Below, piece after piece: positions 1 through 23,981 of a stretch of 23,981 nucleotides of DNA (positions within the stretch are counted from its first letter, which is position 1; each line of letters opens with the position of its first letter). Below the pieces are notes generated by a model that was not told where the DNA came from, ran no database searches, and was given only the letters and a program-made list of their open reading frames with translations. The translations under genes were made by a program, and so were the position numbers. The DNA is from a virus: IMG/VR virus record IMGVR_UViG_3300006109_000040, positions 1 to 23,981 of that record, one strand, 5' to 3'.

Positions 1-53
1 CCTGCATCGACACCTATAACGCAGTAAAGGACAAGGTCAATGTTAAACAGTGA
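1..53 (+). CDS. C-terminal end of an upstream gene (partial)
   Basis: In frame 3 the window opens inside a reading frame that runs to TGA at 51-53 and ends CIDTYNAVKDKVNVKQ. The other two plus frames stop at 17-19 and 25-27. The stop lies 14 bases inside the endolysin gene, a typical overlap for phage lysis or tail genes. Only 16 residues are visible, so no function can be given. Its place before an endolysin would suit a holin or spanin, but that is inference. Confidence 0.4.
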   Translation, partial: CIDTYNAVKDKVNVKQ

Positions 54-639
54 TCAACTTCAAAAGCTGGGTATCAGCCCCGCGTGGGTTGATGGCTTGA
101 ACAAGACCTTTGAGCGGTTCAGCATCTCAACACCCCGCCAACAAGCCATGTTCATTGGCCAGTGCGGCCATGAGTGCGCCAACTTTAAGATTCTGGAAGA
201 GAACTTGAACTATAAAGCGGCCACTCTTATGCGGCTGTGGGATAAACGCTTTCCTACTCAAGAGATTGCCAATCAATATGCAGGAAACCCAAAGAAAATT
301 GCCAACATGGTTTACGCGAACCGAATGGGCAACCGTGATGAAGCTTCAGGAGATGGGTATAGATTTAGGGGCCGAGGGTGTGTTCAGCTTACCGGACACG
401 CAAATTACTATCATGCCGGTCAAGCCCTTGGGTTCGACTTTGTCATGCAGCCCGAGCTTGTTGCCACCCCAGAATACGCAGCCCTAACAGCTGGATGGTT
501 TTGGGATACGCACAAATTAAACGCTCCAGCCGAAGTTTGGGACTTTCTTAAATGTACGAAAATCATTAATGGTGGTACAATTGGGCTTGCTGAGAGGCAA
601 AAGCATGCGGAGATGGCACTCAACGTTTTAATGTCATAA
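40..639 (+). CDS. GH19 chitinase-like endolysin
   Basis: 199 residues, a usual length for single-domain phage GH19 lysozyme-like endolysins, which cut the glycan strands of peptidoglycan at lysis. GH19 landmarks are present in order: QCGHECANF near residues 41-49 (the Glu of HE is the expected general acid), then NLNY, RFRGRGCVQLTGHANY near 108-123 (the family's RGRGxxQLTGxxNY), and INGG near 176-179, which lines the substrate cleft. No signal peptide or transmembrane segment is seen, so it would need a holin or similar to reach the wall. AAGG lies a few bases before the ATG. The stop is one base before the next ATG. Confidence 0.9.
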   Translation: MLNSDQLQKLGISPAWVDGLNKTFERFSISTPRQQAMFIGQCGHECANFKILEENLNYKAATLMRLWDKRFPTQEIANQYAGNPKKIANMVYANRMGNRDEASGDGYRFRGRGCVQLTGHANYYHAGQALGFDFVMQPELVATPEYAALTAGWFWDTHKLNAPAEVWDFLKCTKIINGGTIGLAERQKHAEMALNVLMS

Positions 640-640
640 T

Positions 641-1279
641 ATGTCTACAACACCCTCTTTTGTACTGACTTACGACTCGCTAACTAGCACTGTGCTTCAG
701 TACTTAGAGCGGAAAGACCCTGCTGTTGTCAATTTTATCCCTGTTGCCATTTCATTGTCTGAGTTTGAGATTGCGCAGGAAATTAAAACACTAGGCCAAC
801 TTACAATTGTTAATGCTACTGTGCAGGCTGGCAATCCTGTTGTAGCTAAGCCTGCTAGATGGCGCAAAACTGTATCTTTTAACGTTACAGATACGTCTGG
901 AAATCAAGAGCCAGTGTTGCTTAGGAAATATGAGTATCTAATCAACTATAACATTGGCGCAACATCGGGCCTTCCACTATACTATGCAGACATTGATTGG
1001 GAGCATTGGCTAATAGCTCCAGTGCCTGATCAAGCATACAACTTTCAAGTTTTATATTACAGCCGTTTGCAGCCACTATCGTCTGACAATCAGACCAATT
1101 GGCTTACGCAAAACGCGCCTAATGTAATGCTATATGGCACATTGCTGCAATGCATGCCTTTTTTGAAAAATGACCAACGGCAAATTTTTCAGCAAAAATA
1201 TACTGAAGCCCTTACCGCGTTGAAAACAGAAGATCAATTGCGTTTGGGCGATCGCCAAACCATTGCTGAGGACGCGTAA
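641..1279 (+). CDS. Head-tail adaptor protein (podovirus type)
   Basis: 212 residues. The C-terminal half ([16 protein letters not shown], then [22 protein letters not shown], then a helix ending in acidic residues) matches the pattern I associate with phage adaptor proteins of SU10- and P22-like phages, which form a ring between portal and nozzle. Position supports this, as the nozzle/hub gene lies two genes downstream. No convincing Shine-Dalgarno precedes the ATG, so translation is probably coupled to the endolysin gene ending two bases before. The stop TAA overlaps the next ATG by one base. The assignment rests on recalled family patterns and context, so a related tail-completion protein is possible. 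Confidence 0.65.
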
Positions 1280-2724
1280 TGACAACGTATACCAACCCAT
1301 TTACGGGGCAGACAATCAATCCAACGTCTGTTAGCTATGAAGCTATCACTATTAGCTCAAATACCGTGCTGCAATGGCCTATCAATGGCAACAATAGCAC
1401 GCCGGCAAGCAGTATTATTGATGTTACTGCCACAATTGGCTCGGCAACTTTTAGAGGCTACATTTCTGGTGTAACATTAACAGTTACCGCTGTGTCATCT
1501 GGTACTATTCAGGTAGGCCAAACCATTACGGGCACAAATATAGCTTCAGGCACAATGATTACTGCCCTAGGCTCAGGCAGTGGTAGCACCGGTACGTACG
1601 TTATCAACATTTCTCAAACTGTGGCATCTTCAGGCTCACCTGAGGCCATTACAGCTGTAGCATTGCTTTTGGAGTTGCCCCCTGCAACACAAGTATCTAC
1701 AGGGCAATCAATTCTAGTTAGAAATGTAGGCACTTACGCTTTTACCGTTGCGGACAATGCAGGCAACACAATTGTGTCCGCAACAACTGGGCTTGCGTAC
1801 TTTATTTGGTTGACCGATAACACTACGGTTGCAGGCGCCTGGGCAGAAGTTCAATTTGGCGCAGGCACTTCGGCAGCCAACGCATCGCAATTAGCCGGAT
1901 ATGGCTTACAAGCTAGTGGCTCAACGCTTAACACTATTACGCCATTAGTTAGTTATTATTCAAGCGCTACGTTAAGCGCAACATCGCAATCGCAATTAGC
2001 TACTTGGCAAGGCGGCGTAGGTACACTAACATTGCCTGTGTCATCTGTTGTTGGCGCCAATTGGTTTGTTATCATCAAAAACAATGGCACAGGCATAGTT
2101 ACCGTGCAATGCCAAGGCTCTGATCAGATTGACGCTGCAAATGCGTCATTTCAATTGCAATTGCAAGAGTCTTTTATGCTGGTGTCCAATGGCACCGATG
2201 GTTATAGCTCTTGGGGCTATGGTCAAAGCGCTATATTCTCATTTACGCAAGAGCAGATCTCTGTAACAGGTCAAAGCTCCCCTATTATTCTTACGTCTAC
2301 GCAAGGGTCATACACTTTGCAGCAGTATTTAGGCACGCTTGGCCAAAATACTGTGGTTAGAGTTCCCCCTACCGTGCAGTTTTATGTCATTACAAATAGC
2401 ACATCAGGCACGTATACATTAACATTCTCTACCGGTATAAGTGGCGGTTCAACCACAACTATACCTACAGGCGCTACTGTCGCCATGGTGTGTGATGGCA
2501 CCAACGTTACGTCCGTCACCTCTGTATCAAACAGCATTAGCACACTAACTTTAAGTACAGGCTCCGCAACTAACCCATCACTAAACTTTTTAGGCAACCT
2601 AAATACTGGTTTGTATCTGCCTAACTCAAACCAAGTTGGCGTGACGATTAACGGTGCTGAAGCTGCATTTTTTAGTACAACTGGGCTAACAGTTCTTAAT
2701 GGTATTAGCGGGGGCACGTTTTGA
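1279..2724 (+). CDS. Beta-rich virion structural protein (fibre/decoration type)
   Basis: 481 residues, rich in Ser, Thr, Gly, Asn and Val with almost no Cys, typical of repetitive beta-strand virion proteins. Residues about 55-126 form a discrete module ([18 protein letters not shown], then [10 protein letters not shown], then [14 protein letters not shown]) of a widespread phage and bacterial surface-protein type. A related module lies in the downstream nozzle protein. The C-terminus ([19 protein letters not shown], then [13 protein letters not shown]) resembles the shaft or attachment end of phage fibre-like proteins. The start overlaps the adaptor stop and the stop TGA overlaps the next TTG start. 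Exact role (fibre, decoration or tail-side protein) is not resolved. Confidence 0.6.
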
Positions 2725-4967
2725 CGGCCAAGGTTACCGCTTTACAAGTTCCTGCTGGCATACAGCGGGATGGCACGCAATTTGCGTCTGTTTACTATGT
2801 AGATGGTCAGTGGGTTCGCTTTCAACGTGGTTTGCCAAGAAAGATTGGTGGCTATACCGGTGCCTTTTTAAACGCATCTGGCATTTCCCGTGGCGTGATT
2901 ATGAGTGCGCTTAATGGCCTTAATTACATCATTTCAGGCTATAGCGCAGGCATTCAACAGTGGGTTACAAATGATGTGACGGCAATTGGTACTGGCCCAG
3001 CTACATTTACATTGCCCACAGCGCCAAACTTTACTCCTAGTGCTAACAATCTATGGCAGTTTGACATCGGTTATGACTCGTCAGGCAATAACGCTAACCA
3101 GCTTATTGCACACCCTGGGCAAAACTTAAACTACATCTCAAGCACAATAAAAACACGTCCCTTGTATGGCTTGTTTACTAGCACTACGTTGGCCCCAGTT
3201 GGCGTATTTACGGCAACAGGTTCTATTACTAACGGTAGAACGTTTGTCACTTTTTCTAGTATCAACTCAGGCATTGGCCCCGGTGTAACAGTTACTGGCA
3301 CAGGCATCCCTACCAACACTACCGTGGTCTCGGCCAACTTGCAAGCCTTTGGCCCCATTGGCACTATTGACATTAGCACGCAAGGCTCTGGATACACTAA
3401 TGGCACATACACAGGTATATCCATTATTGGTGGAAAATCAGGTTCAGGCGCCACGGCTACCGTGGTTGTCAGTGGCGGCGCTGTGACTTCGGTAACCGTA
3501 ACTCTTGGCGGTAGCAATTACATCTCGCTTGACTCATTTACTTTAGGCTCTGGCATTGGTTCTGGCTCAGGCTTTTCTGGTTCTATTACCAGCTTGGCTT
3601 CGACTTCTTCCAATCTGTGGACAGCAGTTTTATCGCAAGCTGCCACAGCAACTGCCACAGAGACTCTGACTTTTGATAATAACATTGCAGTGTCCGGTGG
3701 CGTTGTGATGCTTTTCCCATACTTGTTTGTGTATGGCGATGATGGCTTAATTCAAAATTGCGCTGCAGGTGACTTTAATAACTGGACCAGCGCGGACTCA
3801 AACGCCAATAACGTATCTTCAACCAAAGTTGTTAAAGGTTTACCTTTGCGGGGCGGTACAACGTCGCCCTCAGGACTGTTCTGGACGTTAGACTCGGTTG
3901 TTCGTGTTACTTACGCGCCCCAGACCGTAGGCACTTCTACACTATATTGGCGGTATGACTTAATTACGCAGCAAAGCTCAATTTTGTCATCCAGCTGCGT
4001 CATTGAGTATGATGGCATCTATTATTGGATTGGTGTTGACAGGTTCTTGTATTACAACGGCGTAGTGCAAGAAATGACCAACAATATGAACATCAACTAC
4101 TTTTTTGACAACTTGAATTTTAGTCAACGTCAAAAAGTTTGGGCTAGCAAAGTTCCTCGCTATGGAGAGATCTGGTGGTTTTATCCGCGCGGTGACGCCA
4201 CAGAGTGCACAGACGCTATTATCTACAATGTGCGTGAGAAGACGTGGTATGACGCTGGACAAGCCCCGGGGGCTAACCGCGCAGCCGGTATTTTCACTGA
4301 GGTATTTCCTAAGCCTATTTGGGGCGGCACAACCGGTACGCCTATTGTTGAGTTTCAAGGCTCAGTTAGTGGCACTACGTTAACTGTTTCGGACATGGTG
4401 TATGGCACTATCTTTATAGGGCAAATCCTGCAAGGCTTGGGCGTTCCAGATCAAATGGTTATCACAGCGCAGGTAAGTGGAACTGGCGGCACAGGTACAT
4501 ACACTGTGTATAACCCAACGGGTGTTGCTGTAGGTTCTACAGTAATAACAGCAAATGGCTACACTATTTGGGAGCATGAATCAGGCACTAATCAAGTGTA
4601 TTTAACCAATGTTGACGCAATCTATTCTGCCATTGAGACGCCTACTTTAGGCAGTATGACAGGATTGGTAGGCACTACAGGTCAATTTGGCGATAATTAT
4701 TGGACAAGGCTTGAGCGGATTGAACCTGATTTTGTGCAAACAGGCGATATGGACGTGATTGTTACGGGTAAAGGCTACTCAGATGGCACAGATCAGCCAT
4801 CTGACCCTTACACGTTTAGCCCATCAACACTTAAAATTGATATGCGTGAGCAACGTCGTGAAATGCGACTACGTTTTGAGTCAAACACGTTTGATGGTGA
4901 CTATCAAATGGGTAAAATCCTCCTCAACATTGAGGCAGGTGATGTTCGCGGAACAGGTAACCCATGA
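2721..4967 (+). CDS. Tail nozzle / packaged-DNA stabilisation protein (P22 gp10-like)
   Basis: 748 residues from a TTG start that overlaps the previous stop (TTGA). The conserved N-terminus ([12 protein letters not shown], then [21 protein letters not shown]) begins right after it, and the next Met comes too late. The core ([73 protein letters not shown]) resembles beta-propeller hub proteins closing the portal channel in P22- and SU10-like phages. P22 gp10 has about 470 residues. Much of the excess is two inserted beta modules, at about 217-273 ([11 protein letters not shown] type) and 549-612 (GTTLTVS type). The C-terminus ends in [14 protein letters not shown] and a short beta sandwich-like tail. 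It overlaps the next gene by four bases. Confidence 0.75.
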
Positions 4968-5200
4968 TAGCGTATGACCCTCGTGGTATGACATGGAATC
5001 AGTATTGCCAATTGATGGCTGAATTGTTTGCACCTAATCAATTAGGATTTGTGCCTGAAGAAAAGTGGATGGATTGGGTAGACGGTATGAATGGCATTGG
5101 CTATTTTGTGCAATCTGGCATTCCTGATGCACGCCAATTTCCTACTTGGCGAGACTGGGCCGAGCATATGTGTGGAATTATGAATTTGCAAGGGAATTAG
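4964..5200 (+). CDS. Small conserved phage protein, unknown function
   Basis: 78 residues, aromatic and acidic (MTWNQYCQLMAELF, then EEKWMDWVDGMNGIGYF, then FPTWRDWAEHM). It starts at an ATG overlapping the nozzle stop (ATGATAG), implying coupled translation, and ends one base before the next ATG. Small proteins of this look often follow nozzle genes in podovirus-type genomes. There is no signal peptide, membrane segment or known catalytic motif. I do not recognise a named family. It could be a minor tail or morphogenesis factor, but that is context only. Confidence 0.7.
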   Translation: MIAYDPRGMTWNQYCQLMAELFAPNQLGFVPEEKWMDWVDGMNGIGYFVQSGIPDARQFPTWRDWAEHMCGIMNLQGN

Positions 5201-5201
5201 C

Positions 5202-5564
5202 ATGTTAACAGATGATGTCATAAAAGCTGTTGCCAAAAGAGAAGGTATCAAACCTGGAGCCTTAGAAGCTACCATTCAAAAATTGGTAGGGCAAGGCCGT
5301 GGTACCCTTATGCATAAAAATGACACCCTTATGCTTTTACACCCTATGGGCCCCACCACCGCGTATGTGCATTTTTTGTCCATTGATGGCATGCCGGCGC
5401 TTGTACACGCTATTGGTGACTACTTATCTGTCATTCGCCGACACGGCATCAAGCGGCTTTACACCAATGTGCAAAATCCGCAAATCATTGAGGCTTTAAA
5501 GCAAAATAAGGCCCCGGTTATGCCTTCCGACTCCAAACGTTATCATTTAATGATTAAGGTGTAA
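5202..5564 (+). CDS. Hypothetical protein, possibly GNAT-like fold
   Basis: 120 residues. The order of elements (DTLMLLHPMGPTTAYVHFLSI, a helix around LVHAIGDYLSVIRRHGIKRLYTNV, then NPQIIEALKQNKAPV and a final strand RYHLMIKV) resembles the C-terminal half of small acetyltransferase-like proteins found beside phage tail genes. However, no clear acetyl-CoA loop (Q/RxxGxG/A) is visible, so enzymatic activity is doubtful. It lies between a small tail-region protein and the first Cys-rich gene, with five bases before the next ATG. Unknown function is the safe call. Confidence 0.65.
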   Translation: MLTDDVIKAVAKREGIKPGALEATIQKLVGQGRGTLMHKNDTLMLLHPMGPTTAYVHFLSIDGMPALVHAIGDYLSVIRRHGIKRLYTNVQNPQIIEALKQNKAPVMPSDSKRYHLMIKV

Positions 5565-5568
5565 GCAT

Positions 5569-8088
5569 ATGGCTGGCGGATCATGCAATTATTGTTGCGT
5601 TCCTTGGGGTTGCTGGCCGCCAGTATGCCCAACAGGTGGTTGCTCAGGGAATTGCTGCTTTAGTGGCGGTTGCTGCTCTAGTGGTGGTTGTTGCTATAGT
5701 GGGGGTGGGTGCTGGTGTGGATGCCATTGGCCTTGCAATAGCGGAAGTGGACACTTTCAACCTCCTGCGCCTCCGCCGCCTCCGCCTGTTTGCACGTATC
5801 AGCCTCCTGCGCCATCTCCTGCGCCATCACCATCACCTGTTTGCAATAGCCCGCCTGATTGCATCCCCATTTGTATTCCTCCTATTTGCGAGCCTGTCTG
5901 TGGTCCAGTAGGTGGACCGGGTGGCCCCGGTGCATGCTGCACGCCTATTAAATCACCTGTTTGTACGGGTCCAGTTTGTACTGGTCCAGTTTGTACTGGT
6001 CCAGTTTGCAGCGGGCCTGTTTGTACTGGTCCAGTTTGTACTGGTCCAGTTTGCAGCGGGCCTGTTTGTACGGGTCCAGTTTGCAGCGGGCCTGTTTGTA
6101 CTGGTCCAGTTTGTACTGGTCCAGTTTGCAGCGGGCCTGTTTGTACTGGTCCAGTTTGCAGCGGGCCTGTTTGTACGGGGCCAGTTTGTACTGGTCCAGT
6201 TTGTACGGGTCCAGTTTGCAATAGCCCACCTGACTGTATTCCCATTTGCATTCCGCCTATTTGCGAGCCAGTTTGCGAGCCAGTTTGTGGGCCTGTTTGC
6301 GGTCCTATAGGCGGACCAAATGGCCCAGGTGCATGTTGTATACCTGTTGAGCCCCCAATCTGTTATGGGCCAGTTTGCTGTGAGCCAATATGTACTCCTC
6401 CAGTCTGCTGTGGGCCAGTATGTACTCCTCCAGTTTGCTGTGGGCCAATATGTACTCCCCCAGTTTGTGCTCCTCCAGTCTGCTGTGGGCCAGTATGCAC
6501 CCCTCCAGTTTGTTGTGAGCCTATTGCTTGCTGCATACCTATTTGTATTCCACCTATATGCGCGCCAGTATGCTGCGCCCCAACATGCGACTGCATTCCT
6601 ATTGTTTGCGTAACTTGCTGTGAACCAACTTGCTGTGAGCCTCCAGTTTGCTGTGAGCCTCCAGTTTGTTGTGAGCCACCCCCTTGCTGTATCCCTACTA
6701 TTTGCATAACTTGCACTAAACCAGTTTGTTGTGAGCCACCCCCTTGTTGTGAGCCACCCCCTTGCTGTATCCCTACTATTTGTATAACTTGCACTAAGCC
6801 AGTTTGTTGTGAGCCGCCCCCTTGCTGTATCCCTACTATTTGTATAACTTGCACTAAACCAGTTTGTTGTGAGCCACCCCCTTGTTGTGAGCCTCCAGAT
6901 TGCTGTGAGCCAGCATGCTGCTGCAAGTCTAAAGGCTGCAAGTCTAAAGACTGTAAACCTAAAGACTGTAAGCCCAAAGACTGTAAGCCTAAAAATTGCA
7001 AGCCTACATCGCCTAAAGGCAGCTGCAATAATAGTGGCGCTTTGCCTACAACGCATGGCAAGCCTATAACCGGCGCTTTAAAAGATCAAAACCTAACATC
7101 AAAAGCTGATTATAGTAAAGATCAACTTGAGCAACTTAAACAACTTTTTCCAATGAAAGCTGAGGGCGGCGCCATGAGTTTATGTGTTGAAGAAGCTAAA
7201 AAAGGGATTTTTGCAAATCCTAGTTATGGTATTCCCAATATAGAGATTGTGGGCGATCGACCTGTATATGGCGGCATCAAAGAGACGCAGCCTATACAGC
7301 CTGATGCAGTGCCTTATGCAAATGTACCTGGGTTGCCTAGCAATTTTTTGCCTAATTTACCTACTACACCCACGGAAAAAGCAGAATCTGCAACACCTGA
7401 GCCTATGCCTGGCGCTTTACCTACAACTACAAATAGTCAAACCTGCAATGATTATAGTGTGCACAACACTACGGCGCCTGAAGGGCACATTCCTACAGCG
7501 CCGCAGCATAAGCACTTGCAAACGCAAGGAAGTGCATATGAAATGCAACTTCAGCAATTGCGGCATTTGTATCCGCAAATTGGCCACTTGCATCCTTGTG
7601 TAATGTCTTCATTGGCGGGGATTGACAATCAAGGCGCCCTGCCTAAGGCCGCAACGGGCGGCAGCATATCTTCAATTTTGGGAAATACAGGAATGCCAGG
7701 CGCTACACGTTCTGCAAGTCCTAATGTTTGCTATGGCAACCCATTGTCGCCTAATGCAAAGCTGCACCCACAAAACTTGAATACAGGCGGCGTTCCCGGG
7801 CATCACCCCGAGTTCATTACCGGCGCCACCGGCCATTATGTAAAAGGCAAAGGCGATGGTCAAAGTGATGACATCCCGGCCATGTTGGCTGATGGCGAAT
7901 ACGTGTTTGACGCCGATACTGTGGCTGCATTGGGCAATGGCTCCAGCGACGCAGGGGCAAAATTGCTAGATCATTTTAGAGAAGCTTTAAGAGAGCATAA
8001 ACGAGCAGCGCCAAGTGATAAAATACCACCTGCAGCTTCGCCATTGCAATATATGAAAGAAGCCCTCAAACGGCATAAGGGGAAATAA
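5569..8088 (+). CDS. Hyper-cysteine, proline-rich repeat virion-region protein
   Basis: 839 residues with AAGG before the ATG. By hand count about 116 of the first 485 residues are Cys, an extreme value. Layout: Gly/Cys-rich head (1-60, many CC pairs); Pro-rich linker; a first copy of CNSPPDCIPICIPPICEPVC (92 on); 18 PVC units (130-217); a second copy of that segment (217 on); a long CC/EPP/GPVCC zone with three 20-residue units (about 375-440); CKSKD/CKPKD repeats (452-479). The last 350 residues are ordinary soluble protein with four Cys and end in HPEFITGATGHYVKGKGDG, DDIPAMLADGEYVFDADTV and LQYMKEALKRHK, a C-terminus I associate with phage structural proteins. No signal peptide. The tail probably ties it to the particle while the Cys region forms a cross-linked or metal-binding structure (inference). 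Confidence 0.85.
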   Translation: MAGGSCNYCCVPWGCWPPVCPTGGCSGNCCFSGGCCSSGGCCYSGGGCWCGCHWPCNSGSGHFQPPAPPPPPPVCTYQPPAPSPAPSPSPVCNSPPDCIPICIPPICEPVCGPVGGPGGPGACCTPIKSPVCTGPVCTGPVCTGPVCSGPVCTGPVCTGPVCSGPVCTGPVCSGPVCTGPVCTGPVCSGPVCTGPVCSGPVCTGPVCTGPVCTGPVCNSPPDCIPICIPPICEPVCEPVCGPVCGPIGGPNGPGACCIPVEPPICYGPVCCEPICTPPVCCGPVCTPPVCCGPICTPPVCAPPVCCGPVCTPPVCCEPIACCIPICIPPICAPVCCAPTCDCIPIVCVTCCEPTCCEPPVCCEPPVCCEPPPCCIPTICITCTKPVCCEPPPCCEPPPCCIPTICITCTKPVCCEPPPCCIPTICITCTKPVCCEPPPCCEPPDCCEPACCCKSKGCKSKDCKPKDCKPKDCKPKNCKPTSPKGSCNNSGALPTTHGKPITGALKDQNLTSKADYSKDQLEQLKQLFPMKAEGGAMSLCVEEAKKGIFANPSYGIPNIEIVGDRPVYGGIKETQPIQPDAVPYANVPGLPSNFLPNLPTTPTEKAESATPEPMPGALPTTTNSQTCNDYSVHNTTAPEGHIPTAPQHKHLQTQGSAYEMQLQQLRHLYPQIGHLHPCVMSSLAGIDNQGALPKAATGGSISSILGNTGMPGATRSASPNVCYGNPLSPNAKLHPQNLNTGGVPGHHPEFITGATGHYVKGKGDGQSDDIPAMLADGEYVFDADTVAALGNGSSDAGAKLLDHFREALREHKRAAPSDKIPPAASPLQYMKEALKRHKGK
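5842..5940 (+). repeat. Left flanking copy of the segment bracketing the PVC array
   Basis: Codes for residues 92-124, opening CNSPPDCIPICIPPICEPVC and closing in a GGPGGPGACC stretch. A second, slightly longer copy lies at 6217-6339, directly after the PVC array. The DNA copies are clearly related but diverged, mostly at third codon positions. Confidence 0.8.
5956..6219 (+). repeat. 15-base tandem array coding PVC(T/S)G pentapeptides
   Basis: Seventeen full 15-base units and a final partial one, in frame, encode PVCTG or PVCSG, with 18 Cys spaced exactly five residues apart. Unit variants (CCTGTTTGTACGGGT, CCAGTTTGTACTGGT, CCAGTTTGCAGCGGG) occur in mixed order. This suggests expansion by slippage or unequal recombination of blocks of units rather than of one unit. 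Units are contiguous with no spacers. Confidence 0.95.
6217..6339 (+). repeat. Right flanking copy of the segment bracketing the PVC array
   Basis: Codes for CNSPPDCIPICIPPICEPVC, then an extra EPVCGPVC-like insertion, then GGPNGPGACC. It is the partner of 5842-5940, so the array sits between two related segments in direct orientation. Confidence 0.8.
6691..6888 (+). repeat. 60-base tandem units coding IPTICITCTKPVCCEPPPCC
   Basis: Three copies start at 6691, 6769 and 6829. The first carries an extra 18-base EPPPCC segment, so spacings are 78 and 60 bases. The copies differ by only a few bases, indicating recent duplication. Each 20-residue unit has six Cys, mostly as CC pairs. Confidence 0.9.
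6922..7005 (+). repeat. 15-base tandem units coding CK(S/P)K(D/G/N)
   Basis: Residues 452-479 repeat Cys-Lys-x-Lys-x, with Cys every five residues, the same period as the PVC array but strongly basic. This gives the protein a positively charged, Cys-spaced segment between the CC/EPP zone and the ordinary C-terminal part. Confidence 0.9.
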
Positions 8089-8089
8089 C

Positions 8090-9508
8090 ATGGCAGCACT
8101 CTGTTCTATAACGCCAGTTGGTGCTTGCGCAACGCCTACTGGCACAGTTGGTGCGTCGCCCCCTAGTGGCCAACTTGTAAGTATGCAAGTGTGTAACCTT
8201 GCTTGCTCAGTTGGCGCGCCGCCTCCCGTAACAGGCTTTCATGTGCTAACTCCTGGGCTAACTGGGGCTTTGCCTACATCATCTCCTACGCTTAATAATC
8301 CTATTGTTGGAGGTGCGTCTACGCTAAACACGCCAACTTCAACCCCTGCGCCTTGCCTTGGTGTTACAACCGGCTCGCATGGGGGTTGCAGTATTTTGCA
8401 AGGTAAAGCATTGCCCTGCATTACGACTAAGTCAAGTCAAGTAACTGCGGCGCCAAAGTTTTACACTGACTTTTTAAATAACATTGCTACTGCAGGGGCT
8501 TGTGTAGCTGCTAACGCCCACTATGTTGGGGCAACACCTCTGCAACAGGCCGCGTGGTGCAAAGTTGCTGCTTGCCAAGGCAATTACAAAGGCGCCCTTT
8601 GCGCTGCCAAGAATGTTACTACCGGCGTGCAAAATGCATGTCTTAATCAGCAGGCTCAAAAATACATGAGCCCTTATGTGCATTGCGTAGTAAATCAAAT
8701 TGGCGCCCTTGGGCAAGCCAATATCATGAATAACATTGGCCCTCAGGCCAACGCCGGCATTGTCGGCTCGGGGCAATTTGGCTCAACTCGAGGTGCAACG
8801 GCTTTGGGGCAAGTTCTTTCAAACGCTGCCCTAGGCTTAACGGCGCAACAATCCTGCGCTCTGCAAAAAGGCTACACACAAGCACTATGCACGGCCAAGT
8901 CGCAAGAAAACATGCAACTGGCAGCGGCGAACCAAGGCATTTGCGAGGCCAAGACCACTCAGGCTTTGAGTTTGAACTGCGCCAACGCCTTGGCGACCAT
9001 GGGCGCGCAGCAACAAACCATTGCGCAAAACGCCCAATGCTATCCAATGAAGCAACTGGTTACAGAGTCCAACTTGCTCAAAGGCTACAGCATTCCAGAA
9101 AGCACTTCTTCTTCCTACACTGGGCCTATTCCTGGTGCCTACTCCGCATCTCTGTTGCAACAACTTACTGGCGCCGGTGCATTGGCCAAGGGTCTTATGT
9201 GCGCTTACAAAACGTATAAGTGTATTGCTAAAGGCAGTGGCAGTGGTGGTAAAGGCAGCGGCGGTGGGGGTAGCGGCGGCGGAGGTAGTGGCGGTGGGGG
9301 CGGCTGTAAGGGTGGAAGCGGTGGCGGTGGCGGCTGCAAAGGGCCTGCTTGTGTTGGCACATCCGGCGGTGACCCATGTCAACCAGTTTGCTGCCCACCA
9401 TCTTGCTGCGAACCATCTTGCTGCTGCTCTGGTTGCTGCTCAAGCTGCTGCTCTGGTTGCTGCTCAAGCTGCTGCTCTGGTTGCTGCTCCGGTGGCTGCT
9501 GCGGTTAA
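8090..9508 (+). CDS. Second cysteine-rich virion-region protein
   Basis: 472 residues, start one base after the previous stop, with AAGGGG before the ATG. The middle (KFYTDFLNNIATAGACV, then VGATPLQQAAWCKVAACQGNY, then GALGQANIMNN, then GQFGSTRGATALGQVLSNA) looks like a helical phage structural protein of a kind common in podovirus-type virion operons. It is peppered with single Cys, including MCAYKTYKC. The C-terminus is a Gly-Ser linker (about residues 383-420) followed by QPVCCPPSCCEPSCCC and three CCSGCCSS-type repeats ending in GGCCG. The CCxPxCCEP motif echoes the neighbouring 839-residue protein, so the two may join through these tails (inference). No signal peptide or membrane segment is seen. 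Confidence 0.8.
   Translation: MAALCSITPVGACATPTGTVGASPPSGQLVSMQVCNLACSVGAPPPVTGFHVLTPGLTGALPTSSPTLNNPIVGGASTLNTPTSTPAPCLGVTTGSHGGCSILQGKALPCITTKSSQVTAAPKFYTDFLNNIATAGACVAANAHYVGATPLQQAAWCKVAACQGNYKGALCAAKNVTTGVQNACLNQQAQKYMSPYVHCVVNQIGALGQANIMNNIGPQANAGIVGSGQFGSTRGATALGQVLSNAALGLTAQQSCALQKGYTQALCTAKSQENMQLAAANQGICEAKTTQALSLNCANALATMGAQQQTIAQNAQCYPMKQLVTESNLLKGYSIPESTSSSYTGPIPGAYSASLLQQLTGAGALAKGLMCAYKTYKCIAKGSGSGGKGSGGGGSGGGGSGGGGGCKGGSGGGGGCKGPACVGTSGGDPCQPVCCPPSCCEPSCCCSGCCSSCCSGCCSSCCSGCCSGGCCG
9421..9492 (+). repeat. 24-base tandem repeat coding Cys-pair tail
   Basis: Three adjacent 24-base units at 9421, 9445 and 9469. The first two are identical and the third differs only in its last bases (CCGG for CAAG). 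They encode alternating CCSG and CCSS at the extreme C-terminus of the second Cys-rich protein. Confidence 0.95.
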
Positions 9509-9525
9509 TCGTAAAAGGATAAATT

Positions 9526-11625
9526 ATGGCTGCACTTCCTACAACCGCGCCATCTTTTGGCGGCGATCAAGATGCTCAAAACGAGTATTTAGCCGCCTTA
9601 GAGCGCGTACAGCAATCATTTGAAAACCGCAATAAGACCAATTGGTTCTCCATTGCTGGGGCTTTGCTAAACCCAGGGCGGACCGGCAGCTTTGGCGAGG
9701 CCTTAGGCCGAGTTGGAGATGTTTTAGGCGCGCAGCAGGCTCAGCAAGAACAGCAAGAGCCACAAATTGCTATGATGCGAGCTCAGTTGGCAGCTCAAAA
9801 ATATGAAGTTGCCAATCAAGGCAAGGCCATGAATATGCTAGGCGGCGTGTTTGGCATGGACCCTGCCAAGGTTGCTGAGGGCTTGCAAAATGGTACTATT
9901 AACGCCAACGACCCGTCATTTGCAAGCAAGCTAACGCCTCAACTCTACACGCAAATCTCATTGCTCTATCCTAAACTTGGTGAGACTTTAAAAGGCGCCT
10001 TTGGGATGGACATTGAAAAAGGCAAGCTTAAATCGCAGAATGACACTAATCAGATTGCAGCCATTGAGAAGCTGGCTAAGAATCCTGAATTGTTGCCTGT
10101 CTTCAAACAAATGGGTGTTGTGCCTGCAGACGCAACTTTGGACGCCATCATTAATGGTACAGCCCCAGTTAATGGCAGCATACTTAATGACGCAATAACG
10201 CCGCAGGATAAAAAGCCACCTGCACAGGGGCAAGAAGTTGGTGGTGGTAGTGGCAATACACAGCCGCCTGCTGCTAATCAAAATCAACGTGCAGGGCAGC
10301 AAAGCTTTAGCATGCCTGTCGATGTTGCCAGCAGTAGATTGACAAGCCCCTTTGGGCCCAGGACTAACCCTGTTACGCAGCAGCAAGAGAATCATCCTGG
10401 CTGGGACATGGCAGCGCCTAAAGGCACTCCGGTTGCTAGCATTGGTAATGGTACTGTTTTGCACGTTGGCGCTGATAGTGGCACAAAAACTGACTACGGC
10501 AATAATGTGATTGTTGACTATGGCAATGGCATTACAGTTCGCTATGGCCACCTAGATAAGATTGACCCCAACTTGAAAGAAGGGGCGCCAATTGGGGCGG
10601 GTGTTCCAATTGGTGGTGTTGGCAGTACCGGTTTGTCAACAGGCAATCATCTAGATATGTCTGTGTTTAAAGATGGTAAGCCCGTCGACCCTGCTACCAT
10701 CTTTGGCAATCCTTGGTCTAAACCTGGCTCGCCTATGGCTAGTGTTGAGCCTGTGCAAACTAATAAAGGCATACAGGTTACTACACCAATTCCTCCTAGG
10801 GAGCCTGGCGAGCCTCTAGACGCTTACCGCGAACGTGTCAAGTCTGTCACACAGGCTAACATTGAAATTTCTAGAGAAGCTGCTAAAGTGCCAATTGCTA
10901 TTCAGCAAAGACAAAAAGAGTCTGACATTGCAGTTGGGCAAAAACAAAAAGAATCTGATATTGCAGTTGAGCAAAAGGGCAAAGAGTCCAATATTGATGT
11001 TGGGCAAAAAGACCGCGAGGCTCGTCAAGCCCCTTACATTGAGAAGCATAATCAAATTGCTTCTTATGACTACAATACGGTTCAGCAAAACAACGCCAAA
11101 CTGTCCGAGTTGATGGCCTTGGTTAAAGCGCACCCCGCTGCTGTGGGGCAGTTGACGCATCAAGGCGTTATGTTTGCTTTGGCGCAGTTGGCCGAGAGTG
11201 GCGTTAACACACCAATTGGTAGCTTATCAATTCCAGTTACTGATGCTCTGAACAAGTTAAACCTGTCCGATAAAGAGCAAGAAGCTGCACGAAACATTAC
11301 GCAGTTGATTTCTGACTTGAACCAGTCTGTGATGAAGACGGGCAAAAGTATTTATGGCCCGCAAATCAGTACGTTTGACGCTCAGCAAATGGCTAAGCCT
11401 GGGTTTAAAGATACCGACCCCGCGTCTTTTATTACATACTTAGGCGCCAAACAGCGTGTTGTCAATACTTACATGGGCAAAATGGCAGAGGCTCAGGCTG
11501 ATTACTTTGACGCTCACCCAACGGCGTCAACGGCCTCGTTCCAACGCTCCAAAGTCTATAAAGACATTGTTGATGAATTTAATGCCACATATCGTGACTT
11601 AACCAGCAAATCACCTTACAGGTAA
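9526..11625 (+). CDS. Virion protein with an M23 peptidase-like domain
   Basis: 699 residues with AAAAGG before the ATG and no Cys seen. Gln-rich helical N-terminus (1-150), low-complexity linker (about 225-260), M23 (LytM-like) domain about 265-395, 11-residue coiled-coil repeats (460-492), then a long helical C-terminal region. M23 landmarks align by spacing with LytM: H290 and D294 (HPGWD), H342 (YGHL) and H375 in GNHLDMSV. The final zinc ligand, His in the usual HxH, is Asp377 here, so metal binding may be altered or lost. M23 domains in virion proteins locally open peptidoglycan during DNA ejection. Two Cys-rich genes lie upstream and an internal-protein candidate downstream, consistent with an ejection-protein role. 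Confidence 0.75.
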   Translation: MAALPTTAPSFGGDQDAQNEYLAALERVQQSFENRNKTNWFSIAGALLNPGRTGSFGEALGRVGDVLGAQQAQQEQQEPQIAMMRAQLAAQKYEVANQGKAMNMLGGVFGMDPAKVAEGLQNGTINANDPSFASKLTPQLYTQISLLYPKLGETLKGAFGMDIEKGKLKSQNDTNQIAAIEKLAKNPELLPVFKQMGVVPADATLDAIINGTAPVNGSILNDAITPQDKKPPAQGQEVGGGSGNTQPPAANQNQRAGQQSFSMPVDVASSRLTSPFGPRTNPVTQQQENHPGWDMAAPKGTPVASIGNGTVLHVGADSGTKTDYGNNVIVDYGNGITVRYGHLDKIDPNLKEGAPIGAGVPIGGVGSTGLSTGNHLDMSVFKDGKPVDPATIFGNPWSKPGSPMASVEPVQTNKGIQVTTPIPPREPGEPLDAYRERVKSVTQANIEISREAAKVPIAIQQRQKESDIAVGQKQKESDIAVEQKGKESNIDVGQKDREARQAPYIEKHNQIASYDYNTVQQNNAKLSELMALVKAHPAAVGQLTHQGVMFALAQLAESGVNTPIGSLSIPVTDALNKLNLSDKEQEAARNITQLISDLNQSVMKTGKSIYGPQISTFDAQQMAKPGFKDTDPASFITYLGAKQRVVNTYMGKMAEAQADYFDAHPTASTASFQRSKVYKDIVDEFNATYRDLTSKSPYR
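10903..11001 (+). repeat. 33-base (11-residue) coiled-coil repeats
   Basis: Residues 460-492 are three 11-residue units of the form xQKQKESDIAV, with a fourth partial unit (GQKDREA). An 11-residue (hendecad) period favours a right-handed coiled coil. The DNA units are similar but not identical. Confidence 0.8.
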
Positions 11626-11629
11626 TACT

Positions 11630-12721
11630 ATGCCAGAAGCACAAGACTCTGACGATCAGCCTAAAGCCAAGTCTACGTTGGCTGATATCTTACCTGAGTT
11701 TCATAATGAACAAGGTGAGTTTCATTTGCCTACAATGCAGGAATTGAATACCGAGACCGGTACAAGTCCGCAAACTAATCTTGACACGCTTAACGCGGTA
11801 GGGGCAACCATTGCAGGCGGCGCCATTGGTAAGTTTGGGTCTGAGGTAACGCCTAAGGATCCGTTGTCTGAGATATGGACAGCGCATCAGGCCAATGCAA
11901 CTGCTTTGGAAGACGCAGCAGCAGACTTGCAAAAAGCGCAAGAAGAAGCTAAAAAGCATGGCGTCTTCACACCTAGTGGAGCCAAAACGCCTGAAGGTAA
12001 GTTGGTTATCAATCAAACTAATTTGCCACCAGCGCAAGGCAAAGCACCTTTAACTCCTAAAGGTGGCAATATGACATTCAACTATGGCAAAGAGATGGGC
12101 TTGACGGACTATGACGCTGCTCAGGCCGTTGACATGTCCAAGCAAGAACAAGGGGCTTGGGACGTTGCCAAAAAAGCTCGTGAAGCGGAAAAGAAAATTG
12201 GCCCCGGCTGGGCCATGGATGAAACCCGCGCCAATTTAATGTTGCCTACAACTACGCCAAAAACAGCCGAGGCTACAGAAGCTCGTAAAGCCTTGACCGA
12301 GGCTATGGCTAAGTTTCAAGAAGCAAAGCGGAATGCTGCAGTATCGCAAATTGCACTTGAAAAAGTAAGTGGTAAACCTTTAGAAGTTCTTAGCACTTTG
12401 TCTAAGCCAGTTAAAGAAGGCGTGCTTAGTGCTACTGGGCGGCTTGCTGCAAAAATTCCTGGGGCCCTTACCGGTGCCTACGCAGGCTATGATGCTTATC
12501 AGGCCGAAAAAGATAGAGAAGCTGGCAACTATGGCCGCATGGCAGCGCATGGCCTATCCGCAGCTGGTGGCGCTTTAAGCATGGCCTCTGACCCCAGAGC
12601 TAAAGCTGTTGGCTTTGGTATGCAAGTGCCTGCTATGGGTGTTGATTTGCTGGACATGTTCGCGCCATCGCAAACTAAGAACCCCGTGCTGGAAAAGCTA
12701 AAGCCCCAGTCTAAACCTTAA
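11630..12721 (+). CDS. Probable internal virion / ejection protein
   Basis: 363 residues, the last gene of the plus-strand block. The N-terminal third is acidic and disordered-looking (QDSDDQPKAKSTLADILPEF). The middle is helical with Lys and Glu (DAAADLQKAQEEAKKHG and EARKALTEAMAKFQEAKR). The C-terminus is Ala/Gly-rich (IPGALTGAYAGYDAYQAEK, then GLSAAGGALSMASDPRAKA) and could form amphipathic or membrane-interacting helices. No enzyme motif is visible. Its place after the M23-domain protein and before the terminator is typical of an ejection or internal head protein, but sequence alone does not prove this. Confidence 0.65.
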   Translation: MPEAQDSDDQPKAKSTLADILPEFHNEQGEFHLPTMQELNTETGTSPQTNLDTLNAVGATIAGGAIGKFGSEVTPKDPLSEIWTAHQANATALEDAAADLQKAQEEAKKHGVFTPSGAKTPEGKLVINQTNLPPAQGKAPLTPKGGNMTFNYGKEMGLTDYDAAQAVDMSKQEQGAWDVAKKAREAEKKIGPGWAMDETRANLMLPTTTPKTAEATEARKALTEAMAKFQEAKRNAAVSQIALEKVSGKPLEVLSTLSKPVKEGVLSATGRLAAKIPGALTGAYAGYDAYQAEKDREAGNYGRMAAHGLSAAGGALSMASDPRAKAVGFGMQVPAMGVDLLDMFAPSQTKNPVLEKLKPQSKP

Positions 12722-12749
12722 CGCAGTTGCTAGTTCTCCCTAGCACTTT

Positions 12750-12773
12750 GGCCCCCGCAAGGGGGCCTTTTTT
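12750..12773 (+). terminator. Intrinsic terminator of the virion operon
   Basis: A perfect 7-bp stem (GGCCCCC / GGGGGCC) with a GCAA tetraloop at 12757-12760, followed by six T (12768-12773), 28 bases after the last plus-strand stop. Read on the minus strand the stem lacks a following T-run, so it serves mainly the plus strand. It sits where the two convergent blocks meet. Confidence 0.9.
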
Positions 12774-12952
12774 CATGGTGCTTGCTGCGCGTCACTGATG
12801 GCCGTTTGGTACTGCGCCACCAATGCTAGCTCGACCTTAACAGCCTGTAAAGCTGTTGTAAGGTCATTTATTGAGTGATTTTGCCTTAATAGGCTCATCA
12901 CAAAAGTACGAAGTAGGGCCTCTGAGGGACTGCTTAAACTTGTGTCAGCCAT
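12773..12952 (-). CDS. Small 59-residue protein at the end of the early block
   Basis: Reads MADTSLSSPSEALLRTF, then VMSLLRQNHSINDLTTALQA, and ends QTAISDAQQAP. The ATG lies 19 bases inside the end of the thymidylate-synthase-family gene. The stop TGA overlaps the T-run of the opposing terminator. Composition is that of a small helical soluble protein. No strong Shine-Dalgarno is seen, so translation would rely on coupling. Without it the 160 bases after the synthase gene would be empty, unusual in this dense block. Function unknown. Confidence 0.55.
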   Translation of the reverse strand: MADTSLSSPSEALLRTFVMSLLRQNHSINDLTTALQAVKVELALVAQYQTAISDAQQAP

Positions 12953-13719
12953 TTTGAAAACTCAAAGTAAGGGTTGATGGACTTTTCAATGAGATTGTGC
13001 GCTTCGTAGCGAAAGATTCTTGGCGGTGGGTCTGTCAAGGGTACATGTTGACTTTGGCTAAGAATGGAGTTGAACATCTCAACTCGAGATTCATAGACGT
13101 GGAAAGACCCCACCGAAACAGTTAAGGTTCCAACACTGGCGTTAAGCAACGCGGCTATAATTTCCTGCAGGAAACTGAATGTTGGTATGTCATTAGCCAT
13201 GCCCCATAGAATGTCCTGAGACCTCATAATGGCACGAGCATTAAGGTAACCACCACGCAGTCTAAATTCAATCGCCAGTGTGCACGGAACATCCTTGGCG
13301 TCAAGGTCCATATGATCAGCGTCAGTGCCATACATTGGTATGACAGCCCGACGGCTCATAGGGTCATCGCTTAATAGTTTGACAATATGTTTGACCCCGT
13401 GACGGCCAAACCAATAGCTACCATAATTGCTATTAAGCTTTCCATTTGCGACAATCTTCCCCCACTGCTTCGCATGGTCAGCAATAGACAAATCGTTAGG
13501 GTCAGCATGGATATACCAAGCCATTTCCCGCTTAAGATAGGAAAGATTGAAGTTGCGGCCGGCGAAAGAATTAAAACGGACATAAGGAGCAAGAGAATAA
13601 GTAAAATTCTCGATCTCCAAAGTACGCTCACCTCTTGGGGCTGTCCATTTGCCGTCTTTTGCAAGGGCTCGGTAAAGCCAGATAAGGTCTTTTTCATAAT
13701 TGATTTGCGTAATTTCCAT
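12934..13719 (-). CDS. Thymidylate-synthase-family enzyme, predicted dCMP hydroxymethylase
   Basis: 261 residues from ATG at 13719; an in-frame ATG at 13749 is possible, but neither has a clear Shine-Dalgarno. Family features (numbered from 13719) are LNSNYG near 95-100, DPMSRR near 119-124 (phosphate-binding Arg pair), catalytic Cys146 in VPCT, MRSQD near 165-169, and SFHVYE near 205-210. The order and spacing resemble T4 gp42 (INSNYG, NPDSRR, MRSNDVVFG, SLHVY). At the site where thymidylate synthases have Asn to read uracil (E. coli N177) this protein has Asp177 in GMANDIP, as in dCMP hydroxymethylases. The expected reaction is dCMP plus methylene-tetrahydrofolate to 5-hydroxymethyl-dCMP; a dCMP methyltransferase is the main alternative. 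It follows the kinase fusion with a 26-base overlap. Confidence 0.8.
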   Translation of the reverse strand: MEITQINYEKDLIWLYRALAKDGKWTAPRGERTLEIENFTYSLAPYVRFNSFAGRNFNLSYLKREMAWYIHADPNDLSIADHAKQWGKIVANGKLNSNYGSYWFGRHGVKHIVKLLSDDPMSRRAVIPMYGTDADHMDLDAKDVPCTLAIEFRLRGGYLNARAIMRSQDILWGMANDIPTFSFLQEIIAALLNASVGTLTVSVGSFHVYESRVEMFNSILSQSQHVPLTDPPPRIFRYEAHNLIEKSINPYFEFSKWLTQV

Positions 13720-14638
13720 GGTCAGTATGTGTGATTGAGTAAGGTTCATCAGGGTAGTGCTGCATGTGGTGCAACGGGGGAGGGAGCTTAGTAACTTTGA
13801 TGCCGTTATTAAGCGCCCATGTATATGCGTTATTGCCTAACGCAAAGATTCTGGAGGGTCGCAGCGCCTTTAAAAAGGCCGGGTCCAATGGAACCCCTTG
13901 GTATGTTTGAGTGTTGATCCAGTAAAGTTTGGATTCACTTACGCCTTCATTGTCCAAGGTCGCTGCCAGCATACGGCTGGGGCCGTCATTATCCAAGAAG
14001 TTGATGAAAGGCACAACCACGGCAGAGTCTTTGACATTGGCCCTAGGCCCGCGGTCACACAGCATAAGCATATTGCCTTCATTAAAGCAACCACCACCGC
14101 TGGCTTTATTTTCAATTGTTGCCCGTGATAGATGGGCCAGCAATTCATCAACACTGTCTTCTTGATAGTTGTAGTGAATGACTGGCAAGGCCGTGTGCAG
14201 GTCCAAAAGCTCATAGTCACCGTACACATCTTGTAATTGTGTAGGAGTGTCTAAGTACTCATCATTGATTCTGCTTTTAAAAGTTTTTAGGCAGGTTTCA
14301 AAGTCAGGCAGGCAGTTGATGACAACGGCGCCGCGGGAAAGGGCCACACGCTCAAGCATACGCTTTCTTGGTGTGTCAATACGATTCAAGCCATCACGGT
14401 AAGCATTGCCGTAAATAGGCTCAGACAGCCAGGACCTGTCCATGATAACTATGTCATCGTGCGTCAATGCAGGGGTCATGCCCCTAAAATAAATTTTGCA
14501 CAGATGCTCGGATGTCAAATCTCTATATGGGCCATGCTTAACAATGTGCACCAGCTTGTTGCCTTGCAACTTTTGTCTAAGGGTCTCGGCAAGTGTGGTC
14601 TTGCCAGCCCCATCAGGACCTTCCAGGATGATTATCAT
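13694..14638 (-). CDS. Thymidylate-kinase-like dNMP kinase fused to a uracil-DNA-glycosylase-like domain
   Basis: 314 residues from ATG at 14638 (a TTG two codons earlier is less likely). Residues 1-170 are a dTMP-kinase-type P-loop domain: GPDGAGKTT at 7-15 and MDRSWLSEPIYG at 66-77 (DR motif). Residues about 188-300 look like the UDG superfamily: LCDRGPR at 192-199 where family 4/5 enzymes have a GExPG loop, VPF at 209-211, a strand YWINTQ at 239-244, ALGNNA at 266-271 (usual LGxxA), and HHMQHYP at 290-296 near the expected HPS-type motif. Catalytic residues of the UDG motifs are not clearly kept. It lies between the glycosyltransferase and synthase genes with overlaps on both sides. The kinase probably phosphorylates the modified dNMP; the second domain's role is unknown. 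Confidence 0.75.
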   Translation of the reverse strand: MIIILEGPDGAGKTTLAETLRQKLQGNKLVHIVKHGPYRDLTSEHLCKIYFRGMTPALTHDDIVIMDRSWLSEPIYGNAYRDGLNRIDTPRKRMLERVALSRGAVVINCLPDFETCLKTFKSRINDEYLDTPTQLQDVYGDYELLDLHTALPVIHYNYQEDSVDELLAHLSRATIENKASGGGCFNEGNMLMLCDRGPRANVKDSAVVVPFINFLDNDGPSRMLAATLDNEGVSESKLYWINTQTYQGVPLDPAFLKALRPSRIFALGNNAYTWALNNGIKVTKLPPPLHHMQHYPDEPYSITHTDHGNYANQL

Positions 14639-15524
14639 TTGCAAATCTCTCTAACTTTTCTAATGTCATATGTAATGACTCGACTTTTAAGTCCATGCTT
14701 TGCGCTATGGCAATCATTTCCAATTCATAGCGGTCTAGGCTTTCCAAGAAGTCTAGTGTATAGCTATAAGACTGAGCAATCATGCCTAATTCAAGTGGGT
14801 TGCCACCGAGGACACATCCGGCAGCTGCAGCGTGCAAATACCGAACTCGCCACCATCCACACCCTGCATGAGCGTAGGTTGGACATAAAACTCCATAATA
14901 AGACCCATATTGCCAAACAACATCACTTTCCAGTATTCGTGCTTGTCCGAGAGATTTACCTCCAATTGAATGTATAGGCCACTTAAGGCTTTGAGCGCTG
15001 GCCCATTCATGTGCTTCCCTTGAAAGTGATGCGTTATACCAAGCTTGCTTGCGTTGTTGCCAAGATTGCTTATACACAGGCGGCATTTCATACAAGCAAG
15101 ATGGGTCCCATTGCAAAATGTTTGCAACAGGTAAATTCATTTTAGAAACATTGCCCCATGAAAAGAGCGGCGCAATCCAGGTGCGGTCTGTAAGCGCATC
15201 CAGATCGATCTTATCTTTCCATGTGGGCAATATCTTTTGAAACGCCCAGTCATCAAGACAAATATACGCGTCAGGTCTTTGCTCCAACACGTATATGGCA
15301 TTGTCCGGTGCAATGGCATTTCCATCCAGCGGATAAACATACACAAACACGGCGTCATACATGCTAAGATCTTCGCCAAGCTTTACATAGCGATGATCCA
15401 CATTGTAGCCAAGACGACCATAACCCTTGGCCATAAGCTCGGGGATAGACACAAACTTGGTTGAGCTAGCTCTATCAGGTTTATTGATATGCGTCTCGGT
15501 AACGCCGGTTATGAGTATGTTCAT
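14613..15524 (-). CDS. GT-B-like glycosyltransferase, possibly DNA-modifying
   Basis: 303 residues. The start ATG overlaps the previous stop (ATGA), so translation is coupled. The N-terminus MNILITGVTET, then FVSIPELMAKGYGRLGYNVDH, then YDAVFVYVYPLDG looks like the first Rossmann half of a GT-B enzyme. The segment GCGWWRVRYLHAAAAGCVLGG (222-241) matches the donor-binding helix-loop of nucleotide-sugar transferases (Arg-x-x-x, then Ala-rich, then GC/S), followed by a strand and ELGMIAQSYSYTLDFLESLD. Beside the dNMP kinase and the synthase-family enzyme it may glycosylate a hydroxymethylated base, as T4 alpha- and beta-glucosyltransferases do. It could instead act on another substrate. Its 3' end overlaps the kinase gene. 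Confidence 0.65.
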   Translation of the reverse strand: MNILITGVTETHINKPDRASSTKFVSIPELMAKGYGRLGYNVDHRYVKLGEDLSMYDAVFVYVYPLDGNAIAPDNAIYVLEQRPDAYICLDDWAFQKILPTWKDKIDLDALTDRTWIAPLFSWGNVSKMNLPVANILQWDPSCLYEMPPVYKQSWQQRKQAWYNASLSREAHEWASAQSLKWPIHSIGGKSLGQARILESDVVWQYGSYYGVLCPTYAHAGCGWWRVRYLHAAAAGCVLGGNPLELGMIAQSYSYTLDFLESLDRYELEMIAIAQSMDLKVESLHMTLEKLERFANDNHPGRS

Positions 15525-15823
15525 TCTTCGCTTTCGTCGCTTTCGCTTTCGTTGTCCTCATCGCCACTCAGTTCGATGTAGCCATTTTGCACATCATACT
15601 TAATGTCGCCTGATCGTCCGCCGGCCTCAACGTACTCGCCAACTGTCATGCCGGTTTGATACAACTCAAAACGTTCATAGGCCAAGCTGTCTTGACGCTT
15701 AGGGTTGGACTGTGCCAACACGGTAATGATGGCAGATTTCTTGGTGTGCTTACGCGGAGCAGTAGATAGTTCAATCACTTTAGGTGCTTCTATAATTAAG
15801 GGTTTACGGGTAGGTTTGTTCAT
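15521..15823 (-). CDS. Small protein with basic N-terminus and acidic tail
   Basis: 100 residues. The N-terminal half is basic (RKPLIIEAP, then APRKHTKKSAIITVLAQSNPK). The middle, RFELYQTGMTVGEYVEAGG, looks like a short helix-turn-helix-like fold. The C-terminus is a strongly acidic run (SGDEDNESESDESEE). Acidic tails are common on phage ssDNA-binding and DNA-mimic proteins, but no OB-fold signature is evident. The leader GTTTGAAAGGAAATC before the ATG carries the TTGAAAGG motif seen before three other early genes, and overlaps the helicase stop. The stop overlaps the glycosyltransferase ATG. Function unknown. Confidence 0.7.
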   Translation of the reverse strand: MNKPTRKPLIIEAPKVIELSTAPRKHTKKSAIITVLAQSNPKRQDSLAYERFELYQTGMTVGEYVEAGGRSGDIKYDVQNGYIELSGDEDNESESDESEE

Positions 15824-15832
15824 GATTTCCTT

Positions 15833-17218
15833 TCAAACGTCAACAGCTGTGATTGTATCACGTTTAATGTAGTCACGCACAGCATTCAACAAATTTTGTT
15901 GCGTTTTGTCTTTGCGGCGGACAGCTTTTATTATGGCCTCATCAATGGTGTCCTTTGCAATGATGTGGTGGACCATAATTCGGTTTTGCTGGCCTTGACG
16001 CCAAAGCCTGCGAATAAACTGTTCATAGATTTCTAAACTCCAGGTAAGCGAATACCATATAACAGCATGGCCCGCGCCCTGGAGATTGAGACCGTGACCC
16101 GCTGACATTGGGTGCGCCAGAAGGACCGGTATTTCACCGGCGTTCCAAGCCGTAATAATAGCATCAAGCTTATTGCCAACGACGCCAGAACCAATAACAG
16201 GCGCAGCTGGAAAAGCCGCCTGAAGCCTAGCGAGGTCATGGGCAAAATGGTATCCGATGATGCAAGGATTGCCAGATAGCTCCTCCACAAGATCTTGTAC
16301 CGCTTCAGTCTTAACATCATGAATGAAAGTGAATGCACGCTCATCTCCATCTAAATAAGAGCCACCATTGGCTATTTGCTGACATTTCATAACGGCAACG
16401 GCGGCGTTGACCGCAGTAACCGACCCTTGCTCAAACTCTATGGTCAAAGCTTTCTCGAAAGCATTATAAGTGTCACGCGCCTTGACCGGAAGCTCGACCA
16501 TAATATCGTTGTAGGCAAGTTCTGGTAAGTCAAGATGATCCAAAGCTGCCATCCGAAGCACCTTACCATCAAGCTTTTCTTGAATTCTTTTCTCTCCGTC
16601 TGATTGCAGTTTCCACTCATAGCCGTTGTATCCTGAAGGGTAGAAGTAAGTGGTCCTGAAATGGGATATGTAGGGCCCAAACGTGGCCCCCTGGTCAATA
16701 ATATATTGTGGACCAAATATATCCAATAGGCTATTAGGTGCGGGGGACCCTGTGAGGCCCCAGCGCCTGTCAAACTTATTGAGCAGAGGCTTTAGAGTTT
16801 TGAAGCGCTGTGTTTGTGTGTTTTTAAGATACGAGATCTCATCCACAACCAGCACATCAAAAGGCCAAGGCTTGCCGTTTAGTTTGCTGGACAGCCAGCC
16901 GATGCCTTCAAAGTTGATGACATAGATGTCATGCAGCTTCTTAAGTGTTTGCTCTTTTTTGCTGCCATGTAAGACACCGACCGAGTAATGGCTAAATTGC
17001 CCCCACTTTTGCGCCTCGGTAGGCCAAACCCCATACACGGGCCTCAGCGGAGCAATGACCAACATTCTTTTGGCCAATCTTTTTTGTTGCAGTGTTGTAA
17101 AGGCTGACAAAACAATGGCAGTTTTGCCCAAGCCGGGGTCAAGCCAAAGACTGGCCGAGCCGCGTTCGATTAAGAACTTACAAGCCGCTATCTGATACGC
17201 ATGCGGTTCCCAGTACAC
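15833..17218 (-). CDS. SNF2-type superfamily 2 DNA helicase/translocase
   Basis: 461 residues from GTG at 17218. Motif I is DPGLGKT (27-33), motif II DEIS near 127-130, motif III LTGSPAPN. In the second half GHGLNLQGAGHAVIW and YEQFIRRLWRQGQ are motifs V and VI. The conserved arginines of RRLWRQGQ are the arginine-finger region. Such helicases accompany family A polymerases and VRR-NUC nucleases in many phages and probably remodel replication forks or recombination intermediates. A TTG two codons upstream is in frame, but AAGGA lies seven bases before the GTG and only one before the TTG, so GTG is preferred. Its 5' end overlaps the VRR-NUC gene by about 40 bases. Confidence 0.88.
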   Translation of the reverse strand: MYWEPHAYQIAACKFLIERGSASLWLDPGLGKTAIVLSAFTTLQQKRLAKRMLVIAPLRPVYGVWPTEAQKWGQFSHYSVGVLHGSKKEQTLKKLHDIYVINFEGIGWLSSKLNGKPWPFDVLVVDEISYLKNTQTQRFKTLKPLLNKFDRRWGLTGSPAPNSLLDIFGPQYIIDQGATFGPYISHFRTTYFYPSGYNGYEWKLQSDGEKRIQEKLDGKVLRMAALDHLDLPELAYNDIMVELPVKARDTYNAFEKALTIEFEQGSVTAVNAAVAVMKCQQIANGGSYLDGDERAFTFIHDVKTEAVQDLVEELSGNPCIIGYHFAHDLARLQAAFPAAPVIGSGVVGNKLDAIITAWNAGEIPVLLAHPMSAGHGLNLQGAGHAVIWYSLTWSLEIYEQFIRRLWRQGQQNRIMVHHIIAKDTIDEAIIKAVRRKDKTQQNLLNAVRDYIKRDTITAVDV

Positions 17219-17483
17219 GATCAATTCCTTCTTTAGAGTCTAGCACATACACTTCTTGCTGCCAGCTTTTAAGCTGCTTGATAACTTTATCTTGTAAAGG
17301 CGAGAGCTTACCGCCAGGCCTTTTGAGCTCAACCCATAAAATGTTGCCTAATGGCAGCACAACGAGTCTATCAGGCCAACCGCGTTGATACCTTACATTT
17401 AGCTTTAAAGTCATAAGGCCTAGCTGCTTGCATTGCTTGGCAAAATGAGCCTCAAGGTCACGTTCAAGCAACTTAGTTACCAT
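17178..17483 (-). CDS. VRR-NUC domain nuclease
   Basis: 101 residues, a usual size for stand-alone phage VRR-NUC proteins. The PD-(D/E)xK core is clear: Asp38 in RGWPDRLV, then Glu52-x-Lys54 in WVELKRPGG, then SPLQ (61-64), the family's conserved Gln. An N-terminal helix (LLERDLEAHFAKQCKQLG) is typical. These nucleases resemble Holliday junction resolvases and partner SNF2-type helicases, which is the next gene here. ATG at 17483 overlaps the preceding stop (CAATGGTAA). An in-frame TTG two codons earlier is less likely. Confidence 0.88.
   Translation of the reverse strand: MVTKLLERDLEAHFAKQCKQLGLMTLKLNVRYQRGWPDRLVVLPLGNILWVELKRPGGKLSPLQDKVIKQLKSWQQEVYVLDSKEGIDRVLGTACVSDSGL
17225..17231 (-). 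promoter_or_regulatory. Ribosome binding site deciding the helicase start
   Basis: The minus strand reads AAGAAGGAATTGATCGTG. The AAGGA core is correctly spaced (7 bases) from GTG at 17218 but abuts the TTG at 17224, favouring GTG. The site lies inside the VRR-NUC coding region, within codons for KEGID. Confidence 0.6.
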
Positions 17484-18115
17484 TGGCAAGGCCCACCATT
17501 GTTTTTACGAAAATGGCAATACCTGCAATTGCCACTAGGCTTAGGGGCAAAGATGTCATCATTTTCAATCTTGCTAACACGGCCATTGACCCACGCCTTA
17601 AGCTCATCAAACTGCGAGCGTGGGATAGGCTTATAAGGCTGACGCTTTTTAAGATCGACAAACAAGATTTCAGGCCTAACCTCGTTGATGAATGGATAGG
17701 CTGCAAAAATAAAGCTAGCGTACAATTTAAGCTGGTCTAGGTAGTCACGTTCTTTGCCAGTTTTCCAGTCACCAACATAGGCGGTGTTGCCTTCAATGTA
17801 AAAGATGTCAAAGATACCGCGGACCCAAACATTCTTGTCAGAGAAAGGTACATGCTTCCAGTCTTTGTCAATGCCAATTTCAAGCTCAGACATAGCGTTC
17901 TTTGCCACCAACTCATTGACAAAGGGCTCCCAGTACTCAGTCTCGGCCGTGTAAAGCTGAAGCATGCCTTTAAGCAAGTTTTCAAACTCTGTGTGGATCA
18001 TTTTGCCACGATCAGCCGCGGGGCCTGAAGGCTCATGCTTATGCTCAATACGAGTCAGCCGGTATTTGAAGGGGCATTCTTCGTATGACTTGATGCTTGA
18101 ATGTGAGTAGCTCAT
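17477..18115 (-). CDS. Cas4/RecB-like PD-(D/E)xK exonuclease with a Cys4 pattern
   Basis: 212 residues. Catalytic elements are RGKMIH with His41, Asp103 in RGIFD, Asp116-x-Lys118 in GDWKTG, and Gln128 in DQLKLYA. Cys14 (YEECPFKYRL) pairs with C-terminal Cys197, Cys200 and Cys210. This is the one-plus-three arrangement that holds an iron-sulphur cluster in Cas4 and AddB. The protein probably processes DNA ends for phage recombination or replication, acting with the neighbouring polymerase, VRR-NUC and helicase. Its ATG overlaps the polymerase stop (ATGA) and its stop overlaps the VRR-NUC start, so the four genes form a coupled unit. Confidence 0.85.
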   Translation of the reverse strand: MSYSHSSIKSYEECPFKYRLTRIEHKHEPSGPAADRGKMIHTEFENLLKGMLQLYTAETEYWEPFVNELVAKNAMSELEIGIDKDWKHVPFSDKNVWVRGIFDIFYIEGNTAYVGDWKTGKERDYLDQLKLYASFIFAAYPFINEVRPEILFVDLKKRQPYKPIPRSQFDELKAWVNGRVSKIENDDIFAPKPSGNCRYCHFRKNNGGPCQW

Positions 18116-19932
18116 TTAGTTTCCTGATAGGTGTCGCCGACTTTATAATCACTAATCATAGGCACATCCATTTGCAAGGCGCTGCACATCGCGGACATAA
18201 GACAATTGGCCTCACGTTCAATGTGCTCGATCGGCGCGCTGATAACCAACTCATCATGAACACTAAGTAGTAGCCTACTGCCTTGTCGAGTCTTTTGATA
18301 CAACAACATGGCTGCCTTGGCCTGATCAGCGGCAGAGCCTTGAATTAAAAGATTGACGCCCTTATAGTCAAACTCACGGAGGCGGCCTTGTATAACTTTT
18401 GGGGGCTCCATCTTAACTAAACGGTTGCCTAAAGTTTTGATGGGCTGCTTTAGTTTATAGCGGGTTCGCATAGTAGATTGCATGTCCTTGAGTCCAGGCG
18501 CCACAGCGGTAGTGTAAGCATCCATCAGTGTCTTGGCCAGTTCATAGTCAATCTCAAGCATGTCACTAATTTTGCTAGGCCCAGCCCCATACAAAATAGC
18601 AAATGACACGCCTTTACTATAGGTTCTACTTACTTCACGGCCGCTGGCCTCAGTCATCATCTTGGCTGCGTAAGTATGTAGGTCCGCTCTGGCGTCCTGT
18701 TGATATTGCCGCATTAAGTTGCCAGCTTCAAAATGGGCAAAGATACGCAGCTCCTGAGCGTTAAAGTCACACGCCACCAGCTTATGGCCTTCATCAGGCA
18801 AAATAAAGCTACGAATCAAAGGCAAAGGGGCAACCTTTAAGTCGCTTGGCAAGTTGACTTTGGGGTATCTAACAGGTGCGTTTTGGAAGTTCGGAGTACT
18901 GCTGAGACGACCCGTCCGCGTGCCGCCTCGTTCACCACGAACACTGTTCCAGTTGGTGTAGATACGGCCCGTATCTCGGCCGGATTGAAGCCACGGCTCA
19001 ATAAACGTTGATAGGCAGGTTGACAGATTGGCTCGGTAGCGCAAAACGTCTCTAAGGTATTCATTGGTTAACATCTCCTCAAATGCTTCTTTGGTTGCTT
19101 GTAATTGACCTTTGTCTGTTGTAGGCCAGGCTTTATTTTTGTCCCAGTGCTCCGATTGATAAATACATTCGACCAACTGTTGGTCACTGTCTACATTCAA
19201 ATCAGGAGAACCAAGTAATGTCTTCACCCACTCGGTGCATAATGCAATATCTACTTCTGCTTGGGCCTTTGCTTGCTCAAGTCCCGGCACATCAACCCTT
19301 ACACCTAGACGTGAGTTTTCAAGTAACATTGGCATCAAAGCCATCTCACGAACATAAGGCTCTTGCTGAGCCGGCAAAACCTTCTCTGCCAAGTAATCAT
19401 AAAGCAAAGCGGTAAGGCGGACGTCAGCCTTGGCGTAGCGGCCAACTAATTCTACGGGGCCTCGACAGATGTATGCGCCCCATGTGGATTTCTTTTTCTT
19501 GGCCTCAGGCACATTGGCGATAATCCACTCTTTTAACTCATCACGCTCATCAGGGTTAGCCAAGCCATAAGTTACGACCAAGTCTTTCAATGACAATGAC
19601 TGGACATGCGGGTCGTTGAGGAAGGCCAAGATCAGCGTATCATGGTACAAATTAGCATTGCTAGGAATTGGCCGATCGAAATAAGTTTCAATGATGTCCA
19701 AGTCAAACAAAGCATTATGAAAGCAAATGCTACGCCCACTAGCCCAGACTTCTTTAAGCATGTCATAGACATATGTAAAAGTAGAATTGTTGTTATGAAG
19801 ATGGTCAAAGGCAAAGTAGCCATCTTCAAACTGGCCTTCAGGATCAAAGACGGCCAAGCCCACGGGCTTTGGTGGATACTTAGGCCGAGCCTCAATGCCT
19901 TCGGTTTCAAAGTCTAAAAAAACTGGTTTCAT
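18112..19932 (-). CDS. Family A DNA polymerase with 3'-5' exonuclease
   Basis: 606 residues from ATG at 19932, which places exo I (FLDFETEG, Asp7 and Glu9) at the very N-terminus as in T7-like enzymes. An upstream in-frame start at 20007 would overlap the previous gene and a hairpin. Exo II is FHNALFDLDII and exo III YAKADV, so proofreading looks intact. Polymerase motif A is CDFNAQELR (about 385), motif B RTYSKGVSFAILYG (about 435-448) with Phe at the O-helix position that is Tyr in T7, and motif C VHDEL (about 556-560). The Phe predicts ordinary discrimination against dideoxynucleotides. It is the main replicative polymerase. Its Shine-Dalgarno-like AAGGGG lies inside an upstream hairpin (see 19937-19956). 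Confidence 0.95.
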   Translation of the reverse strand: MKPVFLDFETEGIEARPKYPPKPVGLAVFDPEGQFEDGYFAFDHLHNNNSTFTYVYDMLKEVWASGRSICFHNALFDLDIIETYFDRPIPSNANLYHDTLILAFLNDPHVQSLSLKDLVVTYGLANPDERDELKEWIIANVPEAKKKKSTWGAYICRGPVELVGRYAKADVRLTALLYDYLAEKVLPAQQEPYVREMALMPMLLENSRLGVRVDVPGLEQAKAQAEVDIALCTEWVKTLLGSPDLNVDSDQQLVECIYQSEHWDKNKAWPTTDKGQLQATKEAFEEMLTNEYLRDVLRYRANLSTCLSTFIEPWLQSGRDTGRIYTNWNSVRGERGGTRTGRLSSTPNFQNAPVRYPKVNLPSDLKVAPLPLIRSFILPDEGHKLVACDFNAQELRIFAHFEAGNLMRQYQQDARADLHTYAAKMMTEASGREVSRTYSKGVSFAILYGAGPSKISDMLEIDYELAKTLMDAYTTAVAPGLKDMQSTMRTRYKLKQPIKTLGNRLVKMEPPKVIQGRLREFDYKGVNLLIQGSAADQAKAAMLLYQKTRQGSRLLLSVHDELVISAPIEHIEREANCLMSAMCSALQMDVPMISDYKVGDTYQETK

Positions 19933-19936
19933 AATG

Positions 19937-19956
19937 AAAAGGGGCCGAAGCCCCTT
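19937..19956 (-). terminator. UUCG hairpin between the Cys4 protein gene and polymerase
   Basis: The minus strand reads AAGGGGC TTCG GCCCCTT then TTCATTATG. The 7-bp stem has a very stable UUCG loop and runs into a short T-stretch, four bases after the upstream stop and just before the polymerase ATG. It resembles an intrinsic terminator. The only Shine-Dalgarno-like bases (AAGGGG) lie in its 5' arm, so it could also limit polymerase translation. Confidence 0.6.
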
Positions 19957-19960
19957 GTCC

Positions 19961-20719
19961 TCAATAACGAGTTGTAGGAGCCGGTGCGGGCTCCTCGGAT
20001 TCTTCATTCACAGCGCCAGCACTATTGATAGCCTTTTCAAGTTCATCTTTACTACGGGCAACCAATGCTTGAATGGCAGCCTGATCGTCAACCGTTTTGA
20101 CCGACGTAAAGGTAACCTTGAATTGTGTCTTGGCGTCAGGCACAACGGCGATCTCAGTTATCACTCCAAGGGGAGGACGGCGCATAACACTGGCAATAGT
20201 TTGCACATAATTAGCGTAGTTCTTTAGGCTGGTAACGGGTGGGCGCAGTGCGGCGACCTCTGCCCCTGCAATGGCGTCAGGCGATGCGATTGAGTCAGCA
20301 GGTATCATCAACAACCGACGTGTTTCACGGCAAGCTTTACCTTTACCACCATTACTGGCACTGCCCCATTCATTTTTAGGGCAGCCTTCGCAGGTAGAGT
20401 GCTGAGCTTGCGGTGAGGCTGGGCTTGGGCTCATGCCAACAGCCGACTGAGCAATGGCAAAGCAATCAGGCCCAACAATCTTTGTGGGGTCATAACGGCT
20501 GGAGTAGTAAAGCCTCTCAACTGGGCCGGCCAAAATAACCACTTGCAGCTTGTTGCCTGCAACCGGATCACCGCGGTATGTAAGCGTGCCTGACTTGGTA
20601 GACAGGAACGTAGTGGTAAGGCTTGATTGCTCAGCCTTGACAGACTCTAAAGCCATTGCTGCCATTTGATCTTCAAACAAAGCAATTTGATTAGAGGGGT
20701 TTGTAGGAACTTTAGCCAT
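19961..20719 (-). CDS. Conserved phage protein in the ssDNA-binding slot, Cys4 motif
   Basis: 252 residues from ATG at 20719, preceded by TTTTGAAAGGTTATCCT. Cys86 (GPDCFAIA), Cys110 and Cys113 (STCEGCPKNEWGSA) and Cys130 (GKGKACRETRRL) form a likely zinc site. The pattern CxxCP-x-N-xxGS, then GKGKAC-x-x-TRRL, is one I associate with an unnamed, widespread phage family encoded beside polymerases. After it comes a region with alpha/beta character (TSLKNYANYVQTIASVM, PPLGVITEIAVVPD) and an acidic, Pro-rich tail (EESEEPAPAPTTRY). A ssDNA-binding or replication-accessory role is inferred from position and tail only. The gene is directly upstream of polymerase, separated by a hairpin. Confidence 0.7.
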   Translation of the reverse strand: MAKVPTNPSNQIALFEDQMAAMALESVKAEQSSLTTTFLSTKSGTLTYRGDPVAGNKLQVVILAGPVERLYYSSRYDPTKIVGPDCFAIAQSAVGMSPSPASPQAQHSTCEGCPKNEWGSASNGGKGKACRETRRLLMIPADSIASPDAIAGAEVAALRPPVTSLKNYANYVQTIASVMRRPPLGVITEIAVVPDAKTQFKVTFTSVKTVDDQAAIQALVARSKDELEKAINSAGAVNEESEEPAPAPTTRY

Positions 20720-20744
20720 AGGATAACCTTTCAAAATTAACGAG

Positions 20745-21110
20745 TTACTTGCGACGAACGGATAATTCCCAGACCGTCGTTGAAGACGTCCCAGGTACTG
20801 ACTCCCCTGCTTCCCACCGTTCTTTAAAGGCAGCAGAGGATAAACGCTTGTGAAGAAGTTCAAACTGACCTGTCTTTGCAACATACTTATAGAAGACATC
20901 CCAGTCTTCGATGGCCGGATGAGTGGCTTCACGCATAGTGCAGGATGCCTTGTCCGAGGCCGCTTGCGTAATGCCGGCACCGGCCATTTGCTCCATGAGG
21001 TCGGCCTCGATGTGAGCAAGCTTTTCATTGAGTTGTTTGATTTGTTCATTAAGGCTTTCTTTCAAAGCTTTGGTTTCAACAAACTGATTGATAAGATCTT
21101 TGATGTTCAT
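20745..21110 (-). CDS. Coiled-coil phage protein, unknown function
   Basis: 121 residues from ATG at 21110, with AAGGGG placed inside the end of the MazG gene. The N-terminal 45 residues are a coiled coil (LINQFVETKALKESLNEQIK, then QLNEKLAHIEADLMEQM). The C-terminal half (PAIEDWDVFYKYVAKTGQF, then ELLHKRLSSAAFKERWEAGE, then SVPGTSSTTVWELSVRRK) resembles conserved hypothetical proteins of phage replication regions. The frame stays open upstream to 21374, but that part overlaps the MazG gene out of phase and is not taken as coding. It may be an adaptor for the replication proteins around it; no catalytic motif is visible. Confidence 0.7.
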   Translation of the reverse strand: MNIKDLINQFVETKALKESLNEQIKQLNEKLAHIEADLMEQMAGAGITQAASDKASCTMREATHPAIEDWDVFYKYVAKTGQFELLHKRLSSAAFKERWEAGESVPGTSSTTVWELSVRRK

Positions 21111-21111
21111 G

Positions 21112-21483
21112 TTATAGCCCCTTGGCGGTATTGATAAGTTTTTCAATAGCCGGCTCGGGTGGATGCCAACCTTCTGGTTTGATGACATGCTTTTCATTGT
21201 CAGCAATTTGCTTTTGCATGTTTGCATGATGCACGGCCTCAAAGATCTCCTCAAAAGGTAACCCCATAGCATGTGCACAGCCCATAGCAACGTAGACCAA
21301 GTCAGCCAAAGCATCGGCGGCGTCAACAATGGATTCACGTTCATTGGCGCGCATGAACTCACTAAGCTCTTCAAGCATGAAGCGTGAGAAGTAGCTCACA
21401 TCGGCTGATTGCAAAAGCGTTGGCGTTGCCGACACAGCCAGGTTCATCTTTTTACGAAAGGTTCTAACTAGTTTGTACATCAT
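21112..21483 (-). CDS. MazG-like nucleotide pyrophosphohydrolase
   Basis: 123 residues, all-helical. Metal-binding motifs are LEELSEF (Glu38, Glu39, Glu42) and DAADALADLVYVAMG (Asp54, Asp57, Asp61), followed by GLPFEEIFEAVHHANMQK, the usual layout of MazG/PRA-PH-type enzymes that hydrolyse NTPs to NMP and pyrophosphate. T4 dCTPase (gp56) belongs to the same broad superfamily. With the predicted dCMP hydroxymethylase downstream, removal of dCTP is an attractive role, though dUTPase or house-cleaning activity is equally possible from sequence. ATG at 21483 is chosen because it overlaps the preceding stop (ATGA). Its 3' end supplies the next gene's Shine-Dalgarno. Confidence 0.85.
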   Translation of the reverse strand: MMYKLVRTFRKKMNLAVSATPTLLQSADVSYFSRFMLEELSEFMRANERESIVDAADALADLVYVAMGCAHAMGLPFEEIFEAVHHANMQKQIADNEKHVIKPEGWHPPEPAIEKLINTAKGL

Positions 21484-22007
21484 GCGGCCTTTAATTGTTG
21501 TTTGTCCATAGAGTTCCAAATTTGTTGGAGCCAATAGGGGGGTGTTGCAACGCCTTTGTAGTAGACCATGTCCATACGGTCACGTTTGCTGGCGTAAAAG
21601 TGTTGGTATGACTCGATGGGGTCGTTGGTTTTGTATTCGTCGGGCATGGCCAATGGGGGAGGCTGCCAAGAAAACTTAGCTTTTTGCAATACAGGCGGCG
21701 CAACTTGCAATTCGGCCACAAGGATTTCGTGTGACTTGTGGTGCTTGCCGTAACGTTTGAAGAATTCACGGCCAAGGCCTGAGGCTAACTCGGCCAGCCA
21801 GTCGTAATGAGCCTTGGACTGACGGGCCCAGATGTTGCTTGGATGATTGATATGCGTTGGCTTATAGGAAACCATATGGCCATTGCCATGATGATGGTGC
21901 GCCGTGGCCAGCATTTGGCATGACTCGATAAGCATTTTGCCGACATGTTTGTCGCAATGCATGCCGGCTGCAATACGTGGCAAGTGATGGAGATAGAAGA
22001 TGTTCAT
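21480..22007 (-). CDS. Conserved phage protein with CDKHVGKM motif
   Basis: 175 residues from ATG at 22007, behind TTTTTGAAAGGTATTGT. The N-terminus MNIFYLHHLPRIAAGMHCDK, then HVGKMLIESCQMLATAHHHH, then YKPTHINHPSNIWAR, and the C-terminus PPPLAMPDEYKTN, then ESYQHFYASKRD, then TPPYWLQ, match a family I have seen as hypothetical proteins in many phages. The abundance of conserved His and Asp (CDKHV, HHHHGNGH, THINHP) suggests a metal-dependent enzyme or DNA-repair factor, but I know of no proven activity. It is the first gene after a hairpin and promoter-like element (22036-22066) and is coupled to the MazG gene. Confidence 0.75.
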   Translation of the reverse strand: MNIFYLHHLPRIAAGMHCDKHVGKMLIESCQMLATAHHHHGNGHMVSYKPTHINHPSNIWARQSKAHYDWLAELASGLGREFFKRYGKHHKSHEILVAELQVAPPVLQKAKFSWQPPPLAMPDEYKTNDPIESYQHFYASKRDRMDMVYYKGVATPPYWLQQIWNSMDKQQLKAA

Positions 22008-22035
22008 ACAATACCTTTCAAAAATCAGTGAGTCA

Positions 22036-22041
22036 ATTATA
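22036..22041 (-). promoter_or_regulatory. Candidate promoter -10 element (TATAAT)
   Basis: The minus strand reads GTAGTATAATTGACTCAC, with a consensus -10 about 30 bases before the next ATG, directly after a hairpin. A near-identical GTATAATTG..CTCA occurs at 23091-23096. No good -35 is visible, because the expected place falls in the hairpin stem, so an activator or phage factor may be needed. Confidence 0.4.
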
Positions 22042-22045
22042 CTAC

Positions 22046-22066
22046 AAAAGCAGGGCCCGAAGGCCC
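22046..22066 (-). terminator. UUCG hairpin after the DUF932 gene
   Basis: The minus strand reads GGGCC TTCG GGCCC TG CTTTTG a few bases after the DUF932 stop: a 5-bp GC stem with UUCG loop and a T-run two bases later. It is a weak to moderate intrinsic terminator, the same loop type as the hairpin before polymerase. Confidence 0.6.
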
Positions 22067-22072
22067 AGACTT

Positions 22073-23020
22073 TTAAGCAAACTGCAAAATAGTTTCTACA
22101 GCTTTTTGCTTGACATTGACACCACCGCCAAACCAAGCATTGGCCAAACGAGCATCAGGGGTGCGAGCTGTTTCCCAATCCAACAACTGTGTGATGGCGT
22201 TCAATGCGCCCCAGCCTGTACCCTTGGCAGACTCCAAGTTAGAGCCGATGCCTGCACCATCAAACAGGGCCAATGCACGTTGTGCTGCGCGGCTGGGTTT
22301 CTTATCATCACCGCCAAGCAAATTGGTGAAAATGCTGGATGCCTGTGCTGATGAGACTTTGATTTGAGCTAATATGTTGGCAGTGTCTTGGAAAGTCTTA
22401 AAGGCTTCATTGAAGTTGGCCAATTTAGACTTAACATCTTCGGCTTTGAAAATCTGATTGTGACGGACACTGACCTCGGCCTTGCCGCGCTGTGCCAATT
22501 GCAATGTGTTGTTGCATACAACACGGACGCTGGTTAATCGAGCCTGAGTTGCCAAAGACCCATCGGCCGAGGAAGCCAACAACAAATATTGGTTGACTTT
22601 GTCACCGGCCAAACTGAACTCGCCATCCATTTTAGCAAGGGCCCAGTAATGAGCGCCGCCGCGCAATACGCCGGCTGTCTCCAAGTTGGCAATTGAGCCT
22701 ACCATATCACGGAAGAACTCCAAGACCTCGATGGGCTGGACAATTTGGTACTTGTCAGACACAATGCCAAGGGCGTTGCCTGTGTCCTTGCGGTACATAA
22801 CTTTTTTGCCCTTGAAGACATTGCCTGCGTAAACATTGTCTGGGCTAGTTTTGTAATGCACGTCCGTTGTAGCCAATTGGAAGTCAAGGCCAGATTCTTG
22901 AGCCCAAACTTCAATAGGCGATTCGATGGAAAGCTGTTGGCCTAAGCCATGCCAAGGAGTTGCACCAACATATGCCATTGCGTCTTTGCCGGTAACTGTC
23001 TTTGCGATTTCGTGTGCCAT
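22073..23020 (-). CDS. DUF932 (phage/plasmid-like) protein
   Basis: 315 residues, a typical length. Family features are the N-terminus MAHEIAKTVTGKDAMAYVG, then TPWHGLGQQL, then KKVMYRKDTGNALGIVSDKY (the common 'GxVsdrY' region), then QLLL-type strands around NQYLLLASSADGS and TSVRVVCNNTLQLA. These proteins are frequent in phages and plasmids, often as an early and abundant product, and their biochemical role is not established. The leader TTGAAAGGCAATCATC precedes the ATG. A candidate promoter lies about 70 bases upstream and a UUCG hairpin follows the stop, so it may be a separate, strongly expressed unit. Confidence 0.9.
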   Translation of the reverse strand: MAHEIAKTVTGKDAMAYVGATPWHGLGQQLSIESPIEVWAQESGLDFQLATTDVHYKTSPDNVYAGNVFKGKKVMYRKDTGNALGIVSDKYQIVQPIEVLEFFRDMVGSIANLETAGVLRGGAHYWALAKMDGEFSLAGDKVNQYLLLASSADGSLATQARLTSVRVVCNNTLQLAQRGKAEVSVRHNQIFKAEDVKSKLANFNEAFKTFQDTANILAQIKVSSAQASSIFTNLLGGDDKKPSRAAQRALALFDGAGIGSNLESAKGTGWGALNAITQLLDWETARTPDARLANAWFGGGVNVKQKAVETILQFA

Positions 23021-23090
23021 GATGATTGCCTTTCAATAAACATTAACAAGTGGAACTTAAACAAGGGGTTTGTAGTTGCCTACATGAGCA

Positions 23091-23096
23091 ATTATA
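23091..23096 (-). promoter_or_regulatory. Candidate promoter -10 element for DUF932
   Basis: The minus strand reads CAGCTGTATAATTGCTCATG, a consensus TATAAT about 70 bases before the DUF932 ATG. It matches the element at 22036-22041 over GTATAATTG and a following CTCA. The -35 match is poor (TTGTTC or GTTCAA at non-ideal spacing). It overlaps the stop codon of the small upstream ORF. Confidence 0.4.
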
Positions 23097-23235
23097 CAGC
23101 TGCTTTCGTGATCTTGAACAAAAAACTGCAAATTTTTTGCAAAAAGTTGTAAAAGAAAACAATAATATACTTTATGAGACCAAAAAAGCCACAGGCAAAG
23201 GCCCCAAAGAACATAAAAAAGGCGACTTCTCTCAT
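23092..23235 (-). CDS. 47-residue Phe-rich membrane protein
   Basis: Starts at ATG 23235, overlapping the previous stop (ATGA), with AAGGAGAAGAACAC ahead of it, a strong Shine-Dalgarno. It reads MREVAFFMFFGAFACGFFGL, then IKYIIVFFYNFLQKICSFLF, then KITKAAV. Two hydrophobic stretches (4-21 and 23-40) flanked by Lys or Arg make one long or two short membrane helices. Ten of 47 residues or more are Phe. Small early phage membrane proteins often block superinfection or alter host membrane functions, but nothing here identifies a target. The T-rich DNA could bias toward Phe by chance, yet the overlap and ribosome site support a real gene. Confidence 0.6.
   Translation of the reverse strand: MREVAFFMFFGAFACGFFGLIKYIIVFFYNFLQKICSFLFKITKAAV
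23127..23141. promoter_or_regulatory. Perfect short palindrome (possible operator)
   Basis: TGCAAA TTT TTTGCA, a 6-base inverted repeat with a 3-base spacer, lies about 30-45 bases upstream of the candidate -10 at 23091-23096, so it could be a protein-binding site for that promoter. It also lies inside the 47-residue ORF, and AT-rich DNA makes chance palindromes common. Confidence 0.25.
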
Positions 23236-23253
23236 GTGTTCTTCTCCTTGAGT
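23232..23253. repeat. 22-base junction repeat, copy 1
   Basis: Plus-strand TCATGTGTTCTTCTCCTTGAGT, identical to 23864-23885. On the minus strand it encodes the LKEKNT C-terminus, a Shine-Dalgarno (AAGGAG), and the ATGA stop/start overlap leading into the 47-residue ORF. Confidence 0.95.
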
Positions 23254-23867
23254 TTGGCTTCAATGTCTCTTGCGTAAACATCAATGGTCTGTGTTGGCAA
23301 ACCTTGTAAGCATTCTTGTATTTCCTCATCCGTCAGCCCTACCCATGTGCGTTGTGGTGGTGTGGTGACTTGCCCAACCAAAATACGGCCATCAAAAATG
23401 TCAATGACTGGTAACGCAAGGTCATAGTCTGTGCATCGCATGGTCACGGATTTGATTTCCATCTGTTGACGCATACGATTCATTGCATGTTCAAGTTCAC
23501 GATAAAAATCTTCTCTTGTTGCCCACGCCACAGGCTCATCCTTCGCTTCTAGTGTGTGAGAAAAAGCCACTGCCGCCTTGATTGTTGCGTTGGCGCATAT
23601 CAGGTCGTGAAAGCGCTGAATTGCATTGTGTAAGTCATGCGTCCTGCTTGCAGGGCCAATCAGACCAACACTTTCAGCCAACTCCATCGTTGCAGGGTCA
23701 ACTATCACAGGCTCCTGCTCTGGCTGTGCCAGTGCTTCTTTAATGGCGGTAAGGGCGTTGTCAACAAGGTGTGCATCTCGTTTTCCAAGTTCATACCCGC
23801 TGTAATCATTGATGCACAACGCATCCAACGCCTCAAGCGCCAAGCGTAGGGCTTCGTCTTTAGTCAT
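23232..23867 (-). CDS. Hypothetical phage/prophage protein (MTKDEALRLALEAL type)
   Basis: 211 residues from ATG at 23867, preceded by AAGGAGAAGAACAC. The N-terminus MTKDEALRLALEALDALCIN and the segment AITAIKEALAQ-like (here ALTAIKEALAQPEQEPV) are of a kind common in proteobacterial phage and prophage hypothetical proteins. The rest holds RFHDLICANATIKAAVAFSH, then AWATREDFYRELEHAMNRMR, then TWVGLTDEEIQECLQGL and ends AKLKEKNT. The 'P-Q-RTWVGLTDEEI' piece is another recurrent module in such proteins. No enzyme motif is seen. Its start and stop both lie in a 22-base sequence repeated at each end of the gene. Function unknown. Confidence 0.7.
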   Translation of the reverse strand: MTKDEALRLALEALDALCINDYSGYELGKRDAHLVDNALTAIKEALAQPEQEPVIVDPATMELAESVGLIGPASRTHDLHNAIQRFHDLICANATIKAAVAFSHTLEAKDEPVAWATREDFYRELEHAMNRMRQQMEIKSVTMRCTDYDLALPVIDIFDGRILVGQVTTPPQRTWVGLTDEEIQECLQGLPTQTIDVYARDIEAKLKEKNT

Positions 23868-23885
23868 GTGTTCTTCTCCTTGAGT
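23864..23885. repeat. 22-base junction repeat, copy 2
   Basis: Identical to 23232-23253 and in the same position relative to genes: it ends the partial upstream gene in LKEKNT and starts the 211-residue protein through the same Shine-Dalgarno and ATGA overlap. Confidence 0.95.
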
Positions 23886-23981
23886 GGATCGGTTGTGAAC
23901 TTGGTGTCGCCAATGGCAACCCAATAGCCCTCTCGGTATCCTTCGTAGTGAGCAAGCCACCTTCCGTTCAAATCTTCATCG
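23864..23981 (-). CDS. C-terminal end of a gene cut by the window edge
   Basis: An open frame enters from the right edge (first full codon at 23980) and ends at TGA 23866-23864. It gives 38 residues, DEDLNGRWLAHYEGYREGYW, then VAIGDTKFTTDPLKEKNT. The stop overlaps the next ATG (ATGA) and the last codons carry that gene's Shine-Dalgarno. The same LKEKNT end occurs in the next gene through the shared junction repeat. Too little is visible for a function. Confidence 0.65.
   Translation of the reverse strand, partial: DEDLNGRWLAHYEGYREGYWVAIGDTKFTTDPLKEKNT

What the first reader, a model, noticed from the sequence alone, without database searches (positions are those of the whole stretch)
5569..7020. 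Virion-region protein with about a quarter cysteine over roughly 485 residues
Seen: about 116 Cys by hand count in the first 485 residues, arranged in several distinct short-repeat zones (GGCC head, PVC[T/S]G array, CC/EPPP units, CKPKD units), fused to a nearly Cys-free C-terminal phage domain. Known: phage virion proteins are rarely Cys-rich because they fold in a reducing cytoplasm. Inference: the region may be unfolded and reduced in the cell, then lock into a disulphide network or bind metal (Zn, Cu, Fe) after lysis, forming a durable coat, an adhesive or a sensor triggered on release. I know of no described phage system of this kind.
Basis: partly seen in the sequence, partly recalled or inferred. 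Interest (0 to 1): 0.88.

Follow-up and report, generated by a model that had tools for sequence, protein, structure and literature searches.

The report
Cysteine-rich twin phage ejection proteins
A phage from a metagenome carries two neighbouring proteins, of a kind normally injected into the host and normally free of cysteine, that have become packed with cysteine, and the same switch has happened at least twice, probably three times, in related phages, which suggests a DNA-delivery channel that can be cross-linked by oxidation.

Summary
In detail: ORF 5569-8088 has 115 Cys in its first 485 residues (120 in 839). The region is translated and selected: repeat copies are spaced by multiples of 3, and differences between DNA-defined copies fall 7/18/90 on codon positions 1/2/3.

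The next gene, P2 (8090-9508), is also Cys-rich (43 Cys). P1-P4 (5569-12721) look like an internal or ejection-protein cassette. In 124 distinct relatives P2 has either 0 Cys (104 loci) or 10-43 (19 loci); the one exception (3 Cys) is a frameshifted tail. P3 is always Cys-free and P4 nearly so, and so are most P22, T7, Sf6 and BPP-1 ejection proteins. P1 is Cys-rich only where P2 is.

With Cys columns masked, the tree needs three gains (one clade rejected, p-AU 0.009). The new Cys replace exposed D, N and Q on the polar helix face. Three sites became Cys in all three clades (p = 5e-5).

Best reading: ejection proteins normally ban Cys because they move from a reducing to an oxidising compartment. 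In these phages P2, and often P1, became thiol-rich, so that disulfides can lock the channel in the periplasm. Cross-linking is inferred, not shown. The nearest precedent is phage Milano's disulfide-locked tail.

The parts
5556..5559 (+). AAGG Shine-Dalgarno-like site, 9 nt before the ATG of P1
   Evidence: sequence
5569..8088 (+). P1: 839 aa, 120 Cys; Cys-rich N-terminal 485 aa fused to a conserved C-terminal domain
   Evidence: relatives
5569..5748 (+). P1 Gly/Cys head (aa 1-60)
5956..6210 (+). PVC[T/S]G array, 17 units of 15 nt (aa 130-214); variation mostly at third codon positions
6358..6918 (+). CC/EPP(P) and CCIPTICITC units (about aa 264-450)
6925..6999 (+). CK[S/P]K units (aa 453-477)
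7801..8088 (+). Conserved P1 C-terminal motif (KGKGDGQSDDIPAMLADGEYVFDADTVAALGNGSSDAG..., aa 745-839), shared with tape-measure proteins; 44-91% identical to the aligned relatives
8090..9508 (+).
8447..9094 (+). P2 conserved helical core (aa 120-335)
   Evidence: AlphaFold2; alignment
8558..8560 (+). P2 Cys157, Cys in all three Cys-rich clades (mostly N/Q/D in Cys-free relatives)
8978..8980 (+). P2 Cys297, Cys in 19/19 Cys-rich relatives, Asp in 96/99 Cys-free ones
9377..9505 (+). P2 CC-rich tail (CCEPSCCCSGCCSSCC..., aa 430-472), predicted disordered
9526..11625 (+). P3: M23 peptidase protein, 0 Cys in 699 aa
11630..12721 (+). P4: 0 Cys in 363 aa; equivalents in three relatives carry a transglycosylase-type domain
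2721..4967 (+). Neighbour gene whose equivalent in relative L002 is annotated phage stabilization protein; ordinary Cys content (3 of 748)

Best explanation
P1 and P2 are internal ejection proteins of a short-tailed phage, made and packaged in the reducing cytoplasm and injected through the tail into the next host's envelope. Ejection proteins of this kind are kept free of cysteine, presumably because unfolded or refolding chains with stray thiols would be mis-linked in the oxidising periplasm. In this lineage, and separately in one or two related lineages, the ban has been inverted: P2 (and often P1) carries many exposed cysteines on the polar face of its helices and in flexible tails, so that after ejection oxidation (DsbA-type or O2) cross-links P2 to P2 and P2 to P1 into a covalently locked channel or anchor. 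Shown: the Cys content and its all-or-none distribution, the coupling of P1 to P2, selection on the Cys region, repeated origin, replacement of polar D/N/Q, convergent sites. Inferred: that P1-P4 are ejected, that disulfides form, where and when they form, and that this stabilises DNA delivery.
For: Cassette position after genes matching virion-structural families, one annotated 'phage stabilization protein' in relative L002; P3 carries an M23 peptidase; P4 equivalents in three relatives carry a transglycosylase-type domain, in two of them matching 'internal virion protein with endolysin domain', phrog_342; P2 relatives match 'DNA ejection protein' phrog_4287, best 1.6e-9, 3 of 17 members. The P1 C-terminal motif is shared with tape-measure proteins. 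Cys ban: in Cys-free relatives P2 3/42105 aa, P3 0/49641, P4 0/30447, P1 12/79525, against 0.46-0.69% in two neighbouring tail/head-completion families; P22 gp7+gp20+gp16 0/1309, T7 gp15+gp16 0/2065, Sf6 1/1326, BPP-1 bbp11+12 0/951. Bimodal P2: 0 (104 loci), 3 (1), 10-43 (19); P1-rich only with P2-rich, 8/0/9/87 among complete P1s. P3 0/9208 and P4 1/7274 even in Cys-rich phages. Three gains on a tree without Cys columns, one clade rejected p-AU 0.009. Cys sits at D (5.8x) and N (2.5x), almost never at I/V/F/Y; opposite the hydrophobic face of each helix; sites 127, 157 and 297 shared by all three clades, p = 5e-5. P22, T7 and epsilon15 ejection proteins form a trans-periplasmic conduit and are thought to pass partly unfolded (PMC8402733).
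Against: The window's own P2 match to the ejection family is weak (E 0.005), and profile comparison with P22 gp7 and gp20 gave nothing (two-sequence profiles). No virion proteomics, no disulfide mapping. Several Cys-rich P2 phages have a P1 with 0-1 Cys, so P1-P2 linking cannot be required. Cys numbers show no even-number preference. Foldseek against PDB gave only generic coiled coils, none with E <= 0.001. Cross-linking before ejection would be expected to block passage through the portal.
Confidence: 0.45

Rival explanations
1. The cysteines cross-link inside or on the free virion after lysis, locking the internal proteins until a reducing trigger at infection opens them, as disulfides lock phage Milano's tail.
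For: Milano shows that phage virions can carry an extensive disulfide network, some bonds of which must be reduced before contraction (PMC10811340). The many exposed thiols and flexible Cys tails of P1 and P2 would oxidise readily outside the cell.
Against: Milano's Cys are in sheath, tube and baseplate; here the outer-tail-type proteins have ordinary Cys content and only two of four internal proteins are affected. A cross-linked internal mass should not pass the portal channel unless reduced again.
Confidence: 0.2
2. P1 and P2 bind a soft metal (Zn, Cu, Fe) or form clusters between subunits, for stability or to carry metal into the host.
For: Cys replaces D/N/Q at fixed polar sites in three clades; dense CC motifs (28 CC pairs in P1).
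Against: Only 2 His in the Cys-rich 485 aa, 5 CxxC and 4 CxC; no match to a metal-binding family in Pfam or PHROGs; the P2 core sites are far apart in sequence.
Confidence: 0.15
3. Non-adaptive expansion: repeat slippage inflated a Cys/Pro tract in one gene and it is tolerated.
For: The P1 N-terminal region is made of tandem repeats and varies greatly in length and sequence between relatives.
Against: Third-position-biased variation within repeats (7/18/90); Cys-rich P2 cores arose by substitutions at single positions, not repeats; more than one origin and shared sites; Cys-free relatives keep exactly zero.
Confidence: 0.08
4. P1 and P2 are not ejected but form an external or tail-tip structure (adhesive or coat).
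For: The Pro/Cys repeats look like cross-linked structural proteins; a weak Extensin_1 match (2.9e-06, 27.6 bits against a cut-off of 105).
Against: Cassette order, the tape-measure-type motif, DNA-ejection family matches and near-total absence of Cys in relatives all point to internal, ejected proteins.
Confidence: 0.1

Closest known systems
Podoviral ejection (internal virion) proteins: P22 gp7/gp20/gp16, T7 gp14/gp15/gp16, Sf6, BPP-1 bbp11/12
   Same: Cassette position, a peptidoglycan-hydrolase member, helical P2, match of some P2 relatives to a DNA ejection family, Cys-free or nearly Cys-free state in relatives
   Different: P1 and P2 here are 14% and 9% Cys; no significant profile match to P22 gp7 or gp20
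Agrobacterium phage Milano disulfide-locked tail (PMC10811340)
   Same: Phage virion proteins enriched in Cys, redox-locked there and proposed to be so here
   Different: Milano: sheath, tube, baseplate and receptor-binding proteins, structural proteins at about 2.1% Cys with mapped bonds; here internal proteins at 9-14% (24% over 485 aa), bonds not shown, unrelated proteins
Tape-measure proteins carrying the GxGDGxSDxIPAxLxDGEYV motif (phrog_6090 and others)
   Same: Share the P1 C-terminal motif; tape measures also leave the particle with the DNA (general knowledge)
   Different: P1 has no tape-measure assignment beyond the motif and lies in a short-tail-type cassette
High-sulfur keratin-associated and other cornified or sperm-capsule proteins (from memory)
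   Same: CC-P pentapeptide-like repeats that are cross-linked by disulfides
   Different: Animal proteins; no homology tested or claimed

Membership tests
Podoviral ejection proteins | Encoded in an internal virion protein operon after head-completion/tail genes, with a peptidoglycan hydrolase member | tested here: met
Podoviral ejection proteins | Sequence relationship to a known ejection protein | tested here: inconclusive
   phrog_4287 matched by 3 of 17 P2 relatives (best 1.6e-9, window 0.005); no match to P22 gp7/gp20
Podoviral ejection proteins | Absence of cysteine (a regularity found in this work, not an accepted defining feature) | tested here: not met
   Not met by P1 and P2 of the window; met by P3, P4 and by most relatives
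Podoviral ejection proteins | Packaged in the virion and released into the host envelope | not testable with these tools
   needs virion proteomics and infection assays
Disulfide-network phage (Milano type) | Mapped inter-subunit disulfides in the virion | not testable with these tools
   no structure or mass spectrometry
Disulfide-network phage (Milano type) | Cys enrichment in tail sheath, tube or baseplate | tested here: not met
   Tail-type neighbours have ordinary Cys content; no gene called as sheath in the window
Tape-measure protein | Motif shared with tape measures | tested here: met
   phrog_6090 5.1e-08, tblastn to annotated tape measures
Tape-measure protein | Long-tail gene context | tested here: inconclusive
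   Short-tail-type genes and no recognised long-tail genes among those scanned, but the 24-kb record is probably incomplete
Metallothionein-like metal binder | Match to a metal-binding family or CxC/CxxC-dominated pattern | tested here: not met

The most novel reading that the evidence does not exclude
Ejected phage proteins obey a cysteine taboo imposed by the switch from cytoplasm to periplasm, and this lineage, with at least one other, has inverted it into a redox-triggered DNA-delivery channel: P2, with or without P1, is packaged reduced and becomes a disulfide-welded trans-envelope conduit only when it reaches the next host's oxidising periplasm.
Probability: 0.35. Interest if true: 0.88.

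Novelty: new variant of a known kind. Interest (0 to 1): 0.72.

Why it matters
How podoviral ejection proteins build a channel across the envelope is an open question, because the assemblies are transient and hard to trap. A natural series in which the same protein is either strictly Cys-free or heavily Cys-bearing, with three shared sites, gives a direct handle: compare paired variants, trap the channel by its own cross-links, and read contacts from the disulfides. The near-total absence of Cys from ejected proteins, if it holds generally, would itself be a simple sequence signature for recognising such proteins in uncultured phages.

Tried and rejected
P22 gp7 and gp20 profile comparison with P2: no match. 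PDB sequence profile search with P2: nothing significant. Foldseek of the P2 model: PDB gives only generic coiled coils, BFVD gives mostly uncharacterised phage proteins. Search for other phages with the P1 Cys repeats or the P2 Cys tail: none confirmed in viral contigs. A flanking gene that tracks the Cys-rich state in all three clades: none. Phage tRNA genes: none. Recoding of Cys codons as the explanation for D/N-to-C changes: rejected, because P3 and P4 of the same genomes hold almost no such codons and other genes are normal. First codon-position count was biased because units were chosen by protein pattern; repeated with DNA-defined repeats. Literature searches found no report of cysteine in ejection proteins but did find Milano. 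The IMG datasets of the Cys-rich contigs were not used, because their habitats could not be checked here.

Full report
What is there. The window is a whole 23,981-base virus record. P3 (9526-11625, M23 peptidase) and P4 (11630-12721) have no Cys at all.

Is the Cys region real and translated? The frame is open from an ATG with an AAGG site 9 nt upstream, 4 nt after the previous stop. Repeat copies are spaced by multiples of three throughout. Comparing copies defined at the DNA level, differences fall 7, 18 and 90 on codon positions 1, 2 and 3; an earlier count was biased by choosing units by protein pattern and is superseded. TGC and TGT are used 58:57. So the residues, Cys included, are maintained by selection. 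Reads were not available to check repeat number.

What kind of proteins. The genes before P1 match virion-structural and tail families, and the 2721 gene's equivalent in L002 is annotated 'phage stabilization protein'. P1 ends in a conserved motif found in tape-measure proteins. Three of 17 P2 relatives match the DNA ejection family phrog_4287, best 1.6e-9; the window's own P2 only at 0.005. P4 equivalents in L002, L003 and L039 carry transglycosylase-type domains, in L002 and L003 matching internal virion proteins. AlphaFold2 predicts long helices for the P2 core (pLDDT about 70-80) and disorder for its Cys tail. Direct profile comparison with P22 gp7/gp20 failed. I take P1-P4 as an ejection cassette at about 0.8.

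The cysteine rule. In 124 distinct relatives, the window included (viral contigs, Caulobacter and other phages, MAG contigs) P2 has 0 Cys in 104, 3 in one with a frameshifted end, and 10-43 in 19. In the Cys-free phages P2, P3 and P4 together hold 3 Cys in about 122,000 residues and P1 12 in 79,525, against 0.46-0.69% in two neighbouring tail/head-completion families. The same near-absence holds in P22 (0 of 1,309), T7 gp15+gp16 (0 of 2,065; the smaller gp14 has 1), Sf6 (1 of 1,326) and BPP-1 bbp11+12 (0 of 951). In Cys-rich phages P3 stays at 0 and P4 at 1 Cys in all. Among complete P1s, P1 with 8 or more Cys occurs only with Cys-rich P2, 8 against 0; nine Cys-rich P2 phages have a P1 with few or none.

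Repeated origin. A tree of P2 with all Cys columns removed needs three changes; none of 200 bootstrap trees has one, and holding the Cys-rich rows together is rejected (p-AU 0.009). This rejects one clade; three gains is the most parsimonious count, not proof against two gains or a gain with losses. A tree of the 2721-type neighbour gene needs four changes, but that gene has been exchanged between lineages. P1 gained Cys in members of all three clades.

Where the cysteines sit. In P2 they replace Asp (5.8x enriched), Asn (2.5x) and Gln (1.7x) and almost never hydrophobic residues; in each predicted helix they lie on the side away from the hydrophobic face, although per-helix clustering is only weakly significant. 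Position 297 is Asp in 96 of 99 Cys-free and Cys in 19 of 19 Cys-rich sequences. Sites 127, 157 and 297 are Cys in all three clades (permutation p = 5e-5); the window itself keeps Asp at 127.

How it most likely works. Ejection proteins of P22, T7 and epsilon15 leave the head through the portal and form a trans-periplasmic conduit (PMC8402733; PMC8954989). Passing from a reducing to an oxidising compartment, often partly unfolded, would explain a ban on stray thiols. Phages that carry many exposed thiols on P2, and on the flexible N-terminus of P1, would on arrival form inter-subunit disulfides that lock the channel. This last step is inference. Rivals are cross-linking in the free virion as in Milano (PMC10811340), metal binding, neutral repeat growth, and an external role.

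Comparison and novelty. I found no report on cysteine in ejection proteins in the held library, which does not show that none exists. I rate it a new variant of a known kind.

Noticed in passing
L002:9004-10242 (MW202545.1): The Cys-rich P2 relative is annotated 'coronavirus S2 glycoprotein' in GenBank, probably an automatic match to its Cys-rich tail; a misannotation.
   Followed up: no
L090:4628-5941, L002:7081-9000, L123:3614-5890: In some relatives the P1 C-terminal motif (DGEYV.. ALG.G) occurs twice in tandem.
   Followed up: no
L177:7670-8335: P2 appears frameshifted: the last 30 or so residues are unlike relatives and hold its only 3 Cys.
   Followed up: partly
window 2721-4967 and 1279-2724: Both upstream tail-type proteins contain stretches matching tail-fibre families (phrog_5342, phrog_38233) and phrog_21413.
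   Followed up: no
window 12934-23020 (-): Replication side of the genome: thymidylate synthase, a thymidylate-kinase-like protein, SNF2-type helicase, VRR-NUC and PD-(D/E)XK nucleases, family A DNA polymerase, DUF932.
   Followed up: partly
L193, L194, L195, L196: Relatives lie on contigs binned as betaproteobacteria or Burkholderiales, a weak hint at the host; L194 is Cys-rich and its neighbour on the tree, L195, is Cys-free.
   Followed up: no

Follow-up and report, generated by a model that had tools for sequence, protein, structure and literature searches.

Joint cysteine enrichment of two adjacent ejection-type phage proteins and its association with an oxygenase gene cassette

Why should two adjacent genes of a phage encode proteins full of cysteine while the genes that follow them encode none? 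The question is raised by IMG/VR record IMGVR_UViG_3300006109_000040, positions 1 to 23,981, which is referred to as the window in this study. An earlier note on this DNA had described the second of the two proteins, here called B, as Cys-rich with a Gly-Ser linker and a CC tail, had pointed to CCEPP units in the upstream protein, A, and had held the enrichment to be confined to this pair. From these observations it proposed that the two proteins co-evolved and may be joined by Cys-mediated contacts in one structure.

Two Cys-rich genes in an ejection gene block

The open reading frames and residue counts confirm the description. B (8090-9508) has 43 Cys in 472 residues (9.1%), and its Gly/Ser linker is followed by QPVCCPPSCCEPSCCCSGCCSSCCSGCCSSCCSGCCSGGCCG. 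A (5569-8088) has 120 Cys in 839 residues (14.3%), with many CCEPP and CCEPPP units. The M23 protein and the 363-aa protein downstream contain no Cys at all, and the other longer genes of the window mostly lie between 0 and 2% Cys, one 218-aa ORF reaching 4.1%; only small ORFs depart from ordinary values elsewhere in the window. The repeats of A and the tail of B are encoded by tandem DNA repeats with units of 15, 18, 30 and 12 nt; the Cys residues in the core of B are single and scattered, unlike the repeat-based tail. The features of the block are listed in Table 1.

Table 1. Features of the gene block carrying A and B (positions in the window)
Feature	Position	Strand	Basis
SU10-type adaptor (PF24175), marker of the tail/ejection gene block	641..1279	+	domain match
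Nozzle/stabilisation-type virion protein	2721..4967	+	
Protein A, 839 aa, 120 Cys, ejection/tape-measure-like, first of the Cys-rich pair	5569..8088	+	ORF; relatives
A, Cys/Pro-rich repeat region with GPVCT/GPVCS, CCEPP and KPKDC units	5569..7060	+	
A, C-terminal domain GATGHYVKGKGDGQSDDIPAMLADGEYVFDADTVAALGNGSS..., conserved in Cys-rich and Cys-free relatives	7786..8085	+	
Protein B, 472 aa, 43 Cys, DNA-ejection-protein family	8090..9508	+	phrog_4287 matches of homologues
B, helical core with scattered single Cys where Cys-free relatives have N/Q/D	8444..9124	+	
B, CC-rich C-terminal tail after the Gly/Ser linker, predicted disordered	9377..9505	+	
M23-peptidase ejection-type protein, 0 Cys (0 Cys throughout the family)	9526..11625	+	
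Next protein of the block, 363 aa, 0 Cys	11630..12721	+	

The genes of the window are arranged as endolysin, adaptor (PF24175), fibre-like protein, nozzle-type protein, two small genes, A, B, M23 protein and 363-aa protein. MW202545 (L003), Caulobacter phage GB2A and uncultured contigs share this order, and L002 and L004 show it too. A and B thus sit after the adaptor and the nozzle and together with a peptidoglycan hydrolase (the M23 domain), as expected of an ejection block. The C-terminus of A has weak PHROG matches to tape-measure proteins, and 13 of 55 B homologues match the 'DNA ejection protein' family phrog_4287 (best E 1.6e-9; E = 0.005 for the window's own B). Judging from gene order and these matches, A and B are probably ejection proteins of an SU10/P22-like short-tailed phage, injected into the host.

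In the model of B, long helices are formed within residues 123-331, whereas the ends are disordered (overall pLDDT 58, helical core mostly 55-86). It gave no match in the PDB with E below 0.001, and its matches in a viral structure library are uncharacterised phage proteins. The Cys-rich B homologue of MW202545 (L003, 9004-10242) is annotated in GenBank as 'coronavirus S2 glycoprotein' (UOF78443.1), probably through a spurious match between its Cys-rich tail and that of the spike.

Cys enrichment of A and B and a two-gene cassette

The earlier note had suggested comparing homologues to see whether one of the two genes is commonly Cys-rich without the other. A profile search yielded 80 loci, in each of which A and B were measured, and 65 of them carry a complete pair. 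Both proteins are Cys-rich in 16 pairs, neither in 49, and no pair is discordant (Fisher p = 1.5e-15), meaning that the enrichment is joint and all-or-none; among Cys-rich pairs, the Cys fractions of A and B are also correlated (Spearman 0.87, n = 14). The homologues therefore did not refute the proposal, and co-evolution of Cys enrichment in A and B is strongly supported. What the Cys-rich relatives have in common is the enrichment of both proteins, and the CC tail of B was rejected as a conserved feature, as several of them lack it. In near-complete genomes, Cys-rich compared with Cys-free, A and B are the only large proteins that are Cys-rich. The 73 genes that follow B at these loci (40,230 aa) do not encode a single Cys, and this strict exclusion from an ejection-type protein at all loci itself begs an explanation.

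Chance was rejected as a source of the enrichment: in the 63 Cys-free relatives, B totals 23,374 aa with 1 Cys and A totals 59,954 aa with 10. Codon reassignment is improbable, since the other genes stay at an ordinary 0.6-1.1% Cys. The maximum-likelihood tree of B calls for three changes to account for the Cys-rich state, and grouping all Cys-rich members in one clade is rejected (AU p = 0.016). Such a change need not be old: L505 (5986-11148) and L503 (5602-7437) each have about 70% DNA identity to the endolysin-nozzle region of the window, yet L505 has a Cys-rich B and a Cys-rich N-terminal part of A, whereas A of L503 has no Cys in 612 aa. Clustering also showed a 120-aa gene just upstream of A to be enriched in Cys-rich loci, but it was dropped as a marker because divergent versions occur in Cys-free relatives.

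When Cys-rich and Cys-free genomes were compared, two adjacent gene families tracked the Cys-rich state. This cassette consists of a 2OG-Fe(II) oxygenase of about 210 aa (PF13759) and a conserved 78-aa protein. In the relatives, the enzyme scores 34.3-46.4 bits against PF13759 (Pfam cut-off 27). Three of its histidines, H107, H109 and H177, are invariant (alignment A3) and are by analogy putative iron ligands; the position of the usual 2OG-binding Arg is occupied by K, R or H and is not strictly conserved, and PF13759 itself is a 'putative' oxygenase family. The 78-aa protein has no significant Pfam or PHROG match. Its model is all-beta with high confidence (pLDDT 95.5) and found no convincing match in the PDB (best Foldseek E 1.3, VIA Z 2.7). 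In 69 of 106 cases the two reading frames share 4 nt, and from this arrangement the genes are predicted to be translationally coupled.

Within the A/B family, profile searches of 50 records found the cassette in every one of the 10 Cys-rich records that reach 23 kb (about seven distinct lineages, four near-identical clade II records being merged) and, among the 36 Cys-free records that reach 20 kb, in a single one (Fisher p = 2.7e-9). This sole Cys-free carrier, L069/G022, has a fibre gene some 0.5 kb ahead of the cassette, and its 414-aa product contains 15 Cys. On the tree, A-Cys and the cassette never switch in opposite directions; a phylogenetic sign test gives p = 0.25, the three independent switches in the family being too few for it. 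As clades I and II carry the cassette in the late region and clade III carries it in the early region, the linkage is not a matter of position alone. The contig of the window carries no cassette, but it begins just before the endolysin gene, where the cassette could lie, so its own cassette would be out of view. Fragments of the nearest relatives that reach 3.7-12 kb upstream carry no cassette, and none of them also covers A and B. A search for relatives extending the window's left end found endolysin-region relatives, none of which spans both that side and A/B with a cassette.

The cassette is not restricted to this family. The 78-aa gene is abundant in uncultured viruses (at least 542 stretches, among 600 candidates listed), and among the phage records searched it occurs in MW202545 only. 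It is also present in a few lake MAG contigs (L203-L206) binned as Bacteroidota and Betaproteobacteria (Oxalobacteraceae), possibly as prophages or as hints of hosts. Cys-rich genes of at least 180 aa number 5.1 per 100 kb at cassette loci, compared to 0.45 in the window's Cys-free relatives, although several of them are enzymes.

Two fibre families show the association. Fibres with YadA-head-like repeats carrying AGxCCQ were collected by pattern regardless of the cassette, and 12 of 13 Cys-rich records have it compared to 0 of 32 matched Cys-free ones (p = 4.5e-10); three more Cys-rich fibres of this type that came from the control pattern (L277, L281 and L312) have no cassette. One YadA-like fibre carries a major-tropism-determinant N-terminal domain, which marks it as receptor-type. 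KYTY-repeat fibres (NKYTYxxDT) are nearly all Cys-enriched, and the cassette is present in 34 of 41 of their records, most of the others being short fragments; low-Cys matches to the motif have it in 0 of 5. The association of the cassette with Cys enrichment in A/B and in two unrelated fibre families is thus strong. Cassette contigs in which a Cys-rich virion protein was not found are G051, G053, G057, G062, G064, G066 and G070, some of which are fragments. Contigs L281 (1027-6354), L312 (3-4082), L253 (257-1813) and L277 (1-1362) encode YadA-like fibres of very high Cys content, with as many as 107 Cys in 1775 aa, but have no cassette; either there is another route to Cys-rich fibres, or these contigs are fragmentary.

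Several cassettes have additional neighbours or inserts. Proteins that combine glycosyltransferase-2 (GT2) with TPR are encoded close to the cassette in L163 (12184-13353), L169 (2242-3891), L180 (3874-5460), L183 (838-1926) and L187 (1411-3003), and some of them are fused to a methyltransferase-like part. GT2 plus TPR is the architecture of known S-glycosyltransferases, which provides a lead only; a glycosyltransferase was rejected as the common factor, as the A/B-family genomes have no GT2 homologue. In L267 (4003-4692) and L276 (3071-3664), whose YadA-like fibres are among the most Cys-rich, the oxygenase gene is separated from the 78-aa gene by one for a PP-loop (SGGLDS) ATPase-like protein; PP-loop enzymes are frequent in sulphur chemistry. 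A second 2OG-Fe(II) oxygenase (PF13640) occupies the same place in L145 (9442-10008). The cassettes of L157 (2940-3353) and L158 (3586-3999) have an insert encoding a small protein of 137 aa that contains 8 Cys and motifs of the CxxCxxCC type.

Possible roles of the cysteines

The positions of the cysteines bear on what they are for. At the Cys columns of the B core, Cys-free relatives have N/Q in 40% and D/E in 17.5% of cases, compared to 19% and 2.3% elsewhere (permutation p below 0.001), and hydrophobic residues in 8% compared to 26%. Mean Asp in the core drops from 2.3% to 0.7% while Cys climbs from 0 to 3.1%, and only 11 of 46 Cys columns are common to two or more clades. In YadA-like repeats, Cys is found at variable positions and never at conserved core ones. 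Cys thus appears, from the alignments, to replace Asp, Asn and Gln in the B core; its positions there are probably solvent-exposed, and such placement, together with that in the YadA-like repeats, would fit exposed chemical handles better than buried structural disulfides; disulfides between surfaces may be compatible with it as well.

Our best explanation, to which we give an even chance, is that the exposed cysteines of A and B would be sites for a phage-encoded modification system made up of the oxygenase and its 78-aa partner, and not simply A-B disulfides. In this lineage, exposed polar residues (Asp, Asn, Gln) of the ejection proteins would have been swapped for Cys, and Cys-rich segments added. 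The exposed cysteines would then be substrates or anchoring sites of the module formed by the PF13759 oxygenase and the 78-aa beta-protein, with Cys as the modified residue, and would be turned into polar groups or used for attachment. The former Asp/Asn/Gln positions would suit a Cys derivative that is polar or acidic. The same module may serve Cys-enriched receptor fibres in other phages.

A second possibility, which we consider unlikely, is that interchain disulfides between A and B hold both ejection proteins in one assembly, either in the capsid or in a periplasm-spanning channel. The periplasm and the medium are oxidising, and the Cys contents of A and B rise and fall together. There is also the precedent of phage Milano, in which a disulfide network locks virion proteins with 2.1% Cys in the structural proteins (PMC10811340). 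However, disulfides leave unexplained both the oxygenase cassette and its link to unrelated fibres, the core cysteines of B take mostly clade-specific Asp/Asn/Gln positions, and a thioredoxin-family partner (PF00085), sought in 30 related records, was present in none. The co-evolution proposed in the earlier note therefore stands, with 16 pairs Cys-rich in both proteins, 49 in neither and three switches, but the Cys-mediated A-B contacts that it envisaged are not the simplest reading, because the cassette also accompanies Cys-rich fibres in which no A/B pair takes part and because the core cysteines of B lie at polar, probably exposed positions.

Metal binding is somewhat less probable again. 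According to this explanation, the Cys arrays would bind iron, zinc or copper in the manner of metallothioneins, the oxygenase being tied to them via metal supply or using the metal-loaded protein. A and the B tail are dense in CC, CxxC and CxC motifs, which is consistent with it, as are the iron type of the linked enzyme and the Cys-rich insert in the L157/L158 cassettes, but the lone Cys residues in the helices of B and the isolated CC pairs in YadA loops are atypical of metal sites, and the motifs differ between clades.

More doubtful still is a common cause, in which Cys-rich virion proteins and the cassette would each be an adaptation to hosts or a habitat that they share, the proteins not being substrates of the enzyme. 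Both come from many environmental samples, and some cassette contigs have no Cys-rich protein. On the other hand, the same metagenomes yield both states (in 3300013094, L014 is Cys-free, L133 carries the cassette, and G071, the record of L133, has Cys-rich A/B), the cassette is often a few kb from a Cys-rich fibre, and the matched comparison of YadA fibres (12 of 13 compared to 0 of 32) speaks against a common cause. Finally, functionless slippage of TGC/TGT-containing repeats, suggested by the tandem DNA repeats of A and the B tail, is very improbable and was rejected, as it is contradicted by three origins that involved both genes every time and the next gene never, by single Cys substitutions in the B core, by relatives without CC repeats and by the genome-wide link to the cassette.

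Returning to modification by the cassette, we propose, with a little less than even confidence, that many uncultured phages have a dedicated system of an oxygenase and a 78-aa beta-protein of a new family that would convert exposed Cys of virion proteins (ejection proteins here, receptor fibres elsewhere), permitting repeated replacement of Asp, Asn and Gln by Cys. In the open-access literature, which was the scope of our search (subscription journals and preprints lying outside it), we found nothing on Cys-rich ejection proteins or fibres tied to an oxygenase and no described system of such a kind. If the proposal is true: phages would have a widespread and apparently undescribed route to decorate or cross-link their particles via Cys, on unrelated folds; a common 'auxiliary' oxygenase and an abundant orphan family of 78-aa proteins would gain a function; and a new pair of enzymes for modifying proteins would become available. 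Whatever the chemistry, the cassette can be predicted from the presence of Cys-rich virion proteins, the reverse prediction being weaker.

Comparison with known systems

The CCxPx-type repeats and the extreme Cys content of A invite comparison with ultra-high-sulphur keratin-associated proteins and metallothioneins, but the likeness is one of composition only: no homology was found, and Pfam gave only a sub-threshold Extensin match. Among Cys-modifying enzymes of the RiPP type are DUF692/MNIO enzymes with their partners and the GT2 plus TPR S-glycosyltransferases. These would find an analogue in a metal-dependent enzyme that acts, with a small partner, on Cys-rich proteins, and GT2 plus TPR proteins do lie near some cassettes. 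However, the cassette enzyme belongs to PF13759 and not to DUF692, its putative substrates are large virion proteins, and GT2 is lacking in the A/B family.

In SU10, proteins of the kind of A and B reside in the head and then exit, forming a channel across the periplasm (PMC9509320). The block in the window resembles the gp20-24-type ejection proteins of SU10 in its order after the adaptor and nozzle, in the helical core and weak profile match of B, and in having a peptidoglycan-cutting partner, although this is an M23 protein in the window and a transglycosylase in SU10 and MW202545. It differs in its Cys enrichment, which the text of that paper does not mention (PMC9509320): the window's A and B have 120 and 43 Cys, and Cys-free relatives have essentially none.

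Agrobacterium phage Milano also has Cys-enriched virion proteins, and its interchain disulfides have been resolved in the sheath and baseplate (PMC10811340). Its structural proteins have 2.1% Cys, compared to up to 14% here; the proteins concerned are others, and the enrichment described here is linked to a cassette, whose 78-aa gene occurs among the phage records searched in MW202545 only. The phage 2OG-Fe(II) oxygenases of phrog_81/PF13759 belong to the identical enzyme family, phrog_81 being classed as auxiliary/host-takeover. Here, by contrast, the oxygenase is coupled to a 78-aa partner and statistically linked to Cys-enriched virion proteins.

What the first reader, a model, noticed from the sequence alone, without database searches (positions are those of the whole stretch)
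12934..15524. Predicted cassette for modified (probably glycosylated) cytosine in phage DNA
Seen: overlapping genes for a GT-B-like glycosyltransferase, a dNMP kinase and a thymidylate-synthase-family enzyme with Asp at the base-reading site (GMANDIP) and gp42-like motifs. Known: T4 makes hydroxymethyl-dCMP with gp42, phosphorylates it with gp1, removes dCTP with gp56 and adds glucose with glucosyltransferases. Inference: this phage has an analogous pathway, with the MazG-like protein at 21112-21483 as a possible dCTPase, probably to resist host nucleases.
Basis: partly seen in the sequence, partly recalled or inferred. Interest (0 to 1): 0.82.

Follow-up and report, generated by a model that had tools for sequence, protein, structure and literature searches.

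The report
Probable phage cytosine-glycosylation gene cassette
Three overlapping phage genes look like a pathway that makes hydroxymethylated cytosine and then attaches a sugar to it, probably disguising the phage's DNA from bacterial enzymes that cut DNA; the idea is known from phage T4, but the parts here are arranged and built differently.

Summary
The synthase has every T4 dCMP-hydroxymethylase residue I could check: Asp at E. coli position 177 (68 of 68 distinct relatives), the pre-cysteine Asp, NSNYG, Thr147. Its best solved matches are MilA and T4 gp42. The GT model's best structural match is T4 beta-glucosyltransferase (Z 18.2, tied with SenB). Gene order is kept in 180 of 180 complete loci (66 distinct triples). 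A MazG-like gene occurs in 15 of 15 longer relatives, which lack ThyX and dCMP deaminase. Full-length kinase homologues lie beside Asp177 synthases in AXL3, PW916 and ctUtU524; AXL3 DNA resists 35 of 37 restriction enzymes. Nine of ten sampled phages with a GT homologue encode an Asp177 synthase; C48C1 does not. New details: the kinase has an unexplained C-terminal domain, weakly like uracil-DNA glycosylases, and five of those ten GT homologues sit beside a UDP-galactopyranose mutase. No chemistry was measured; sugar, dCTPase role and host are unknown. Verdict: new variant of a known kind.

The parts
12934..13719 (-). dCMP hydroxymethylase-type thymidylate-synthase-family enzyme, 261 aa (corrected start ATG 13719)
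   Evidence: PF00303; best PDB matches MilA 5e-20 and T4 gp42 8e-12; Asp at Ec177, Thr at Ec147, Cys146 and NSNYG invariant; hhalign to T4 gp42 E 1e-15; start
13694..14638 (-). two-domain protein, 314 aa: residues ~1-177 thymidylate-kinase-fold nucleotide kinase, residues ~180-314 unexplained domain
   Evidence: PF02223 over the P-loop; AlphaFold2 pLDDT 87.4, pTM 0.88; thymidylate kinase Z 14.9 over residues 1-176
13697..14101 (-). C-terminal domain of the kinase protein, weakly uracil-DNA-glycosylase-like (suggestive only)
   Evidence: ctUtU524 homologue: UdgX model E 0.0086, PF03167 E 0.17; hhalign to UDG profiles E 0.01-0.02 against 0.098 or worse for 12 control proteins; the window domain itself hits nothing
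14613..15524 (-). GT-B-fold glycosyltransferase, 303 aa, proposed to glycosylate hydroxymethylcytosine in DNA
   Evidence: AlphaFold2 pLDDT 86.7, pTM 0.87; T4 beta-glucosyltransferase 1nzd Z 18.2, rmsd 3.8, 280 aligned; SenB 17.4 (tied), T4 alpha-glucosyltransferase 15.2
21112..21534 (-). MazG-like NTP pyrophosphohydrolase, candidate dCTPase
   Evidence: PF01503 58.7 bits, cut-off 21.3; EELSE motif; match in 15 of 15 longer relatives
15521..15823 (-). 100-aa ORF of unknown function just upstream of the GT (4-base overlap); usual but not universal neighbour
   Evidence: present in most loci, not found in L072, L074, L079, L087, L088, L092, L093; no Pfam or PHROG match

Best explanation
The phage makes modified cytosine before replication and decorates it afterwards. 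The synthase (12934-13719) turns dCMP into 5-hydroxymethyl-dCMP with methylene-tetrahydrofolate. The kinase half of 13694-14638 phosphorylates that monophosphate towards the triphosphate, probably with host nucleoside diphosphate kinase, and the phage family A polymerase incorporates it. The MazG-like enzyme (21112-21534) removes competing dCTP and supplies dCMP. The GT-B enzyme (14613-15524) then puts a sugar from a host nucleotide-sugar on the hydroxymethyl group in DNA, protecting it from nucleases. Shown here: the genes, their conserved coupling, the active-site residues and the folds. Inferred: every reaction, the order of steps, the dCTPase role, DNA as the acceptor, the benefit. The sugar is unknown.
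For: Synthase: best solved matches are cytosine hydroxymethylases, MilA clearly and gp42 narrowly ahead of the first thymidylate synthase; Asp177, Thr147, Cys146, Ser92, Tyr94 in 68 of 68 distinct relatives and Asp three before the Cys invariant in 44 aligned. In T4 the corresponding D179, D145, S94, Y96 and C148 are needed for hydroxymethylation (PMC6400193, passages). MilA prefers CMP, and changing its K133 to R and A176 to S shifted it to dCMP (same paper); the window has R and S there. It is far below NCBIfam thymidylate-synthase cut-offs (best 56.5 of 327 bits). Asp177 and position 147 are the two residues that best separate synthases of cytosine-modified from unmodified environmental contigs (PMC8670742, section 11 read). 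GT. Context: one PF00303 gene and a MazG relative in 15 of 15 longer relatives, no PF00383 deaminase and no ThyX in 16 of 16 records. Full-length kinase homologues (4 records, 3 phages) lie beside Asp177 synthases; AXL3 DNA resisted 35 of 37 enzymes, cut only at A/T-only sites (PMC7504290, passages). GT homologues co-occur with Asp177 synthases in 9 of 10 phages sampled from 39 records.
Against: No chemistry exists for this phage or its close relatives. GT and T4 BGT do not match by sequence (hhalign prob 1.4), and SenB, which does not act on DNA as far as I recall, ties in the fold comparison. Phage C48C1 has the GT homologue without any PF00303 gene, so the GT family is not tied to hydroxymethylcytosine everywhere. 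Three of the nine co-occurring phages are T4-like, where gp42 is expected anyway, and four are Gordonia phages that may share ancestry. AXL3 has no detected GT homologue, and its synthase lacks Ser92 and Arg127, so its modified base may differ.
Confidence: 0.72

Rival explanations
1. The phage DNA carries plain 5-hydroxymethylcytosine; the GT-B protein sugars a host envelope glycan (for example to block superinfection) and only travels with the nucleotide genes.
For: GT-B folds serve many acceptors; SenB and other non-DNA enzymes score close to BGT; C48C1 has the GT and a UDP-galactopyranose mutase but no PF00303, which would also suit a cell-wall role.
Against: GT overlaps or abuts the kinase gene in all 66 distinct triples, always first in order; best Z is T4 BGT; GT homologues co-occur with Asp177 synthases in 9 of 10 phages sampled.
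Confidence: 0.15
2. The synthase is a dCMP methylase that makes 5-methyl-dCMP; phage Xp12 DNA contains 5-methylcytosine.
For: Asn177Asp alone turns a thymidylate synthase into a dCMP methylase (stated in PMC8670742); Xp12 DNA has 5mC and resists 196 of 218 enzymes (PMC7653180, passages).
Against: The window also has Asp at the T4 D145 place and the NSNYG motif, which in T4 position and activate water for hydroxymethylation; a methyl product leaves nothing for the GT to act on. Xp12's own sequence could not be compared.
Confidence: 0.07
3. An ordinary thymidylate pathway: synthase, dTMP kinase and MazG house-cleaning to raise dTTP.
For: Family names (PF00303, PF02223) and the published reading of the AXL3 and PW916 homologues as a thymidylate pathway.
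Against: Asp177 in 68 of 68; no dCMP deaminase in 16 of 16 records; scores far below NCBIfam thymidylate-synthase cut-offs; AXL3 also has a thymidylate-synthase-complementing protein according to its authors.
Confidence: 0.03

Closest known systems
T4 gp42 (dCMP hydroxymethylase) with b-gt, gp1 and gp56
   Same: Synthase carries the same catalytic and base-reading residues; GT has the BGT fold; a nucleotide kinase and an NTP pyrophosphatase are present.
   Different: Three-gene overlapping cassette; kinase is a thymidylate-kinase-fold protein with an extra C-terminal domain; GT has no detectable sequence match to BGT; family A polymerase; longer relatives are mostly 45-60 kb. gp1 and gp56 were not compared by sequence; their roles are recalled.
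Stenotrophomonas phage AXL3 / Pseudoxanthomonas phage PW916 / ctUtU524 module
   Same: Full-length kinase homologue, Asp177 synthase and NTP pyrophosphatase side by side; their polymerases are the nearest among named records, 34-38%; AXL3 DNA resists restriction at sites with G/C.
   Different: No GT homologue detected; dCMP deaminase follows; AXL3 synthase has Gly92 and Gln127.
MetaGPA cytosine-modified contigs with dCMP hydroxymethylase and 5hmC carbamoyltransferase (PMC8670742)
   Same: Asp177 synthase with PF01503 pyrophosphohydrolase on environmental phage contigs.
   Different: Second step is a carbamoyltransferase; none appeared among the 34 G002 ORFs scanned. Acinetobacter phage MD-2021a and Xp15, among the nearest named synthase relatives, have an annotated NodU/Nol-like carbamoyltransferase.
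Shewanella phage Thanatos deoxypentosyl-cytosine (PMC12838424)
   Same: Predicted dCMP hydroxymethylase, dCTPase and glycosyltransferase candidates, with a sugar on cytosine shown by mass spectrometry (passages).
   Different: Thanatos encodes a UDP-sugar pyrophosphorylase; no sugar-nucleotide enzyme was seen here.

Membership tests
dCMP hydroxymethylase (T4 gp42 type) | thymidylate-synthase-family protein with catalytic Cys and phosphate-binding Arg pair | tested here: met
   PF00303; Cys146, Arg126, Arg127 in 68 of 68
dCMP hydroxymethylase (T4 gp42 type) | Asp at the base-reading position (E. coli N177, T4 D179) | tested here: met
   68 of 68 distinct relatives
dCMP hydroxymethylase (T4 gp42 type) | hydroxymethylation residues T4 S94, Y96, D145 | tested here: met
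   Ser92/Tyr94 (E. coli numbers) 68 of 68; Asp three before Cys invariant in 44. In one search the column read for E. coli 143 was out of register and is not used
dCMP hydroxymethylase (T4 gp42 type) | deoxy- rather than ribonucleotide type (not Lys/Ala as in MilA) | tested here: met
   Arg and Ser at the places of MilA K133 and A176
dCMP hydroxymethylase (T4 gp42 type) | converts dCMP to hydroxymethyl-dCMP | not testable with these tools
   needs enzyme assay
DNA glucosyltransferase (T4 BGT/AGT) | GT-B fold resembling BGT | tested here: met
   1nzd Z 18.2, rmsd 3.8, 280 aligned; tied with SenB 17.4
DNA glucosyltransferase (T4 BGT/AGT) | sequence relation to BGT | tested here: inconclusive
   hhalign prob 1.4, E 0.038
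DNA glucosyltransferase (T4 BGT/AGT) | transfers a sugar to hydroxymethylcytosine in DNA | not testable with these tools
   needs enzyme assay
dTMP/dNMP kinase | P-loop kinase of thymidylate-kinase fold | tested here: met
   PF02223 31.3 of 27 bits; Z 14.9
dTMP/dNMP kinase | NCBIfam dTMP kinase equivalog cut-off | tested here: not met
   TIGR00041 35.4 of 83.25 bits, so it is not filed as a dTMP kinase
Uracil-DNA glycosylase superfamily (C-terminal domain) | profile or fold match to UDG | tested here: inconclusive
   the domain could not be folded and searched alone (one search lists only kinase matches)
All-alpha NTP pyrophosphohydrolase (MazG-like) | PF01503 profile and EExxE motif | tested here: met
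   58.7 of 21.3 bits; EELSE; the motif's role is recalled
All-alpha NTP pyrophosphohydrolase (MazG-like) | dCTP specificity | not testable with these tools
   needs enzyme assay

The most novel reading that the evidence does not exclude
This GT is one clade of an unrecognised BGT-fold family of hydroxymethylcytosine glycosyltransferases spread over T4-like, Gordonia and freshwater phages. Members beside a UDP-galactopyranose mutase would add galactofuranose (or another furanose) to DNA, a base not known to me; the window clade, lacking the mutase, would use a host nucleotide-sugar. In parallel, the kinase's C-terminal domain is a glycosylase-derived base reader that gates which cytosine nucleotide is phosphorylated or kept.
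Probability: 0.25. Interest if true: 0.72.

Novelty: new variant of a known kind. Interest (0 to 1): 0.52.

Why it matters
Glycosylated cytosine is the classic T4 trick against host nucleases. Here a compact, differently built version of that trick occurs in a widespread uncultured phage group, with a GT family that no Pfam model matched. If the adjacent mutase genes in relatives mean furanose sugars on DNA, a new class of DNA base becomes directly testable in cultured Aeromonas and Erwinia phages. It also gives a concrete candidate route for the unexplained restriction resistance of AXL3.

Tried and rejected
GT against T4 BGT by sequence: no significant match, so only the fold is claimed. Pfam, NCBIfam and PDB sequence searches with the GT: nothing usable; PHROGs gave one unknown family over residues 1-95. 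C-terminal kinase domain: Pfam, PHROGs and PDB sequence searches with the window or AXL3 domain gave nothing usable; the UDG link rests on one homologue and weak profile scores. A viral-contig scan with the ctUtU524 kinase found no stretch. A bacterial and archaeal genome scan with the kinase alignment matched 22 stretches and confirmed none, so no host was learned. Xp12, wanted as a 5-methylcytosine control, is not held. The nearest terminase carrier, MW202545, was opened over 12000-46000 to look for the cassette; that stretch is mostly structural and the rest was not examined. Literature: none of the titles and abstract openings listed by searches described this three-gene cassette, a kinase fused to such a domain, or galactofuranose on phage DNA; that library lacks most subscription papers and preprints. 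Passages of PMC12783734 and PMC10611076 gave no link between such a GT and DNA; PMC6630229 reports an Agrobacterium T4-like phage whose DNA resisted nine enzymes and that has a predicted dCMP hydroxymethylase and a UDP-galactopyranose mutase, read by its authors as a cell-wall gene (passages); I did not test it for the GT.
Full report
What is there. The window is a 23,981-base virus record. Three minus-strand ORFs overlap at 15524-12934. Comparison with relatives moves the synthase start to ATG 13719 and the kinase start to ATG 14638: several relatives, one 99% identical, carry in-frame stops before the synthase ATG. With these starts GT/kinase and kinase/synthase each overlap by 26 bases in the window.

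Conservation. Scans of the viral contig collection with each protein and with two alignments brought in relatives; GT identities run from 57 to 74% among the distinct set aligned, with one near copy at 99%. Of 213 loci holding at least one of the three ORFs complete, 180 hold all three, and all 180 are in the order GT, kinase, synthase; they include overlapping fetches of the same contigs and collapse to 66 distinct triples, of which 65 overlap at each junction. The 33 loci without all three were not examined one by one. A scan of bacterial and archaeal genomes with the kinase alignment confirmed nothing.

Synthase. By sequence the best solved relatives are MilA, a CMP hydroxymethylase (5e-20), then T4 gp42 (8e-12), narrowly before bacterial thymidylate synthases (1e-11). 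Aligned with E. coli ThyA, T4 gp42 and an SPO1-type dUMP enzyme, the window has Asp at 177 where ThyA and the SPO1-type enzyme have Asn, Thr at 147 as in gp42, Asp at the place of T4 D145, and NSNYG exactly as gp42. Asp177, Thr147, Cys146, Ser92 and Tyr94 are the same in 68 of 68 distinct relatives; in that alignment the column for position 143 was out of register, so the D145 claim rests (44 sequences, invariant). The T4 roles come from PMC6400193 (passages): D179 reads cytosine, D145 activates water, S94 and Y96 hold the catalytic water, C148 is the nucleophile. The SPO1-type dUMP enzyme shares the pre-cysteine Asp, so that residue speaks for hydroxymethylation and Asp177 for cytosine. In PMC8670742 (section 11 read) positions 177 and 147 are the two residues that best separate synthases of cytosine-modified from unmodified contigs.

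GT. No sequence library recognises it, apart from a PHROG of unknown function. AlphaFold2 gave pLDDT 86.7 and pTM 0.87. The eight Foldseek matches with E up to 0.001 are glycosyltransferases (tll1591 is so named). VIA-align 2 ranks T4 BGT first (Z 18.2, rmsd 3.8, 280 aligned, 12% identity), with SenB tied at 17.4 and T4 AGT at 15.2. Sequence profile comparison with BGT is not significant. The function as a DNA glycosyltransferase is therefore inferred from fold plus context.

Kinase. Residues 1-177 match thymidylate kinases (Z 14.9). The score is below the NCBIfam dTMP kinase cut-off, so the substrate is open. The C-terminal domain (about 180-314) is predicted as alternating strands and helices. 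Evidence for a uracil-DNA-glycosylase relation is weak: one homologue hits UdgX at E 0.0086 and PF03167 at 0.17. Profile comparison with all 41 sequences gives 0.01-0.02 for phage UDG profiles against 0.098 or worse for 12 control proteins; with only the three distant homologues UDG gave 0.046-0.083 against controls from 0.095; E. coli Mug did no better than controls in either (0.17 and 0.61). I treat it as a lead.

Genome setting. In 15 of 15 longer relatives there is exactly one PF00303 gene and a MazG relative; in 16 of 16 records, the window included, no PF00383 deaminase, no ThyX and no PF03275 mutase. Among 34 of 57 ORFs of one relative (G002), Pfam shows polymerase, helicase, nuclease, terminase and lysis genes but no sugar-nucleotide enzyme. 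Several of these records may be incomplete.

Independent links. Full-length kinase homologues (at least 80% covered) are in 4 of 61 matching phage records, three phages: AXL3, PW916 and ctUtU524. In each the next gene is an Asp177 synthase and an NTP pyrophosphatase lies beside it. AXL3 DNA was cut by 2 of 37 enzymes, both with A/T-only sites; its authors suspect altered G or C and leave the chemistry open (PMC7504290, passages). For comparison T4 (glucosylated) resisted 214 of 227 enzymes (PMC7653180, passages). GT homologues are in 39 phage records; I examined ten of these 39, chosen to span the lineages. Nine encode a PF00303 gene with Asp177, the three T4-like ones also an Asn177 gene; C48C1 has none. 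Five of the ten have a UDP-galactopyranose mutase, in each case next to the GT (in L111 and L112 the mutase gene is annotated hypothetical and identified by position).

Judgement. The cassette works like T4's hydroxymethylcytosine pathway. I file the synthase as a dCMP hydroxymethylase on tested residues, do not file the GT as a member of the BGT family, and leave the kinase substrate and the MazG substrate open. The overall kind is known; the variant (GT without a Pfam match, two-domain kinase, fixed overlapping order, mutase-linked relatives) was not described in anything listed by the searches named under Tried and rejected.

Noticed in passing
window 5569-8088 (+): 839-aa ORF with 120 cysteines (115 in the first 480 residues) and 21 GPVC units, in the structural half of the record; a long frame in the roughly corresponding stretch of relative G002 holds no cysteine.
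   Followed up: partly
window 8090-9508 (+): 472-aa ORF with a Gly- and Cys-rich C-terminus, 43 cysteines.
   Followed up: no
L108, L111, L112, L269, L270: UDP-galactopyranose mutase gene next to the GT homologue in five of ten phages sampled, absent from 16 of 16 records of the window clade.
   Followed up: partly
L112 (phage C48C1): GT homologue plus mutase but no PF00303 gene in the whole record: what would the GT act on there?
   Followed up: no
L001, L004: Acinetobacter phage MD-2021a and Xanthomonas phage Xp15 have an Asp177 synthase a few genes from an annotated NodU/Nol-like carbamoyltransferase, matching the 5hmC-carbamoyl pathway of PMC8670742.
   Followed up: partly
window 9526-11625 (+): 699-aa ORF that by eye holds a peptidase M23-like stretch; not searched.
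   Followed up: no

Follow-up and report, generated by a model that had tools for sequence, protein, structure and literature searches.

The C-terminal domain of the kinase described here has the UDG-superfamily fold and is fused to a dNMP kinase. The fold itself is known; the kinase-UDG protein is a recurrent, unnamed two-domain enzyme that goes under the name of thymidylate kinase. A sequence-only reading of this DNA had proposed a UDG-like domain joined to a dNMP kinase, and the structural, profile and recurrence evidence supports that pairing more strongly than was claimed. As to function, the domain is tentatively explained as a base-sensing, probably non-excising module serving a 5-hydroxymethyl-dCMP (5hm-dCMP) kinase.

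Organization of the locus

The window (the whole stretch of DNA analysed) comprises 23,981 bases of virus record IMGVR_UViG_3300006109_000040 and represents part of a tailed-phage genome. PolA, nuclease and helicase genes of the minus strand are followed by three overlapping genes at 14613-15524, 13694-14644 and 12934-13749 (Table 1). The middle one encodes the fusion and is listed with 316 residues from a TTG codon; the ATG at 14638-14636, two codons in, is the likelier start since all 12 aligned window-clade relatives begin there. The region singled out by the sequence-only reading, 13694-14110, corresponds to residues 179-316 of this protein.

The window clade comprises 80 loci encoding the domain and 65 distinct proteins. 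Its members were taken from viral contigs (in one scan, the best 80 of 186) and are loci L002-L025, L027 and L033-L087; excluded were L001 and L088, both nearly identical to the window, the partial locus L026, L028, which has only the kinase, and L032, which is the window. The order upstream gene, fusion and TS homologue, with the genes nearly touching, is kept in the 80 loci, and in all of them the upstream gene ends at most 120 nt from the kinase start.

No meaningful match to the upstream gene was obtained in Pfam, PDB or NCBIfam. As a putative glycosyltransferase it received no support from these three databases or from comparison with the alpha-glucosyltransferase of phage G; its C-terminal GCGWWRVRYLHAAAAGC stretch resembles a glycosyltransferase by eye only. 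The MazG/PRA-PH-like protein is possibly the dCTPase of the pathway, and in Stenotrophomonas phage AXL3 a phrog_671 relative is located directly before the kinase. Elsewhere in the window, the ORF at 5569-8088 (plus strand, 839 residues) contains long repeats rich in Cys and Pro, built of GPVCTGPVC and CCEPPPCC units and unusual in a phage gene, and the next ORF, 8090-9508, also presents Cys-rich repeats at its C-terminal end.

Table 1. Features of the kinase-UDG locus, with positions in the window
Feature	Position	Strand	Basis
TS-family pyrimidine hydroxymethylase, predicted dCMP 5-hydroxymethylase	12934..13749	-	ORF overlaps the fusion ORF; PDB matches, Asp at TS Asn177 position
Conserved upstream gene of the same operon, without assigned family	14613..15524	-	phrog_14998, unknown function
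MazG/PRA-PH-like nucleotide pyrophosphohydrolase	21112..21534	-	Pfam PRA-PH 7.9e-16; phrog_671
P-loop dNMP kinase domain, residues 1-175, predicted 5-hydroxymethyl-dCMP kinase	14120..14644	-	Pfam, PHROG, model; substrate suggested by the adjoining hydroxymethylase
UDG-superfamily-fold domain, residues 183-316	13694..14098	-	AlphaFold2 model, Foldseek, VIA-align, hhalign; homology with the domains of AXL and DSL
Asp197, in the place of the catalytic Glu of family-4 UDG motif 1 (GExPG)	14054..14056	-	hhalign via the DSL clade
Pro212-Phe213, UDG PF-motif position	14006..14011	-	Invariant in 65/65 window-clade and 42/42 DSL proteins
Asn244, end of strand YWIN, base-reading Asn position (N123 of E. 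coli UDG)	13913..13915	-	Residue counts
Pro289, motif-2 His position, His lost	13778..13780	-	Pro in 65/65 distinct window-clade proteins

Fold of the C-terminal domain

The motif order of UDG families 4 and 5, on which the sequence-only reading was built, is present with all of the named stretches between residues 193 and 298: LMLCDRGP (193-200), PF (212-213), YWINT (241-245), ALGNNA (268-273) and PPPLHHMQHYP (288-298). The AlphaFold2 model of the full-length protein (pLDDT 88.7, pTM 0.89) matched thymidylate and deoxynucleoside kinases in Foldseek and, as kinases filled this search, the domain was also modelled alone, with a mean pLDDT of 69, a pTM of 0.69 and parts of the stretch from motif 1 to PF below 50. 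With this second model, rows 1-41 of the Foldseek search were all members of the UDG superfamily, the best being 1ui1 (E 6.2e-5, TM 0.52), and VIA-align ranked family-4 UDGs and UdgX first (4zbx with Z 9.5, rmsd 3.7, 123 aligned residues and 11% identity). Structure prediction, on which the sequence-only reading had staked its assignment, thus returned the UDG fold.

Profile comparison by hhalign with cellular UDGs of families 4 and 5 (14 sequences from the 12 genomes searched) gave scores of 32 for the window clade, 43 for the DSL-LC01-type (DSL) clade and 59 for the AXL3-type (AXL) clade, with E values, each for a single comparison, of 1e-4, 1.4e-6 and 1.6e-9. The highest of 100 match-column shuffles scored 21, 23 and 22, respectively; all of the true scores are above these, and a chance resemblance to UDGs was ruled out. 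An earlier control also shuffled gap columns, and there the AXL alignment gave a score of 133 with one of 60 shuffles, which exceeds the true score; this is taken as an artefact of the gap columns.

The window domain had no match of its own in Pfam, where the UDG cut-off was not reached, or in PHROG. PF03167 was matched by 26 of 44 domain sequences at E<=1 (best 0.0014), the window domain not being one of them, and PDB sequence searches with the domain profiles retrieved no UDG; one was retrieved only with the domains of phage G and SPO1. Because the motif-2 His is absent and the Pfam UDG score is below the cut-off, the domain is set outside family-4 UDG.

Distribution of the fusion

The fusion was identified in four phage groups: the window clade, the AXL3-type phages, the DSL-LC01-type phages and Bacillus phage G. 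Named carriers are Stenotrophomonas phage AXL3 (gp29), Pseudoxanthomonas phage PW916, Caudoviricetes MW202621, Actinomycetia phage DSL-LC01 and Bacillus phage G (gp315). With the DSL-LC01 protein as query, 65 viral loci were retrieved, encoding 42 distinct proteins. Another full-length relative, L175, is found in a contig binned with a betaproteobacterium; it was one of 16 loci, the other 15 matching the kinase part only.

Between clades, hhalign gave E values of 7e-13 for DSL and AXL, 6e-6 for the window clade and DSL, and 9e-42 for the window clade and AXL, the last being inflated because L089 belongs to the AXL set and is also a row of alignment A6. The C-terminal domain of phage G gp315 scores 48.2 bits against Pfam UDG, above the cut-off of 24.3, and the window domain is homologous to it by position and fusion.

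Scans with the domain alone covered 160 loci (the best 80 of 124 and the best 80 of 90, partly contigs already present in the earlier scans). In 156 of them the domain is in frame with a P-loop motif and the other four are cut by a contig end, which argues that the domain works with the kinase. Stand-alone versions beside DNA-modification genes, a search proposed in the sequence-only reading, were looked for, and no free-standing domain occurs among these 160 domain-retrieved loci. Kinases without the domain adjoin similar TS homologues, with Asp-type hydroxymethylases in Pelagibacter phage HTVC119P and Gordonia phage Sixama, so some phages can run the pathway without the domain. The kinase tree, weakly supported, is compatible with one or more origins of the fusion. 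No description of a kinase-UDG fusion was recognised in a literature search of titles and abstract starts, and the only database trace of the architecture is phrog_761, which covers phage G gp315 from end to end and is named thymidylate kinase.

Pocket residues and charge

The sequence-only reading found the catalytic positions not obviously conserved. This does not apply to the motif-1 acid, the PF and the Asn, invariant in the 65 distinct proteins of the window clade, and is correct for the motif-2 His, which is gone from all of them. The acid is Asp in the window clade and in 42 of 42 DSL proteins, Asp or Glu in five of five AXL-type proteins and Gln in phage G; the Glu of GExPG in family-4 UDG motif 1 is catalytic. 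In the direct alignment of the window domain with UDGs, Asp197 falls one residue off this Glu, and the DSL alignments put both in the same column; the register being insecure in the direct alignment, the two residues are equated through the DSL link in hhalign. The PF motif stacks the base in UDGs. The strand Asn was counted in 41 of 42 DSL proteins, one having been missed by the regular expression.

At motif 2, HPQ is present in all 42 DSL and all five AXL-type proteins and is followed by basic residues, whereas the window clade lacks both the His and the following Arg residues. The net charge of the window-clade domain ranges from -6 to 0 (58 distinct sequences) and is never positive; the means are +2.4 for cellular UDGs of families 4 and 5 (n=14), +0.9 for DSL and -3.0 for AXL. 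A pocket that is kept, with the His replaced in 65 of 65 proteins and no positive charge, fits base binding without DNA binding or excision. AXL and DSL keep the motif-2 His, so excision is possible there. The Asn at this position of E. coli UDG reads uracil rather than cytosine, according to an excerpt of PMC3989344.

The modified base

The best PDB matches of the TS homologue that adjoins the fusion are the CMP hydroxymethylase MilA (E 5e-20) and the T4 dCMP hydroxymethylase (E 8e-12). The dUMP enzyme of SPO1 likewise has MilA as its best PDB match, so this match alone is not decisive. At the position of TS Asn177 the window enzyme has Asp, which was also identified in 79 of 81 loci by pattern (two unmatched), in all ten aligned phage enzymes and in the hydroxymethylase of 64 of the 65 DSL loci, the remaining one giving no hydroxymethylase match. 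The controls SPO1, M6 and phiW-14, phages that make 5hmU or its derivatives, have Asn at that position. Asp in the adjoining enzyme versus Asn in the three 5hmU phages points to a cytosine-modification operon, and a thymine hypermodification (5hmU) setting was rejected on this comparison. In T4, Asp179 is the determinant of dCMP over dUMP, a comparison made from the PDB alignment together with an excerpt of PMC6400193.

In the available part of the AXL3 paper (PMC7504290), the DNA of this phage is cut by two of 37 enzymes, TasI and Tru1I, with sites of A/T only, and resists the other 35, all of them with G/C in the site. As AXL3 has the same operon, cutting confined to A/T-only sites suggests that cytosine (or guanine) is modified. 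The neighbour of the fusion is a predicted dCMP 5-hydroxymethylase and probably modifies cytosine. The placement of the domain within a base-modification operon, made in the sequence-only reading, agrees with this neighbour; the uracil or thymine chemistry that it implied, with dUMP as lead substrate, is probably wrong in view of the dCMP-selecting Asp and the cutting of AXL3 DNA.

A dCMP deaminase was identified in 63 of the 65 DSL loci and in the seven other carriers examined, and in none of the 80 window-clade loci (phmmer with the AXL3 sequence, flanks of up to 6 kb). AXL3-type operons also present a class-I methyltransferase near the MazG-like gene and the fusion (L029 6602-7426, L089 3838-4710 and L175 6679-7326), which perhaps modifies the base further. 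The TS homologue may hydroxymethylate or methylate its substrate; the DNA of phage Xp12 contains 5mC (excerpt of PMC7653180). Vibrio phage VAP7, of the Ackermannviridae, has a TS homologue with Asp (L094 2341-3240) and may for this reason modify cytosine rather than thymine.

The kinase part, residues 1-175, matches Pfam PF02223 Thymidylate_kin (E 2.1e-7, 31.3 bits, above the cut-off of 27) and the thymidylate kinases of phrog_761 (E 1e-23), and stays below the threshold of the dTMP kinase equivalog TIGR00041 (36.8 bits versus 83.25). With a cytosine-type hydroxymethylase beside it, its substrate is most likely 5hm-dCMP. The mean identity within the window clade is 0.687 for the kinase part and 0.753 for the UDG-like domain, which is under no less constraint than the kinase.

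Possible roles of the domain

From the computed features (the fusion, its recurrence, the UDG fold, the cytosine-type hydroxymethylase, the retention of pocket positions without the motif-2 His, and the absence of positive charge) we infer that the kinase takes 5hm-dCMP and that the domain serves it by binding rather than cutting. The adjoining hydroxymethylase would make 5hm-dCMP and the kinase part would activate it; the UDG-fold domain would use the old glycosylase pocket to hold a pyrimidine, as a mononucleotide or in nascent modified DNA, and would gate, present or localise the kinase so that the modified nucleotide, and not the ordinary one, proceeds to the triphosphate. The constant attachment to the kinase and the retained base pocket, together with the loss of the His and of positive charge in the window clade, are best read as those of a pyrimidine sensor. 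UdgX, which is among the best structural matches, has a PDB entry with dUMP (6ajp, by title), and the superfamily can read 5hmC, as described for Brig3 in an excerpt of PMC13160076. The conservation of the acid and the Asn counts against this reading since a mere binder might not need them.

The acid, the PF and the uracil-type Asn, together with the fusion to a soluble nucleotide enzyme and the UdgX entry with dUMP, would also suit a nucleotide-level N-glycosidase that cleanses the pool, in which unwanted mononucleotides are hydrolysed by the domain and only 5hm-dCMP is passed on by the kinase attached to it. Its targets could be unmodified dCMP or 5hm-dUMP, into which the dCMP deaminase of the DSL loci and of the other carriers could turn 5hm-dCMP, and the enzyme would be the UDG-fold counterpart of human DNPH1. 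This is unlikely, given the loss of the motif-2 His in the window clade and the failure to find the deaminase in the flanks searched there; moreover, known UDGs act on DNA and are not known to act on dNMPs. The wider notion of the UDG fold as a mononucleotide proofreader, cleaving the base from a wrong monophosphate (5hm-dUMP, dUMP or plain dCMP) or sensing that monophosphate within the very protein that phosphorylates the correct one, is equally doubtful; if true, the phage would check a non-canonical nucleotide before building it into DNA. It is quite unlikely that the domain is an inactive fold acting as a tether, with a surface for protein interactions by which the kinase is kept within a complex for nucleotide synthesis or replication. 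UDG-like domains are indeed fused to other DNA-synthesis enzymes (the SPO1-group DNA polymerase, the DnaE-annotated gene of Aeromonas plasmids and the phiLo polymerase), but residues D197, F213 and N244 of the pocket are invariant, which such a scaffold would not require.

A DNA glycosylase proper, removing 5hmU (deaminated 5hmC) or unmodified cytosine or uracil from phage or host DNA while the kinase supplies the correct nucleotide, is improbable. Members of the superfamily do excise 5hmU and 5hmC (human TDG with 5hmU, 4fnc, is among the VIA matches; for Brig3, the excerpt of PMC13160076), the AXL and DSL domains keep the acid, PF, Asn and HPQ with the basic residues, and the domain of phage G is a Pfam-grade UDG. 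It would leave the fusion to a dNMP kinase unexplained, however, and neither the lack of free-standing copies among the 160 loci nor the window clade, without His and following Arg residues and never net positive, agrees with it; this activity is less likely in the window clade than in AXL and DSL, where it is more conceivable. Highly improbable is the ordinary thymidylate pathway, a thymidylate synthase and a thymidylate kinase whose C-terminal extension would be irrelevant; this is the annotation in AXL3 and other phages and the reading of the AXL3 paper itself (PMC7504290, in part). The database names favour it; against it count Asp and not Asn in the TS-like enzymes, MilA and T4 dCMP hydroxymethylase among their best PDB matches, the 35 enzymes with G/C sites that AXL3 DNA resists, and an extension as conserved as the kinase.

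Comparison with known systems

The family-4 UDGs (UDGa; Thermus 1ui0/1ui1 and Sulfolobus 4zbx) and UdgX have in common with the window domain the fold, the motif order and the acid, PF and Asn positions. The window domain differs in lacking the motif-2 His, in falling below the Pfam cut-off, in not being positively charged and in being fused to a kinase.

Phage G gp315 (phrog_761) likewise contains kinase and UDG in one protein, with a dCMP deaminase, an Asp-type TS homologue and an alpha-glucosyltransferase in nearby genes. Unlike the window domain, that of phage G has QNPG in place of the acid and HPAYVKRF, besides being a Pfam-grade UDG, and the protein is annotated only as thymidylate kinase. 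No work on hydroxymethylcytosine in phage G DNA was found in a literature search judged by titles.

The kinases of AXL3 (gp29), PW916, MW202621, L089, L175 and DSL-LC01 are homologous fusions with a common operon logic, and differ from the window protein in keeping HPQ. The DSL and AXL operons add a dCMP deaminase, and the AXL-type ones also the class-I methyltransferase and the MazG-like enzyme, whereas another conserved gene is located upstream in the window clade.

SPO1 gp31 and the phiLo family-A DNA polymerase also present a UDG-like domain on a DNA-synthesis enzyme of a phage with modified DNA (for phiLo, by the title of 9qhs only). The partner enzyme differs from that of the window, and the modified base of SPO1 replaces thymine. 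SPO1 gp31 (L210 4462-5760) has its domain fused to the SPO1-group DNA polymerase. PDB entry 9qhs_A, a phage family-A DNA polymerase "with modified template", is a VIA match to the window domain (Z 8.2), and no paper on the phiLo polymerase was found in the literature search. Further UDG-like matches (H99-H116) are located on Aeromonas and Azospirillum plasmids, those of Aeromonas under a gene annotated DnaE.

The anti-phage glycosylases Brig1 and Brig3 are members of the UDG superfamily like the window domain, and read modified cytosine; unlike it, they belong to host defence and are free-standing, active DNA glycosylases (excerpt of PMC13160076).

Significance for phage DNA modification

The carriers of the fusion are phages that probably modify cytosine, and the reading of the AXL3-type operon is corrected from thymine to cytosine chemistry. 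The kinase-UDG protein may be a checkpoint that admits only the modified building block into viral DNA, which suggests that phages police modified nucleotides before incorporation. Together with the polymerase domains of SPO1 type, it gives a hint of repeated reuse of the glycosylase fold in DNA synthesis, each time to read modified bases.
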